Source: Sulfurimonas sp. (GTDB lineage: Bacteria > Campylobacterota > Campylobacteria > Campylobacterales > Sulfurimonadaceae). From it: DNA of 57,082 bases. Of the stretch, positions 1 through 57,082 are shown one piece after another. The stretch is from assembly GCF_028694895.1 (NCBI RefSeq), contig NZ_JAQVKA010000004.1:1-57082 (forward strand), in the 5' to 3' direction. Position 1 is the first letter of the stretch; every line of letters starts with the position of its first letter. A program made the position numbers and the translations under genes. The notes below the pieces were generated by a model that saw only the letters and a program-made list of their open reading frames with translations, made no database searches and was not told where the DNA came from.

Positions 1-31
1 CTGCACACTTTTCATTCATATCTTCTAGCAC
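1..31 (-). CDS. purF: Amidophosphoribosyltransferase, N-terminal fragment (cut by window edge)
   Basis: Only the first ten codons are visible. On the minus strand an AAGGAG box lies six bases before a GTG start that reads MLEDMNEKCA and runs off the window; an in-frame ATG (MNEKCA) four codons in is an alternative start. The NEKCA string resembles the short propeptide plus catalytic cysteine that begins PurF in epsilonproteobacteria, where cleavage exposes Cys as the glutaminase nucleophile. PurF makes phosphoribosylamine in purine synthesis. It lies about 70 bases after dapB in the same direction. Identity rests on very few residues and is inferred. Confidence 0.5.
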   Translation of the reverse strand, partial: MLEDMNEKCA

Positions 32-101
32 ACTTCTCTCCTTGGCTAAATAGTCAACTATTTTTGCGATTACACTAAAATCAAATTAAAATAAAATTGA
101 T

Positions 102-869
102 TTAAACTTCTAAACAGTCACTTATAGAGTAAAGACCTGACTCTTTTTTAGCTAACCAAGAAGCAGCTCTGATTGCACCTTTACTAAATGTATTTCTTGA
201 AGTAGCTGTATGATTTAACTCTAAAAATTCGCCATCATTGTAAAAGCCTACGGTATGACGCCCTACGATATCTCCACCGCGAAGAGCCATAACGGCTATC
301 TCATCACTGCTTCTCTCGCCAATGTTTCCATCTCTTCCGCTAATGCGAACCTTATCAAGATCTAAACCACGTCCAGCTGCTGCTGATTCTGCTAAAGTAA
401 GTGCCGTTCCACTTGGTGCATCTTTTTTATGTTTATGATGCATCTCAACTATCTCTATGTCAAAGCCATCTAGAGCTGCAGAAGCTTCGCGTACAAGCTT
501 GTTTAAAAGAGCTACTCCTAAAGACATGTTTGTAGCATAAAGAACAGGCATATTTTTACTTGCTTCTTTTAGAAGGTTTAACTGATGAGTGTTTAATCCT
601 GTAGTACCAATTACTAAAGGTTTTGGAGTTTTAAGTGCAGCTTCGAGTAGTGTTTCACAAGCCTCAGGAAGTGAGAAGTCAATAACTATATCACATGCAT
701 TAAGAAATGACTTCATATCAGTACTAACAAGCACTGATGGGTCTATTGAAAAATCAAGAGAGTTTCTTACAAATACAGAACTTAGACTAATATTTTCAGT
801 CGTTTTAAGGTCTTCTAGGAGGAGCTTTCCAACTCTTCCATTTGCGCCAAAAACACCAACTTTTACCAT
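102..869 (-). CDS. dapB: 4-hydroxy-tetrahydrodipicolinate reductase
   Basis: DapB reduces the DapA product with NAD(P)H in the diaminopimelate/lysine pathway, feeding both lysine and peptidoglycan synthesis in the cytoplasm. The 255-aa length fits the family. The N-terminus carries the Rossmann motif GVFGANGRVG (residues 5-14). The middle has IGTTG and the catalytic segment EMHHKHKKDAPSGTAL (about residues 142-157), which holds the proton-donor histidine and substrate-binding lysine. The C-terminal GFYNDGEFLELNHTA segment is also typical. It is the fourth gene of a minus-strand run starting at trxA and starts 40 bases after trxB. Confident assignment. Confidence 0.96.
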   Translation of the reverse strand: MVKVGVFGANGRVGKLLLEDLKTTENISLSSVFVRNSLDFSIDPSVLVSTDMKSFLNACDIVIDFSLPEACETLLEAALKTPKPLVIGTTGLNTHQLNLLKEASKNMPVLYATNMSLGVALLNKLVREASAALDGFDIEIVEMHHKHKKDAPSGTALTLAESAAAGRGLDLDKVRISGRDGNIGERSSDEIAVMALRGGDIVGRHTVGFYNDGEFLELNHTATSRNTFSKGAIRAASWLAKKESGLYSISDCLEV

Positions 870-908
870 TTTATTCCCCTTTTATTTCTATAACATTTAA
901 AATTTATC

Positions 909-1853
909 TTAGTGATTTAGTAGCTCATCAACATAAGAGATTGCTTTTAATGCAGCAACCGCGCCATCTCCAGCTGCACTTACAACTTGTTTAGGAGCTG
1001 CTATACGCATATCTCCAGCTGAGAAAAGTCCTTTTACAGAAGTTTGCATACTAATATCAACAATAACTTCACCTTGTTTATTCATTTCACATAAGAAAGT
1101 ACCATCTTCTTGCTTTAGAGTTTGGTTATTCACATCATTTCCAACAAATGTAAACACCCCAGGAACTTTGATATCGCGAACTTCACCGTTATTATTTTTT
1201 ATAAGAATCCCAGTAACACCCATCTCATCGCCATAAACTTCTTCTGGAGAGGAGTTTAAAACTAACTCTATATTTTGTGTTCTTTTTACTCTAGCAACTG
1301 TGTTTGGAGCGGAGCGAAATGTATCACGTCTATGAACAAGATAAACTTTTGAACATATCTTAGCAAGGTAGAGTGCCTCTTCAAGGGCTGTATCTCCGCC
1401 ACCGATGACTACAACTTCTTTTCCTTTATAGAAAAATCCATCACATGTAGCACAAGTACTTACACCTTTTCCAAATAATGCATCCTCACCCTTAAATCCA
1501 GCACGTCTTGGAGATGAACCAGTACAAACAATAACGCTATGTGCTTGCGTTATTGAGCCGTCATCTTTATGAATATTGAAAGTATCTCCATCTTTGCTAA
1601 CTCTAAGAATAGCTACCATCTCATGCTTAAGGCCAAACTTTTGGCACTGCTGGGGCCATGGAATCATAAGATCCATTCCGCTAATTTCTCCTGTTACACC
1701 TGGATAGTTTTCTATCTCAGAACTTTGAGTAATTTGACCACCTGGCATACCTTTTTCATACATAACAACATTTTCTAATCCACCACGAGTTGTGTAGAGT
1801 CCAGCAGTTAAACCAGCTGGCCCTCCACCTATAATTGCGCAATCTAAAATCAT
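909..1853 (-). CDS. trxB: Thioredoxin reductase
   Basis: TrxB is a cytoplasmic FAD enzyme that passes electrons from NADPH to thioredoxin. The 314-aa protein has the FAD motif [10 protein letters not shown] near residue 8, the redox-active CATCDG site near residue 134, the NADPH-binding [10 protein letters not shown] near residue 151, and the C-terminal FAD-contacting SAGDMR near residue 280. These are the usual order and spacing for low-molecular-weight TrxB. Its substrate gene trxA lies two genes upstream on the same strand with a 161-aa unknown between them, so all three probably share the trxA promoter. Confidence 0.96.
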
Positions 1854-1868
1854 ATATATATATTCCTT

Positions 1869-2354
1869 TTACAAATCTCTTATTTTATTCGATAATTCAT
1901 GCAAATTATCTAGTTTGAGTATCATACTATCTTGTTTATAAATCTGCTCTTTTGTTTTTTTTATAAAGAATATAGATGGGGATTCATAGATGTTAAACCT
2001 CTGTATAAAGCTAAGTGAGGTCTTTGTCCCAGACCTAAGAAAGGTTGTACTTTGCGTATTTGTAAATGCTTGATTGTAGTAATCAATTGCTAAGATTTTA
2101 TACTTAAGATTTGTTTGAGAGAGAAGCTCTGCAGTGCCAGATTCTTTTGAAGAATAAAAGACGATTATATAGTTTTCATCGCTTGGTTTAAATATCTCTT
2201 TTTGCTCATAAAACACCCACTCTTTAAAGTCGATAAATTTATACTCAGCAAATTTGTAATTGAAGTAAGCAAAAGTAGCAGCTATCATAGCTGCACCAAA
2301 GAAAGAGGCTAGAAGAGTAGATAAAGTAAAGAGACTTTTGCCTCTTTGCTTCAC
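1869..2354 (-). CDS. Membrane-anchored thioredoxin-like protein of unknown function
   Basis: I do not recognise a named family. The 161-aa product starts at a GTG and has a single hydrophobic segment at about residues 9-31 after a short basic stretch (MKQRGK), suggesting an N-in anchor with the rest outside the cytoplasm. The soluble part has a strand IIVFYSS, a later ESPSIFFIKK and a C-terminal helix, which recalls a thioredoxin fold. There is no CxxC and no cysteine at all, so it would not be a disulfide oxidoreductase. It sits between trxA (17 bases upstream) and trxB (15 bases downstream), so it is almost certainly cotranscribed with them. The fold idea is inference. Confidence 0.75.
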   Translation of the reverse strand: MKQRGKSLFTLSTLLASFFGAAMIAATFAYFNYKFAEYKFIDFKEWVFYEQKEIFKPSDENYIIVFYSSKESGTAELLSQTNLKYKILAIDYYNQAFTNTQSTTFLRSGTKTSLSFIQRFNIYESPSIFFIKKTKEQIYKQDSMILKLDNLHELSNKIRDL

Positions 2355-2371
2355 CGGAGCACTCTTAAAGA

Positions 2372-2692
2372 TTACGCTAAAAGCGCGTCGATTTTTTGTG
2401 CAAGAGCAGCTTTAGATTGTGCTCCAACAACTTGATCTACCATTTTTCCATCTTTAAAAAACATGATAGTTGGGATAGAGCGGATACCAAATTTTACAGC
2501 GATATCTTGCTCTTCATCTGTGTTTACTTTACAGATTTTAGCTTTACCATCGTAATCATTTGCTAACTCCTCAATTACTGGAGCAATCATACGGCAAGGC
2601 CCACACCAAGGTGCCCAAAAATCAACTAAAGATACACCTTCACCCAGTGTTGCTTCGAAATCTGCGCTAGTTAATTCTATATATTTTCCCAT
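2372..2692 (-). CDS. trxA: Thioredoxin
   Basis: This is a 106-aa thioredoxin of standard length with the active site [10 protein letters not shown] at about residues 26-35, the cis-proline region [10 protein letters not shown] near residue 72, and the conserved DFWAPW and KVNTDE strands. It reduces cytoplasmic protein disulfides and is recharged by the TrxB encoded two genes on. An AAGGAAA ribosome binding site lies just before the ATG, and a TATAAT box lies about 33 bases upstream, so it is the first gene of the trxA-orf-trxB-dapB run. Confidence 0.97.
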
Positions 2693-2724
2693 TTTAATTT
2701 CCTTGCTTTTTTTGTATTTGGGGC

Positions 2725-2730
2725 ATTATA
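2725..2730 (-). promoter_or_regulatory. Putative -10 box for the trxA operon
   Basis: On the minus strand the gap between the PHP gene and trxA contains GTATAATGCCCC, a perfect TATAAT hexamer about 33 bases before the trxA ATG. A poor TTTAAA-like -35 lies near 2748-2753. This spacing is normal for a vegetative promoter in this phylum, where -35 boxes are weak. Confidence 0.6.
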
Positions 2731-2768
2731 CAAAGCTAAGTCTTTAAAATTGCTTTATAACAAATCTA

Positions 2769-3548
2769 TTAAAATTTTATAAACTCTTTTTTTCGCTTAC
2801 GATAAATTACACATTCACTAAAGCCTAATTCCTTAACCATTTTCATAGTTTCATCACTAAAGAGGCCAACTTGTTCTGGTTTATGCGCATCTGAAGCAAA
2901 TGTTATAGGAATGTCTAATCTTTTAATCTCTTTGAGTAGCTCAGGTGATGGATATGCCTCTGCAATTGGTTTTCTAAAACCTGCAACGTTTATCTCAACA
3001 GACATACCAGATTCTTTTATTGCCAAAAGAGCGTTTTTTGCTATATCTACAATGTTGCCCTTTGGCATAAATTTAAAAATTTTTATTAAATCTAGGTGGC
3101 CTACTATATCAAATAGTTTGCTCTTTGCCATCTCCTCGATTGCGTTAAAATACTTTTGCCAAATCTCATCAATATCTTGATTTTCATAATCTTTTATAAA
3201 CTCAGGGTTATCAAATCCCCACTCATTTATAAAGTGCACACTTCCGATAAGATAATCTACTTTTGCATTTAATACTCTCTCATCCATGTAGCCTCTTAGA
3301 TAATCTACCTCATAGCCTAAGAGAATCTCTATTTTATCTTTATAGTGCTCTTTTGCTTCTAGAATGTTTTGCTCATACTCGCGCATCTGATCAAATCTCA
3401 TGCGATATTTTTCATCAAAATTCATTGCTGCATGCTCCGAGAAGCCAAAGTATTGAATATTGCACTCAATCGCTTTATCAATATACTGGGCTATTTCACC
3501 CTCTGCATGGTTACAAAGCTTAGTGTGATTATGTAGGTCAACTATCAT
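2769..3548 (-). CDS. PHP-domain phosphoesterase, histidinol-phosphatase family
   Basis: The 259-aa protein starts MIVDLHNHT, the metal-binding HxH motif of PHP-fold phosphoesterases, and continues with FSEHAA (about residue 37), SVHFI (about residue 104), GHLDLIK (about residue 150) and the closing FASDAHKP (about residue 218). This set of histidines and aspartates forms the trinuclear metal site. The length and the first and last motifs match HisJ/HisK-type histidinol phosphatases, which release L-histidinol late in histidine synthesis. No his genes adjoin it, so the substrate stays inferred. Confidence 0.8.
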   Translation of the reverse strand: MIVDLHNHTKLCNHAEGEIAQYIDKAIECNIQYFGFSEHAAMNFDEKYRMRFDQMREYEQNILEAKEHYKDKIEILLGYEVDYLRGYMDERVLNAKVDYLIGSVHFINEWGFDNPEFIKDYENQDIDEIWQKYFNAIEEMAKSKLFDIVGHLDLIKIFKFMPKGNIVDIAKNALLAIKESGMSVEINVAGFRKPIAEAYPSPELLKEIKRLDIPITFASDAHKPEQVGLFSDETMKMVKELGFSECVIYRKRKKEFIKF

Positions 3549-3635
3549 TTTCTCATTCCAATTTTGTATATTTTTATGATATTATAGTGTCAAACAATAA
3601 ATTTAGCTAATTTTACAAATATGGAGAAATTGATT

Positions 3636-4364
3636 ATGACCCAAGAAGAACTTGATGCTTTGATGAGTGGTGATATTGATGATTTAGACTCTTTTGAGGA
3701 TGAAAAAAGTACTTCTGATGAAGAATCTTTTATAGAAGAAGAACTATCAGATGATTTAACTTTACAAGATGACGAACTAAAAGAGACTGACGACTCAAAA
3801 CCAGCTGGATATACAAAGCAAACTTCTCACCATTGGCCTTTGCCTGCTACTGATGAGAACAAAATGGTACATCAATTGGATGATGTTACAAAAGAGAGCG
3901 AAGAGAAAGCTAGTGAAATATTTGACATTATTGATGGTGTTTCTAACAAACTTGTGGAGAGTGAAGAGTTTATAAATAATATTGTTGAAACTTTAAATAG
4001 TAATATAGAGCTCTTTAAAACATTAAATAAAAAATTTCCAGATGTTGAAGCTTTTGCAACACACTTAGAAAAAAATAACGCAGCATTAGATGAAGCAAAT
4101 GAGATAATAGAGGCTATGCAATCTGGTGGAGACTCTATTATGAATGTTATGGATATTATGCAGTATCAAGACATTCATCGTCAAAAGATAGAGCGTGTTA
4201 TAAATGTTATGCGCGCACTCTCTAACTATATGAACTCTCTTTTTGAAGGTAGAATTGACGATGAGAAGAGAGTCTCTTCTGCTCAACATATTGTAGGTGA
4301 TACTCATAATGAACTCGCTTCAAATGAAGATATAGAAGCACTACTCGCAAGTTTTGCAAAATAA
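3636..4364 (+). CDS. cheZ: CheZ-type CheY-P phosphatase (remote epsilonproteobacterial form)
   Basis: The 242-aa product, counted from ATG 3636, has GGAGA eight bases upstream of the start; the track's ATG 3621 begins just before that GGAGA, so its Shine-Dalgarno would fall inside the gene. CheZ speeds dephosphorylation of CheY-P to end the tumble signal. The segment MQYQDIHRQKIERV matches the catalytic DxxxQ helix of CheZ, and the acidic C-terminus NEDIEALLASFAK resembles the CheZ peptide that docks on CheY. The N-terminus MTQEELDALMSGD resembles the CheY-docking peptide of FliM/FliN. Between them lie an acidic linker and a long helical region. It resembles the remote CheZ described in Helicobacter (HP0170). 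Its stop overlaps the next start by one base. Confidence 0.85.
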   Translation: MTQEELDALMSGDIDDLDSFEDEKSTSDEESFIEEELSDDLTLQDDELKETDDSKPAGYTKQTSHHWPLPATDENKMVHQLDDVTKESEEKASEIFDIIDGVSNKLVESEEFINNIVETLNSNIELFKTLNKKFPDVEAFATHLEKNNAALDEANEIIEAMQSGGDSIMNVMDIMQYQDIHRQKIERVINVMRALSNYMNSLFEGRIDDEKRVSSAQHIVGDTHNELASNEDIEALLASFAK

Positions 4365-5656
4365 TGGATAGAGTTGAGTTATTGTCTCCTGCTGGGACGT
4401 TAGAGAAATTAAAGATTGCTATTGATTTTGGAGCAGACGCTGTTTATGGTGGAGTTAGTCACTTCTCACTTCGTATCCGCTCTGGTAAAGAGTTTAGTTT
4501 TGAAGAGTTTGAAGAGGGGATTGCTTATGCACATGCAAGAGGTAAAAAAGTCTATGCAACTATCAATGGTTTTCCTTTTAACTCACAACTAAATCTACTG
4601 AAAAAACATATACTTAAGATGGCAGAGTTAAAGCCAGATGCTTTCATAATAGCAACTCCAGGTGTACTTAAACTATGTCATGAGCTAGCTCCTGATATGC
4701 CGCTTCACCTTTCAACTCAAGCAAATGTTATGAATGTTTTAGATGCAAAAGTTTACTATGACATGGGAGCTACTCGTATCATTACAGCTAGAGAGATTTC
4801 GCTTAGGGACTTGGTTGAGATAAAAAAAGAGCTTCCAGATTTGGAGCTTGAAGTATTTGTCCATGGATCTATGTGTTTTGCATATAGTGGAAGATGCCTC
4901 ATCTCAACTCTACAAAGTGGACGAGTTCCAAATCGTGGAAGTTGCGCAAATGATTGTAGATTTCCTTATGAGATGTACGCAGCAAATCCAGAAACAGGGA
5001 CGCTCTTTAAGCTTGAAGAGGATGAAGGTGTTGGAACTTACATCATGAACTCAAAAGATTTAAATCTTGCTTCGCATATAAAAGAGATACTAGATACTGG
5101 TGCGGTTGATTCTATAAAAGTTGAAGGGCGCACAAAAACATCATATTATGCGGCAGTTACTGCAAAAGCTTATAGAATGGCGTTGAATGACTACTATAAC
5201 GGTATAAACGATGTAGAGAAATATCAATATGAGTTACAATCTTTACAAAACAGAGGCTACACAGACGCTTATCTTATCTCAAGACCTTTTGAAAAGCATG
5301 ATACACAAAGTCTAGATTTTACTATGCAACTTGGAACTCATCAGGTTAGCGGACAAGTAGATGAGCGAGGAACACACTTCTTGTGCAAATACAAAACTCT
5401 GCCTAATGATGAGTTAGAACTTGTTGCTCCGCTTGATGCAAAGATAGAGATGGTAGATAATGAGATAGGTACTATTTATGAGAGAGACGGCAGAGTTTAC
5501 ATGAAGCTAAAAAAACTTTTAGCTGAGAATAAAAAAGTTTGGGATGAGGTACATAGTGGAAATTTAAACCCTATAACACTTCCTATAAAACTACCTGCTT
5601 ATACATTTCTAAGAATCCCATCTACGCCAGATATGGGAGCATATCCAAAAGCATAA
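4364..5656 (+). CDS. trhP: Peptidase U32 family protein, TrhP (YegQ)-like tRNA hydroxylation factor
   Basis: The 430-aa protein begins VELLSPAGTLEKLKIAIDFGADAVY in the manner of U32 proteins. It has the signature VHGSMCFAYSGRCLIS followed by NRGSCANDCRFPY, whose four cysteines are the proposed iron-sulfur ligands. E. coli TrhP (YegQ) supports 5-hydroxyuridine formation at tRNA position 34 using prephenate-dependent chemistry, and this protein matches it in order of motifs and approximate length. The ATG overlaps the cheZ stop (TAATG), which suggests translational coupling, although the functions are unrelated. The older label 'collagenase-like protease' is not supported by a protease motif. 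Confidence 0.85.
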   Translation: MDRVELLSPAGTLEKLKIAIDFGADAVYGGVSHFSLRIRSGKEFSFEEFEEGIAYAHARGKKVYATINGFPFNSQLNLLKKHILKMAELKPDAFIIATPGVLKLCHELAPDMPLHLSTQANVMNVLDAKVYYDMGATRIITAREISLRDLVEIKKELPDLELEVFVHGSMCFAYSGRCLISTLQSGRVPNRGSCANDCRFPYEMYAANPETGTLFKLEEDEGVGTYIMNSKDLNLASHIKEILDTGAVDSIKVEGRTKTSYYAAVTAKAYRMALNDYYNGINDVEKYQYELQSLQNRGYTDAYLISRPFEKHDTQSLDFTMQLGTHQVSGQVDERGTHFLCKYKTLPNDELELVAPLDAKIEMVDNEIGTIYERDGRVYMKLKKLLAENKKVWDEVHSGNLNPITLPIKLPAYTFLRIPSTPDMGAYPKA

Positions 5657-5697
5657 AAGCTTTTATCTGCTTTATGCTTGGATGGCTTTATCAAGCC
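5649..5697 (+). terminator. Two consecutive hairpins after trhP, possible transcription end
   Basis: A nine-base inverted repeat (AAGCATAAA at 5649-5657 with TTTATGCTT at 5671-5679) includes the trhP stop codon. It is followed by GGCTT-TATC-AAGCC at 5684-5697. There is no T tract after either, so an intrinsic terminator is not clearly supported; the hairpins may instead protect the transcript's 3' end. The purE promoter follows at once. Confidence 0.3.
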
Positions 5698-5728
5698 TAA
5701 CATCAAAAAAAAGTTTAAAAAGCTATGA

Positions 5729-5734
5729 TATAAT
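5729..5734 (+). promoter_or_regulatory. Putative -10 box for purE
   Basis: GATATAATC gives a perfect TATAAT hexamer 29 bases before the purE ATG, downstream of the hairpins that end the trhP unit. An AAGGAT ribosome binding site follows. No convincing -35 is visible, as is usual for this phylum. Confidence 0.55.
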
Positions 5735-5763
5735 CAACTATCAAAAATAAGGATGATGGATAG

Positions 5764-6261
5764 ATGAAATTTGTTTCAATTGTAATAGGCAGCAGAAGTG
5801 ATTATGAGGTTATGAAATCTTGCTCAGATACGCTAGAGGCGTTTGGTGTCTCTTATGAGATGATCATCTCTTCAGCGCATCGTTCACCAGAGAGAACAAA
5901 AGATTATATTGTAAAAGCAGAAAAAAAAGGTGCTCAAGTTTTCATTGCAGCAGCTGGTATGGCTGCGCACCTAGCTGGTGTTTTATCTTCTAAAACTGTA
6001 AAACCTATCATTGGAGTTCCTATGAGTGCATCTGCACTTAGTGGGATAGATGCACTTCTATCAACTGTTCAAATGCCGGCTGGAATGCCAGTTGCTACGG
6101 TAGCAATAGGAAAAGCAGGAGCAATCAACTCTGCATATCTAGCTATGCAAATCTTAGCACTTGATAACGAAGAGTTATCTGTTAAGCTAAAAGAGGATCG
6201 TATAGCTAAGGCTAAAAAAGTTGAGATGGATTCGCTAGAGATAGAGACTATTTTACCTTAA
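5764..6261 (+). CDS. purE: N5-carboxyaminoimidazole ribonucleotide mutase
   Basis: PurE moves the carboxyl group from N5-CAIR to C4 of the imidazole ring in purine synthesis. The 165-aa length fits the class I enzyme. Visible motifs are IGSRSDYEVM (about residues 8-17), the catalytic SSAHRSPERT (about residues 36-45) and AAGMAAHLAGVLSSKT (about residues 62-77). No purK adjoins it here. It has its own promoter and is followed after 21 bases by a coiled-coil protein gene in the same direction. Confidence 0.96.
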   Translation: MKFVSIVIGSRSDYEVMKSCSDTLEAFGVSYEMIISSAHRSPERTKDYIVKAEKKGAQVFIAAAGMAAHLAGVLSSKTVKPIIGVPMSASALSGIDALLSTVQMPAGMPVATVAIGKAGAINSAYLAMQILALDNEELSVKLKEDRIAKAKKVEMDSLEIETILP

Positions 6262-6282
6262 AAAATTGCAATAGGGGCGAAA

Positions 6283-6756
6283 ATGAAGTGGATGCGTGAT
6301 GAAGAGTATATGGAGCTTACAGGGTTAGATATATCAGCTATTGATGATTTAGCACAAAGAGGTAAGCTTACTCTAAAAGTTGAAGACGGTATAAGATACA
6401 TCGACCCATCTAAAGGTGCAAGAGAGGTAGTTCCCGCCCAACTAAGAGAGCTCTCTGCGCATAATACAAAAGAGATGTTGGTTCAGCCTCAGTTTGTTGA
6501 AAAGACAATAGGCACCATCATAAATCTACATGAAAAAGTTCTTGATGCAAAAGATGAGACTCTAAAAGCTGTTAGAGTTGAAAATGAATTTCTAAGAGAA
6601 GCATTAGGCTCTCTTCAAGAGCTTTATGATGAAGATAGAGTAACTATACATACACTTCAAGAACAGCTAAAACTCTCACAACAAGAAGTTGAGTTTATGA
6701 GAAGAAAATATAAACTCATGTGGAACAAAGCTATAGATGAACATACTGATAAATAG
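6283..6756 (+). CDS. DUF3972-like coiled-coil protein
   Basis: The 157-aa protein is of the type annotated as DUF3972 in Campylobacter relatives; its function is unknown to me. The N-terminal 50 residues (EEYMELTGLDISAIDDLAQRG) look like a small helix-turn-helix or excisionase-like fold, followed by a flexible part and a long predicted coiled coil from about residue 80 to 145, rich in Glu, Leu and Arg. There is no signal peptide. It lies 21 bases after purE and 15 bases before the DUF89 gene, so the three probably form one transcript. The family name is from recall. Confidence 0.7.
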   Translation: MKWMRDEEYMELTGLDISAIDDLAQRGKLTLKVEDGIRYIDPSKGAREVVPAQLRELSAHNTKEMLVQPQFVEKTIGTIINLHEKVLDAKDETLKAVRVENEFLREALGSLQELYDEDRVTIHTLQEQLKLSQQEVEFMRRKYKLMWNKAIDEHTDK

Positions 6757-6771
6757 TAGATATTTTAAAAT

Positions 6772-7629
6772 ATGACGATAGATGAAGCTTGCGTTACATG
6801 CATAATAAACCAAAGCACAAAAGTAGCAAATGCAATTGGCGCAGATGAGTTGCTCTTTAAAAAATTAACCTCTACAGTACAAGAGATGAGTAAGTCATTC
6901 TCTTTTAGTGATACCCCTCCTGAAATTGCATCTTATGTTTATGAAAAAATGGCTCTTCTTGCTAATAAAGTAGATTTATATGATGAAGTAAAAGAGCTGT
7001 CAACAAAAAAAGCACTCTCTTTTGTTCCACTTTTAAAAGAGAAAATATTAAACTCTAAAGATAAGCTCTTAACCGCTACAAAAATAGCGGTGGCGGGTAA
7101 TGTTATAGACCTCGCGGCTGAAGTTGAGTTTGACCTCAAAGAGGAGCTTGATAAAATCTTTTATACAGAATTTGCACATGATGACTTTTCTCTCTTTGAA
7201 AAAAAGTTAGATGAGGCAAAGAGTGTTTTAGTCATAGGCGATAATGTAGGCGAGCATATCTTTGACTATATGTTTATAGAGGTACTCAAAGAGTTTTACC
7301 CTAAAACAAAGTTTTCATATATGGTTCGTGGAAACCCAATCATAAACGATGTTACTATGAAAGAGGCAGAGGAAGCTGGGTTTCATGAGCTTTGTGAGCT
7401 AATTGATAGTGGTGTAAACACTCCTGGATTTGCCTATAGCAGAGCTTCTTCTTACTCTAGAGAAGTTTTTGATAGTGTTGATTTGGTTATAAGTAAAGGG
7501 ATGGGAAATTATGAGTGCCTAAGCCCATCACATAGGGCTAATATCTGCTTTTTGCTAAAAGTAAAGTGCTCAGTAGTTGGAGCACACCTGCAAAAAGAGA
7601 TAGGCGATATCATCTGTAAAATCGTATAA
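6772..7629 (+). CDS. DUF89-family damage-control phosphatase-like protein
   Basis: The 285-aa protein shows the DUF89 pattern: an N-terminal cysteine pair (ACVTC, residues 6-10), a helical domain, then VLVIGDNVGEHIFD (about residues 154-167), whose GDNxGE holds the metal-binding Asp and Asn. VRGNPIINDVT and DLVISKGMGNYE follow. Family members are metal-dependent phosphatases that remove damaged or over-phosphorylated sugar phosphates and cofactors. The substrate here is unknown. It converges on the DsrE-like gene with only four bases between the stops and no terminator visible there. Confidence 0.82.
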   Translation: MTIDEACVTCIINQSTKVANAIGADELLFKKLTSTVQEMSKSFSFSDTPPEIASYVYEKMALLANKVDLYDEVKELSTKKALSFVPLLKEKILNSKDKLLTATKIAVAGNVIDLAAEVEFDLKEELDKIFYTEFAHDDFSLFEKKLDEAKSVLVIGDNVGEHIFDYMFIEVLKEFYPKTKFSYMVRGNPIINDVTMKEAEEAGFHELCELIDSGVNTPGFAYSRASSYSREVFDSVDLVISKGMGNYECLSPSHRANICFLLKVKCSVVGAHLQKEIGDIICKIV

Positions 7630-7633
7630 AAAA

Positions 7634-8077
7634 TTACTCAAACACCATAAGCGCATAACCATCGTTTTGATACTTGATGGTTTCTAAGAAGCTGTTTGGA
7701 GAGATTTTTGCAGCTGAGATTACACTGCTCTCATCAATTGCATTTGCGTTTAGGCTCATTGCGCAAACTACTATTTTAACGCCCTTTTTATCAAGTTTTA
7801 TCAGTTGAAGTTGAGCTAGTTTTGCATTTTGTATCTCATCATCTTTTACGAGCATATCATAATCTTTAGAGACAATCTTAGCGCAGCTTCCATGTAGAGT
7901 TATAGCAAAATTTACACTATCACCATTTGACTCAATCATATCCATAGTTCTCTCAACTAAAAACATTCGACTAGCTATGTATGACATATCATTTGAATTA
8001 CAGTCAAAAACAGTTTTGTACTCATGCGCACTAAGCGTAGTTAAAAAAAGAGTGATTAAAATTAAAATATTTCTCAT
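7634..8077 (-). CDS. Periplasmic DsrE/DsrF-like protein
   Basis: The 147-aa product has a signal peptide (MRNILILITLFLTTLSAHE), with cleavage likely after the Ala-His region near residue 18. The mature part has the alternating strands and helices of DsrE/DsrF-like proteins, including VNFAITLHGSCAKIV and KKGVKIVVCAMSLNA. It has cysteines in both of these strands, and the second is at the place where sulfur carriers of this fold hold their active cysteine. An AGGAGAA site precedes the ATG. It lies two bases after the AhpD-like gene and should be cotranscribed with it from the MerR-flanked promoter. A sulfur-carrier or redox role is inference. Confidence 0.75.
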   Translation of the reverse strand: MRNILILITLFLTTLSAHEYKTVFDCNSNDMSYIASRMFLVERTMDMIESNGDSVNFAITLHGSCAKIVSKDYDMLVKDDEIQNAKLAQLQLIKLDKKGVKIVVCAMSLNANAIDESSVISAAKISPNSFLETIKYQNDGYALMVFE

Positions 8078-8079
8078 GA

Positions 8080-8610
8080 TTATTCTCCTAATCCAAAAAC
8101 ATTTGAGAGTGTATTTATATAGTTAAAATATCCAGTTATTGCAACTGCCTCAAGGATTTGTGCATCACTATAACCTAAATCTCTTATAGCGTCGATATCC
8201 TCTTTTAGTATCTTGTAACTATCTTTTTGTGCAGCTCTTAGGCAGAAGTTTAGAAGAGCTTTTTCTTTTGCATCAATGTTCATGGCATCAACGCCTTGTA
8301 ATATTTTCTCAATTTTCTCATCACTAAGCCCTAGCATTTTTGCGATGCCTTTATGAACATCCACACACATTTTACATCCATTTTCTTTTGAGACTAGAAG
8401 GGCGATAGCCTCTTTTGTGTCATAAGAGAGTGTTGTCTCATCTAGGAGGTATTTTTGAATCATCATATCAGTTGCAAAATAGACTTTTTCATCCATCGCC
8501 ATAAGCTTAAAAATCTCGCCAAGTTTTCCTGTTTTTTCTAGTATAGGACGCGCTCTATCTTGTATAGAAGGAGTCATATCTTCAAATTCTGGTAGTTTAA
8601 TATGTGCCAT
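8080..8610 (-). CDS. Carboxymuconolactone decarboxylase / AhpD-like protein
   Basis: From ATG 8610 (MAHIKLPEF), which has AGGGAAA in front, the product is 176 aa; the longer track start lacks such a site. It carries the AhpD-type motif CKMCVDVHKG at about residue 86, where CxxC plus the nearby histidine form the peroxidase or disulfide-reductase site, and helical core segments typical of the carboxymuconolactone decarboxylase fold. It probably handles peroxide or thiol stress. It is divergent from a MerR-family gene with a 100-base intergenic region holding two palindromes, so that regulator is the obvious candidate to control it. Confidence 0.85.
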   Translation of the reverse strand: MAHIKLPEFEDMTPSIQDRARPILEKTGKLGEIFKLMAMDEKVYFATDMMIQKYLLDETTLSYDTKEAIALLVSKENGCKMCVDVHKGIAKMLGLSDEKIEKILQGVDAMNIDAKEKALLNFCLRAAQKDSYKILKEDIDAIRDLGYSDAQILEAVAITGYFNYINTLSNVFGLGE

Positions 8611-8641
8611 ATTTTCCCTTTTTTTGTTTAGTCTCTTTAAA

Positions 8642-8666
8642 AACGTTAAGTTGTACTTAACGTTTA
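8642..8666. promoter_or_regulatory. Perfect 11-bp inverted repeat, candidate operator
   Basis: AAACGTTAAGT, a TGT spacer and ACTTAACGTTT make a perfect 11+3+11 palindrome. It overlaps the expected transcription start of the AhpD-like gene, about seven bases after the minus-strand TATAAT at 8675-8670, and it lies upstream of the MerR gene. The position suggests an operator; the binding protein is inferred. Confidence 0.6.
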
Positions 8667-8669
8667 GAA

Positions 8670-8700
8670 TTATAGAATACAATTCTTAGATAAAAGTAAA
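8670..8700 (-). promoter_or_regulatory. Divergent promoter with long spacer and second palindrome
   Basis: On the minus strand TATAAT occupies 8675-8670 and a weak TTACTT lies at 8700-8695, a 19-base spacer. Most of the spacer is filled by AGAAT-TGT-ATTCT (8687-8675 on the minus strand), a 5+3+5 palindrome. Overlong 19-20 base spacers with the operator inside them are typical of promoters activated by MerR proteins. The -35 is weak, so this is inference. Confidence 0.45.
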
Positions 8701-8710
8701 CAGGTAAAAG

Positions 8711-9391
8711 ATGAAATATAAAATATCTCAAATAGTAGAACTCACTCAAACTCCAAAATCAACAATTTTATACTACATAAGAGAAGGACTACTTCCAGAG
8801 GCAAAGAAACTAAAATCAAATGTTCATAGATACTCAGATGAGCATGTAGAGCTTTTAGAGTATATAAAGTACATGAAACAAGAGATGGGAAGCTCTAATG
8901 AAGAGATAAAGAGTATGCTAAAAAATAAAAATAGTTCTCTCTCCAGCTCATTTTCTATGATAGCACCTATGATGCAGACACTAGAAAATATCCCAAAAGA
9001 TGCCAAGCACTACACAAAAGAGGAGTTTATAAAAGAGTATGAAGTTGACGTAGAGCTTTTAGAAGAGCTACTAAAAGATGAGATTTTACTGCCTTTAGGG
9101 AGCGATGACTTTACACAAAAAGAGGCTTCTATCGTCAAACTTGTAAAGAACTTTCAAGGTATTGGTGTTGAGTATAGCATCCTAAGGGAGTACGCAAGTC
9201 ATGCAAAAGCGCTCTCTACACTTGAGTATGAGATGCAAAAAAAATTATGTGCAATAAGAGATGATGAGAACTTCTCTACTTTATGGAAGATTATGTTTGA
9301 GACTCTCTTTGTAGCAAAAGAGTACATGCAAGGACGCTCAACACATAAAGTTTTATATGAGGCTCTCAAAGAGGAGATTTCAAAAAAGTAA
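8711..9391 (+). CDS. MerR-family transcriptional regulator
   Basis: The 226-aa protein has an N-terminal winged helix-turn-helix of the MerR type: ISQIVELTQTPKSTILYYIREGLLP (residues 5-29), then HRYSDEHVELLEYIKYM. A dimerisation helix follows, and a large C-terminal region (about residues 95-226) has no cysteine pair of the metal-sensor kind, so the ligand is unknown. An AGGTAAA site precedes the ATG. It is divergent from the AhpD-like/DsrE-like pair and probably regulates that promoter and its own. The effector may be an organic compound or an oxidant; this cannot be read from the sequence. Confidence 0.88.
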   Translation: MKYKISQIVELTQTPKSTILYYIREGLLPEAKKLKSNVHRYSDEHVELLEYIKYMKQEMGSSNEEIKSMLKNKNSSLSSSFSMIAPMMQTLENIPKDAKHYTKEEFIKEYEVDVELLEELLKDEILLPLGSDDFTQKEASIVKLVKNFQGIGVEYSILREYASHAKALSTLEYEMQKKLCAIRDDENFSTLWKIMFETLFVAKEYMQGRSTHKVLYEALKEEISKK

Positions 9392-9404
9392 AGTATTGCT
9401 TTGA

Positions 9405-9410
9405 TATAAT
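9405..9410 (+). promoter_or_regulatory. Putative -10 box for glyQ
   Basis: TTTGATATAATC contains a perfect TATAAT 25 bases before the glyQ ATG, with an AGAGG ribosome binding site between them. It is the same TTTGATATAAT string that precedes the small ORF at 13971. Confidence 0.55.
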
Positions 9411-9435
9411 CTCATAATTTTTAAAAGAGGCAATT

Positions 9436-10317
9436 ATGATAACTTTTAGCGAGATGTTACTAAAACTACAAGAATTTTGGATGAAACAGGGTTGCAATAT
9501 TGTCCAACCTTACGATATTCAAGCGGGAGCTGGAACTTTTCACCCAGCTACATTTTTACGCTCCCTTGACTCAACTCCGTGGGCTGTTGCTTATGTTGCA
9601 CCAAGTCGCCGTCCAACTGATGGAAGATATGGTGAGAACCCAAACCGTCTGGGAAGCTACTACCAGTTTCAAGCACTTATAAAACCATCACCTGACAATA
9701 TCCAAGAGCTATACTTAAAGTCTTTAGAGTACTTAGGACTTGATGTAAAAAACCATGACATCCGTTTTGTAGAGGATAATTGGGAGTCTCCAACTCTCGG
9801 TGCATGGGGGCTTGGCTGGGAAGTTTGGCTAAATGGTATGGAAGTTACACAGTTTACCTACTTCCAACAAGTCGGCGGTATAGAGTGTAATCCAGTCGCA
9901 GTTGAGATAACTTACGGAACAGAGCGCCTTGCGATGTATCTTCAAGGCGTGGACACTGTTTTTGATATAGTTTGGGGCGAGAATGAGCATGGAAAAACTC
10001 TATACAGAGACGTTCACAAAGAAGCAGAGATAGAGTTTAGCAAATACAACTTTGAAGTAGCAGACACTGACATGTTGTTTGCAGAGTTCAACGCAAAAAG
10101 CAACGAGTGCCTAAGAGCCCTAGAAGCTGGGCTTCCTCTTCCTGCATATGACTTATGTATGATGGCAGCAAGCACTTTCAACGTTCTTGACGCTAGAAAA
10201 GCAATCAGCCAAACAGAGAGACAAAACTACATCCTAAAAATCCGCGAACTATCAAAAGGTTGCGCAGAACTCTATAAATCACAAGAAGAAGAGAGAAATA
10301 AGAGGGTTAAGGCGTAA
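9436..10317 (+). CDS. glyQ: Glycyl-tRNA synthetase alpha subunit
   Basis: GlyQ is the catalytic alpha subunit of the bacterial alpha2-beta2 glycyl-tRNA synthetase. The 293-aa length fits, and the opening [15 protein letters not shown] with IQPYD-like [20 protein letters not shown] is diagnostic. Further conserved blocks are [18 protein letters not shown] and [19 protein letters not shown]. The partner glyS is not adjacent, which is usual in this phylum. A palindromic element lies one base after the stop codon and marks the left edge of the accessory island. Confidence 0.97.
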
Positions 10318-10337
10318 ATATATGACAGATTGTCATG
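10318..10337. repeat. Left copy of paired palindrome flanking the restriction-modification operon
   Basis: ATGACA-GAT-TGTCAT (10322-10336) is a perfect 6+3+6 inverted repeat beginning a few bases after the glyQ stop. The longer string AAATATATGACA...TGTCAT recurs after the endonuclease gene at 13891-13912 with only the three central bases differing. It may be an operator for the methylase operon or a boundary repeat of an inserted module. Confidence 0.7.
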
Positions 10338-10403
10338 AAATAGAACTTTTTTATTTATTTGATCATATACTTCAAAATAATGAAATTTAATTAGGATGAG
10401 AAA

Positions 10404-11291
10404 ATGACTGCACCGCTAAATCAATCTAATTTTACAAAGTATCAACCATTTGTAAAATGGGTTGGTGGTAAAAGGGGTCTTTTATCTCAAATAATTCCTC
10501 TTATTCCAGAGGAATTTAATAACTATTTTGAGCCTTTTGTAGGTGGTGGCGCACTCTTCTTTGAACTTTATTCACTAGGGCTTTTAAAAGATAAAAATGT
10601 CTATCTTTTTGATATAAATTCAGAACTTATCAACGCTTACAATATTGTAAAATCCAATCCTTTTGACTTAGTAAAAGAACTTCAAAAATTTAAAGAAAAA
10701 CACTCTAAAGAGTTTTATTATGAAGTAAGGGCTTGGGATAGAGAAGAAAACTTTTTAAAAAGAAGTGAAATAGAGCGTGCTTCAAGATTTATCTATCTAA
10801 ACAAGACTTGCTTTAACGGGCTTTATCGTGTGAATAGTAAAGGTTATCACAATGTGCCTATTGGGAGTTATAAAAATCCAAATATTTGTGATGAGCTTGT
10901 TATTTATAATGCTAGTGAAGCTCTGCAAAATGCCACGATTTTAAATAATTCATACAAAGATGTGCTTTTACATGCAAAAGCAAATGACTTCGTATATTTT
11001 GATCCTCCGTATTATCCGCTTACACCAACTTCAAGTTTTACCTCTTACAATGAAAATAGTTTTTTAGATAAAGAACAAAGAGAGCTTTTTGAAGTATTTG
11101 ATAAATTAGCAAAACAAAAGAGTCATGTCATGCACTCAAATTCAGATACTAATTTTATAAATGAGTTATATGAAAAATTTGAAATTAAAAATATCCAAGC
11201 TAATAGATTTATCAATAGCAAAAGTAATGGACGCGGAAAGATTAGTGAAGTTTTAGTAAAAAATAACATAAAAGGTTTGTTATGCAAATAA
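10404..11291 (+). CDS. Dam-type DNA adenine methyltransferase, GATC specificity inferred
   Basis: The 295-aa protein is an alpha-class N6-adenine methyltransferase of the Dam/DpnM (D12) family. Motif X is FVKWVGGKRGLL (about residues 12-23), the AdoMet motif I is YFEPFVGGGALFFEL (about residues 41-55), the target-recognition part includes IYLNKTCFNGLYRVNSKG, and catalytic motif IV is DFVYFDPPYYP (about residues 193-203). It should methylate adenine in GATC and protect the host from the DpnII-like enzyme two genes on. Its stop lies ten bases inside the AIPR gene. A GATC site lies in its own upstream region. Composition is more AT-rich than the core genes around it. Confidence 0.93.
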   Translation: MTAPLNQSNFTKYQPFVKWVGGKRGLLSQIIPLIPEEFNNYFEPFVGGGALFFELYSLGLLKDKNVYLFDINSELINAYNIVKSNPFDLVKELQKFKEKHSKEFYYEVRAWDREENFLKRSEIERASRFIYLNKTCFNGLYRVNSKGYHNVPIGSYKNPNICDELVIYNASEALQNATILNNSYKDVLLHAKANDFVYFDPPYYPLTPTSSFTSYNENSFLDKEQRELFEVFDKLAKQKSHVMHSNSDTNFINELYEKFEIKNIQANRFINSKSNGRGKISEVLVKNNIKGLLCK

Positions 11292-12973
11292 TAAAAGCGT
11301 TTCAGGATTTTAAATTAACCGATACTCAAGTTAGTTTAGCATTAGATTTTTATGGAAAAAAATACAAGTTTACAGAAAAATCTATTGCTTACATGTTCTT
11401 TATTCTTGAAGAAATATTTGATCTTCAAGATGATGAAATATACAACTCACTTACTGATACAAGCTTTATTACAAGACAATCTGATTACATAGATAAAAAA
11501 CATTATCCACATGATAGAGGAATAGATGCAATTATTATAGATGAAGAGAATAAAATTGTTCATTTGTTTAATTTTAAACATATATCAAATTATGAAAAAG
11601 CAAAAAATGCTAAGTTTGAAAGTAATGAAATTGATAAAGTTTTAAATTTCCTTACTGCAGTATTTGAAAGAAAACCTGATGCTAACTCAAATCCAAAAAT
11701 ACTTGAAAAACTCAATGAAATTTTTTCTGCACAAGAAAAAGGGGTTATGTTTTCATTCCAAATATATTTTAGTGCAAATATATATGAAGGTTTTACAACA
11801 GATGAAGAAAATAGATTAGCAGAAAGACTGAAAATGTTTAGAGGGACTGGTTTTCAATATATTCTCTTAGATTCTATAGTTCAAAAACTGACCTCCTATA
11901 GTGAACAGCTAGATGCCAGATTTAAAATTGTTGATAATCATTTTTTTGAAAAAAGCGAATTTGGTAGAAGAGCATTAATTGTTGAAATATATGCAAAAGA
12001 TTTAATTAGAATTGTTTCCAATGATAAAGAATTACGCAATAACTTAGAAGCTGATGATATTTTAATAAATCAATCTTATATTAATGAAAATGCTTTTGAA
12101 GATAATGTGAGAGTATATAAAGAACAAGGTACCAATGTTAATAAAAATATTAAAAGTACTGCTTTAGATGAACAAGAGAGTAAAAAGTTTTTCTTTTATA
12201 ATAATGGAATAACTATTACATGTGAGGAATTTGATTATCGTGGGCATAGAGCTATGCCAATAATTTTAAAAGGGTTGCAAATTGTAAATGGCAGTCAGAC
12301 TATCCACTCTCTAAAAGATGCTATGACTGAAAACAAAGATTTTTTTGATGATATTTCTCTATTATGTAGAATATATGAGACAAAAGATCAAAGTTTTAAA
12401 AATAAAATAGCAGAATATACAAATAATCAAAATCCAGTAACTAATCGAGACATTAGATCTATTGATGTTGTTCAAATTAAATTAGAAAAAGAGTTAGTAG
12501 CTTCAGGATATTATTATGAGCGAAAAAAGAATCAACATAAAGACAAGAACAAGGAAGAAAGAATAGATGCTGAAAAACTAGGACAAGCTATGCTAAGCTA
12601 CTATGTACAAATGCCAGGTGAAGCAAAAAATAAAAAGAGTATCATTTTTTCTACTAAATATAATGAAATCTTTGATAACAACATTACAGCTGAGAAAGCT
12701 TTAAAAGCTTACCGTTTATATATTGAAATAGAGAATAAAAAGATCGACCTATTAGAAAGTAAACCTTTTTTATCACATGCAACGTATTACATAATGTATT
12801 TTATTTCTCTCATTGCTTCTAATGATGAATTAATGAATTTTTATGATAAAGCAATCGAGTATATTGAATTTATACGTGGTAAAGAAAAAGAAAAATTAAA
12901 AGAAAAATTCTCAGATGCAGTATTATTTAAAGGGAGTACGCCAAAAGCTTATTTGTCAGAGTTGGGCTTATGA
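11282..12973 (+). CDS. AIPR-family (abortive infection phage resistance) protein
   Basis: The 563-aa protein has the AIPR-domain hallmarks FFFYNNGITITCEEF (about residues 302-316) and LQIVNGSQTIHSL (about residues 333-345), followed by QNPVTNRDIRS. An N-terminal part, RGIDAIIIDEEN ... VHLFNFK (about residues 79-99), resembles the D-(x)n-(E/Q)xK core of nucleases often fused to AIPR, but with Asn at the E/Q position. Family members act in phage defence. The start overlaps the methylase end by ten bases and the stop overlaps the endonuclease start (ATGA), so all three are translated from one message. AT-rich codon use suggests acquisition by transfer. Enzymatic activity is not known. Confidence 0.85.
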   Translation: MQIIKAFQDFKLTDTQVSLALDFYGKKYKFTEKSIAYMFFILEEIFDLQDDEIYNSLTDTSFITRQSDYIDKKHYPHDRGIDAIIIDEENKIVHLFNFKHISNYEKAKNAKFESNEIDKVLNFLTAVFERKPDANSNPKILEKLNEIFSAQEKGVMFSFQIYFSANIYEGFTTDEENRLAERLKMFRGTGFQYILLDSIVQKLTSYSEQLDARFKIVDNHFFEKSEFGRRALIVEIYAKDLIRIVSNDKELRNNLEADDILINQSYINENAFEDNVRVYKEQGTNVNKNIKSTALDEQESKKFFFYNNGITITCEEFDYRGHRAMPIILKGLQIVNGSQTIHSLKDAMTENKDFFDDISLLCRIYETKDQSFKNKIAEYTNNQNPVTNRDIRSIDVVQIKLEKELVASGYYYERKKNQHKDKNKEERIDAEKLGQAMLSYYVQMPGEAKNKKSIIFSTKYNEIFDNNITAEKALKAYRLYIEIENKKIDLLESKPFLSHATYYIMYFISLIASNDELMNFYDKAIEYIEFIRGKEKEKLKEKFSDAVLFKGSTPKAYLSELGL

Positions 12974-13890
12974 TAAAAATGAAATTTGAAATTCTAAAAA
13001 ATACCCTCCAAGATTCAATTTTTACATGGGATTATTTTACTGACTTTGAAAAAGTAAAAAAGAATATAAAGAAAATAGAAAAAGAGCTCAATCTTCTTAA
13101 TTATTTAATAGGCAAAGAAAATCTTGAAGAGGAGTTTTTATCTTTGGTGGAAGAGTATCCTAAAGTAAGAAAGATTTTACCTATTTTAATTGCAATTAGA
13201 AACAATAAATTATCTGAAACATCAGTTATTACAGATGAAGAACTATTAAATGCTGAAAATAAGAAATATATCTTCAATGATCCAATTGATGAAAATATAA
13301 AAAAAGAATTATTAATTTTTTTCAATATTAGTGGATTGAAATACTTATTTGAAAGTAAATCAGTAAAAAACTTAGTTGATTATTGTTATGGTGTTGAAGT
13401 TGGGCTTGATACAAATGCAAGAAAAAATAGAACTGGCAAACTAATGGAAGAACTTTGTGAAAATTTTATGAATAATTTTATCAAAGAGCATAAAGAGTTT
13501 AAATTATTAAGAGAAGCTACAAAAGTTCATATATTAAAAGAATTTAACATAGATGTTAAGACACAAATTGATGCTGATGAAAAAAAGAAAAATGATAGAA
13601 GATTTGATTTTGTACTTTATGATACTAAGAAGCATAAATTATATATATTTGAAGTTAACTATTATAGTAGTAGTGGTTCAAAGCCAAATTCGATTGCGCG
13701 AGAGTATACAGATTTATTTGTTTTATTAAAAAGTCAAAATATTGAATTTGTTTGGATTACAGATGGAAAAGGATGGTTGAAAATGACTAATGCTTTAGAA
13801 CAAACTGTAGAACATAATGATTATGTAATTAATCTTGACATGTTAAAAAATGGAATTCTCGAAGAAATAGTTCTCAGCAAATCTTACTAA
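12970..13890 (+). CDS. DpnII/MboI-family type II restriction endonuclease (GATC)
   Basis: The 306-aa protein aligns by eye with DpnII along its length: WDYFTDFEKVKKNI near the start, LNLLNYLIGKENL, LVDYCYGVEVGLDTNARKNRTG (middle), then RRFDFVLYD and YIFEVNYYSSSGSKPN (about residues 208-240), which hold the nuclease core acidic residues. The C-terminal FVWITDGKGW is also shared. DpnII cuts unmethylated GATC and is paired with a Dam-type methylase, present two genes upstream. The start overlaps the AIPR stop. All core motifs are present and the frame is intact, so it is likely active. A palindrome follows the stop immediately. Confidence 0.92.
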   Translation: MIKMKFEILKNTLQDSIFTWDYFTDFEKVKKNIKKIEKELNLLNYLIGKENLEEEFLSLVEEYPKVRKILPILIAIRNNKLSETSVITDEELLNAENKKYIFNDPIDENIKKELLIFFNISGLKYLFESKSVKNLVDYCYGVEVGLDTNARKNRTGKLMEELCENFMNNFIKEHKEFKLLREATKVHILKEFNIDVKTQIDADEKKKNDRRFDFVLYDTKKHKLYIFEVNYYSSSGSKPNSIAREYTDLFVLLKSQNIEFVWITDGKGWLKMTNALEQTVEHNDYVINLDMLKNGILEEIVLSKSY

Positions 13891-13912
13891 AATATATGAC
13901 AATTTGTCATAT
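13891..13912. repeat. Right copy of paired palindrome flanking the restriction-modification operon
   Basis: ATATGACAA-T-TTGTCATAT (13894-13912) is a perfect 9+1+9 inverted repeat just after the endonuclease stop. It repeats the element found after glyQ. It lies 26 bases upstream of the TATAAT of the next transcription unit, a position compatible with regulator binding. No T tract adjoins it, so it is not a standard terminator. Confidence 0.7.
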
Positions 13913-13938
13913 TATCACTCTCTCTTTTTTCAATTTGA

Positions 13939-13944
13939 TATAAT
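13939..13944 (+). promoter_or_regulatory. Putative -10 box for the small ORF and second methyltransferase
   Basis: TTTGATATAATA gives a perfect TATAAT 26 bases before the ATG at 13971, followed by an AGAGG ribosome binding site. It indicates that the second methyltransferase unit is transcribed separately from the restriction operon. Confidence 0.55.
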
Positions 13945-13970
13945 ATTTTATATTAATAAAAGAGGTTTTC

Positions 13971-14243
13971 ATGAATACTACTTATTTCAAATCCCTTTAT
14001 ATCTTAGATGTAGATACGCTAGAAACAGAGGTTGCAGACCATCTTGTTATGTGCGGTACGCAAAATTGGGAGCATTATTATGATCTGTGCCCACAAGAGG
14101 CGCATGTAGAGACTTTGCAAGATATTGTTCTTATAGAGTTTAAAGATAAAAAAACATTTCAAAGTTTTATTACAACTAATGAAACTATAGATTATTCTTT
14201 AGAGCATGAAAATCCTTTGGTACTGATTCATGGCAAAGATTAA
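13971..14243 (+). CDS. Small protein of unknown function paired with a methyltransferase
   Basis: I do not recognise this 90-aa protein. It has no signal peptide or membrane segment, is acidic, and has the look of a small alpha/beta fold (strands SLYILDV, DIVLIEFKD, PLVLIHG). Two cysteines (MCG and LCP) do not form a known motif. A promoter and an AGAGG site precede it, and its last 14 bases overlap the start of the methyltransferase gene, so the two are translationally coupled. A regulatory, specificity or inhibitor role is possible but nothing in the sequence decides it. Confidence 0.7.
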   Translation: MNTTYFKSLYILDVDTLETEVADHLVMCGTQNWEHYYDLCPQEAHVETLQDIVLIEFKDKKTFQSFITTNETIDYSLEHENPLVLIHGKD

Positions 14244-14979
14244 AAAACTTCACCCTGAAGAGTTTGAACTAGAGTGTGCAACAGTTTGGAGCTTTAGAAG
14301 ACGTGGGAATTGGGCGACTCATAACTCAAAATATAGAGGAAATTGGGCACCTGAAGTTGTTCGTAATCTTATACTTAGATATTCACAAGAGAAAGATTGT
14401 TTGTTAGATCCGATGATTGGCGGAGGAACAACTGCTGTTGAGTGTAAACTTTTAAACCGTCGTCTTTTAGCCTTAGATATCAATCCAAACGCGATAGAAC
14501 TGACAAATAATGCGCTTAATTTTGAATGTGAATACAATCCTAGAATAAGAGTTGAGTTAAATGATGCTAGAAATTTGTCAATCTTAAAAGATGAAACAAT
14601 AGACTTCATTTTAAATCATCCACCTTATGCAGACATAATCAAGTATAGTGATAAAAAGATAGAAGAAGACCTATCAAATATACATGATTTAGAAAAGTTT
14701 TGTGATGAGATGGAAAAAGTTGCAAATGAGTTTTATAGAGTTTTGAAAAAAGATAAATATTGTGCAATCTTGATAGGCGATACTAGAAGAAATAAAATGT
14801 ATCAACCTATGGCTTTTATGGTGATGCAAAGATTTTTAAAAGTTGGTTTCGAGCTCAAAGAAGACATAATCAAACATCAACATAATTGTAAAGCTACAGG
14901 CTTTTGGGTAAACAAAAGTAAAGAAGCAAATTTTTTGCTTATTATGCATGAGCACCTTTTTGTATTTAAAAAGAGTTAG
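14230..14979 (+). CDS. DNA methyltransferase (amino-methyltransferase fold, HPPY motif), no endonuclease partner visible
   Basis: The 249-aa protein has an N-terminal RGNWATHNSKYRGNWAPEVV block (about residues 18-37), the AdoMet motif I DPMIGGGTTAVE (about residues 59-70), LALDINPNAIE (motif II), and LNHPPYADIIKYS (about residues 130-142) as catalytic motif IV. The order X-I-IV matches gamma-type N6-adenine or N4-cytosine DNA methylases. The residue before PPY is His rather than the usual Asp, Asn or Ser. The next gene is a helicase, so it is either an orphan methylase or the remnant of a restriction system. Recognition sequence is unknown. Confidence 0.82.
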   Translation: MAKIKKLHPEEFELECATVWSFRRRGNWATHNSKYRGNWAPEVVRNLILRYSQEKDCLLDPMIGGGTTAVECKLLNRRLLALDINPNAIELTNNALNFECEYNPRIRVELNDARNLSILKDETIDFILNHPPYADIIKYSDKKIEEDLSNIHDLEKFCDEMEKVANEFYRVLKKDKYCAILIGDTRRNKMYQPMAFMVMQRFLKVGFELKEDIIKHQHNCKATGFWVNKSKEANFLLIMHEHLFVFKKS

Positions 14980-14980
14980 T

Positions 14981-15082
14981 TTTATCCGCAAAAATATCCG
15001 CAATTTTTATTTTTTTAAAATATACAAAAGCCATAAATAGGGTATAAAAAGGCATAATACATTAACAAAAATATCCGCAATT
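14981..15082 (+). repeat. Short TATCCGCAA repeat cluster between methyltransferase and recD2
   Basis: TATCCGCAA occurs three times (14983-14991, 14995-15003, 15072-15080). The last two belong to an identical 17-base direct repeat CAAAAATATCCGCAATT at 14989-15005 and 15066-15082. The rest of this 130-base gap is very AT-rich and holds no gene. The copies could be protein binding sites or scars of recombination at the right edge of the island. Confidence 0.6.
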
Positions 15083-15110
15083 AATATATAAAAATATATA
15101 GGTTTAAAAC

Positions 15111-17348
15111 TTGAATGAAACTCTAATCGGACAAATTGATAAAATCCTCTTTGAAGAGGAAGCTTTTTTTATAGCTGTGCTAAAGAGTGGGGAAAAGATT
15201 AGTGGGTCTTATTTTGAGAGTGAAATTTCACATATCAAAGATAGTGCTGTAACTCTTAGGGGGCACTGGGAAGAGCATAAGAAGTATGGGAAGACATTTA
15301 AGTTTGAACATATCAAAGTAAACCAGAATGAGCTTTTTTTCTTTCTCAACAAGATAGTAAAAGGGTTTACTAAAAAGCTTACCGCAGAGTTGATTGAGCA
15401 CTTTGGGAATGAGGGGCTTGTTGATGTTTTGGACAATGACATCGAGAGGCTTTTGGAGTTTAGCGGTATCAAGGAAAAACGTCTCAAAAAGATACAAGCT
15501 TCTTGGAAAAAGTTTCGCTCCATGCGTGAGATAGGGGAGTTTTTAACTCCTTATGATGTAACTCCCGCACTTTTAACTACCATCGCAACGGCTATGCGAG
15601 ATGTGGATGAGCCGTGTGCTAAGATAAAAAATAATCCCTACATCTTGACATCCATAAATAGCATCGGGTTTAAAAGAGCGGATGAGTTAGCACTGAAGAT
15701 GGGCGTAGCAAAAGAGGATGAAAACCGCATCGGCTCGGCTATGGATTATGTGCTTTTGAACTACTGTGAGCAGCAAGGAAACTCATGTGTGGCAAAAGAT
15801 ATCCTTTTTCGTGAGCTAGATGAGTTGCTTGGTTTTAGTGATAAAAATCATATATATGAAGCGACACTAGTTGAGAGAGTTAGTGAGGGAAGTATAGTTC
15901 TCATGAGGAACGACCGTCTTTCTCCTTCACGTCTTTATGACGCAGAGAAGTTCTTATATGATGAGTTTAAAAGAAGAGCAAAGCTTGAAAATGGTGGGTT
16001 TGTTAAAGATTTGGATCTGTTTTTAAGCGAGCATGATTTAAAGCTTGGAGATGAGCAAAAAGAGGCTGTCAAGAAGATAAACGAAGGCGCATCTATACTC
16101 TTTTTAGTTGGATATGCGGGAACTGGAAAGAGCACCACTTCAAAAACTATTCTTGATTTGTTAAATATAAAATATGATAAAAAAGAGATTATCACCTGTG
16201 CTCTTAGCGGTATCGCTTCACAGCGCATAGCCGATACTACGGGCTATGAGAGTGCAACTATACAATCACTTTTGGTGAAGTTTGAAGAGAGAGACTATTT
16301 CCCATATTCGGTTGTTTTGATAGATGAAGCCTCTATGATAAACTCATCTTTGTTTGCAAGATTGGTTAGAAAAGTTAGCAGAGATGCTCTGCTGATAGTT
16401 GTCGGAGATGATGCACAGCTTCCTCCTATAGGCGCTGGAAATGTGCTCAGTGATGTCTTAACATTAGAACTTGCACCGATAGTCAAACTTACAAAGATAT
16501 ATAGACAAAGTGAAGATAAAGCGATAACGGTTATAGCAAATGATATTCGTTTGGGAGTGGTGCCTGAGTATAAAAAGGAGTATGAGGATTTTGAGTTTGT
16601 GGATGTTAGTATGCAAAACTACTATGCTCTTAAAAACCAACTCACTCAAGCGGAACTCTCAACTCAAAGAGAGGAGAACTCTGCGCAAATAGTCGCGGTT
16701 ATTGCTCATAAAGTTTTAGAGTCAATTGAGAAAGCTAGATATAGACTGAGCAATAAACGTATTAAAGAGTACCTAAACTACTTTCAGGTTATAACGCCTA
16801 TGAAAGGCGGAACTCTTGGCTCAAACAACCTAAATATTGTCCTGCAAAACTACTTTAACCCAAACCCAAAAAAGTGCGTAAAAAGAGGTTTTTCAGAGTT
16901 TAGACTTATGGATAAAGTAGTCCATACAAAAAATGAAAACATGACTTCTTGGAGTGGCGAGGGTTTTAAAGTGGGCGAAGATTCTGCTCAAAGACGAATA
17001 TTTAACGGGATGAGTGGACTACTTTTTAAGATAGAAGAGGATGATGAACAAGTGTTCGTTTTTTATCCAAATGAGGATGTTGTTGTTGTTTATGAGTATG
17101 AAGAGTTAAAGTCGCATCTGATGCTCTCTTACGCGCTTACTATCCACAAAGTTCAAGGCATGGAGTACGATATAGTAGTTATTCCTATGAGTTTTTCGCA
17201 CTACATCATGCACAACACAAAACTCATCTATACAGCTATTACAAGGGCAAAGCATAAGTGCATCTTAGTAGGCGAGAGCATGGCCTTTGAGAGTGCATGT
17301 CGCAAGCTTGATATTACCGCAAGAGATACAGTCCTTCTAGAGTTATAA
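15111..17348 (+). CDS. recD2: RecD2-like SF1B DNA helicase
   Basis: The 745-aa protein begins at a TTG. It has an N-terminal RecD2-type domain (GQIDKILFEEEAFFIAVLKSG), helix-hairpin-helix-like repeats (IERLLEFSGIKEKRL, LTSINSIGFKRADELA), then helicase motifs: Walker A VGYAGTGKST (about residue 333), Walker B VLIDEASM, GDDAQLPPIG (motif III), KIYRQ, and the C-terminal LTIHKVQGMEYD and YTAITRAKH (motifs V and VI). RecD2 is a 5'-3' helicase acting in DNA repair and recombination outside RecBCD. It follows the island repeats, so whether it belongs to the island or the core genome is open. Confidence 0.88.
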   Translation: MNETLIGQIDKILFEEEAFFIAVLKSGEKISGSYFESEISHIKDSAVTLRGHWEEHKKYGKTFKFEHIKVNQNELFFFLNKIVKGFTKKLTAELIEHFGNEGLVDVLDNDIERLLEFSGIKEKRLKKIQASWKKFRSMREIGEFLTPYDVTPALLTTIATAMRDVDEPCAKIKNNPYILTSINSIGFKRADELALKMGVAKEDENRIGSAMDYVLLNYCEQQGNSCVAKDILFRELDELLGFSDKNHIYEATLVERVSEGSIVLMRNDRLSPSRLYDAEKFLYDEFKRRAKLENGGFVKDLDLFLSEHDLKLGDEQKEAVKKINEGASILFLVGYAGTGKSTTSKTILDLLNIKYDKKEIITCALSGIASQRIADTTGYESATIQSLLVKFEERDYFPYSVVLIDEASMINSSLFARLVRKVSRDALLIVVGDDAQLPPIGAGNVLSDVLTLELAPIVKLTKIYRQSEDKAITVIANDIRLGVVPEYKKEYEDFEFVDVSMQNYYALKNQLTQAELSTQREENSAQIVAVIAHKVLESIEKARYRLSNKRIKEYLNYFQVITPMKGGTLGSNNLNIVLQNYFNPNPKKCVKRGFSEFRLMDKVVHTKNENMTSWSGEGFKVGEDSAQRRIFNGMSGLLFKIEEDDEQVFVFYPNEDVVVVYEYEELKSHLMLSYALTIHKVQGMEYDIVVIPMSFSHYIMHNTKLIYTAITRAKHKCILVGESMAFESACRKLDITARDTVLLEL

Positions 17349-17371
17349 GCGCTAATTTATATACTTGTACT

Positions 17372-17377
17372 TATAAT
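17372..17377 (+). promoter_or_regulatory. Putative -10 box for the epimerase/AmmeMemoRadiSam cluster
   Basis: TTGTACTTATAATAGC contains a perfect TATAAT 28 bases before the epimerase ATG at 17405 in the 56-base gap after recD2. It is the only clear promoter seen before the cupin gene at 20919, so the five genes may be one operon. Confidence 0.5.
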
Positions 17378-17404
17378 AGCTTCATATCAGTTGTGGAGTT
17401 AATC

Positions 17405-18274
17405 ATGGCAGGAAATAGACTAAAAGTAGCGATTTGCGGGAAAAGTGGTTTGGTTGGCTCTAAACTTACAAAGTATTTTTTATCTCAGCATAATGAAGTT
17501 ATAGAAGTAAAGATTATGGGTGGCGTACCTGTAGAAGATGTGGCAAAGCAGATAGATAGATGCGATATCTTGATAAATCTTAGTGGAGCTACAATCCTCT
17601 CAAAGTGGAGCAAAGAGTATAAAAAAGTTCTATATTCAAGCCGTATAGAGACTACAAAAAAACTGGTCGATGCTATTGAACTCTGCCATGAGAGACCTAA
17701 ACTCTTTTTAAATGCTTCAGCTGTTGGAATCTATAAATCAGATATGACGCATGATGACAACTCAGAGGAATTCTCAGATGATTTTTTAGCACATCTGTGT
17801 AAAGATTGGGAAGCAGAGGCGAGACGCTCAGGTGAGTTTGGAGTAAGAAACGTACAGATGCGCTTTGGCGTTATCTTTGCAAAAGAGGGTGGCGCACTAC
17901 AGAAGATGCTTCCACCTTTTAAGCTTGGTTTAGGCGGTATTGTTGGAGGCGGAGAGCAGATGGTTTCGTGGATTCATATAGAGGATTTGGTGAGAGCAGT
18001 TGCGTTTATAATCAAAACTCCAGATATAAGTGGCTCTGTAAACTTTTGCGCGCCAAATCCACTTAGCAACAAAGAGCAGACAAAAGTTCTTGGAGAAGTT
18101 CTACACCGTCCAACTATCTTCCCACTTCCTGCATTTGTGCTAAAACTTCTTTATGGAGAGGGTGCTAGTGTTATACTTGATTCAAAAGAGGTATATCCAT
18201 CAAAGCTTCTTGAGAGCGGGTTTGCTTACGAGTATGATAACTTTAAAGATGCACTTCAAGAGATAGTTAGTTAG
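17405..18274 (+). CDS. TIGR01777-type NAD-dependent epimerase/dehydratase family protein
   Basis: Counted from ATG 17405, which has GGAG six bases upstream, the product is 289 aa; the track's upstream GTG would lack a site. It is an extended short-chain dehydrogenase-like protein with ICGKSGLVGSKLTKY as dinucleotide motif (GxxGxxG, about residues 10-17), LINLSGA, NASAVGIYKSD, and the family-specific FGVIFAKEGGALQKMLPPF and GGGEQMVSWIHIEDL. Members (YfcH-like) have no settled substrate. The active-site Tyr is in GIYKSD but the usual YxxxK lysine is missing, as in this family. It heads the AmmeMemoRadiSam cluster, with AMMECR1 ten bases on. Confidence 0.85.
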   Translation: MAGNRLKVAICGKSGLVGSKLTKYFLSQHNEVIEVKIMGGVPVEDVAKQIDRCDILINLSGATILSKWSKEYKKVLYSSRIETTKKLVDAIELCHERPKLFLNASAVGIYKSDMTHDDNSEEFSDDFLAHLCKDWEAEARRSGEFGVRNVQMRFGVIFAKEGGALQKMLPPFKLGLGGIVGGGEQMVSWIHIEDLVRAVAFIIKTPDISGSVNFCAPNPLSNKEQTKVLGEVLHRPTIFPLPAFVLKLLYGEGASVILDSKEVYPSKLLESGFAYEYDNFKDALQEIVS

Positions 18275-18284
18275 GAGATTTGTT

Positions 18285-18857
18285 ATGATAGATGCTGTAG
18301 TTTTAAGAGTTGCAAAGAGTGCGATTTTAAGCAAGTTTGATGGTAGTTATAGTTTTGATAAAGAGACGCTCCTAGATAAGTATCCATTTTTAAAAAAGAA
18401 GGGTGCTTGTTTTGTAACGCTAGAGTATAGCGGAAACTTAAGAGGCTGCATAGGCTCTATCATAGCGCATAGAACCCTTCTTGATGACATTATAAGCAAC
18501 GCAATCTCAGCTGCTTTTAAAGACCCAAGGTTTAACCCTCTAAGTAAAGAGGAGTTGTCAAACCTAAACCTTGAAGTCTCTATACTTACGCCTCCAGAGA
18601 TTTTAGAGTATGAGGATTATGAGGATTTATTAAAAAAGGTAACACCGTTTAAAGATGGGCTTATCTTAAACTATGGCTCATATCAGGGAACATTTTTACC
18701 TCAGGTTTGGGATGATCTAAAAACACCAGAACTTTTTTTAGAACATCTAAGTTATAAGGCTGGAACAAATCCCAGCGTTTTTGCATATCACCCAAGTATA
18801 TATAGATATAGAGTTGAGGCGATAGAGGAGAATTTTGATGAAGTACTTCCACTATAA
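18285..18857 (+). CDS. amrA: AMMECR1-domain protein (AmmeMemoRadiSam system protein A)
   Basis: The 190-aa protein shows the AMMECR1 signature LRGCIGSIIAHRTL (about residues 47-60) followed by AAFKDPRFNPLSKEEL and LNLEVSILTPPE, then a C-terminal YQGTFLPQVWDD. The invariant cysteine of RGCIG is present. The domain is found in bacteria, archaea and human AMMECR1; its function is unknown, and in prokaryotes it is regularly linked with Memo and a radical SAM enzyme, both next here. It ends 20 bases inside the radical SAM gene, so the two are translationally coupled. Confidence 0.93.
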   Translation: MIDAVVLRVAKSAILSKFDGSYSFDKETLLDKYPFLKKKGACFVTLEYSGNLRGCIGSIIAHRTLLDDIISNAISAAFKDPRFNPLSKEELSNLNLEVSILTPPEILEYEDYEDLLKKVTPFKDGLILNYGSYQGTFLPQVWDDLKTPELFLEHLSYKAGTNPSVFAYHPSIYRYRVEAIEENFDEVLPL

Positions 18858-19827
18858 TGATGAAGATAGCATAACATGTCTTTTGTGCAAACATTACTGC
18901 ACACTCAAAGAGGGTAGAGCCGGAATTTGTGGCATAAACTATAACATAGACTCAGAGCTTGTAAATAAAACCTACTCACATCCAAGCGCAATAAATATAG
19001 ACCCAATCGAGAAAAAACCACTATACCATTTTCTACCAGCTTCAACTTCGCTCTCAATTGGTACAGTTGGATGTAACTTAAGATGTCCATTTTGCCAAAA
19101 CTACTCTATCTCTCAAACAACTGAGGTTGATGAGAGCATAGTTTATACGCCAGAGGATATTGTAAATCTCGCACTTGAGAATAAGTGCGAGAGTATAAGC
19201 TACACATATAACGAGCCAGCTATCTGGTATCCATACGCAAAAGATATAGGCGTACTTGCAAAAGAGAAGGGGCTAAAAAATATCTTTGTCTCTAGCGGAT
19301 ATGAGTCCAAAGAAGTTTTAGAGGAGCTTCCATCGTGGCTTGACGCGGCAAATATTGACTTAAAGAGCTTTTCGCATGATTATTATAAAAAGGTGTTAAA
19401 GGCTGACCTTGATGGAGTTTTAGAGTCTTTAATCGGGTTTTCAAAGAGTAAGATTTGGCTAGAGATAACAACACTGCTTATCCCTGAGGTCAATGATAGT
19501 TCACAGGAGATAGAGAAGATGGCGGAGTTTATAGTTACAAAACTAGGACGAGATGTTCCATGGCACTTTAGCGCTTTTCATCCAGACTATAAAATGGATG
19601 TGACCCCTCCAACTTCTATGGCGACAATGCAAAGAGCAAAAGAGATAGCAAAAAGTTTTGGTATAAAGTATGTCTATCTTGGAAATATAGCAAACGATGG
19701 CTCAACATACTGCCCAAAATGTCAAACAAAACTCGTAAGTAGAGAAGGCTATAAGGCGAAGATACTTAACCTTCAAGACTCTAAATGTACAAACTGTGGC
19801 GAGCTAATAGCAGGGGTATGGAGATGA
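18838..19827 (+). CDS. amrS: AmmeMemoRadiSam system radical SAM enzyme
   Basis: From ATG 18838, with AGGAG seven bases upstream, the product is 329 aa. It has an N-terminal cysteine cluster (CLLCKHYCTL ... GICG), the radical SAM motif GTVGCNLRCPFCQNYS at about residues 77-92 that binds the 4Fe-4S cluster, SYTYNEPAIW, and a C-terminal zinc ribbon (CPKCQTK ... CTNCGEL). It resembles activating enzymes of glycyl radical systems but belongs to the AMMECR1-linked branch. The target is unknown. It overlaps AMMECR1 at its start and Memo (ATGA) at its end, a strong sign of joint function. Confidence 0.93.
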   Translation: MKYFHYNDEDSITCLLCKHYCTLKEGRAGICGINYNIDSELVNKTYSHPSAINIDPIEKKPLYHFLPASTSLSIGTVGCNLRCPFCQNYSISQTTEVDESIVYTPEDIVNLALENKCESISYTYNEPAIWYPYAKDIGVLAKEKGLKNIFVSSGYESKEVLEELPSWLDAANIDLKSFSHDYYKKVLKADLDGVLESLIGFSKSKIWLEITTLLIPEVNDSSQEIEKMAEFIVTKLGRDVPWHFSAFHPDYKMDVTPPTSMATMQRAKEIAKSFGIKYVYLGNIANDGSTYCPKCQTKLVSREGYKAKILNLQDSKCTNCGELIAGVWR

Positions 19828-20612
19828 AAAGAGAGATGAGCGTGGCTGGGAGCTTTTACCCAGCAAGAGCAGTTGAGTTAGAGAGATATTTTGAACACTT
19901 TAGCACCTCTTACGATGAAGATAACACTTTGCCAGATATAAAAAGCAGAGTTGTAATCGTTCCACATGCGGGGTATATCTACTCAGGATACAGCGCAAAT
20001 ATAGCGTATAGGATTTTACAAAAGAGTGGTATAAAAAAGTTTCTACTTATCGGTCCATCACATAGAGTAGGGTTTGAGGGGATATCTCTGGGTGATTTCA
20101 CATCTTATGAGACACCATTTGGCTCACTCTCTGGCTCTTTGGAACTTGCAAAAGAGTTGAGCGAGACTTTTTCGCTCTCTTGTCGTCGTGATGCACACTT
20201 TGAACATAGCACTGAGGTGCAGTTTCCATTTATAAAGCACTATATAGAGGGTGCTTCTATCGTGGAGTTGGTTTACTCTTTTACAGAGCCATCAAATGTA
20301 TCTAAAATTATAGATTTTGCTCTCAAGCATAATGACGTTGGAGTTATCATAAGTACAGATTTGAGCCATTTTCACACACAAGAAAAGGCCCTAAGAGTGG
20401 ATAGTGTCTGCGTAGAAGCCATAGAGAAGATAGATATAAAAAAACTCCACAGTGGTTGTGAAGCATGTGGGATTATCGGAGTTGAGGCACTACTTCTTAG
20501 TGCAAAAGAGAGAGGTTTAACTCCATATATACTAGATTATAGAACAAGTGCAGATGCTACTGCAGATGAGAGCAGCGTTGTTGGATATGTGAGTGCTTGT
20601 TTTGAAGAGTAA
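19824..20612 (+). CDS. amrB: Memo-family protein (AmmeMemoRadiSam system protein B)
   Basis: From ATG 19824, which overlaps the previous stop as ATGA and has AGGGG upstream, the product is 262 aa. It begins VAGSFYPA, then VPHAGYIYSG (about residues 44-53), LLIGPSHRVGF, HFEHSTEVQFPF, and STDLSHFHT, the pattern of the Memo fold, which is related to extradiol dioxygenases and LigB. The histidines and the cysteine of SGCEACGIIG match the metal-binding set of human MEMO1. Its reaction is not established. Chemistry on a substrate made or activated by the radical SAM partner is a reasonable guess only. Confidence 0.92.
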   Translation: MKREMSVAGSFYPARAVELERYFEHFSTSYDEDNTLPDIKSRVVIVPHAGYIYSGYSANIAYRILQKSGIKKFLLIGPSHRVGFEGISLGDFTSYETPFGSLSGSLELAKELSETFSLSCRRDAHFEHSTEVQFPFIKHYIEGASIVELVYSFTEPSNVSKIIDFALKHNDVGVIISTDLSHFHTQEKALRVDSVCVEAIEKIDIKKLHSGCEACGIIGVEALLLSAKERGLTPYILDYRTSADATADESSVVGYVSACFEE

Positions 20613-20919
20613 AAATATATTTAGAGACATTCCCGCTTCGCTAAAAGAGGAGTTTTTTGAGACACTTCAAAGTAGCAAAGAGATAAAGATAGAGAGGATA
20701 GTCTCTTATGGACATACAACAAAAGAAGGTGAGTGGTACAATCAAGAACAAAATGAATGGGTTATTTTGTTAAGCGGGGAGGCGGTGCTTTCATTTTTAG
20801 ATGAGGATGATGTAAAACTAAAGGCTGGAGAGTATATAAACATACCTGCACATAAAAAACATAGAGTCTCTTGGACTGCTCCAGAAAAAGAGAGTATCTG
20901 GTTAGCAATTCATTACTAA
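20593..20919 (+). CDS. Cupin-domain protein
   Basis: The roughly 108-aa protein starts inside the Memo gene at a GTG (20593) or a TTG (20602); which is used is not clear. The single cupin barrel shows GEWYNQEQNEWVILLSGEA (motif 1, with the usual His replaced at several places) and GEYINIPAHKKHRVSW (motif 2). The metal-binding set is incomplete in motif 1, while the H-x3-H of motif 2 is kept. The family includes small cupins of unknown role. Overlap with the Memo gene suggests it is a fifth member of the cluster, perhaps binding the same metabolite. Confidence 0.75.
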   Translation: MLVLKSKNIFRDIPASLKEEFFETLQSSKEIKIERIVSYGHTTKEGEWYNQEQNEWVILLSGEAVLSFLDEDDVKLKAGEYINIPAHKKHRVSWTAPEKESIWLAIHY

Positions 20920-20969
20920 AGCACTCTAATATTTAGCTAAACTTTTAAAATTTTTTATAAGGACTCCCT

Positions 20970-21998
20970 TTGGGCCATTTTAGATTCTCTTTTATTTTTA
21001 CATTTACTTCTTTACTTATTGCGTTATGGTGGGGTTATCACCTTGGCGGATGGAGTAGCGCACTTAACATGATGCTAGTTACGCTAATCTTGGCTTTTAT
21101 GGAAGTTTCACTCTCTTTTGATAATGCCGTTGTAAATGCATCAATTCTTAAAAATTGGGATGAGTACTGGAGAAAGCTCTTCTTAACTGTAGGTATTTTG
21201 ATAGCTGTTTTTGGTATGAGACTTCTCTTTCCACTTGTCATAGTTGCTCAAACTGCTGATATGGGAATCTTGGAAGTTTGGAACCTCGCCCTTGATAATC
21301 CTACAGAGTATTCAAGTAAGTTGATAGCGCATCATGCAGAGATATCTGCTTTTGGAGGGATATTTTTACTCCTAGTTTTCCTTAATTTTATGTTAGATGA
21401 GCAAAAAAATATTCATTGGATTGAAGTTATAGAGAAGAAACTTGGAATGCTTGGAAAGATTGAGGCTATCTCTATTTTTATATCGATAGTTATTTTGATG
21501 TTCTTTACCTCTTTTGTAGATCAAGAGCATAAACTAGTTGTTCTTACAGCTGGTCTTTGGGGGATTGTTGTTTATGTGAGTGTTGATATATTGGGCTATG
21601 TTTTAGAAAAAGAGCATAATGATGGCGATATCGCAAATGTTGTAAAAAAAGGAAGCATTGGTGGCTTTTTATATCTTGAAGTTCTAGATGCATCATTCTC
21701 TTTTGATGGAGTAATAGGTGCTTTTGCAATTACAAAAGATATTGTGGTCATCATGCTAGGGCTTGGTATCGGAGCTATGTTTGTAAGATCTATAACTATC
21801 TATTTGGTAGAAAAGGAGACCCTTGGCGCATATATATACCTCGAACATGGTGCACACTATGCTATTGGTATCTTAGCCCTTATCATGCTATTTGGAATGA
21901 AGTTTCATGTTCCTGAAATATTTACAGGGCTTGTAGGAGTAGCTTTTATACTACTCTCTTTATATTCATCTATCAAGCAAAAACGCCTCTCTTCATAA
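20970..21998 (+). CDS. DUF475 / TerC-superfamily integral membrane protein
   Basis: The 342-aa protein starts at TTG with AAGGA six bases upstream. It has about eight to nine hydrophobic segments and the acidic TerC-type motifs LAFMEVSLSFDNAVVNA (about residues 41-57) and LEVLDASFSFDGVIGAFA (about residues 225-242), whose Glu and Asp residues lie within membrane helices and probably bind a metal ion. The family is linked to tellurite resistance and to metal supply of secreted enzymes (manganese export in TerC proteins). Its cargo is not known. It lies 50 bases after the cupin gene and ends in a hairpin. Confidence 0.87.
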   Translation: MGHFRFSFIFTFTSLLIALWWGYHLGGWSSALNMMLVTLILAFMEVSLSFDNAVVNASILKNWDEYWRKLFLTVGILIAVFGMRLLFPLVIVAQTADMGILEVWNLALDNPTEYSSKLIAHHAEISAFGGIFLLLVFLNFMLDEQKNIHWIEVIEKKLGMLGKIEAISIFISIVILMFFTSFVDQEHKLVVLTAGLWGIVVYVSVDILGYVLEKEHNDGDIANVVKKGSIGGFLYLEVLDASFSFDGVIGAFAITKDIVVIMLGLGIGAMFVRSITIYLVEKETLGAYIYLEHGAHYAIGILALIMLFGMKFHVPEIFTGLVGVAFILLSLYSSIKQKRLSS

Positions 21999-22004
21999 GG
22001 CGTT
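21982..22004 (+). terminator. Hairpin overlapping the DUF475 stop codon
   Basis: AACGCCT (21982-21988) and AGGCGTT (21998-22004) form a seven-base stem around a nine-base loop that includes the stop codon. Only a mixed GTTAGCTTAT follows, so it may stop transcription weakly or protect the 3' end. Confidence 0.35.
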
Positions 22005-22031
22005 GTTAGCTTATAAAAGTATAGTAGTAAT

Positions 22032-22047
22032 TATAATGTGCTATAAT
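22032..22047 (+). promoter_or_regulatory. Tandem -10 boxes before the CNNM gene
   Basis: Two perfect TATAAT hexamers (22032-22037 and 22042-22047) lie ten bases apart. Transcription from the second would give a leader of about 80 bases that contains the 20-codon ORF at 22078. Confidence 0.5.
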
Positions 22048-22077
22048 TCACTCCAAAATTTTTTAAGGAAATATTAA

Positions 22078-22140
22078 ATGACCAAAAGCGACCCAGACTC
22101 GCGTAGTTTTACCAATATGTTCATAGGAAAAGTTCTATGA
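22078..22140 (+). CDS. Candidate 20-codon leader ORF upstream of the CNNM gene
   Basis: An ATG with AAGGAAA upstream opens a 20-codon frame beginning MTKSDPDSR that ends in TGA overlapping the ATG of the next gene (ATGA at 22137-22140). The main gene's own ribosome binding site is the GGAAA inside the leader ORF. This geometry is typical of a coupled leader peptide. The DPD string near its start recalls acidic/proline leader peptides that make ribosomes unstable at low magnesium (mgtL type). That link is inference. Confidence 0.45.
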   Translation: MTKSDPDSRSFTNMFIGKVL

Positions 22141-23213
22141 CACTTCTTATTACTTACCTTTTAATCGCTCTTATAGTATCGTTTCTCTGTTCTATTCTTG
22201 AAGCAGTTTTACTCTCAAGCACAAACTCATATGTAGAGAGTTTATCAAATGGACAAAATGATAGTTTAGTAAATAAACTAAAGAATTTAAAATCAAATAT
22301 TGACAAACCAATATCTTCTATTTTAACAATTAATACATTTGCGCACACAATGGGTGCTGCAGGTGTTGGTGCTCAAGCACAAATAGTTTTTGGAGAGGAG
22401 TGGCAAGCTCTTGTTGCATTTGTTGTAACGCTGCTTATTTTATACCTCTCAGAGATTATCCCTAAGACTATTGGTGCACTTTATTGGAAGAAGCTTTTAA
22501 TTCCATCTGCTTATATCATTGAATTTATGATGGTTATTAGCACTCCTTTTACATGGGTGTCATCTATTTTGACAAACTTTATATCTAAAAATAAACCTTA
22601 CCAGAGTAATTTTTCACGTGATGAGATTATGGCAATTGTTGCTATGGGTGAGAGAGAAGGTGCCATACTATCAAAAGAGAGTGATTTAATAGAAAACCTA
22701 CTCAAACTCAAAAATATAAAAGCAAAAGATATTATGACTCCAAGAAGTGTTGTTTTTGCTCTAAGAGCAGATACAAAAATCGAAGAAGCTATTGAAGATG
22801 ATAGAATGTATATTCACTCACGAATACCAATATTTAGAGATACTTTAGATGACATTGTAGGAATTGTTTTTAATCAAAAAATCCTTGAAGAGAGTAATGA
22901 AGACCATGACGAAATAACTTTAGAGAGTATCTCTCATGAAGTTCATATGGTCTCAGAGAACCTTCCAGTTCCACAGCTCATAGACCTTTTTGTAAAGCGA
23001 AAAACTCACCTTTTTATAGTTTTTGACAACTATGGTCAAACTGTAGGAGTTGTAAGTCTTGAGGATGCGATTGAGACACTCTTAGGTGTTGAGATTGTTG
23101 ATGAGATGGATGAGATCGAAGATATGCAGCTCTTTGCAAAAGATAAAAGTAAGCTCTTCCAAGATCGTATGAAAGTTGAGCGAAAAAAGATAGAAAAAGC
23201 CAAATTAGCTTAG
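22137..23213 (+). CDS. CNNM transmembrane / CBS-pair protein (CorC/HlyC family)
   Basis: The 358-aa protein has an N-terminal CNNM/DUF21 membrane domain with about four helices, including SFLCSILEAVLLSSTNSYVE (residues 15-34) and the conserved TINTFAHTMGAAGVGA. A paired CBS domain follows at about residues 195-320, starting IKAKDIMTPRSVVFAL. No clear C-terminal CorC/HlyC domain remains. Bacterial CNNM proteins move magnesium or other ions across the inner membrane, and the CBS pair senses adenine nucleotides. A leader ORF and two -10 boxes lie upstream. The ion is not decided by sequence. Confidence 0.88.
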   Translation: MTLLITYLLIALIVSFLCSILEAVLLSSTNSYVESLSNGQNDSLVNKLKNLKSNIDKPISSILTINTFAHTMGAAGVGAQAQIVFGEEWQALVAFVVTLLILYLSEIIPKTIGALYWKKLLIPSAYIIEFMMVISTPFTWVSSILTNFISKNKPYQSNFSRDEIMAIVAMGEREGAILSKESDLIENLLKLKNIKAKDIMTPRSVVFALRADTKIEEAIEDDRMYIHSRIPIFRDTLDDIVGIVFNQKILEESNEDHDEITLESISHEVHMVSENLPVPQLIDLFVKRKTHLFIVFDNYGQTVGVVSLEDAIETLLGVEIVDEMDEIEDMQLFAKDKSKLFQDRMKVERKKIEKAKLA

Positions 23214-23225
23214 ATAAGGTTCATC

Positions 23226-24080
23226 ATGGTCAAAGTAAGTGCAGTTCAGATGAGTATGAGTGAAGATAAAGCTTCAAATGTTGATAAAGCCTATAGACTG
23301 GCGATAGAAGCTGCCTCAAATGGTGCAGAGATTATACTTCTACCAGAACTCTTTGAAGGACACTACTTCTGTAAAGACATGGATGAAAAATATTTCTCAT
23401 GGGCATCTCCAAAAGAAGGAAATAAGCTTATAGAAAGATTTGCCTCTTTGGCAAAAGAGTTAAAAGTAGTAATCCTTATAAGCTATTTTGAAAAGAGTGA
23501 TGAGGGTTATTTTAACTCTCTGGTCGTTGCCGATGCTGATGGCACTATCATGGATAACTACCGCAAAACTCATATCCCAGATGGCCCTGGATACGAGGAG
23601 AAGTTCTACTTCAAAGCTGGTAACACAGGTTTTAGAGTTTACGATACAGCGTATGCTAAGATAGGCGTTGGTATCTGCTGGGATCAGTGGTTTTGTGAGA
23701 CTGCAAGAGCACTTACTCTTATGGGAGCAGAGATAATCTTTTATCCTACGGCAATTGGTAGCGAGCCTGAGATTCACCTTGATTCTAAGGAGCACTGGCA
23801 AAGAGTTCAAATGGGACATGCTGCTACAAACACAGTTCCAGTAGTTGTTGCAAACCGTATTGGGCAAGAGAGTGGCGAGAGCTGCACTCTTAACTTTTAT
23901 GGATCATCTTTTATAACAGATTATACTGGTGCAAAAATCGCAGAGGCGTCCAGAGACAAAGAAGAGATTATCTACGCCTCTTTTGATATAGAAGATAACC
24001 AAAAACAGAGAGAGTATTGGGGACTTATCAGAGATAGAGAACCAAAAATGTATGCTAAAATCTGTGAACCAAAAAAATAA
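23226..24080 (+). CDS. aguB: N-carbamoylputrescine amidase
   Basis: The 284-aa nitrilase-fold enzyme has all three catalytic residues in place: Glu in LPELFEGHYF (about residue 41), Lys in YRKTHIPDGPGYEEKFYF (about residue 113), and Cys in GVGICWDQWFCETAR (about residue 149). The IPDGPGY and DQWFPE-like context is that of AguB, which hydrolyses N-carbamoylputrescine to putrescine, ammonia and carbon dioxide. Agmatine deiminase, its usual partner, is not in the window. An AAGGTT site lies before the ATG, 12 bases after the CNNM gene. Confidence 0.9.
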   Translation: MVKVSAVQMSMSEDKASNVDKAYRLAIEAASNGAEIILLPELFEGHYFCKDMDEKYFSWASPKEGNKLIERFASLAKELKVVILISYFEKSDEGYFNSLVVADADGTIMDNYRKTHIPDGPGYEEKFYFKAGNTGFRVYDTAYAKIGVGICWDQWFCETARALTLMGAEIIFYPTAIGSEPEIHLDSKEHWQRVQMGHAATNTVPVVVANRIGQESGESCTLNFYGSSFITDYTGAKIAEASRDKEEIIYASFDIEDNQKQREYWGLIRDREPKMYAKICEPKK

Positions 24081-24090
24081 GGGTATAAAA

Positions 24091-24558
24091 ATGAAAAAAG
24101 TAAAAGTTATAGCACTTCTAAGTGCAGTTCTACTATCTACACATTTAAGCGCATTTGATATGGGTTCTATGATGAAAGCGGCTACTCCTTTGATGTCAGA
24201 TAGCAAGACAGAGACAAAAACTGAGGATAATGTTTTGTTATCATCACTAAGCGCACTTGGAGTAACAAAAGCTCAAGCAGCAGGCGGTGCAGCAATACTT
24301 CTTGGTGATGCAAAAGATAAAATGGCACCCTCAGAGTTCTCAGAACTTACAAAACAAGCTCCTGCCTTAGGCTCTGTTTTAACGTCAGCCCCTGCTGCTT
24401 CTTCTCTTTTGGGCACATCATCTACTGAGAGTAAGTTTAAACTCTTAGGAATGGACGCATCAATGATTGCTCCATTTAAAGATACTATTGTTGAATATGC
24501 AAAAGAGTATGCATCTCCTGAAATAATCACTGCATTAGTAGGTGCATTAGAACTCTAA
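24091..24558 (+). CDS. Secreted DUF2780-like protein
   Basis: From ATG 24091 (AAGGG upstream) the product is 155 aa; the longer track start lacks a site. It has a signal peptide (MKKVKVIALLSAVLLSTHLSA) cut near residue 21. The mature part is Ala/Ser-rich and helical, with SSLSALGVTKAQAAGGAAILLGDAKDKM and a final IITALVGALEL. The spacing resembles DUF2780-type proteins, which sit in the periplasm with unknown function; that match is from recall. It starts ten bases after aguB. No cysteines are present in the mature protein. Confidence 0.65.
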   Translation: MKKVKVIALLSAVLLSTHLSAFDMGSMMKAATPLMSDSKTETKTEDNVLLSSLSALGVTKAQAAGGAAILLGDAKDKMAPSEFSELTKQAPALGSVLTSAPAASSLLGTSSTESKFKLLGMDASMIAPFKDTIVEYAKEYASPEIITALVGALEL

Positions 24559-24571
24559 AGGGCTATAAATA

Positions 24572-24622
24572 GCTTTTATTGGAACTGTTTTTGCTTTAAA
24601 AGCTAAAATATCCAATAAAGGT
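24572..24622 (+). promoter_or_regulatory. Stem-loop that buries the ribosome binding site of the J-domain gene
   Basis: GCTTTTATTGGA (24572-24583) pairs with TCCAATAAAGGT (24611-24622): ten Watson-Crick or near pairs with two to three G-U pairs, and nine uninterrupted Watson-Crick pairs in the centre. The 3' arm contains AAAGG, the only ribosome binding site of the gene starting at 24631. The 27-base loop holds a small GCTTT-A-AAAGC hairpin. The A/U-rich stem around a Shine-Dalgarno sequence is what RNA thermometers look like. The pairing is seen; the function is inference. Confidence 0.5.
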
Positions 24623-24630
24623 TAGAGTAC

Positions 24631-25431
24631 ATGGAGATTGTTTTACGCAATAATCTTATTCTTATCAATACGGACTTCGATACACTAAATAGTGTTTGGA
24701 TGAGAGACTTTTTAAGTCATCATGCAAGAGGGATGCTTTTTTTAGATAAAGCAGTTCTTATCTTTAGAAATGAAACACTTAGTGATGTAAGAAAAGATTT
24801 TATAAAAGAGTTAAGCGAGCACCACGCCGCAAAACATGACTTCTCACACGAATTTTTCCTACGCTCAATGCTCAAATTTGGAAATCAACCAATTAGAATA
24901 GAGCTAAACAAAGCACAAGAGCCTCAAAACATAAAAGTAAATCTTTACGCATATGATAAAAATAGAGTACTGATTACTTTAGATAGAGACAACTCATGGG
25001 TTATGAGCTATTTACGCTCACAGCTTGATATATATATAGAGCGAGGAACAGATAACTCTTTGGTTCTTGATTTGTCTGATTTAAAGTCACGAGAGAGGCT
25101 AGATAAGACTTTAAATAAACGTAGTGTTTTACACTATCAAATAACTTATACCTACGATAACCGCTTTATGAGTAAACTCTATAGCGAATTTGCACACTAT
25201 AGCTTTGGTAGTCTTTGCAAAGAGGAAGAAGATAGAGAGAAAAACTACTTCTATATGGTTTTGGAGTGCCCAGTTGGAGCGAGCCAAGACGAGCTAAGAG
25301 AGAGCTACAAAAAGCTAGCAAAGGTTTATCATCCAGATAAGCTTCATAACGAACCACCATATATGATAAAACGTTACACGCAGAAGTTTCAGCTCCTACA
25401 AGAAGCATACGCAGCACTAAGAGCTAGCTAA
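24631..25431 (+). CDS. Protein with C-terminal J domain
   Basis: The 266-aa protein has a C-terminal J domain at about residues 205-264: YFYMVLECPVGASQDELRESYKKLAKVYHPDKLH, with the HPD tripeptide that stimulates Hsp70 ATPase, then FQLLQEAYAALR. The N-terminal 200 residues are unfamiliar: mixed alpha/beta, with no signal peptide or zinc-finger repeats, so it is not canonical DnaJ. It probably recruits DnaK to a specific client. The gene converges on the DUF234 gene with overlapping stops, and its ribosome binding site is in a predicted stem. Confidence 0.85.
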   Translation: MEIVLRNNLILINTDFDTLNSVWMRDFLSHHARGMLFLDKAVLIFRNETLSDVRKDFIKELSEHHAAKHDFSHEFFLRSMLKFGNQPIRIELNKAQEPQNIKVNLYAYDKNRVLITLDRDNSWVMSYLRSQLDIYIERGTDNSLVLDLSDLKSRERLDKTLNKRSVLHYQITYTYDNRFMSKLYSEFAHYSFGSLCKEEEDREKNYFYMVLECPVGASQDELRESYKKLAKVYHPDKLHNEPPYMIKRYTQKFQLLQEAYAALRAS

Positions 25432-26366
25432 AACAGAGATTCTATTAGCTCTTGCTCATTTGATTTTTTTAAAAGTGCTTCAAAGTCTTTTGCACAAAAA
25501 AGAGCGAGTTCTTTACCCTCATTTTTTAATAACTCTTTTGAGAATCCTCTTTTTGAAAATATGATTATTTGTGTAGGCTCGATACCTGTTTTTTTGCATT
25601 TATCTACTATCTTAGTCCACTCCGCTTTAGTTACTTTATGGTTTGTCCATTTGCACTCAGCTACATAGGTTTTATCATCTTGTGTGATTGTTAGTATATC
25701 TATCTCAACATTAGCGTCCCAGTAGCTTCCTGAACTAAGTATTTGAGAGTCTCTTAGATTGTAGTTTAGTAGTATCTCTGAGAGCTCTTCAAAAACTAAA
25801 CTTGTATAACTGTTTTGTCTTGTTTCAAAGGCTTTGAAAAATCCATCATATTGACGAAGTGCTATCTCTCTTGCATGAGGTGCTATAAAGTAGAACCAAA
25901 ATCTTACAAAAGGGTGAGTGAATAGTACTTTATGCGAGATTCTATGTCTGGCTTCTTCTCGCTTTAGCTTCTCGTTTGGGCGCGCAGGACGGGTTGGTTC
26001 CTCTCTTGAGTACTCTATTTGGACTAGACCTTTTTGCTCAAGATAGTTGAGAGCACTTCCTCCATTTGCGTTGTTCAGTCCTGCTCTATTAAAAGCTGAG
26101 AAAATCTTTCTATCTCCAATGGCTAAAGCTTTAAGAAGCCTCAAACATTGTGAACTTGAGAGAGTTAGCTCTTGCATCTTTTTGTTGAGTTCTTTATAAT
26201 TATCAAGAATAAGCTCTTTAATAAGTAAAGAAGCATCTTTTGTAGTATCTACTTCCCAGCCAAGCCCGCCAAAGATAGCAAAATACTCAATCTGAGTCTC
26301 CATATCATCTGGATAATTTCTTGCATAAAATGAGCGAAACTGCTCTAAAAGTTTAGTTTTTACCAT
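25428..26366 (-). CDS. DUF234-domain protein with PD-(D/E)xK-like C-terminus, no ATPase domain
   Basis: The 312-aa protein resembles the C-terminal half of archaeal-type 'DEXX-box' ATPases (DUF234). It has a winged-helix region (about residues 70-125), the typical FTHPFVRFWFYFIAPHAREI (about residues 148-167), and VEIDILTITQDDKTYVAECKWTN (about residues 220-242), which fits the D-(x)n-ExK core of PD-(D/E)xK nucleases. The usual N-terminal P-loop ATPase is absent; the first 70 residues are helical. Function is unknown; DNA cleavage is possible. It lies 12 bases after the polymerase gene on the same strand. Confidence 0.75.
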   Translation of the reverse strand: MVKTKLLEQFRSFYARNYPDDMETQIEYFAIFGGLGWEVDTTKDASLLIKELILDNYKELNKKMQELTLSSSQCLRLLKALAIGDRKIFSAFNRAGLNNANGGSALNYLEQKGLVQIEYSREEPTRPARPNEKLKREEARHRISHKVLFTHPFVRFWFYFIAPHAREIALRQYDGFFKAFETRQNSYTSLVFEELSEILLNYNLRDSQILSSGSYWDANVEIDILTITQDDKTYVAECKWTNHKVTKAEWTKIVDKCKKTGIEPTQIIIFSKRGFSKELLKNEGKELALFCAKDFEALLKKSNEQELIESLF

Positions 26367-26378
26367 GGGATGATTCTA

Positions 26379-27689
26379 TCATAATTCACTTCCCCATTTC
26401 AACATGTCTATACCGTATTTTTCGCGTATATCTTGGGAGTGATTTGTCAGAGAGTGCATCTTTTGATCATCTTCAAAACCTATAAGGGAGAGCTCTTTTC
26501 TTGACTCTCTTGTAAAACTTGAGCAGTTTATACTTATACGGATAAGATGAAGGCGCTTATGTACATCAGCTTCATTAAAGAGCCTTAAACAGAGTGAGTC
26601 AAACTTTTTTTCTGTAAAAATTTCACAAAGAGAGATATTTTTATGTGATTTTTGACACATTTCATAATTTAGTGAAAGACTAAAAACTGTTGGAATTACT
26701 TTGAGTTTTAAGATGGCAAAGCTTAGATGACGAGCGAGCACATGAACTCTTCGTCTAAGCTCATCTCTATCATAAAGAGGGTCAAATGTTCTTGAGATTC
26801 CTATGGATTTTCGTATATGTTTAGATGTTATCTCATCATCACTCTGTGCGCTAACTCTGAGATAAAGCTCTTTTGCATAAGGTCCCCATGACTCTAGTGT
26901 ACCTCTTCTTCTACTTAGTTCTCCAAGTGTATGAATCTGCACACTTTTTAGTTTCTCTTTCATACTTTTACCAATTCCCGCAAACTCTCCAACGGGAATA
27001 TTTTCTATAAAACGCTCCAGCTCATTTTCATAAATAACTCTGCATCCATAAGGTTTTGCATAAGTTGTAGCAAGCTTTGCAATGTAGCGAGTCTTTGCTG
27101 CGCCTATTGAGACGGGGAGTTTAGTAACAGCTTTTATCTCCTCTTTTAGTGCGGCTATAAAACTAGGCACTTCAGAGTCCTCCACCCAGCCACTCAAATC
27201 ACCGTAAAACTCATCAATACTAGCTTGCTCAACTAGCGGTATCTTAGTTTGTAAAAACTCATGAAGCTCATGTGAGAGTTGTTGATATAGCGACATATTA
27301 GGAGCTTTTATGATTAGATGAGGGCAGAGATGAAGCGCTTCTCTTATGCTCATCGTGGTTTTTATACCATACTTTCTTGCTTCATAACTAGAGGTAGTAA
27401 GTATGCCTCTTATTTTCCCATCAGCATCTTTAAACGCATCTATATCATCATAGCCCAGGCTACCCTCTCTTGCTCCGCAATTCACCTTGTTCTTTTCTTC
27501 ATAAGGTTTATAAAAAGTAGGTACAAAAGAGCCAGAATTTTCAAGATTTACAGTCTGGTTTTTTGCCTCGGAGTTAAATATTTTTGTATCACTACGCCCA
27601 CCAATAGCCACAGCCTTGCCCTCAAGGAAAGGCTCTTTTATGCGAGCAGCACTAACAAAAAAGCAGTCTATATCTATGTGTATTTTCAT
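26379..27689 (-). CDS. Y-family DNA polymerase (DinB/UmuC-like)
   Basis: From ATG 27689 (MKIHIDIDCFFVSAA), where homology begins, the product is 436 aa; the track adds 24 upstream codons without support. The palm acidic residues are in IDIDCFF and ASIDEFYGDL, and the fingers carry TTSSYEARKYGIKTTMS. Helix-hairpin-helix and little-finger domains follow. Y-family enzymes copy past damaged bases. Between VAIGG and the TTSSYEAR block there are about 65 residues where Pol IV has about ten, including VNLENSGSFVPTFYKP. A good ribosome binding site is not visible. It is followed closely by the DUF234 gene. Confidence 0.87.
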   Translation of the reverse strand: MKIHIDIDCFFVSAARIKEPFLEGKAVAIGGRSDTKIFNSEAKNQTVNLENSGSFVPTFYKPYEEKNKVNCGAREGSLGYDDIDAFKDADGKIRGILTTSSYEARKYGIKTTMSIREALHLCPHLIIKAPNMSLYQQLSHELHEFLQTKIPLVEQASIDEFYGDLSGWVEDSEVPSFIAALKEEIKAVTKLPVSIGAAKTRYIAKLATTYAKPYGCRVIYENELERFIENIPVGEFAGIGKSMKEKLKSVQIHTLGELSRRRGTLESWGPYAKELYLRVSAQSDDEITSKHIRKSIGISRTFDPLYDRDELRRRVHVLARHLSFAILKLKVIPTVFSLSLNYEMCQKSHKNISLCEIFTEKKFDSLCLRLFNEADVHKRLHLIRISINCSSFTRESRKELSLIGFEDDQKMHSLTNHSQDIREKYGIDMLKWGSEL

Positions 27690-27897
27690 AAGATGATTAT
27701 AGAGGAGATTTTGAAATATCATAAAAAGTATTGCAAATTGACATTTTATGTATTTGAGCATGAAATCTATATACGCTACTAAATACGTAAAAAGTTACAT
27801 ATTTTACTGCCCTAGTAGCCATTTTATTATCAAAGTTTATAAATAAAGCGAATTTTGATACTATTCATTTAACAAATAAAACAAAGAGAGAAAACAT

Positions 27898-29598
27898 ATG
27901 AGAATAATAATACTGTTTTTAACACTCTTTTTTATCTCTATAGCACAACCAATTATAAACATAGATTCAGACAAATCAAGCATTACAGATTTTGAACTAA
28001 GTTATTTTATTGACACTACAAATAAACTAAAATTTGAAGATATTAAGTCTATGCACTTTACTCAAGGTAAAAACAATGACTCTTTAGGTGTTAGAGTTAA
28101 AGAAGCTTGGATAAAAATAGAGCTATTTAATTCAACTAAGCAAATACAGGCTCTTTTTTTACATCAAGATATAGCGTATAAATATATAAGTTTAGAGTAT
28201 TTTGAAGTGGATAGCGATGATAATCTTATAAAAGAAGAACTGATTGCTCCATATGGCCCTAATGCAAAAGAGCAACTAAGAGGCTCAGATGCTGTTTTTA
28301 AATTTACTCTTGATGCATATGAATATAAAACAATATATGTGCATCAAAAAACTCCAGCTTATCAGTTTTACAATTTTTCAATATTTTCAGCTAAAGAGTC
28401 TATTGAATACCTCATATATCAAAAAGTAGATGCAGTGTTGATATCTGGGCTGCTACTAGCTTTAGGTCTATACAACCTACTTTTATTTATGTCTTCAAGA
28501 TATAAAGAGTATTTGTATTACTCTCTATATCTTTTATCATCTACTCTGTGGGTATTTTATGTTTATGGCGCATTTGCACACTATTTTCAAATATATGGTG
28601 AAATTCCTTTAAGATTTAACTTTGGCATGATGCTCTCGCCAATTTTTTTAACACTTTTTATTCAAGCTATTTTTAAAACAAAAACAGCGTATGCAAAAGA
28701 GCACAAGCTACTAAATAGTATTATATTTATAACGCTAGTAAACTTTATATACGCTCTCATAGACTTTAATAGTGCGTTAGAAATCATGTCTCTCTCACTC
28801 ACTTATGCGTTGATAATTTTTATGTGGATTGCTATTAGTATCTACAAAAAAGGTGATAGGCTCATAAAAATATTTTTATTTGCGCATACCTTTTATTTGA
28901 TTTTTAGTATTTATGCTCTTTTATATTATATGGGTTTAGTGGAGTCCAACTATGTTTCATCTCATGGCACAAGTATAGGACTCATTATCGAAGCATTGCT
29001 ACTCTCTTATTTGGTTTCATATAAGTTTAAAATCACCGAACAAGAAAAAGAAGAGGAGAGAATAAAGCAGTTAGAGTTAAGGCTCTTAGCATCCACTGAC
29101 CCTATGACTAAACTCTACAATAGAAGATATTTCACTGAGATATCAGACAAAATACTACATCTCTCAAGAAGAGAAAAACAAGAGTTATCTATTCTTATGC
29201 TTGATATAGATAAATTTAAAGTTGTTAACGATACATATGGGCACCAATTTGGTGATGAGGTATTGATTGCTCTATCGCGTCTCTTAGTCGAGCATCAAAG
29301 AAAAAGTGACATAGTTTGTAGATATGGAGGCGAAGAGTTTGTGATACTGTTGCCAAACACTTCGCTTAGTGATGCTGCTAATATAGCTGAGAAATTACGA
29401 AAGTTAATAGAATCGTTGAGTATGAAAGCTCCATCAAATGACAACTTTAAATTTACAGTAAGTTTTGGTGTAGCGAATGTGGATATAGAAAATGAGCAAG
29501 ACATAAAATTTGCTCTAAAGAGATCCGATGATGCTTTATATGTTGCTAAAAAAAGTGGCAGAAATAGAGTTTGTGTCGAGAATATAAAAAATTATTAA
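27898..29598 (+). CDS. 7TMR-DISM sensor diguanylate cyclase
   Basis: The 566-aa protein has a signal peptide, an extracytoplasmic 7TMR-DISM domain (about residues 20-165) and seven membrane helices (about residues 175-385). A short coiled linker (ITEQEKEEERIKQLELRL) follows, then a GGDEF domain with DPMTKLYNRRYF, LDIDKFKVVNDTYGH and the catalytic VCRYGGEEFVILLP near residue 475. It should make cyclic di-GMP in response to an unknown outside ligand. No RxxD inhibition site is obvious. A 136-base gap with a TACTAT-like box precedes it, and hemerythrin follows after 20 bases. Confidence 0.92.
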   Translation: MRIIILFLTLFFISIAQPIINIDSDKSSITDFELSYFIDTTNKLKFEDIKSMHFTQGKNNDSLGVRVKEAWIKIELFNSTKQIQALFLHQDIAYKYISLEYFEVDSDDNLIKEELIAPYGPNAKEQLRGSDAVFKFTLDAYEYKTIYVHQKTPAYQFYNFSIFSAKESIEYLIYQKVDAVLISGLLLALGLYNLLLFMSSRYKEYLYYSLYLLSSTLWVFYVYGAFAHYFQIYGEIPLRFNFGMMLSPIFLTLFIQAIFKTKTAYAKEHKLLNSIIFITLVNFIYALIDFNSALEIMSLSLTYALIIFMWIAISIYKKGDRLIKIFLFAHTFYLIFSIYALLYYMGLVESNYVSSHGTSIGLIIEALLLSYLVSYKFKITEQEKEEERIKQLELRLLASTDPMTKLYNRRYFTEISDKILHLSRREKQELSILMLDIDKFKVVNDTYGHQFGDEVLIALSRLLVEHQRKSDIVCRYGGEEFVILLPNTSLSDAANIAEKLRKLIESLSMKAPSNDNFKFTVSFGVANVDIENEQDIKFALKRSDDALYVAKKSGRNRVCVENIKNY

Positions 29599-29618
29599 CT
29601 CAAAAAATAGGATGAAAA

Positions 29619-30050
29619 ATGTCTAATATTAAAGATTTTATGACTCAAAGCCATAGAGATTGCGATGAGATTTTTGCACAGATGGAAGACGCAGTTGCTG
29701 CAAAGAGTGATGAAGCTGTAGTTAAATTTGAAGAGTTCTCTGACGCTTTGACAAATCACTTTAAAATGGAAGAGATGGTTCTTTTTCCAGCGTTTGAGCA
29801 AGCAAGTGGCATGAGAGATGGACCTACTCAAGTTATGGCGATGGAGCACGAGCAGATGAGAGAACTTCTATCAAGAATGAGTAGCGCAATCAAGGATAAA
29901 GATAAGTTTTTTGGTATCTCTGAGACTCTTATGATTTTAATGCAACAACACAACATGAAAGAGGAGCAGATGCTCTATCCTATGGCCGAGCAACATCTAG
30001 GTGATGATGCAGACCATATCATCTCACGCATGAGAACTGTAGCTTATTAG
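29619..30050 (+). CDS. Hemerythrin-domain protein
   Basis: The 143-aa protein has the di-iron ligand set of hemerythrin-like proteins: SHRDCDEIF (His near residue 12), [14 protein letters not shown] (about residues 47-60), EHEQMREL (about residue 76), and [13 protein letters not shown] (about residues 111-123). Such proteins bind oxygen or sense oxygen and nitric oxide, or guard iron centres. It follows the diguanylate cyclase gene after 20 bases and may be its operon partner. Its stop overlaps that of the convergent sodium channel gene by four bases. Confidence 0.92.
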
Positions 30051-30850
30051 TTTTTTGTACCTGAGAGTATCAAAGATTTTAACTCTAAAATCTCTTCTCT
30101 TAGTTTGGCAAGTTCGATGTTAGTGCTATTGTTTGCTATCTGAACTTCCTCTACTATATGTTCTTCTTCGACTTTGTTTATAATTGACATTGCATCAACA
30201 ACAATGGCAACAATGAGATTTACCATAACAAAAGTAACTATAAAGATAAATGGAACAAAAAACGTCCACGCTAAAGGATAAACTTCCATGATTGGGCGAA
30301 CTATTCCCATAGACCAAGACTCTAGCGTCATGATTTGAAAAAGTGTGTAAAAAGATGCACCTAGTGTTCCAAACCACTCTGGAAACTTTTCAGAGTAAAG
30401 CTGAGTTGCCATAATTGCAAATATATAAAAAAAGAGACTCATTAAAGCCGCTATAGAGAGCATTCCAGGAATAACGCTGATGAGTGCTGATACAATTTTT
30501 CTCATCTGAGGAACAACTGTTACAAGTCTAAAGAGTCTTAGAACCCTTAAAACTCTTAAAATCTCAAATCCAGCGCTTAGTGGAACTAGTGAAATTGCAA
30601 CAATACTAAAGTCAAAAATGCTCCAAGGGTCTTTGAAAAAAGCGGCTCTATAGACATAGATTCTCATAACAATCTCTATAGTAAATACAGAAATTACAAA
30701 AATATTAAAGAGTGAAGTATAAGCGCCAAAGCTATCCATAAACCCTTTTGAAGTCTCAAGTCCCATAGTTATGCCGTTTAGAATGATAAGGTACGTTATG
30801 AAATTTGTAAAGCTTTTACTTTGAACAATTGTTTGGATTTTGTTGTACAT
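30047..30850 (-). CDS. NavAb-like voltage-gated sodium channel
   Basis: The 267-aa protein is a single six-helix channel subunit that would form tetramers in the inner membrane. The S4 voltage sensor has regularly spaced arginines in [21 protein letters not shown] (about residues 98-118). The pore has the bacterial sodium filter TLESWSMG (about residues 173-180), identical to that of Arcobacter NavAb. After S6 ([14 protein letters not shown]) comes a C-terminal coiled coil ([16 protein letters not shown]). All elements of a working channel are present. It probably links sodium entry to motility or pH control, as proposed for NaChBac. It converges on the hemerythrin gene. Confidence 0.94.
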
Positions 30851-31096
30851 GTAGGTCCTCTAATTTTTTCGCAATACTATCACTCTTTGAATAATGTTTG
30901 GTAGTTTGAAGATAGAGTTTTTTGTTATCAACATATATTCTTTAACTACTTTGAATATTAAACTTGATATATTAAATTGAATTTTGTTAAAGTTATTGTT
31001 TTCTCTACTCTTATGAAATAAATACAGTATAAAAAAGAGATTTTGTAAAATGGGTAAGTACTTTTTATAGTGTTACAATGCCAATAAAATAACCGC

Positions 31097-31102
31097 TATA
31101 AT
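31097..31102 (+). promoter_or_regulatory. Putative -10 box just before the lipoprotein gene
   Basis: CGCTATAATC gives a perfect TATAAT ending only seven bases before the ATG at 31110, which would yield a leaderless or nearly leaderless message. No Shine-Dalgarno sequence is seen before this ATG. The rest of the 259-base gap upstream (30851-31109) shows nothing else I can name. Confidence 0.4.
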
Positions 31103-31109
31103 CTCACTT

Positions 31110-31580
31110 ATGAAACAAATACTGCTTATTTTTGCTCTTTTATTTAGCGCATGTAGCGTTAAAAACTATGAGCATACTCAAACAAAAGTCATCACTATAA
31201 AGTCGCCAAAGATAAAGTTCTCTGATGCTGGGTATCTCAGAAATAGTGGCGATACTATTGAGCTTGAGCTCTTTGTCGCAGGTAAGTGTATAGAAAAAAT
31301 TACTATCAATCACATGATTTGTACAAGTGAGGGTTGCAAGAGCAAAAGTGGATTTAACCAAGATTATCTACATAGTGCATACCCCGATGATACTATGCAA
31401 AACATGCTTCTCTCCCGTGCAATTTATAATGGTGTAAATTTGAGTAAAAATAGTGATGGTTTTGAGCAGAGTATAAGAGATGATAAAGTAGATATTATTT
31501 ATAGAGTTGATTCGCATGGAGTTTTTTTTAAAGATAGAGCAAACGGAATTATTTTTAGTATAAAGGATTTAGATGAGTAA
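31110..31580 (+). CDS. Lipoprotein of unknown function
   Basis: The 156-aa product has a lipoprotein signal peptide ending in the lipobox LFSAC (Cys15), followed by Ser-Val, so it should be lipid-anchored in the outer membrane or periplasm. The mature part has three more cysteines ([18 protein letters not shown]) that could form disulfides. I recognise no domain. It overlaps the start of nfo by eight bases, but a shared function is not evident. A near-leaderless promoter is possible. Confidence 0.75.
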
Positions 31581-32418
31581 ATTTGTAGGAGCACATGTAA
31601 GTGCAAGTGGCGGAGTTTTTAATGCAGTTGAAAATGCGGTGGCAATAGGTGCAAAAGCGTTCGCACTCTTTACTAAAAACCAAAGACAGTGGGTTGCAAA
31701 AGATTTGGACACTGAGACGATTGATAAGTTTAAAACAGCGCTAGAGAAAAGTGGAATCTTGCCTAAACATGTTCTTCCACATGACTCATATCTTATAAAC
31801 CTTGGTCATCCTGAACTTGATGCTAGAGAAAAATCAGTTGAGGCATTTTTGGATGAGGTGCAGAGATGCTCTATTTTAGGGCTTGATAGACTAAATTTTC
31901 ACCCAGGAAGCCACTTAAAGAAGATAAGTGAAGATGAGTGTTTGGCAAATATTTCTGAATCTATGAATAGAGTTTTAGATAAAACAAGCGGTGTTAGTTT
32001 GGTTATAGAAAACACGGCAGGACAGGGAAGTAATCTTGGCTGGAGATTTGAGCATCTGGCTCAGATAATCGATAAAGTAGAAGATAAAAGTCGTGTTGGA
32101 GTCTGTATAGATACATGTCATATGTTTAGCGCTGGATATGATATAAGAACAAGAGAAGCTTATGATAAGAGCTGGGGCGAGTTTGAGAAAATAGTAGGGT
32201 TTAAGTATCTTATGGGGATGCACATAAATGACTCAAAAGCAAAATTTGGCTCACATGTAGATAGACATAACTCTTTAGGAGAGGGCGAAATTGGGATTGA
32301 TGCTTTTAAATTTATCATGAATGATGAAAGAATGAATGACATCCCTTTAATCCTTGAAACCATTGATGATACTATCTGGGATAAGGAGATAGCACTACTC
32401 TACTCGTTTGTAGATTAA
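31573..32418 (+). CDS. nfo: Endonuclease IV
   Basis: Nfo is an apurinic/apyrimidinic endonuclease of base-excision repair with a trinuclear zinc site. The 281-aa length is standard. Conserved metal-ligand blocks are [13 protein letters not shown] (about residues 61-73), NFHPGSHL (about residue 107), [13 protein letters not shown] (about residue 141), [14 protein letters not shown] (about residue 176), and MHINDSK followed by [15 protein letters not shown] (about residues 216-238). Its start lies inside the lipoprotein gene. Confidence 0.96.
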
Positions 32419-32469
32419 GTGCTATTTGTGTAAAATTAGAAACTATTTCATAAAGGGGAGGGCTTTGTT

Positions 32470-33714
32470 ATGAGAAACATATTTGTGTTTTTGCTGCTTA
32501 CAACTGCCCTTTTTGGAGGCGGATATAGAATCCCAGAGACTTCACTAAACGCTGTTGCTCTTGGGGCTGCAAATGTAGCACATATAAGTGGTGCAGACGC
32601 AGCATACTATAACCCAGCAAACATGGCTTTTATGAAAAATGAGGCTCTTATAGAATTAGGAGTCATCTATATCGGGCTTAATAATGTTAATTATCAAGGC
32701 TCATATACAAGTGCTTCAGGTGCTACAACTAGCGGACATAACATAAATGCTACTAGAGAAGACTTTTTCATTCCGACACTTCACTATGTCTCACAAGGTA
32801 TAGACGGAGTTCGCCTTGGAGTGAGCTTAGTTACTCCAGCAGGACTTTCAAAAAGATGGCAAGACGCTCCAGCTGTGTATAGCTCTGAGGAGTTTACACT
32901 AAAGACAATTGAGCTAAATCCGAGTATCGCATATAGAATAAGTGATACACTCGGAGCTGCTTTTGGTCTAAGAGCTATCTATACGGACGGCGTTGTAAAG
33001 AGTACTTCGCCAATTTCGTCACGTGATATGAGTGGAGATAGTGTTGACTTTGGATATAACTTAGCACTTTCATATAAGCCAACCTCAGAGCTTGAGTTTG
33101 CACTAACATATCGCTCAAGAGTAGATTTGACTTCAAAAGGTGATGCTACTCTTTTTTATCGTGATATGACAAATGCTTTTGGTGGAGGTGCTGGAGCAAC
33201 ATATAGCTCTTTTAGTTCTGCATCAGTTAGCGTGCCAGTTCCAGCTATTTTAAACATAGCAGCTGCATATACATTTCCTTCAAAAACAACACTGGAGTTT
33301 GTTTATGAGAGAAACTACTGGAGTGCGTATGAAGAGCTTGATTTTAACTATGGAAGTGGTGTAGATCCTGTAACTAACATTGTTTTTGGCAATCCAGTTG
33401 CAAAGAACTTTAAAGATACAGATGCCTTTCGCTTTGGTGTAACTCAAGAGTTGGATGCACTGAGACTTATGGGTGGTGTGGTTATAGATAAGACTCCAGT
33501 TCCAAACGAAACTATAGGTTTTGAACTTCCAGATAGTGATTCACTCTCACTCTCTTTAGGCACTAGATATCAGATAACTCAGAAGATAAACATAGGATTG
33601 GCGGCTCTTTACTCCATGCGAGAAGATAGAAGAGTCTCAAATGCCTCATTACAAGGCGAATACTCAGATGCAAACGTACTTATAGTTTCATCTGCAGTAG
33701 AGTATAAATTTTAA
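32470..33714 (+). CDS. OmpP1/FadL-family outer membrane transporter
   Basis: The 414-aa protein has a signal peptide (MRNIFVFLLLTTALFGGG), then the N-terminal hatch segment with SGADAAYYNPANMAFM, the NPA motif of FadL-type porins, and alternating amphipathic strands through to a C-terminal SSAVEYKF ending in the aromatic residue favoured by the barrel assembly machinery. Such barrels take up long-chain fatty acids or other hydrophobic compounds. The ATG follows GGGGAGGG. The AAA+ ATPase gene starts eight bases after its stop. Confidence 0.9.
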   Translation: MRNIFVFLLLTTALFGGGYRIPETSLNAVALGAANVAHISGADAAYYNPANMAFMKNEALIELGVIYIGLNNVNYQGSYTSASGATTSGHNINATREDFFIPTLHYVSQGIDGVRLGVSLVTPAGLSKRWQDAPAVYSSEEFTLKTIELNPSIAYRISDTLGAAFGLRAIYTDGVVKSTSPISSRDMSGDSVDFGYNLALSYKPTSELEFALTYRSRVDLTSKGDATLFYRDMTNAFGGGAGATYSSFSSASVSVPVPAILNIAAAYTFPSKTTLEFVYERNYWSAYEELDFNYGSGVDPVTNIVFGNPVAKNFKDTDAFRFGVTQELDALRLMGGVVIDKTPVPNETIGFELPDSDSLSLSLGTRYQITQKINIGLAALYSMREDRRVSNASLQGEYSDANVLIVSSAVEYKF

Positions 33715-33722
33715 GGAATTAT

Positions 33723-35459
33723 TTGGAAACGTTAATAGATTTTTTAGAAGCTAGTGATATAGAGAAAACTCTCATATTTGCTCAGCTAAAATGTAGTAAA
33801 ACAGAGGCAAAACTTCTTAGAGCTCTTGCAAAGAGATATATACAAGGCGAAGATGATGTCTTGGTATTTGATCTTTTAAAAGAGCTTTATGGTGAGAAAA
33901 AGTATGATGCAATCAAACACTTAAAAGAGGTAAAACTTCTCTTAGAACTTGGTTGGTTGTATCAGCAGAGTTTTGCACCCATGAAGATTTCTGAAGTTAC
34001 CCCGCTTGAACTTTTAAACAGTGCACTAGGGCTCTCTCCATCATTTTTAAAGCTTCTTCAAGATGGAGCGCTTGAGAGTGAACTCCCAGACATCAAGCCA
34101 TATAGTGATCATTTAGAGTATCTTCAAGATCAATTTTTACGTATAGATTTATATCAAAAGATGAGTGCAATACGCCAAAATGTTCATGAGCACTCTCTAG
34201 GGATTGATAGAACTCAAGCAAAACTTAATCTCTTAGAAAAACGCATAGAAGATAGAGTAGGTCAAACCACAGGAAAACTGGTACTTGATAAATTTTTTAA
34301 ACAAAAAAAGATGGACTCAAAAGAGCAGGTTATATTTTTAGCACTTCTTCGCGAAGAGTACAGTGCAACTGATGCTTCACTAAGAGAGATGAACACGCTT
34401 ATAGAGCTTATCTCGCTTGATGAGTATGACCGTATAAAAAACAGAGCTCTTTTGGAAGATGGATCTAACCTTATAAATGAGGGAATAATCGATTATGAAG
34501 AGATGTTAAACCCTTTTGGTGGGATTTCAAGAGCTTTTTATATAGTTGATGAAGTGCTTCAAAGCATAATCCACCCTCAAAAAAATAAAAAAATTCGTCG
34601 TATAAAGTTGAATACCCTTATAAGTGAGCAGGATATTTTCGAGCTTGTAGAGCCTGAGACTTCACTAGAAGATGTGGTTTTGGCAAAAGAGACGCAAACC
34701 ACACTAGAAAACCTAATGCGCCAACTAGATAAAGAGGTCGTAAATAGACTTGTTGAGTGGGGTATAAAAGATAAAAAGAGCGGGATTGACGCTAGAATCA
34801 TCTTCTATGGCGCGGCTGGAACTGGTAAAACCATGACTGCTTATTCACTTGCAAAGTCACTAAAGAGAGAAGTTTTGGCGTTTGACTGTTCTAAAATCCT
34901 CTCAATGTATGTAGGCGAGAGTGAGAAAAATGTCAGAAAGATTTTTGATACTTTTTATGATTTATGTGAGAAAACAAAGAGTGAGCCTATACTTTTACTA
35001 AATGAGGCGGATCAGTTTTTAGGCTCAAGATCAAGTGGAGTAACAAGCGGCGCTGATCAGATGCATAACCAGATGCAAAATATCTTCTTAGAGCAGATAG
35101 AAAAGTTTAAAGGCGTTCTTATAGCTACAACAAACCTTCTTGAAAACATAGATAAAGCATTCTCAAGACGCTTTAACTATAAGATAGAGTTTAAAAAACC
35201 AAACAAAGAGCAGAGATTAGAGTTATGGAAAAAGATGCTTCCTAAAGGGGCTCCTTATGAAGATGGTTTTGATATAAATGAACTCTCAACTCACTCTCTA
35301 ACTGGTGGGCAGATAAGCCTAATCATAAAAAACACTGCATACAAAGTAGCGGTGAGAGAGAAGGCACTTTTTACGCTTGAAGATTTTATAGGTGAGATAA
35401 AAAAAGAGAAAGATGCAAGTTTTGATAGCGAAAAGCTAATGGGCTTTTTAAACAAATAG
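33723..35459 (+). CDS. AAA+ ATPase with unusual Walker B (NE for DE)
   Basis: The 578-aa protein starts at TTG with AAGGA five bases before it. The first 330 residues are mainly helical and unfamiliar. The C-terminal AAA+ module has Walker A FYGAAGTGKTM (about residues 359-369), Walker B PILLLNEADQFLG (about residues 420-432) with Asn where the magnesium-coordinating Asp is normal, sensor 1 VLIATTN, and the arginine finger pair SRRFNYKIEF. The same LLxNEAD form occurs in some other bacterial AAA proteins as far as I recall, so it may mark a subfamily. Role unknown; protein remodelling is likely. Confidence 0.83.
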   Translation: METLIDFLEASDIEKTLIFAQLKCSKTEAKLLRALAKRYIQGEDDVLVFDLLKELYGEKKYDAIKHLKEVKLLLELGWLYQQSFAPMKISEVTPLELLNSALGLSPSFLKLLQDGALESELPDIKPYSDHLEYLQDQFLRIDLYQKMSAIRQNVHEHSLGIDRTQAKLNLLEKRIEDRVGQTTGKLVLDKFFKQKKMDSKEQVIFLALLREEYSATDASLREMNTLIELISLDEYDRIKNRALLEDGSNLINEGIIDYEEMLNPFGGISRAFYIVDEVLQSIIHPQKNKKIRRIKLNTLISEQDIFELVEPETSLEDVVLAKETQTTLENLMRQLDKEVVNRLVEWGIKDKKSGIDARIIFYGAAGTGKTMTAYSLAKSLKREVLAFDCSKILSMYVGESEKNVRKIFDTFYDLCEKTKSEPILLLNEADQFLGSRSSGVTSGADQMHNQMQNIFLEQIEKFKGVLIATTNLLENIDKAFSRRFNYKIEFKKPNKEQRLELWKKMLPKGAPYEDGFDINELSTHSLTGGQISLIIKNTAYKVAVREKALFTLEDFIGEIKKEKDASFDSEKLMGFLNK

Positions 35460-35468
35460 GATTTTAAG

Positions 35469-35819
35469 ATGCAAGGTTACATACTTCTCTCTCACGGTAG
35501 CAAAGTTAAAGAGTCAAATGATGCGAGCAAAAATGTTTTAAAAGAGCTAAAAAAAAGTCTTAAAAATGTTGAACTTGCTTTTTTAGAGTTAGCTGAGCCA
35601 GATTTCCAGAGTGCTGTAAAAAGCCTAAAAGAGGCTGGAGTAACTCATATAAAAGTTCTACCTCTTTTTTTAGCTCCAGGAAAACATGTAAGAGAAGATG
35701 TTCCACACCTTTGTGAGACATTTTCTAAAGAGTATGAGATAGAGATAAGCGTGTTAGAGCATATTGGTGCAAATGACGGATATGTGAAACTCATAAAAGA
35801 TATCTTAGAACAAAAGTAA
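35469..35819 (+). CDS. cbiX: CbiX-type sirohydrochlorin chelatase
   Basis: The 116-aa protein is a short, single-domain CbiX. It opens YILLSHGSKVKESN, with the first metal-binding histidine at about residue 9, and has VLPLFLAPGKHVREDVPHL (about residues 61-80) with the second histidine. Short CbiX proteins work as homodimers and insert cobalt into sirohydrochlorin for cobalamin, or iron or nickel for siroheme or F430. The metal here is not decided by sequence. It lies nine bases after the AAA+ gene and four bases before the deaminase gene. Confidence 0.9.
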   Translation: MQGYILLSHGSKVKESNDASKNVLKELKKSLKNVELAFLELAEPDFQSAVKSLKEAGVTHIKVLPLFLAPGKHVREDVPHLCETFSKEYEIEISVLEHIGANDGYVKLIKDILEQK

Positions 35820-35823
35820 CATA

Positions 35824-36276
35824 ATGAATCAAGACTCTATTTTTATGCAAAAAGCCATAAAAGAGGCTTCTTGTGGGCTTAGTAAAGGACACGGTGGCCC
35901 TTTTGGAGCAGTAATTGTTAAGAGTGGAAAAGTTATAGCAAAAGCTCACAACAAAGTCTTAAAACTTGGCGATGCAACAGCTCACGCTGAGATGCAAGCT
36001 ATAAAAAAAGCTTCAAAAAAACTTGGTACATATGATTTGAGTGGATGTGATATATATGCTACATGTATGCCGTGTCCTATGTGCATGGGTGCTATTAGAT
36101 GGGCAAACATAAAGAGCGTTTACTTTGGAGCAACAAGCCAAGACGCAGGTGATATAGGCTTTAGAGACAAAGAGTTTTACGAGAGTGATTTTTTGGAGCT
36201 AAAAAATATACAAAGAGATGAGTGCCTAGAACTCTTTGAAATGTGGAAAGAAAAAGAGGATAAGAGGCTTTACTAA
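35824..36276 (+). CDS. guaD: Guanine deaminase-like cytidine deaminase-fold enzyme
   Basis: The 150-aa zinc enzyme has the HAEMQAI (about residue 54) and CMPCPMCMGAI (about residues 81-91) motifs that bind the catalytic zinc, and an opening GGPFGAVIVKSGKVIA. The closing ATSQDAGDIGFRDKEFYE, where a tRNA adenosine deaminase would differ, resembles Bacillus GuaD, which turns guanine into xanthine. A role on other nucleobases is possible. It is translated right after cbiX; the link between the two is not obvious. Confidence 0.8.
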   Translation: MNQDSIFMQKAIKEASCGLSKGHGGPFGAVIVKSGKVIAKAHNKVLKLGDATAHAEMQAIKKASKKLGTYDLSGCDIYATCMPCPMCMGAIRWANIKSVYFGATSQDAGDIGFRDKEFYESDFLELKNIQRDECLELFEMWKEKEDKRLY

Positions 36277-36290
36277 TCTCTCTTGCGCGA

Positions 36291-36524
36291 TTATTTATTT
36301 ATGAGTGCTAGAACTTCATCCACACTTAAAACTTTCCCACTACTTACCACTTTACCATCAATCACAAGCCCCGGTGTACTAATCACTTGATACTCCATGA
36401 TTTTCATAAGGTCATCAACTTTTAGTATCTGAGCAAACTTTCCACTTGAAGCAACTGCTTGTTTTACGACTGCTTCGAGTTGAGAGCACTTTGAGCAACC
36501 TGTTCCTAAAATTTCTATTTTCAT
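36291..36524 (-). CDS. Mini-thioredoxin (redox-active disulfide protein)
   Basis: Counted from ATG 36524, the product is 77 aa with MKIEILGTGCSKCSQLEAVV, a CxxC site at residues 10-13, and the cis-proline turn VISTPGLVIDGKVV. This is the small thioredoxin-like type often found next to YraQ/ArsP permeases, as here: the permease gene ends ten bases upstream. It may reduce a thiol or metal carried by the permease. The track's longer start covers the permease end and has no ribosome binding site. Confidence 0.85.
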   Translation of the reverse strand: MKIEILGTGCSKCSQLEAVVKQAVASSGKFAQILKVDDLMKIMEYQVISTPGLVIDGKVVSSGKVLSVDEVLALINK

Positions 36525-36534
36525 ATTTTTGCCT

Positions 36535-37500
36535 TTATAAAATAATATTAAATATAAACCCAACAAGAAGTATTGCACTTCCTACGATACTAAAGAAAAT
36601 CGCAATAAGCTTCATACTAAGTACGCGCTTTAAAATCATCGCCTCAGGCAAACTAAGTGCGACAACAGCCATCATAAAACTAAGTGCAGTTCCAAGAAGC
36701 ATTCCTTTTTGGGTTAATACTTCAATAAGTGGCAACATCCCTGCAGCACTTGAGTACATAGGGATTCCAGCTACTACTGCAATAATAGGTGCATACCAAA
36801 CATCTCCACCTGCGTACTTTGTGATAAAGTCAGTTGGAACATATCCATGGATGAATGCTCCTATTGCGATACCTATGATTATGTAGATATAGATTTTGTA
36901 AAATATATCCATAGTCTCATTCCACGCCTCACTAAGCTTAAACCTAAAGAGAGGTTGCTCACTTTTTTGTGGTGTGTTACAACAAGAGTTTATAGGTTTT
37001 ACTTCAAGTAAAATCTCTTTTTCAAGCTTTAAACTCCCTATGATAAGCCCAGCGATAATGGCAATAGCAAGAGCAAAACCAATATAAAGTAGAGTTACTT
37101 TTAGACCAAAGAGAGAAAAAAGCAGGGCAATAACCACAGCATCAGATAAAGGTGCCGAGATAAGATAACTAAATGTTACACCCAAAGGGATTCTAGCTTG
37201 TAAAAAACCTAAAAACAAAGGGATAGCGCTACAAGAGCAAAAAGGGGTAAGCATCCCAAAAAGAGCTGCAAAGATATGTCCAACTATTTTATGATTTGCA
37301 CTCAGATAATCACGTACTCTCTCGATGGGAAAATAACTTCTTAGCAGTGTTACAATATAGACAATAACGATAAGGAGTATAAAAATCTTTATAGTGTCAT
37401 AGAGAAAAAAGTGCAGAGCCTCTCCTAGATGAGTCTTGCTATCAAAGCCTAAAACATCAAAGATTATATAAGCACTAAAACTCTCCCAAACACTAAACAT
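36535..37500 (-). CDS. YraQ/ArsP-type permease (DUF318)
   Basis: From ATG 37500, which has AAGGAAT upstream, the product is 321 aa with about eight to nine membrane helices. The conserved block GMLTPFCSCSAIPLFLGF (about residues 84-101) and the second-half equivalent AGIPMYSSAAGMLPLIEV are typical of DUF318 permeases such as ArsP, which export trivalent organoarsenicals. A loop with NSCCNTPQK carries a vicinal cysteine pair that could bind soft metals or arsenic. No ars genes are adjacent except the mini-thioredoxin downstream. Substrate unknown. Confidence 0.85.
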   Translation of the reverse strand: MFSVWESFSAYIIFDVLGFDSKTHLGEALHFFLYDTIKIFILLIVIVYIVTLLRSYFPIERVRDYLSANHKIVGHIFAALFGMLTPFCSCSAIPLFLGFLQARIPLGVTFSYLISAPLSDAVVIALLFSLFGLKVTLLYIGFALAIAIIAGLIIGSLKLEKEILLEVKPINSCCNTPQKSEQPLFRFKLSEAWNETMDIFYKIYIYIIIGIAIGAFIHGYVPTDFITKYAGGDVWYAPIIAVVAGIPMYSSAAGMLPLIEVLTQKGMLLGTALSFMMAVVALSLPEAMILKRVLSMKLIAIFFSIVGSAILLVGFIFNIIL

Positions 37501-37520
37501 ATTTTGATTCCTTGATAACA

Positions 37521-38168
37521 CTACTCACAATCATATGTATAAGTTGCATTTAGATTTAAGATAGTTGGTTCTTTTGTTGGAGTCTGCATTGTGCTTTTTG
37601 ACATCAACATATTTTGAGCTTCATAGCGGGTATAACCATCAGCTATGATTTCTACATTTTTTACACTGCATTTAGCAATCTCTTCTATGGATAAAATTTC
37701 TGTGTACTCTTTTGCATACTTTATTGCTCTAAACTCTAAAGATGTTTTTTCGATTTTCATATTTTCTTTATCAACTACCCATCTAATAGGTGCTTGTCTT
37801 AGCTCTAAATCTTCTAACTTATCAAAAAAAGCCAGCAGAGTATCTATCTCCTCTATATTTTTAAAACTACACTCAAAATCAGCAGTTCCTATATAGTCTA
37901 AAAGTTCTCTCTCTTTAGAGTTGTAGTTATACTCAGGAGTTATACTATATCCTCCACCTTTACAAAGAGGCTCTTTTTTTATACTCTCTATAGCTTTGTG
38001 CAGAACCTCTTTTGCCTTAGCAGCACTCTCTTTTTTTGCAATCAAAGAAAAAGATAACTGCATTCTATCAGGCTCAAGAGACTCATCAAATGTTTTATTT
38101 ATCTTCAGTTCATAGCCATAGCTAAAAGTTACAAGTAGAGAAATGAGGGATAGTTTTAATAGATTCAT
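37521..38168 (-). CDS. SIMPL (DUF541)-like periplasmic protein
   Basis: The 215-aa product has a signal peptide (MNLLKLSLISLLVTFSYGYE) and a mature part resembling SIMPL/DUF541 proteins: KTFDESLEPDRMQLSFSLIAK at the start, repeated alpha/beta units, and YTYDCE at the end. Cysteines (PLCKGGG, FECSFKN, KCSVKN, YDCE) may form disulfides. Function is unknown; SIMPL proteins are generally exported. It is the first gene of the minus-strand permease/mini-thioredoxin group, divergent from the nuo operon. Confidence 0.7.
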   Translation of the reverse strand: MNLLKLSLISLLVTFSYGYELKINKTFDESLEPDRMQLSFSLIAKKESAAKAKEVLHKAIESIKKEPLCKGGGYSITPEYNYNSKERELLDYIGTADFECSFKNIEEIDTLLAFFDKLEDLELRQAPIRWVVDKENMKIEKTSLEFRAIKYAKEYTEILSIEEIAKCSVKNVEIIADGYTRYEAQNMLMSKSTMQTPTKEPTILNLNATYTYDCE

Positions 38169-38350
38169 AAATCGCCTTTTAATTTTTAAATAATTGTATC
38201 TTCTTTAACTTTGCAAATCAAATTAAAGCTATTTTAAAGAAGTGTTTCTTTAATACACACTCAATATAAAAGGTTAAAATTAAGTGTAGTAATTAGTAAC
38301 ATAAAGAGCCCCAAATTTCATCATAAGCTTGCATTTAATTCTCTTTTTGC

Positions 38351-38356
38351 TACAAT
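38351..38356 (+). promoter_or_regulatory. Putative distal nuo operon promoter (-10)
   Basis: TTTTTGCTACAATCCC gives TACAAT about 100 bases before nuoA. It would yield a leader with the hairpin at 38406-38423. The surrounding 288-base gap (38169-38456) is AT-rich and holds no gene that I can support. Confidence 0.4.
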
Positions 38357-38405
38357 CCCCCTAACTGTTTTTTCTAAAAATATCTATTAGAATTTAGGCT
38401 AAACG

Positions 38406-38440
38406 ACGTATGTTTTTATACGTTTTAAAACAATTATAAT
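38406..38440 (+). promoter_or_regulatory. nuo leader hairpin and proximal -10 box
   Basis: ACGTAT (38406-38411) pairs with ATACGT (38418-38423) around a GTTTTT loop. A perfect TATAAT lies at 38435-38440, only 16 bases before the nuoA ATG; a start from it would begin inside the AGGTAGG ribosome binding site. The hairpin could be an operator for the proximal promoter or a leader structure for the distal one. Confidence 0.35.
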
Positions 38441-38456
38441 AGCAAAGGTAGGTTGT

Positions 38457-38846
38457 ATGGAGCATATAGTGACTTCAAATCCGTATTTTGGGGTATTTGT
38501 ACTATTTCTTTTAACGTTTGGTGCATTTACAATGACAACGATAACGGCTCGTTTGGTGAGTCGTGCATTGGCGGCTAAGAGTAATGAAAAAATTAAATTG
38601 TCAGTTTATGAGTGTGGACCAGAGGTCACAAAACAACCAAATAGAATCTCTCCACAGTTTTATCTATTTGCACTACTCTTCTTACTTTTTGATGTAGAGA
38701 TTGTCTTTATGTTTCCGTGGGCAGTTGATTTTAAATTGCTAGGGTGGTTTGGTTTTGCTGAGATGTTAATGTTTATACTTCTTTTAACTATCGGTTTTGT
38801 TTATGCATGGAAAAAAGGAGCGCTAGAATGGCACAACATAAAGTAA
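38457..38846 (+). CDS. nuoA: NADH-quinone oxidoreductase subunit A
   Basis: This 129-aa membrane subunit has three predicted helices and the conserved [25 protein letters not shown]-type loop, whose YECG is part of the quinone-pocket linkage. The second half contains [15 protein letters not shown], typical of NuoA. It opens the complex I operon with an AGGTAGG site. It overlaps nuoB by 19 bases, with nuoB reading in another frame. Confidence 0.95.
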
Positions 38847-39337
38847 ATTACACACAAAATGGCGGTTTGCCAGTTGCACTTACGAGTATAGATAAAATTG
38901 TAAACTGGGGACGTTCAAACTCTATTTGGGCGCTTACTTACGGTCTTGCTTGTTGTGGTATCGAGATGATGGCTAGTGGTGCTTCAAGATATGACTTTGA
39001 TAGATTTGGAACGATTTTTAGAGCGTCTCCAAGACAAGCGGATGTTATGATAGTTGCTGGGACACTAACTAAAAAACATGCTGAGTTTATCAAAAGACTT
39101 TACGACCAGATGACTGAGCCAAAATGGGTTATATCTATGGGCTCATGCGCAAATACTGGCGGTATGTTTAACACTTATGCAACTGTTCAAGGTGTTGATA
39201 GAATTATACCTGTTGATTTGTATCTTCCAGGGTGTGCTCCACGTCCTGAGACTCTTCAGTATGGTGTGATGCTACTGCAGAAAAAAATACGTGCAAACAA
39301 AGCGTCTCGTGCGCAAGTAGCTAAAAGGTTGATGTAA
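38828..39337 (+). CDS. nuoB: NADH-quinone oxidoreductase subunit B
   Basis: From ATG 38828, with GGAG eight bases upstream inside nuoA, the product is 169 aa; the track start lacks a site. NuoB carries the last iron-sulfur cluster (N2) that gives electrons to quinone. Its ligands are visible in [19 protein letters not shown] and PGCAPRPE. It sits at the junction between the peripheral and membrane arms. nuoC starts one base after its stop. Confidence 0.96.
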
Positions 39338-39338
39338 T

Positions 39339-40145
39339 ATGAGAGCTTATAAACCTAAAGATAATGTACAAGCAAAAGCTTACTATACAGATAGATTTTA
39401 TGTATCTCCTCAAGTGCCAAAGAGCCCAGTTGAGAGTGATGAGATATTTGCTAAAGATTTAGAGGCAATAAAAGCAAACTTTACTGTGCTTGATGCATAT
39501 ATTCAAGTTGAGCAGATGGTTGTTTATATCAACCCGCAAGATAATTTTAAAGTTTTAAAACTCTTAAGAGATGAGTGCGAATATACACAACTCTCAGAGA
39601 TGAGCGCTATTGATTGGTTGGCAACTAGAGGCGGATTTGAAATCTTTTATCAGATGCTAAGTATGAATAAACGCAAGCGTATTCGTATCAAAATGTTCAT
39701 CAACAAAGGCGAGAGTGTAAACTCTGTTGAGAAGCTTTTTCGCTCTGCTGATTGGTCTGAGAGAGAGATGTTTGATATGTTTGGTATAGAAGCAAACGGA
39801 CATCCATTTATGAAAAGAATCCTTATGCCATATGATTGGCAAGGATTTCCACTTCTAAAAACTTATCCGCTTCAAGGTGATGAGTTTGCTGCTTGGTATG
39901 AAGTTGATAAGATTTATGGCAAAGAAGCAAGAGATATTATTGGGCCTGAACTTCGTGATAGTGCTAAGGTAGATAGATATGACTCTGAGCGATTTGCACG
40001 CCTTGGATACGAAGTTCCAAAAGGAACTGTGATTACTGGTAATGAGCCAAAAAATGAAGAGAACTACCAAGAAGAAGGTGGCGTGTTTATGATTAAGAAA
40101 TTTGATAAAAAAGATTCGGTCGTTGTTGACGATCCTCAAAGATAG
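39339..40145 (+). CDS. nuoC: NADH-quinone oxidoreductase subunit C
   Basis: The 268-aa protein has the 30-kDa subunit signature [26 protein letters not shown] (about residues 143-168) and [13 protein letters not shown]. It is longer than many NuoC proteins because of an N-terminal stretch of about 40 residues and a C-terminal tail past the core ([15 protein letters not shown]). It is not fused to NuoD, which follows after 14 bases. It helps frame the peripheral arm near the quinone site. Confidence 0.94.
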
Positions 40146-40159
40146 GTGGAAATAATAAT

Positions 40160-41398
40160 ATGCAAGTAACAAATAGATTAAACCCATTTTTTGAGAACAT
40201 TACCTTTGATAGAGAAGACAATGAGATGATTCTAAACTTTGGTCCGCAGCATCCATCAGCTCACGGACAACTTCGTCTTATGCTTCATCTTCAACAAGAG
40301 CAGATTACAAAAGCTCATCCAGATATTGGTTACCTTCACCGTGGTATGGAGAAGATGGCTGAGAATATGATTTATAATGAGTTTATGCCTACAACTGATC
40401 GTATGGACTATATTGCATCGTCTTCAAATAACTATGGATTTGCACTAGCTGTAGAGAAATTGATAGGTCTTGAAGTTCCTCGTCGTGCAAAAGTTATCCG
40501 TATGATGCTTCTTGAGATAAACCGTCTTATGAGTCACCTTTTCTGGTTAGCTACAACAGCACTTGATATCGGTGCTATGACAGTTTTTCTTTTTGCATTC
40601 CGCGAGAGAGAATACCTTATGGACATCATTGAGGGGTATTGTGGAGCTAGACTTACACATGCTGCTATTCGTATCGGTGGAGTCCCATTAGATATTCAAG
40701 ATACATTTATATCTCAACTAAAAACATTCCTAGATAAGCTTCCGCAAAATATTAAAGATTATGAGGATTTACTAGACACTAACCGTATCTGGCTTATGAG
40801 AATGGAAGATGTTGGAACAATATCTAAAGAGATGGCTCTTTCATGGGGCTGTACAGGTCCAATGTTACGTGCTAGTGGTGTTGCTTGGGATATCCGTAAA
40901 GAAGAGCCTTATGAGCTTTATGATGAAGTAGAATTTCGTGTGCCTTATTCTGATAAAGGTGATAACTTTGCAAGATACCGTATCTACATGGAAGAGATGA
41001 GAGAGTCTGCAAAGATTCTTCATCAAACAATAGATATGTATGAGAAATGTGTAAAAGACAATCAAACTGAGCTTATGGCTCACGCTCCAAAATATATTTC
41101 TGCACCAAAGCTAGATATCATGACTCAAAACTACTCTTTGATGCAACATTTTGTTTTAGTTACACAAGGTATGAGACCTCCGGTTGGCGAGGTTTATGTA
41201 GTTACTGAGTCACCAAAAGGAGAGCTTGGCTTTTTTATCAACTCTCAAGGTGGGCCATACCCATATAGACTAAAACTACGTGCTCCATCATTTTGGCACA
41301 CAGGGATTTTAACTGACCTTTTACCAGGTCATTACATCCCAGATGTTGTTTCAATTATTGGTACAACAAACATCGTATTTGGAGAGGTTGACCGATGA
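40160..41398 (+). CDS. nuoD: NADH-quinone oxidoreductase subunit D
   Basis: The 412-aa protein has [20 protein letters not shown] near residue 27, whose histidine lies by the quinone headgroup, [11 protein letters not shown], and the C-terminal [26 protein letters not shown]. It descends from NiFe hydrogenase large subunits but lacks the NiFe cysteines. The ATG has AGGTGG upstream. Its TGA overlaps the ATG of a 32-codon ORF that fills the gap to the next gene. Confidence 0.96.
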
Positions 41399-41493
41399 TA
41401 AATTTTAATAATTTATTCCTCATCGTTAGATGTAGCTTTAGTGATGGGAATTTTGCAAAGAATTCACTTCTTTGTAAAAGGAGACAAATATGA
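41395..41493 (+). CDS. Candidate 32-codon ORF bridging nuoD and the nuoE-position gene
   Basis: An ATG at 41395 overlaps the nuoD stop (ATGA) with GGAGAGG about ten bases upstream. The frame stays open for 32 codons ([13 protein letters not shown] ... KRRQI), and its TGA overlaps the ATG of the next gene, again as ATGA. It exactly fills the only sizeable gap in the operon. It may be a genuine small subunit, a coupling device, or chance. No family is recognised. Confidence 0.3.
41456..41474 (+). promoter_or_regulatory. Intercistronic hairpin before the nuoE-position gene
   Basis: CAAAGAA (41456-41462) and TTCTTTG (41468-41474) form a perfect seven-base stem with a TTCAC loop, directly before the AAAAGGAG ribosome binding site. 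It could act in transcript processing or set the translation level of the downstream genes. Confidence 0.4.
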
Positions 41494-41711
41494 AAAGATA
41501 TGATTTAAGACATTTAAAAGACGGTTTTGAACCTAGAATGAAAGAGATACTCTTGGCTCACAAAGCTGGAGAAGTTGCAATTTTTCTCTTTGAAATAGGA
41601 GATTTTTCTCCAATTCAAAGATCTGCAGATCTAGTAAAAGAGTGCGGGTATGAGTTGCTTAACTCTTTAAAATTTAACGAAGTCGACTGGACTATCGTTA
41701 CAAAAAAATAG
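41490..41711 (+). CDS. Small complex I protein at the NuoE position (HP1264-like)
   Basis: The 73-aa protein occupies the nuoE place but has none of the four cysteines that hold the 2Fe-2S cluster in NuoE; it has only one cysteine (KECGYEL). It resembles the short protein encoded at the same site in Helicobacter (HP1264) and Campylobacter, where ordinary NuoE and NuoF are missing. The sequence RYDLRHLKDGFEPRMKEIL suggests a small alpha/beta adaptor. It probably docks the following flavoprotein or an electron donor to the complex. A good AAAAGGAG site precedes it. Confidence 0.8.
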   Translation: MKRYDLRHLKDGFEPRMKEILLAHKAGEVAIFLFEIGDFSPIQRSADLVKECGYELLNSLKFNEVDWTIVTKK

Positions 41712-41725
41712 GCAGGGTTAAAATT

Positions 41726-43759
41726 TTGAGTAAAGTATATTTTTCTACTTGGAACGGTGAGTTTGTAAATAACATCAACACGCCGGTAGAGGAGTGGAAA
41801 GAGTCAGCTTACGACTTACCCGCACAGTATGATAGTCATCGTGAATCAAAAGCCTTTATAGGCTGGGACGGCGTTGCACTTTTTGATAAAAATGTAGACG
41901 TTATTCGCCTTGCTATGGAGTACGCAGCCCAGTATCAAGAGTATTCTGAAGCATGTGGAAGATGCGCACCTGGACGTTGGGGTGGCAGAATTCTATATGA
42001 TCAGCTTGATAAAATAGCTCGTGGTGAAGGTAGTATCGCTGATTTGGACCATTTAAGGGAGATTGGCAAAAGTATGCAAATCACTTCAAAATGTGAGATT
42101 GGAAAAACTGTTCCAAACCCTATTCTTGATTTGATGCAGCATTTTGAGCATGTATTTTTAGAGTGCATTAATGAGCAAAAACCATCAATCCACTATAGTG
42201 AATCTATAGCATATATAGCTAAGATTACGGCACCTTGTACAGATGCTTGTCCATCACATGTTGATATTCCTGCATATATTGAGGGTGTTAGAGATGTTAG
42301 AATGGATGATTCACTTATAGCGACTCGTCAAACAATGCCACTAGCGCATGTTTGCGGTCGTGTTTGTCCACATCCATGTGAAGACGCGTGTAGAAGAACA
42401 AACTTAGATGAACCTATCTCTATCATGGCGCTTAAACGTCTTGGAGCTGACTGGGAAACTGATCATGGTTATGATTTTTTTCATCCTATGGAGAAAAAGC
42501 CAAGTAACGGCAAGAGAGTTGCAGTTATAGGTGCTGGTCCTGCTGGACTTACTACCGCTTACTATCTTGGAGCTGAGGGTATTGCTGTTGATGTTTATGA
42601 AGAACTTCCAGTACTCGGCGGCGAGGTTGCTGTTGGTGTTCCAGAGTATAGAATGCCTATAGATAAATATAACAAAGATATAGATTGTGTAAAAGATATG
42701 GGTGTTAATTTTATAGTAAATTCTAAGATTAATGCTGATGATATGAGAAGATTTGAGAATGAATATGATGCAATTATGGTTGCAACAGGAACAAGAATAT
42801 CTAAAAAAGTCTATTGTGATAACGAAAGACCTGAGATTAAGGGTTACTGGGGTGCGATTGATTTCTTAGATAAAGTGAATCTTTATGAGAAGTATGGATA
42901 TACAATCTCTAAAGAAGAGCAAGAAGATAACCTACTTACTACTCCATATGTTGATTTAACTGGAAAGACACTTGTTTGTGTTGGTGGTGGATTTACATCC
43001 ATGGACGTTGTAAGATGCGCAATCAGAGCAAACGCTAAAAAAGTTTATATGATTTATCGTAGAGATGAGAAGACTATCATCAAAAATACAACTTATGAAG
43101 AGTATCACGAAGCAGTTGAAGAGGGTGTAGAGTTTCTTTTCCACTCAGCAGTTGCCGAGATGAGAGATGAAGATAATCTTTTAAAATCACTACTTGTAGA
43201 TAAGTTTGAGCTAGTTCCAGATCCAAATGGAGGACGAGCAGAGCTTGTTAAGATTGAGGGCGCTTCTTATGAGATAGAAGCGGATTATATTATCCCTGCA
43301 GTTTCACAATCAGCTGACTTGCAACTTCTTCCTGAAGAGTGGGAAATTGAGAAGACCTCTTGGGCTACTATTAAGACAAATGGTAGAGACTATATGACTT
43401 CAAGAAAAGGTATTTTTGCTTCTGGAGACTGTGAATATGGTCCGATGACAATTGTAAATGCAGTTGGGCAGGCAAAACGTGCATCTTCAGTTATGAGTAG
43501 ATATCTACAAAGCGGCGAAGTAACTCTTAGTGATGATGAGATTATGGAAGACCACTTAAGAAAATTAAGAGTTTATGATAAAAAAGAGAAAGTTACAGGT
43601 TGGATGGCTGGAATTCCACGAGAGCATGCCGAAGTCCTTGAAGTTGAAGATAGAAAACATAATAATAAAGAAGTAAACTTAGGCTTCACACAAGAAGAAG
43701 CTCTTGCTGAAGCAGAGCGCTGTATGCGCTGTTACTACATAGCAATGGTACAGGCGTAG
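41726..43759 (+). CDS. GltD-like FAD oxidoreductase with degenerate NuoF Fe-S domain, complex I input module
   Basis: The 677-aa protein starts at TTG with AGGG upstream. Residues 65-145 resemble the C-terminal iron-sulfur domain of NuoF, but the cluster reads CGRCAPG with Gly in place of the third cysteine (C77, C80 and C123 remain). Residues 170-225 carry a GltD-type cysteine set (CTDACPSHVD, VCGRVCPHPCEDAC). Then come an FAD Rossmann motif AVIGAGPAGLTTAYY (about residue 266) and a second dinucleotide motif CVGGGFTSMD with MIYRRDE, which favours NADPH in GltD. CMRCYY ends it. The FMN/NADH domain of NuoF is absent. It probably feeds electrons from NADPH or a ferredoxin/flavodoxin. Confidence 0.87.
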   Translation: MSKVYFSTWNGEFVNNINTPVEEWKESAYDLPAQYDSHRESKAFIGWDGVALFDKNVDVIRLAMEYAAQYQEYSEACGRCAPGRWGGRILYDQLDKIARGEGSIADLDHLREIGKSMQITSKCEIGKTVPNPILDLMQHFEHVFLECINEQKPSIHYSESIAYIAKITAPCTDACPSHVDIPAYIEGVRDVRMDDSLIATRQTMPLAHVCGRVCPHPCEDACRRTNLDEPISIMALKRLGADWETDHGYDFFHPMEKKPSNGKRVAVIGAGPAGLTTAYYLGAEGIAVDVYEELPVLGGEVAVGVPEYRMPIDKYNKDIDCVKDMGVNFIVNSKINADDMRRFENEYDAIMVATGTRISKKVYCDNERPEIKGYWGAIDFLDKVNLYEKYGYTISKEEQEDNLLTTPYVDLTGKTLVCVGGGFTSMDVVRCAIRANAKKVYMIYRRDEKTIIKNTTYEEYHEAVEEGVEFLFHSAVAEMRDEDNLLKSLLVDKFELVPDPNGGRAELVKIEGASYEIEADYIIPAVSQSADLQLLPEEWEIEKTSWATIKTNGRDYMTSRKGIFASGDCEYGPMTIVNAVGQAKRASSVMSRYLQSGEVTLSDDEIMEDHLRKLRVYDKKEKVTGWMAGIPREHAEVLEVEDRKHNNKEVNLGFTQEEALAEAERCMRCYYIAMVQA

Positions 43760-43771
43760 GAGATGGGTGCA

Positions 43772-46015
43772 ATGAAAAAAGAGATTAATTTCAAAATTAA
43801 TGGTATCTCAGTCGTTGCTTCTAGTGGTGAGACTATACTAACTGTTGCGCGTAAGAATGAAATCTATATCCCAACAATGTGTTATATCTCTAAAACTACT
43901 CCATGTGCATCTTGTCGTATGTGTGTTGTAGAAGCTAGTGGTATGGATGGCTTTGTACTTAGTTGTAACACTCCACCAGTTGAGGGCGTTGAGATAACAA
44001 CAGATAGCCAAGCACTAAATCATGAGAGAGTAAATATCATGAAGCTTTATGATGTAAACCATCCATTAGAGTGTGGCGTTTGTGATAAATCTGGAGATTG
44101 CGACCTTCAAAACAAAACTCTAGAGTTTAATGTTGAGCGTCAAAACTTCTCAGCTCGTGATCAACTCCGCCCAATAAAGCACTGGGGACTTATAGACTAT
44201 GAAGCATCGCTATGTATTATGTGTGAGAAATGTGTTCACGTATGTAATGAAGTTATCGGCGATGATGCTATTGAAGTAAAATTTGGTGGCTATAACTCTA
44301 TAATCATTCCAAAAAATTCTGAAGCGCTAGATTGTACTTTTTGTGGAGAGTGTATTGCAGTTTGCCCAGTTGGAGCACTTACTAGCAGTGGCTTTAGATA
44401 TAGAGCAAATGCGTGGGAGTTAGAGCGTATTCCTTCTACTTGTGCACACTGCTCAGCTGGATGTCCATTAGAGTATGAGACAAGACACGCCTCTATAAAT
44501 GGAGAAGATGAATTATATAGAGTTAAAAATAACTTTGAATTTACATCTCTTTGTGGAGCAGGACGTTTTGGCTTTGACTTTGAGAATAGAGCTTCAAGTG
44601 ATGAAGTGGCATTTAACAAAGCAATTCAAGCGTTACGTAGTGCTAAAGCTATTCGTTTTTCTTCAATGATTACAAATGAAGAGGCACACATACTAGAGCT
44701 CTTAAAAGCAAAACTAGGTGTAAAACTCTTCAATGAAGATGCAAGAAAGTTTGCTTCATTTATGCACTCATACAGCTCAATTAGTGGAAAACTACACCAT
44801 AGCGGTTCACTTGATGCTATAAAGCAATCAGACGCTGTTGTGATAATTGGAAGTAGAATTGCAACCGATAATCCAGGCGTTAGATACGCACTTACAACGG
44901 CTGCAAAACATAATGGTGCAAAGATAGTATATATGCACCCTATGGAAGATGCTTTGATGCAAAACGTTATAACTCAGATGATGAAGCATGAAGTAGGAAC
45001 AGAAGAGGGTGTTATAGCACTTTTAGCTAATTCTCTTTTGAGTGAAGCTTCACTTGATGAAGATGAGAGAGCGTTCTTTGATGAGTTAGACTTAGGATAT
45101 ATCTATGCTGAGACAAACATCGGAGAAGAGGAGTTCTCGCAGATGATGAAATCTTTTGCAAGAGCATCAAAGCGTACTCTAATAATTGGAAATGATATTA
45201 TCGCTCATGAGCGCTCAAGCAACATTGCAAAACTAGCAGCACTTATTGAAAAATATAGTGATTTTTCTATAGTTGTTGTTCCTCGTGATGTAAATACTCT
45301 AGGCGTATCACTTATAAACTCTTTAGATAAAGATGAAGATATATCTAACGTTGTTGGATATAACGCAAAAGGAGATTTTCTTATCTCTTCACTTGGGAGT
45401 GGAGATTTGGCAGTTGCAGCGCTTAATCAACAAGAGGGAACATTTGTAAGTATAGACAACAGAGTGCTTCCTACAAACGTTGCTTTAGCGTTTGATGGAT
45501 ATACCCTAAATGATATTGCAAAAGCATTTGATATAGTTAAAGATGAGACAATTGATTATACAAAAGAGTTAAACACAAATGCTGGCTTTAAGGGCATAGC
45601 TTTTGATGATTTAGAAAACTTTTTAGCTCCGCTTGGCGAAGATAACAGAGGTTATATACTTGATGAAGTAGAGTGCGCTTCTAATGGTAAGATTGAAGAA
45701 CTTGATGATATGCCGGAGTTTAATGGAACAATTATCTATCAGTGTGATCCAGTTCTTCAGTTTAACAACTACACTGCAAAAACTACACAACTACCAAAAG
45801 AGAACTTCTTAAGAGGTTCTGCGCAGTTTGCAGTTGCTGCAAAGATAAACGATGGAGACAAAGTTGAGATAAGTTATGGCTCAACAAAAATTACAAGAGA
45901 ATTTAAATTAGATAATGAACTTAAAGGAACTGTGGCGCTAAACCCTACATTTGATATTAGTGTAGATGCTAGTAGATACAGATTTGAAAAATCCAAAATA
46001 GTGAGAATAGTGTAA
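43772..46015 (+). CDS. nuoG: NADH-quinone oxidoreductase subunit G, copy 1
   Basis: From ATG 43772, nine bases after GGAG (the track's ATG 43763 abuts that site), the product is 747 aa. It has an N-terminal 2Fe-2S domain (PTMCYISKTTPCASCRMCVVEA ... LSCNTP), the NuoG-specific HPLECGVCDKSGDCDLQN, two 4Fe-4S motifs (CIMCEKCVHVC, CTFCGECIAVCP), and CAHCSAGCPLEYE leading into a degenerate molybdopterin-type domain with no catalytic ligand visible. It carries the electron chain between the input flavoprotein and NuoI/NuoB. The stop overlaps the start of a second nuoG (TAATG). Confidence 0.92.
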   Translation: MKKEINFKINGISVVASSGETILTVARKNEIYIPTMCYISKTTPCASCRMCVVEASGMDGFVLSCNTPPVEGVEITTDSQALNHERVNIMKLYDVNHPLECGVCDKSGDCDLQNKTLEFNVERQNFSARDQLRPIKHWGLIDYEASLCIMCEKCVHVCNEVIGDDAIEVKFGGYNSIIIPKNSEALDCTFCGECIAVCPVGALTSSGFRYRANAWELERIPSTCAHCSAGCPLEYETRHASINGEDELYRVKNNFEFTSLCGAGRFGFDFENRASSDEVAFNKAIQALRSAKAIRFSSMITNEEAHILELLKAKLGVKLFNEDARKFASFMHSYSSISGKLHHSGSLDAIKQSDAVVIIGSRIATDNPGVRYALTTAAKHNGAKIVYMHPMEDALMQNVITQMMKHEVGTEEGVIALLANSLLSEASLDEDERAFFDELDLGYIYAETNIGEEEFSQMMKSFARASKRTLIIGNDIIAHERSSNIAKLAALIEKYSDFSIVVVPRDVNTLGVSLINSLDKDEDISNVVGYNAKGDFLISSLGSGDLAVAALNQQEGTFVSIDNRVLPTNVALAFDGYTLNDIAKAFDIVKDETIDYTKELNTNAGFKGIAFDDLENFLAPLGEDNRGYILDEVECASNGKIEELDDMPEFNGTIIYQCDPVLQFNNYTAKTTQLPKENFLRGSAQFAVAAKINDGDKVEISYGSTKITREFKLDNELKGTVALNPTFDISVDASRYRFEKSKIVRIV

Positions 46016-48501
46016 TGAGTAAAATTACTATAAACATTGATGGAAAAGAGATACAAACACAAGAGGGCGAGTATATTTTAAATGCTGCTCGTGCTAATGA
46101 TATCTTTATACCAGCTATCTGTTATCTAAGTAGATGTAGTCCAACACTCGCGTGTAGACTATGTTTAGTTGAAGCAGATGGCAAACAAGTTTATGCATGT
46201 AACGCAAAGAGCAAAGAGGGAATGAGTGTTATTACTTCTACTGAAAACATCATAATAGAGCGCCGTGCAATCATGGAAGTGTATGATGTTAATCATCCTC
46301 TTGAGTGTGGTGTTTGTGATCAATCAGGAGAGTGTGAGCTTCAAAACTATACTTTAGAGATGGGCGTTGATAAGCAGCATTATGCAGTTAAAGACGTCGA
46401 TAGAAGTGATGTAGATTGGGGCCATATTCATTACAACCCAGGTCTTTGTATCGTATGTGAGAGATGTGTAACAACATGTAAAGATATGATAGGCGATAAC
46501 GCTCTAAAAACAGTTCCTCGTGGCGCTGATGCGCTTGAGGCTGAGTACAAAGAGAGTATGCCAAAAGACGCTTATGCGATGTGGAATAAACTAAATAAAT
46601 CTCTTATCGGTCTTACGAGCGGCGAAGAGATGCTTGATTGTACAAGTTGTGGCGAGTGTGCTGCTGTTTGTCCAGTTGGAGCGCTTGTTGATACTCACTA
46701 TATATATACTTCAAATGCTTGGGAGTGTGAGCAGATTCCAGCAACTTGTGGACACTGCTCGGCAGGATGTCAGATTAGCTATGATGTAAAACATACAAGT
46801 ATTGACAACACAGATACAAAGATTTATCGTGTTATGAATGAGTGGAACTATGTTGCACTATGTGGCGCTGGAAGATATGGTTTTGACTATCAAAATGTAG
46901 TGGATAAAAAAGATGAGAGTGCATTTAATGCAGCGATTGAAGCATTTAAAAAAGCAGACACTATTAAATTTACTTCAACTATTACAAATGAAGAGGCTTA
47001 TCTTCTTCAAGTTCTAAGAGATAAGTTCGGATATAAACTTGTAAACAATGAAGCAAAAGCATTTCAAACATTTTTAAATTACTATAGTGAGATTAGTGGT
47101 ACTAAGCTTTATGGTTATGATTTAGAAGCAACCCATAATGTTAACTTTGTTATCTCAGTTGGAACAGCTATTAAGAGCGATAATCCAAATGCAAGATACG
47201 CGTTAAATAACTCAATGACTGTAAATAAGGGTGCTGGACTATACTTCCATCCTTTAAAAGATCCTGTTATTGAAGGCCTTGGTAAAAGTATAATGACAAT
47301 GTATCACGCTCCACTTCAAGAAGAGATTGTTCTTTATCTAATCCTTGATCTGTTTGCAGATAAAGAGAAATTACCTTCAGAGATAGTTGATTACTTAGCA
47401 TCATTTCATACTAAAAAAACTATAACTGTTGAAGAGATAATCAAAGAAGAGATTACTGAAATAGTTAAAGTTATGAAGATAAATGAAGAGAGTGGTGAAG
47501 AAGAAGAGATTGAAGAAGAGAAGAAAAAAATAGTTCCTAAAAAAATCACAAAAGAAGTAGAAGTAGATGAAAATGCTCTTTTAGAGATTTTAGGTGCTAA
47601 TGAGAACTTTATGGAAGAGTTGGAGAAGAACTTAGCTAAAAAAGATAGTTTTGCTCTAATCGCTGGACCAGATTTATATACGCATCCAAATGCAAAAAAC
47701 CTTGCTCGTCTTTTAGCTCTGATTGAGAAGTATAGTGCGTTTGAAATTACAATGATTCCTACACTGACAAACTCACTTGGTGTTGCACTTATTTGTGAGC
47801 TTGATGATGAAGTAGGCTCTTATACTATCGGCTATAACACGAAAGGTGACTTTACACTCTCAGCTTTAGGTGATGGGGATTTGGATATGCCTTCTATTAA
47901 TCAGCAAGAGGGAACACTAACAAGCATAAATAAAAGAGTAAACCCAACAAATGCTGCAATTGGCTACAACGGATATGAACTTAATGACATCGCAAATGCT
48001 TTAGGCTTCAATGCAGAGAATGTAATAGAATATACAAAAATGCTTCCAACAAAGAGTGGATTTATCTCAAAAGAGTTTGATACGCTACCAAACCATTATG
48101 AGAATGATGGAACAGAGTGTCGTGGATACCTACTTGATAATGTTGCAGTTAAAAAATGTGGCGATGAGAGTGTAGAGAAGTTTAAAGAGACAAAACTCGA
48201 GGGAACTTTAATCTATATGGCAAATCCTGTTAGACAGTTCACTCCATTTACATATAAAACTACCAACCTTGATGAGGTAAGTGGTGTTTATATGAGTGAA
48301 GAGTTCTTGGCTAATTCTGATTTTAATGAAGGAGACATCGTGAGAGTAAAGAGTGCAAGCGGTGAACTAGTAGCAAATATAGTTAGTGATAACAAAATAA
48401 GCGGGGATATTATTGTTCTGCCGACTTTTGATTCTAAATTGAACTCAGAGGCACTGTTTAGCTCATACCGCTTTGCAACAGCTTCGATTGAAAGGGTGTA
48501 A
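46015..48501 (+). CDS. nuoG: NADH-quinone oxidoreductase subunit G, copy 2
   Basis: The 828-aa protein repeats the layout of copy 1: 2Fe-2S motif PAICYLSRCSPTLACRLCLVEA, HPLECGVCDQSGECELQN, CIVCERCVTTCKDM, CTSCGECAAVCPVGAL, CGHCSAGCQISYD, then a molybdopterin-oxidoreductase-like domain. It differs by a longer loop before the second 4Fe-4S motif and by a strongly charged insert of about 50 residues (VEEIIKEEITEIV ... EEEIEEEKKKIV, about residues 470-520). It starts on the last base of copy 1's stop. Two tandem NuoGs suggest either heteromeric use or different donors. Confidence 0.92.
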   Translation: MSKITINIDGKEIQTQEGEYILNAARANDIFIPAICYLSRCSPTLACRLCLVEADGKQVYACNAKSKEGMSVITSTENIIIERRAIMEVYDVNHPLECGVCDQSGECELQNYTLEMGVDKQHYAVKDVDRSDVDWGHIHYNPGLCIVCERCVTTCKDMIGDNALKTVPRGADALEAEYKESMPKDAYAMWNKLNKSLIGLTSGEEMLDCTSCGECAAVCPVGALVDTHYIYTSNAWECEQIPATCGHCSAGCQISYDVKHTSIDNTDTKIYRVMNEWNYVALCGAGRYGFDYQNVVDKKDESAFNAAIEAFKKADTIKFTSTITNEEAYLLQVLRDKFGYKLVNNEAKAFQTFLNYYSEISGTKLYGYDLEATHNVNFVISVGTAIKSDNPNARYALNNSMTVNKGAGLYFHPLKDPVIEGLGKSIMTMYHAPLQEEIVLYLILDLFADKEKLPSEIVDYLASFHTKKTITVEEIIKEEITEIVKVMKINEESGEEEEIEEEKKKIVPKKITKEVEVDENALLEILGANENFMEELEKNLAKKDSFALIAGPDLYTHPNAKNLARLLALIEKYSAFEITMIPTLTNSLGVALICELDDEVGSYTIGYNTKGDFTLSALGDGDLDMPSINQQEGTLTSINKRVNPTNAAIGYNGYELNDIANALGFNAENVIEYTKMLPTKSGFISKEFDTLPNHYENDGTECRGYLLDNVAVKKCGDESVEKFKETKLEGTLIYMANPVRQFTPFTYKTTNLDEVSGVYMSEEFLANSDFNEGDIVRVKSASGELVANIVSDNKISGDIIVLPTFDSKLNSEALFSSYRFATASIERV

Positions 48502-48504
48502 TAT

Positions 48505-49491
48505 ATGGAAATGGCATATTTTATAGAGACGATAATAAAAATAGTAGTTATTTTACTAGTATTCTCTGGCTTAGCTGGAATTGGTACTTACTTTGAGAGA
48601 AAAGTTCTAGCATTTATGCAGCGTCGTCTTGGGCCTGTAAACGTAGGTCCTTTTGGACTCTTACAAGTTGCCGCGGATGGTATCAAACTCTTTACTAAAG
48701 AGGATATTGTTCCAACAAACGTTGTTGGAAAAATCTTTAAGATAGCACCTGTAATTACAGCAGCAACAGCTTTTATGGCAGCTGCTGCAATTCCGTTTTT
48801 ACCGTCTTTTACACTTTTTGGATATGAAGTTCATCCAATAGTAGCAGATATAAACATTGGTATTTTATATATACTAGGAATCATGGGAGTTGGTCTTTAT
48901 GGTCCACTTCTTGGCGGTATGGCTTCTGCAAATAAGTTCTCACTTATCTCAGCTGCTCGTGGTGCTGCCGTATTTATCTCTTATGAGGTAGTAACTGGTC
49001 TTTCTATTTTAGCACCTATTATGATGGTTGGTTCTTTATCATTAGTTGATTTTAATGAGTATCAAGCAGATGGAATTACAAGCTGGATAGTATGGACTCA
49101 GCCTGTTGCATTTATTCTTTTTTGGATAGCAGCTTTTGCAGAGACAGGAAGAACACCATTTCACTTAATCGCAAATGATCATGAGATTATTGATGGATTT
49201 GGAACAGAGTATTCTGGTATGAGATGGGGACTGTTTTTTATCGGAGAGTATGCAAATATGTTCTTTATATCTTTTGTAATTGCACTACTTTTCTTAGGTG
49301 GATATGGTGATGGAAGCTTTTTAGGAGCAATTGGATTACTTCTTAAAGTTGCATTCTTCTTTTTCTTCTTCTTGTGGACTAGAGCGGCTTGGCCAGATAT
49401 TAGACCAGATCAACTTATGTGGTTGTGTTGGAAAGTTTTAATGCCAATAGCTATGATAAATATACTTATCACTGCTATTGTACTGATGTAA
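48505..49491 (+). CDS. nuoH: NADH-quinone oxidoreductase subunit H
   Basis: The 328-aa membrane subunit with about eight helices forms the quinone entry chamber. Conserved loops are ERKVLAFMQRRLGPVNVGPFGLLQ (about residues 31-54), DGIKLFTKEDIVP, AAFAETGRTPF and EIIDGFGTEYSGMRWGLFFIGEYA. A run of six phenylalanines (about residues 290-295) sits inside a membrane helix. It follows nuoG copy 2 after three bases. Confidence 0.95.
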   Translation: MEMAYFIETIIKIVVILLVFSGLAGIGTYFERKVLAFMQRRLGPVNVGPFGLLQVAADGIKLFTKEDIVPTNVVGKIFKIAPVITAATAFMAAAAIPFLPSFTLFGYEVHPIVADINIGILYILGIMGVGLYGPLLGGMASANKFSLISAARGAAVFISYEVVTGLSILAPIMMVGSLSLVDFNEYQADGITSWIVWTQPVAFILFWIAAFAETGRTPFHLIANDHEIIDGFGTEYSGMRWGLFFIGEYANMFFISFVIALLFLGGYGDGSFLGAIGLLLKVAFFFFFFLWTRAAWPDIRPDQLMWLCWKVLMPIAMINILITAIVLM

Positions 49492-49501
49492 GGGGGTAGA
49501 G

Positions 49502-50137
49502 ATGCATAACGAAAATATTGAACAACATTTTAATAATAGAAATGTAACTGAAATTAATAGCGATTACTTTATGGTGGATATCGCAGACTATCCAACAGAT
49601 GGATGGGGTAAATTTACAAGAACACTAAGAAGAGCACTCAGAGGCGAACTCTTTGTAGGTCTTTGGGTAGTTCTTCGTGAGATGATTAGATTTGATATTC
49701 ATACGATTCAGTATCCTCTTGAGAAGATGCCAATTGGACCAAGATACAGAGCTGTTCATGAGATGAAGAGACTTTGGGAGTCTGATGCTGAGAGATGTAT
49801 TGGTTGTGGTCTTTGTGAGAAGATTTGTATCTCAAACTGTATTAGAATAGATACAAGATTAGATGAAGAGTCTCGCAAAGAAGTAACAGAGTACAGTATT
49901 AACTTAGGTCGTTGTATCTTTTGTGGATATTGCGCGGAAGTTTGTCCAGAACTTGCAATTACGCATGGTGGCGAATATGAGAATGCAAGTGATCAAAGAG
50001 AACACTTTATTATGTACCAAGATATGCTTACACCTTTTGATACGATGAAAGCAGGAACTCAAGTAGAGTTTGAAGGTTTTGGTGCAATTACACCACATGA
50101 AGATGAGCGTGTTAAAAAAACACCTCTAGCTTATTAA
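49502..50137 (+). CDS. nuoI: NADH-quinone oxidoreductase subunit I
   Basis: The 211-aa protein has two 4Fe-4S ferredoxin motifs, CIGCGLCEKICISNC (about residues 100-114) and CIFCGYCAEVCPE (about residues 139-151), which hold clusters N6a and N6b. An N-terminal extension of about 40 residues precedes the conserved TLRRALRGELFVGLWVVL amphipathic helix that lies on the membrane. It links NuoG to NuoB in the electron chain. A GGGGG-like site precedes the ATG. Confidence 0.95.
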   Translation: MHNENIEQHFNNRNVTEINSDYFMVDIADYPTDGWGKFTRTLRRALRGELFVGLWVVLREMIRFDIHTIQYPLEKMPIGPRYRAVHEMKRLWESDAERCIGCGLCEKICISNCIRIDTRLDEESRKEVTEYSINLGRCIFCGYCAEVCPELAITHGGEYENASDQREHFIMYQDMLTPFDTMKAGTQVEFEGFGAITPHEDERVKKTPLAY

Positions 50138-50148
50138 GGAGTTTAGTT

Positions 50149-50721
50149 ATGTTTGAAGCAATTGCATTTTACCTTTTCGCTTTTTTAACGATTGCAATGT
50201 TCTATATTACGGTAACAACGTCACAAGCGTTGTATGCCCTCTCAGCACTTGCAGCAGGAATGATTTTTATATCAGCGTTTTTCTTTATTTTGGGTGCTGA
50301 CTTTTTAGGTGCCGTTCAAATAATAGTATATTCTGGTGCTGTTATGGCCCTTTATGCTTTTGGAATGATGTTCTTTGATACTACAAGAGATGTAAAAGAG
50401 AAACAAGGCAATAAAGCAATAATTATTGGACTTAGCTCTTTAGCAGCACTTTTAGTAGTTGTCATTGTTTCAGCTCCAATAGTTGGCAACAATGTTGAGG
50501 CATTCTATCCAATGGTAGAGGGTGCAGGAAACACTCAAGAAGTTGGTATGGTTCTTTTTACAAAGTATTTGGTACCTTTTGAAGTGGCTGCAGTTATGCT
50601 ACTTGTAGCGATGATTGCTGGAATTGTTCTTGCAGGAAAGAAGATGGATTTATCTCTTACTCTTATGAGCGATTCGGAACTTATGAATATGAAAGAAGAA
50701 GATAAAAAGGTTAACGTATGA
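50149..50721 (+). CDS. nuoJ: NADH-quinone oxidoreductase subunit J
   Basis: The 190-aa protein has five predicted membrane helices, with the conserved FLGAVQIIVYSGAVMALYAFGMMF (about residues 49-72) containing the pi-bulge helix of ND6/NuoJ that takes part in coupling quinone reduction to proton pumping. Its TGA overlaps the nuoK ATG (ATGA). Confidence 0.94.
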   Translation: MFEAIAFYLFAFLTIAMFYITVTTSQALYALSALAAGMIFISAFFFILGADFLGAVQIIVYSGAVMALYAFGMMFFDTTRDVKEKQGNKAIIIGLSSLAALLVVVIVSAPIVGNNVEAFYPMVEGAGNTQEVGMVLFTKYLVPFEVAAVMLLVAMIAGIVLAGKKMDLSLTLMSDSELMNMKEEDKKVNV

Positions 50722-51026
50722 TGGAAATTGGATTAAATCACTATCTTGTACTCTCAACTATACTTTTTGCTATAGGTTTAGTTGGAGTTATGAGAAGAAA
50801 AAATCTACTTATGCTCTTTTTTGCAACAGAGATACTCTTAAATGCAGTAAATATATCTTTTGCTGCGATATCTCACTATTATGGTGATTTAACTGGCCAA
50901 ATGTTCGCATTTTTTGTAATAGCAATTGCTGCATCAGAAGTTGCTGTAGGACTTGGGCTTTTAATTGTTTGGCATAAAAAACATAACAATATAGACCTAG
51001 ACAATATGTCAAGTATGAGAGGATAA
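50718..51026 (+). CDS. nuoK: NADH-quinone oxidoreductase subunit K
   Basis: The 102-aa protein has three helices with the two membrane glutamates in place: FFATEILLNAVNISF (about residue 36) and AIAASEVAVGLGLLIVW (about residue 72). These are essential for proton transfer in NuoK/ND4L. It starts at the overlap ATGATG; the second ATG is an equal candidate. Confidence 0.94.
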   Translation: MMEIGLNHYLVLSTILFAIGLVGVMRRKNLLMLFFATEILLNAVNISFAAISHYYGDLTGQMFAFFVIAIAASEVAVGLGLLIVWHKKHNNIDLDNMSSMRG

Positions 51027-51029
51027 GAT

Positions 51030-52952
51030 ATGGAACTATTTTTATATACAGCACTTTTCTCTCCACTAGTAGGTTCTTTGTTTGCAGCACTTTTTGGGGC
51101 TTCACCAAAGATAAAAATAGCTGGAATAGTGCCAAGTGCACTTCTTGGAGTATCTCTATTTAGTAGTACGATGCTACTAATACTAGTATTTACAACAGAT
51201 ATTACTCTTCATGTTGAGATGATGACATGGATAGCTACGGGAGATTTATATATTCCTTTTGGTTTTGTAGTTGATCAGGTCAGCGTTGTCATGATGATGG
51301 TTGTAACACTTGTTTCAACTGTTGTTCATGTCTATGCTATTGGCTATATGGAAAATGATAAAGGCTTTAACCGTTTCTTCTCTTGGTTATCAGCATTCGT
51401 ATTTTCTATGATGGTTCTTGTTATGAGCGACAACTTTGCTGGTCTTTTTATAGGTTGGGAAGGCGTTGGTCTATGTTCATGGGGACTTATTGGTTTTTGG
51501 TATAAAAAAGAGAGTGCTACATGGGCTGCTAATGAAGCGTTCATTATGAACCGTATTGCTGACCTTGCAATGTTGATTGGTATCTTCTTAGTTTATTGGA
51601 ATACAGGAACACTTCAGTATTACGCTGCTTTTACTGCAATGCCATCTTTAGACAGTGCAATTCTTGTATGGATGGGTATATTTTTATTTATCGGAGCGAT
51701 GGGTAAATCTGCACAGTTTCCACTTCATACTTGGCTCGCAGATGCGATGGAAGGACCTACTCCAGTTTCGGCTTTAATTCACGCTGCTACAATGGTTACA
51801 GCTGGTGTTTACCTTGTTGTTCGTGCAAGTCCACTATATGATTTAATCCCTAGTGTAGGGCTTTTTATTGCAAGTTTAGGAGCATTTGTTGCTCTTTTTG
51901 CAGCATCTATGGCACTAGTTAACCGTGATATGAAAAGAGTTATTGCATACTCTACGCTATCACAACTAGGGTATATGTTTGCAGCTGCTGGGCTTGGAGC
52001 TTACTGGGTTGCACTTTTTCATCTTATGGCTCATGCATTCTTTAAAGCGCTTCTATTTTTGGGTGCAGGAAACGTAATGCACGCTATGCATGATGAGTTA
52101 GATCCATTTAAAATGGGTGGACTTAACAAAGTAATGAAGGGCACATTTGTTATGATGACTGTCGCTTCAGTAGCACTTGCAGGAATCTTTCCACTTGCTG
52201 GATTCTTCTCAAAAGATTTGATTCTAGAGGTGGCTTTTGTTGAGAACCATTATATTATCTACTCAGTTTTACTCTTTACTGCAGGTTTAACAGCGTTTTA
52301 CTCATTTAGACTTGTTGCACTTATTTTCCACGGTGAAGAGAGATATAAACTCTTTGGTATTCATCCACATGAAGCACATAAATTTATGTTAGTTGCTATG
52401 AGCCCACTTCTTTTACTTGCAGTTATTGCAGGGTCATTTAAGATGACATATTTTGAGATGGTTACAAAAGTACTTCCAGAATTAGAGTATCACATTCACC
52501 ATCCAATAACATTTTGGATTATGACTATTGGAACTCAACTCTTTGTTGCTGGTGCAATTCTTTATGCATATAAAAAATATACAAGTAGAGAGATTAAAGT
52601 GCCAGATGGAACATCTAAGATGGAGAATAGCTTTGGTTATAAACTTCTTATTAACCAATACTACATTCCATATTTTTATGAAGAGTATCTAGTTAAGGCA
52701 TATAGAGAGCTCTCAGATGTTTTATGGACAAAAGTAGATCAAAAAGTCGTAGATGGAACTGTTGATGGTATAGCAAATATACTCTATAACACAGGAGATA
52801 CAACAAGAGTTATGCAAAGCGGTAATCTATCAACCATGTTAAAATGGATGGTAGCAGGAACAGTTGCGTTACTATCATTAGCGGTAGTCTTTGGACTAGC
52901 GGCTAGATATTCTGGAGAAATAAAGATATTTCTCTCAGGTTTAGGAGTTTAA
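51030..52952 (+). CDS. nuoL: NADH-quinone oxidoreductase subunit L
   Basis: The 640-aa subunit is the distal antiporter-like proton pump with about 15-16 helices and the long lateral helix near the C-terminus. Conserved blocks are GWEGVGLCSWGLIGFWY (about residue 137) with the key Glu, and LHTWLADAMEGPTPVSALIHAATMVTAG (about residues 229-256) with Lys and His of the channel. KRVIAYSTLSQLGYM follows. It starts three bases after nuoK's stop. Confidence 0.95.
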   Translation: MELFLYTALFSPLVGSLFAALFGASPKIKIAGIVPSALLGVSLFSSTMLLILVFTTDITLHVEMMTWIATGDLYIPFGFVVDQVSVVMMMVVTLVSTVVHVYAIGYMENDKGFNRFFSWLSAFVFSMMVLVMSDNFAGLFIGWEGVGLCSWGLIGFWYKKESATWAANEAFIMNRIADLAMLIGIFLVYWNTGTLQYYAAFTAMPSLDSAILVWMGIFLFIGAMGKSAQFPLHTWLADAMEGPTPVSALIHAATMVTAGVYLVVRASPLYDLIPSVGLFIASLGAFVALFAASMALVNRDMKRVIAYSTLSQLGYMFAAAGLGAYWVALFHLMAHAFFKALLFLGAGNVMHAMHDELDPFKMGGLNKVMKGTFVMMTVASVALAGIFPLAGFFSKDLILEVAFVENHYIIYSVLLFTAGLTAFYSFRLVALIFHGEERYKLFGIHPHEAHKFMLVAMSPLLLLAVIAGSFKMTYFEMVTKVLPELEYHIHHPITFWIMTIGTQLFVAGAILYAYKKYTSREIKVPDGTSKMENSFGYKLLINQYYIPYFYEEYLVKAYRELSDVLWTKVDQKVVDGTVDGIANILYNTGDTTRVMQSGNLSTMLKWMVAGTVALLSLAVVFGLAARYSGEIKIFLSGLGV

Positions 52953-52955
52953 CAT

Positions 52956-54509
52956 ATGCTAGATCATATATTATCAATTTTAGTTTTCTTTCCAGCCCTA
53001 GCAGGTATCCTTGGATTTGTGGTTAACAAAAATAGCATACGTTCTTATGGTGTAGCTGTTGCTACAATCGAGTTTGGACTTGCAATCTGGTTATGGTTTG
53101 CGTTTGACTCAAACGTATCTGGAATGCAGTTTATGGAACAAATTGCACTAGTTCCAGCATTTGGTATCAACTATATAGTTGGTGTGGATGGAGTTTCGCT
53201 CTTTATTGTCATTCTAGCTGCATTCTTTACCATGATAGGTATTGCTTCACTTGGAGAGATGAAGGACATCAAAAATCTAATCATTACACTTCTGTTTTTA
53301 CAGATGACTATGGTTGGTGTGTTTGTTGCGCTTGATGCTATTGTGTTTTATCTCTTTTGGGAGTTATCTCTTGTGCCGATGCTATATATCATTGGTGCGT
53401 GGGGTGGACCGCTTAGAATCTATGCTTCTGTTAAGTTTTTCCTATATACATTTGCAGGTTCACTTGTAATGTTAGTAGGTATGTTATTTATGGCATATTT
53501 TTATTATCAAGCAACAGGAGAGTGGAGTTTTGCACTTCTTGATTGGTACCGTCTGATACTTCCTGAATCATTTCAAAACTGGCTCTTTGTTGCCTTTTTC
53601 TTTGGTTTTGCTATCAAAGTTCCAATGTTTCCATTTCATACATGGTTACCATACGCTCATGGTCAAGCACCTACTATTGGTTCGGTAATACTTGCGGCAA
53701 TCCTTTTAAAAATGGGTACATACGCATTTATACGTTTCTCTTTACCGCTTTTCCCAGATGCGTCAGTTTACTTTATGTATCCAATAGCAGTACTAGCTAT
53801 CATTATGATTATCTATACTGCAATGGTTGCTTACGCTCAAAAAGATATTAAGCAAGTTGTTGCTTACTCATCTGTATCGCACATGGGTGTAATTATTCTT
53901 GGTACATTCGCACTTAACGTTGAAGGTATTACAGGTTCAATCTTTTTAATGATTGCGCACGGTGTAGTTTCGGGTGCTCTGTTCTTTCTTGTTGGTGTAA
54001 TTTATGATAGAAGACATACGAAGATTATGAGTGAGTTTGGAGGACTAGCTTCAGTTATGCCTCGTTATGCAACCATCTTTGGAATCATGCTTATGGCTTC
54101 GGTTGGTCTGCCTCTTACGATAAACTTTATTGGAGAGTTTTTAAGTTTACTCGGCTTTTACAAGCAGTCACATATACTAACTCTTCTTGCAGGAACTGCA
54201 ATCATTGTTGGAGCTATTTATATGCTTAGTGCTTATAAGAAGATGTTTTTTGGAGAAGTTACACATGAAGAGAATAGAAATCTTCCAGATGTAAACAAAA
54301 AAGAGCTATTAGCGCTTATCCCATTAACGATTATTACTATCTGGCTTGGTGTATATCCAAAAGTGCTTTTAGAGCCAATTAACAAAAGTGTAGAAGGGAT
54401 TGTTACTTTAATGCATGAAAAATCTATAACCCAAGAAGCAAAATTAAGAATACCAAATGTCAATAAGGACATGGGTCTTATAACTAAACCAGAAAGGGAG
54501 GCACACTAA
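52956..54509 (+). CDS. nuoM: NADH-quinone oxidoreductase subunit M
   Basis: The 517-aa antiporter-like subunit has about 14 helices, with [18 protein letters not shown] (key Glu near residue 132), [30 protein letters not shown] (about residues 227-256) and [13 protein letters not shown]. It lies between NuoL and NuoN in the membrane arm. Its stop overlaps the nuoN ATG by one base (TAATG). Confidence 0.95.
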
Positions 54510-56017
54510 TGTTAGCACCTGTAAATGTATCAATAGAGTCATTGAACCTAATGACTCTTGTGCCAATGTTGATTCCGATTATTGGTGCGCTTTTAATCAT
54601 TATTATAGATCTATTTAAAAGTGAACAAGATAAATCTTTATATGTAATGCTGAGTCTTCTGATTTTAGGAGTTGATTTTGTGGCACTCGTAGATTCTGCT
54701 GGTGTATTTGCTAACAATGGTACTATTATGGGCGTGTTTGATGTCATGCTTATTGATGGTTTGGCAATACTCTCTCAGTTTATCATAGTTGGTGCTTCAA
54801 TGCTCTTTATACCACTTGCACTTACGCATAAGAGATTCCATGAGTTCTCATATCCTGAATTTTTTGCACTCTTTTTGTTTATGATTGCAGGCTTCCAGTT
54901 TATGGTATCAACAGATAACCTAATTTTGGTGTTTGTTGGTTTAGAGACAGCTTCATTAGCTCTTTATACTCTAATAGCTATGCACAACCGTGATAAGTCG
55001 TTTGAAGCAGCTATAAAGTACTTTACAATGGGCGCACTTGCCGCTGGATTTTTTAGCTTTGGCTCAATGGTATTTTATGCACTTACGGGCTCAGTTGAAA
55101 TCAATAAAATTGCAGCAGTACTAGCAGCTAATAACTATGAAGATATAGGTTTTGTTCTTATAGCTGTTGTATTTTTACTTGCGTCATTTGGCTTTAAACT
55201 CTCTATGGTTCCATTTCATACATGGACGCCAGATGTTTATGAAGGCTCAGCTGCACCATTAGCTGGTTATATGTCTATTGTTCCAAAGATAGCTGCATTT
55301 ATCGTAGCTATGAGACTATTTGAATTTTTAATTCATAGTGGAGTTGTTTGGCTTGAAGTGATATTATATATTGGTGTTGTAATGACTATGACTATGGCAA
55401 ACGTTTGGGCACTTGTTCAAACGGATGTTAAGAGGATGTTAGCGTACAGTTCAATATCTCATGCTGGTTTCGTAATGGCTGCTATACTTATTGGTACAAC
55501 GCAGTCAAATAGTGCACTTTTCTTATACTGGATACTCTTTAGCTTTACAAACCTAGGCTCATTCTCTATGCTTTGGATAAGTAGACAGAAAAATCTTCCT
55601 GCTCATCAACAATCAGATCATAGTTATGATAAGTTCTCAGGTATGGTAAAAACTGCTCCAGTTGCAGCAACTATTATGGGTCTATTTATGCTTAGTTTAG
55701 CAGGTATACCACCGTTTGCTCTGTTTTGGGGTAAGATATATATGATAAGTTCTGCAATCACTGGAGGATATACTGTTTTAGCCCTTATTATGGCTCTTAA
55801 CTCAGCAATCGCTGGTTATTACTACTTAAAGCTAATCGTATATATGTTTATGAAAGATCCACTTACAGAGAACAACGGACATGTATATAGTTCAAACGCT
55901 ACTCTTCCTCTTAGAACAATAATTGGTATCGCAGCTATAGGAACTATTTTTGCTTTTATCGTGGTAAATCAACTCTTAGAGTTTGTTACGCTCTTTGTAT
56001 ATAATAGCGGATATTAA
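54509..56017 (+). CDS. nuoN: NADH-quinone oxidoreductase subunit N
   Basis: The 502-aa antiporter-like subunit has about 14 helices. [29 protein letters not shown] (about residues 138-166) and [24 protein letters not shown] (about residues 232-255) are diagnostic of NuoN, as is [16 protein letters not shown]. It ends the complex I operon. A pflA-like gene follows after 35 bases with its own strong ribosome binding site and no terminator between. Confidence 0.95.
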
Positions 56018-56052
56018 TAGAATAATTTTTTATATAAAGGAGGAGGGAGCGT

Positions 56053-57082
56053 TTGTTTAAAATAGTACTCCTTCTTCTACTTAGTTTACATATTTTTGCA
56101 CTTGAGATATCTCTCTCTGGTGCAAAAGAGAATCATGAAACCTACTCAACACTCCATTTAAATCATAACAATAAATTTTTATGTCAAGAGTTTAAAGATG
56201 ACTTTGATAACGTAGCAAAAATTGTATGTGCTTTTTCAAAACTTCCAGCTCAAAAAATCCAGAAGCTTCAAAATAATTTTTTTGAAATTGAGAGTGAAGT
56301 AAAAAAAGATACCTTTTTCTTGATAATCAAACCATATCAAAAGATGAAGTTATATCCGATGGTTTTTAATTTGACAAAAGAGGAGACTCTCTTTAGTGCA
56401 AATGTAGAGCTATCTGAGCATTGGATGATAGTTGGGTATAAAGATAAAGTCCCGTATATACAAGAAGAGAAAAAAAATCCATTAGCTCTTAATCTCCCTT
56501 TTACTGCGCATGAAAACAGATTTCCATATGTTGGAAGTTTAGATATTAAAGGTAACCCAGTATATATTAAAAGAGTTGGTGATGCAACTGAGTATATAAA
56601 GATTAAAAAACTCTATGAAGATAAAGATTATGAGCTTGCCTTAGAGTTGTGTGATGAAGTTATAAAAGAGTATCCAAACTCTCTATTTAGAGCAGAGTTA
56701 CTTTTTTATAAGATTAGAATACACTCAAAATTACAAGAGAATGATAAGCTTATAGACATTTCAAAAGAGTATTTAAGAGAGTATTCCTCTGATGAAAATG
56801 TTGCTGAAGTACTCTCTTTAACCGCAAAAGCTTACAATAAAGTTGGATTAAATAGCGATGCAGAGTATTTTTATGATAGATTGTTTAGCGAACACTATGA
56901 CTCTGTTTATGCCAAATGGGGATATATCTACATGGCAGAGGCACTAGAAGGCTCTGCAAACTATTCAAAGGCTCAAACACTGTATGAAAAGGCACTTAGT
57001 GAGACAGATAACATTGATGTTGCAGTGGAAGCGGCATTTAGATTAAGCAGAGTACTGATATCAAATACCAAGATGAGCGAAG
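56053..57082 (+). CDS. pflA: PflA-like flagellar motor protein, N-terminal part (cut by window edge)
   Basis: This frame is missing from the ORF track because it starts at TTG and leaves the window open. AAAGGAGGAGGGAG precedes the TTG; the first 18 residues (MFKIVLLLLLSLHIFALE) form a signal peptide. 343 codons are visible. After an unfamiliar domain of about 150 residues, helical repeats of TPR type begin (LYEDKDYELALELCDEVIK, AEYFYDRLFSEHYD, AQTLYEKALSE). In Campylobacter jejuni the gene after nuoN is pflA (Cj1565c), a periplasmic TPR protein of the flagellar motor disk needed for rotation. Position and architecture agree; direct sequence identity was not tested. Confidence 0.78.
   Translation, partial: MFKIVLLLLLSLHIFALEISLSGAKENHETYSTLHLNHNNKFLCQEFKDDFDNVAKIVCAFSKLPAQKIQKLQNNFFEIESEVKKDTFFLIIKPYQKMKLYPMVFNLTKEETLFSANVELSEHWMIVGYKDKVPYIQEEKKNPLALNLPFTAHENRFPYVGSLDIKGNPVYIKRVGDATEYIKIKKLYEDKDYELALELCDEVIKEYPNSLFRAELLFYKIRIHSKLQENDKLIDISKEYLREYSSDENVAEVLSLTAKAYNKVGLNSDAEYFYDRLFSEHYDSVYAKWGYIYMAEALEGSANYSKAQTLYEKALSETDNIDVAVEAAFRLSRVLISNTKMSE

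What the first reader, a model, noticed from the sequence alone, without database searches (positions are those of the whole stretch)
41490..43759. Complex I without NuoE/NuoF: input taken over by a 73-aa protein and a GltD-like flavoprotein
The NuoE-position protein has no 2Fe-2S cysteines. The next gene joins a degenerate NuoF iron-sulfur segment (CGRCAPG, third ligand lost) to a full GltD-type FAD/NADPH-like module. The FMN/NADH domain is absent. Known: Helicobacter and Campylobacter lack NuoE/F and feed complex I by other donors such as flavodoxin. Here the fused GltD module suggests NADPH, or a bifurcating or reverse electron route that makes reduced carriers for autotrophy.
Basis: partly seen in the sequence, partly recalled or inferred. 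Interest (0 to 1): 0.66.

Follow-up and report, generated by a model that had tools for sequence, protein, structure and literature searches.

The report
Complex I with NADPH-enzyme-like input arm
In this sulfur-oxidising bacterium and its relatives, the part of respiratory complex I that normally takes electrons from NADH is replaced by a fused flavoprotein that looks built for NADPH, together with a second copy of subunit NuoG; the unexplained replacement gene in Campylobacter- and Helicobacter-type relatives turns out to be the leftover half of that second NuoG.

Summary
The window lies in a Sulfurimonadaceae (Campylobacterota) genome. Its complete nuo operon has, in the E and F slots, a 73-aa protein (PF16514, the FMN-binding HP1264 family) and a 677-aa fusion: the C-terminal iron-sulfur (N3) domain of NuoF joined to a full GltD/NfnL-type FAD-NADPH module. 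The NuoF FMN/NADH domain is absent from the protein, from this genome, and from 18 of 20 near-complete genomes that carry the fusion. The lost third N3 ligand is Gly in every homologue, so it is a conserved feature, not decay.

New here: the fusion occurs in most Campylobacterota families and, wherever readable, with a second full NuoG (NuoG1). Where the fusion is missing (Campylobacter-, Helicobacter-, Sulfurospirillum- and most Arcobacter-type genomes), NuoG1 is a stub without iron-sulfur motifs: the 'NuoY' (Cj1574c) position gene. The losses happened more than once.

Best explanation: fusion plus NuoG1 form an NADP(H) arm on a low-potential complex I, probably run in reverse (menaquinol to NADPH) in rTCA autotrophs. 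Domains, ligands and co-loss are shown; NADPH specificity and direction are inferred; bifurcation is possible but unsupported. I found no paper describing this arm, but key genome papers were not readable. New variant of a known kind.

The parts
38457..41398 (+). nuoA (38457-38846), nuoB (38807-39337), nuoC (39339-40145), nuoD (40160-41398): upstream part of the same operon
   Evidence: ORFs and spacing; nuoC and nuoD by Pfam; nuoA and nuoB by order and reading of the sequence
41490..41711 (+). 73-aa protein in the NuoE slot ('NuoX', HP1264/Cj1575c family, PF16514), expected to bind FMN; no conserved cysteine
   Evidence: PF16514 1.9e-37; 2LXR 2.9e-21; FMN binding of HP1264 published (PMC6269979); 71-sequence alignment
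41726..43759 (+). 677-aa fusion protein in the NuoF slot (N3-type NuoF domain + GltD/NfnL-type FAD-NADP(H) module)
41945..42160 (+). NuoF C-terminal N3 iron-sulfur domain (aa 74-145): C77, C80, C123 kept, third ligand replaced by invariant Gly83 (codon 41972-41974)
   Evidence: PF10589 68 bits; alignment to HydB/NfnB/NuoF; invariance
42221..43756 (+). GltD/NfnL-type module (aa 166-677): clusters C171, C175, C666, C669 and C210, C214, C218, C222; FAD motif from G269; second Rossmann fold GGGFTSMD with YRR (R445, R446); R309 in the place of P. furiosus NfnL Arg201
43763..46015 (+). nuoG1, 750 aa, second NuoG with N1b, N5, two Fer4 and N7 motifs; found with the fusion in every locus where it could be read
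46015..48501 (+). nuoG2, 828 aa, orthologue of the single NuoG of relatives without the fusion
   Evidence: PRK08493 1197 bits; tree
48505..56017 (+). nuoH, I, J, K, L, M, N: complete membrane arm and NuoI
   Evidence: ORFs; NuoI Fer4 domains; others by order and reading

Best explanation
The 677-aa protein and NuoG1 together form an NADP(H)-reactive input/output arm on the low-potential (flavodoxin/ferredoxin-type) complex I of Campylobacterota. The NuoF N3 domain is kept as the dock to NuoG1, while the FMN/NADH domain of NuoF was swapped for a GltD/NfnL module. Proposed path: NADP(H) - FAD - two [4Fe-4S] clusters of the GltD module - altered N3-type site (three Cys) - NuoG1 clusters - NuoG2/NuoI/NuoB - menaquinone. 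In this rTCA autotroph it most likely runs in reverse, with the proton-motive force pushing electrons from menaquinol up to NADP+. The 73-aa FMN protein and the NuoG1 C-terminal domain form a separate, older flavodoxin/ferredoxin entry point; that is why they alone remain in lineages that lost the arm. Shown here: domains, ligands, absence of NuoE/F, co-retention and co-loss with the NuoG1 iron-sulfur half. Inferred: physical assembly, NADPH rather than NADH, direction of flow.
For: GltD module by Pfam, phmmer and Foldseek; the best solved relatives are NADP(H) enzymes: NfnA/StnC, NfnL (5jca, NADP(H)-bound), GltD and DPD. All eight GltD cluster cysteines, FAD motif glycines and the YRR motif are invariant in 24 homologues from ten family groups (ligands and RR also in 48 close ones). 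NuoF N3 domain kept. Fusion present means a full NuoG1 with cluster motifs (21 readable loci plus the window; one G1, L143, deviates in the Fer4/N7 motif scan). Fusion absent means only a cluster-free C-terminal stub (17 of 17). Trees need repeated losses. This is the only GltD-type protein in the genome. No PntB, no RnfC above cut-off, and no NuoF FMN domain, so few other routes to reduced pyridine nucleotides are visible. ATP-citrate lyase is present.
Against: No biochemistry. The NADPH preference rests on a motif whose role I recall from DPD and on the named relatives; the stretch after YRR (IIKNTT instead of MPAR) differs from Nfn/Stn. The third N3 ligand is missing, so the relay may be broken or altered. 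The AlphaFold2 model is poor (pLDDT 64.9; the cluster region 167-251 is below 50). Fifteen fusion genomes in family f2 lack ATP-citrate lyase and five in f10 have it without the fusion, so the arm is not tied strictly to autotrophy.
Confidence: 0.57

Rival explanations
1. The arm bifurcates or confurcates electrons, like NfnL/Stn. The FAD of the GltD module splits electrons of NADPH between ferredoxin (low branch) and the complex I chain to menaquinone (high branch), or joins them in reverse, so that the complex supplies reduced ferredoxin for the rTCA cycle.
For: Closest solved relatives are bifurcating NfnA/StnC and NfnL. R309 sits at the position of P. furiosus NfnL Arg201, said in PMC7483475 to tune the bifurcating flavin, and is invariant. 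Both NfnL-type clusters are complete. The host needs reduced ferredoxin for rTCA (ATP-citrate lyase found).
Against: None of these features is specific for bifurcation. The second flavin partner of Nfn/Stn (NfnS or a NuoF with FMN) is missing. With the proton-motive force available, plain reverse transport is simpler.
Confidence: 0.18
2. The GltD module reacts with NADH (or both pyridine nucleotides), so the complex is an NADH:menaquinone oxidoreductase with a new NADH domain.
For: No other NADH input to quinone by NuoF was found; the sequence after the YRR motif departs from Nfn/Stn.
Against: The invariant YRR and the homology to NADPH-specific enzymes (GltD, NfnL, DPD) point to NADPH.
Confidence: 0.13
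3. The fusion is an NADP(H):flavodoxin/ferredoxin exchange unit: it trades electrons with reduced ferredoxin or flavodoxin at complex I and has little electron flow to quinone of its own.
For: Relatives of this complex use flavodoxin or ferredoxin (PMC4178425, PMC4585668); a flavodoxin-family protein is in the genome.
Against: The coupled loss of the NuoG1 Fe-S half suggests a wired path into the complex rather than a side activity.
Confidence: 0.09
4. The module is a structural remnant with no redox role.
For: Third N3 ligand lost.
Against: All cluster and cofactor residues are invariant across ten family groups, and the gene is lost cleanly rather than decaying.
Confidence: 0.03

Closest known systems
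Epsilonproteobacterial complex I ('eNuo', nuoXY type) of C. jejuni, H. pylori and Sulfurospirillum multivorans (PMC4178425, PMC6682613, PMC4585668)
   Same: Same operon order, same 73-76-aa FMN-binding protein in the E slot, no NuoE/NuoF, and an orthologous NuoG (G2)
   Different: Those have only a cluster-free ~230-340-aa stub in the F slot, which is the C-terminal half of NuoG1. Here a GltD fusion plus a complete second NuoG are present.
StnABC / NfnABC electron-bifurcating transhydrogenases (8oh5, 9bov, 9n5u; PMC7483475)
   Same: Best sequence and structure match for the GltD module, including the RCxxC cluster motif placed after the module; NuoF- and NuoG-type parts combined with GltD
   Different: There GltD is inserted into the NuoG-like subunit and a full NuoF with FMN/NAD site plus a NuoE are kept; soluble. 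Here GltD is fused to the NuoF N3 domain, with no FMN/NAD domain, inside a complete proton-pumping nuo operon.
NfnL / GltD (5jca, 4ylf, 6s6s)
   Same: FAD, NADP(H) fold, two [4Fe-4S] clusters
   Different: Stand-alone subunits of soluble enzymes; here fused to a NuoF domain in a complex I operon
Canonical NuoE/NuoF of complex I (2fug and others)
   Same: N3 iron-sulfur domain of NuoF
   Different: No FMN/NADH domain, no NuoE thioredoxin fold, one N3 cysteine replaced by Gly
Nitrospina/Kuenenia NUO-2 with altered NuoF2 and NuoG2 (PMC3578206)
   Same: Modified complex I input proposed for reverse electron flow in an rTCA autotroph
   Different: There NuoF2 keeps an NADH-type domain without FMN and gains ferredoxin clusters; no GltD fusion is described in the passages read

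Membership tests
Canonical NuoF (NADH-binding 51-kDa subunit) | Complex1_51K FMN/NADH domain (PF01512) | tested here: not met
   Not among the Pfam hits of the protein; not in the genome
Canonical NuoF (NADH-binding 51-kDa subunit) | N3 domain with four Cys ligands | tested here: not met
   Domain present (PF10589) but the third ligand is Gly83 in all 24 + 48 homologues
Canonical NuoE | Thioredoxin-like [2Fe-2S] domain with four Cys (PF01257) | tested here: not met
   73-aa protein is PF16514 and has no conserved Cys
HP1264 / PF16514 ('NuoX') | Profile match over the full length, in the nuoE slot | tested here: met
   1.9e-37, positions 1-74 of 74; operon position
HP1264 / PF16514 ('NuoX') | FMN binding | not testable with these tools
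   Published for HP1264 only (PMC6269979)
GltD/NfnL-type flavoprotein | FAD Rossmann motif, second nucleotide-binding fold, two [4Fe-4S] ligand sets | tested here: met
   Pfam, alignment to 5jca_L and 4ylf_B, invariance
GltD/NfnL-type flavoprotein | NADPH specificity | tested here: inconclusive
   YRR motif invariant, but the following segment differs from Nfn/Stn; no assay
Stn/NfnABC bifurcating transhydrogenase | NuoF-type subunit with flavin and NAD site plus NuoE-type subunit | tested here: not met
   Neither is present in the operon or genome
Stn/NfnABC bifurcating transhydrogenase | Electron bifurcation | not testable with these tools
   R309 conserved, which is not diagnostic
Campylobacterota eNuo complex I | nuoA-N operon with PF16514 in place of nuoE and no nuoF | tested here: met
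Campylobacterota eNuo complex I | Short 'NuoY' (Cj1574c/HP1265-type) protein in the nuoF slot | tested here: not met
   The fusion and full NuoG1 stand there instead; the short protein matches the NuoG1 C-terminal half

The most novel reading that the evidence does not exclude
A proton-pumping complex I that uses NADP(H), possibly bifurcating between ferredoxin and menaquinone at a GltD-type FAD, is the ancestral form in Campylobacterota. The flavodoxin-driven complex I of Campylobacter and Helicobacter is a repeatedly derived, stripped version of it.
Probability: 0.22. Interest if true: 0.85.

Novelty: new variant of a known kind. Interest (0 to 1): 0.6.

Why it matters
How rTCA-cycle Campylobacterota, major primary producers at vents and sulfidic redox zones, lift electrons from sulfide or hydrogen to NAD(P)H and ferredoxin is unsettled. 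This gives a concrete, conserved enzyme to test. It also offers an origin for Cj1574c/HP1265, the unexplained 'NuoF replacement' of Campylobacter and Helicobacter: a NuoG remnant rather than a new donor-binding protein. An NADP(H)-linked complex I would change how energy budgets of these bacteria are drawn.

Tried and rejected
(1) Canonical nuoEF elsewhere: searched and not found here nor in 18 of 20 near-complete fusion genomes; the two exceptions are 548-583-aa frames, longer than canonical NuoF and possibly hydrogenase-type (not followed up). (2) The PF01257 hit on C92 as a NuoE: rejected; it is a 134-aa ferredoxin-like protein with no nuo neighbours, sub-cut-off. (3) The fusion as an assembly or frameshift artefact: rejected; same architecture in 80 of 298 genomes and in named isolates. 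(4) The fusion as the GltD of glutamate synthase: rejected; it sits in the nuo operon and is the only GltD-type protein in the genome. (5) AlphaFold2 to place the cofactors: model too weak to use; Foldseek on it only repeats the sequence result. (6) Extra Fer4 cluster in NuoG as a novelty: dropped, since Aquifex NuoG (7q5y) shows the same second motif. (7) Literature: S. denitrificans, Sulfurovum/Nitratiruptor and S. gotlandica genome papers and the C. jejuni flavodoxin paper were not held, so an earlier mention of the fusion there cannot be excluded. (8) Occurrence of the fusion outside Campylobacterota could not be tested: the one genome-wide scan used narrow peptides and kept only the best 80 hits.

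Full report
WHERE. The window is contig C153 of a genome of 1.89 Mb, 159 contigs, 91.7% complete. Named relatives at about 76-93% identity are mostly Sulfurimonas, then Sulfuricurvum, MAGs and isolates. The nuo operon runs 38457-56017 in the order A B C D - 73 aa - 677 aa - G1 - G2 - H I J K L M N, nearly without gaps. A, B, H, J, K, L, M and N were read by order and sequence, not by a profile search.

THE 73-AA PROTEIN. It is a full-length PF16514 match, 2.9e-21 to H. pylori HP1264 (2LXR). HP1264 is published as FMN-binding, with an IF3/TusA-like fold and no conserved Cys (PMC6269979). Some genomes in family f2 encode a protein one residue different from 2LXR over the 74 residues aligned. PF16514 is in 242 of 298 sampled genomes of the phylum and in none of 14 control genomes. 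It is therefore a phylum-wide subunit, not a peculiarity of this locus.

THE 677-AA PROTEIN. Residues 26-156 align with the C-terminal N3 part of NuoF/HydB/NfnB, without the FMN/NADH and SLBB domains. Residues 166-677 are a complete GltD/NfnL module. In StnC/NfnA-type relatives, as here, the RCxxC cluster motif lies after the module; in NfnL it lies before it. Conserved in all of 24 diverse homologues from ten family groups: C77, C80, G83 (where NuoF has Cys), C123-E124, C171, C175, C210, C214, C218, C222, C666, C669, R309 and the YRR motif; the same residues are invariant in 48 closer ones. So the N3-type site has three cysteines by design. Whether it holds a [4Fe-4S] with a non-Cys ligand, a [3Fe-4S], or nothing cannot be told from sequence. 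That Arg/Lys at the YRR position bind the NADPH 2'-phosphate in DPD is my recollection of the literature, not a test.

NO CANONICAL NuoE/F. PF01512 is absent from this genome and from 18 of 20 near-complete genomes that carry the fusion, most of them single contigs. Two carry one long (548-583 aa) match, which may be a hydrogenase-type NuoF homologue (not followed up). The fusion is the only PF14691 protein here. PntB is absent. RnfC matches are all below cut-off. Flavodoxin-family proteins are present.

THE SECOND NuoG AND THE STUB. I fetched 40 nuo regions across the phylum and read the genes in them. With the fusion, the order is 73 aa - fusion - NuoG1 (668-813 aa) - NuoG2. Without it, the order is 73 aa - protein of 231-339 aa - NuoG. 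A profile of the 17 short proteins hits NuoG1 residues 349-527 and 639-747 with 213 bits, NuoG2 with 53 bits and the 677-aa protein not at all. So the gene in the position of Cj1574c/HP1265 is the C-terminal half of NuoG1, with every iron-sulfur motif removed. All 21 readable fusion loci and the window have a full NuoG1; L143's G1 fails my regular expressions for Fer4/N7. All 17 loci without the fusion have only the stub (15 of the stubs also match NuoG1 one by one above 40 bits; the other two, L119 and L129, are assigned by position and by the joint profile). In the NuoG tree, NuoG1 is one side of a single branch (SH-aLRT 100) and NuoG2 is orthologous to the single NuoG. Genomes without the fusion nest among genomes with it in families f2 and f7 and in the f3+f10 group. 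In a second tree the stubs of f7 and f2 sit with NuoG1 of their own family; supports are moderate and several branches long, but starred branches force at least two changes. The simplest reading is an ancestral two-NuoG complex with the fusion, followed by repeated joint loss of the fusion gene and of the NuoG1 iron-sulfur half. That joint loss is the best evidence that the fusion feeds NuoG1. Horizontal transfer of the fusion into some lineages is not excluded.

LINK TO AUTOTROPHY. ATP-citrate lyase (PF16114) and the fusion co-occur in 62 genomes; 18 have the fusion only, 14 the lyase only, 204 neither (Fisher p about 1e-33, not corrected for relatedness). Within f7, the three fusion genomes are the only ones with a strong lyase match. 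Exceptions: 15 f2 and 2 f6 genomes have the fusion without the lyase; 5 f10 and 7 f5 genomes have the lyase without the fusion. So the arm fits autotrophs best but is not restricted to them.

MODEL. Relatives without the arm run this complex on flavodoxin (C. jejuni, PMC4178425) or ferredoxin (proposed for S. multivorans, PMC4585668). A 2019 review treats the phylum as having nuoXY in place of nuoEF, and the passages I read do not mention a GltD fusion (PMC6682613). I propose that the fusion and NuoG1 add an NADP(H) branch. In a sulfur oxidiser that feeds electrons in at the quinone level, it would mainly work backwards, making NADPH at the expense of the proton-motive force. Bifurcation would be attractive for making ferredoxin, and the nearest structures are bifurcating, but the residues I can check do not distinguish it.

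LIMITS. The AlphaFold2 model was poor. The genome is a draft. Occurrence outside the phylum and earlier mention in unread genome papers remain open.

Noticed in passing
L119, L120, L122, L123, L127-L132, L135, L137, L139, L141, L145-L147 (loci without the fusion): The 231-339-aa gene behind the 73-aa protein, in the position of Cj1574c/HP1265, is the C-terminal half of a second NuoG with all Fe-S motifs lost.
   Followed up: yes
L126 (G167), about 8481-10850: NuoG2 is split into two ORFs, 309 aa with all cluster motifs and 537 aa without, close to the boundary where NuoG1 was cut in other lineages. Genome length 2,110,355 suggests Wolinella succinogenes (from memory).
   Followed up: partly
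L125 (G286) and relatives of genus g42: The fusion protein frame is 895-966 aa, about 250 residues longer than elsewhere; the extra part was not examined.
   Followed up: no
Genomes of family f5 (G004, G006, G028, G039, G040, G086, G224): ATP-citrate lyase is present, but neither PF16514 nor the fusion was listed; these rTCA autotrophs must use another complex I input.
   Followed up: no
G208 (C59:14032 and C9:1134): Two copies of the 73-aa PF16514 protein in one genome, and no fusion match listed.
   Followed up: no
window genome G000: No GltD-type protein other than the nuo fusion, so any glutamate synthase here would lack a usual small subunit (draft genome).
   Followed up: partly
window 10404-14979: DNA adenine methylase-like gene, an AIPR-like protein, a nuclease-like protein and a second DNA methyltransferase-like gene in a row: looks like a restriction or phage-defence island (read by eye only).
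   Followed up: no
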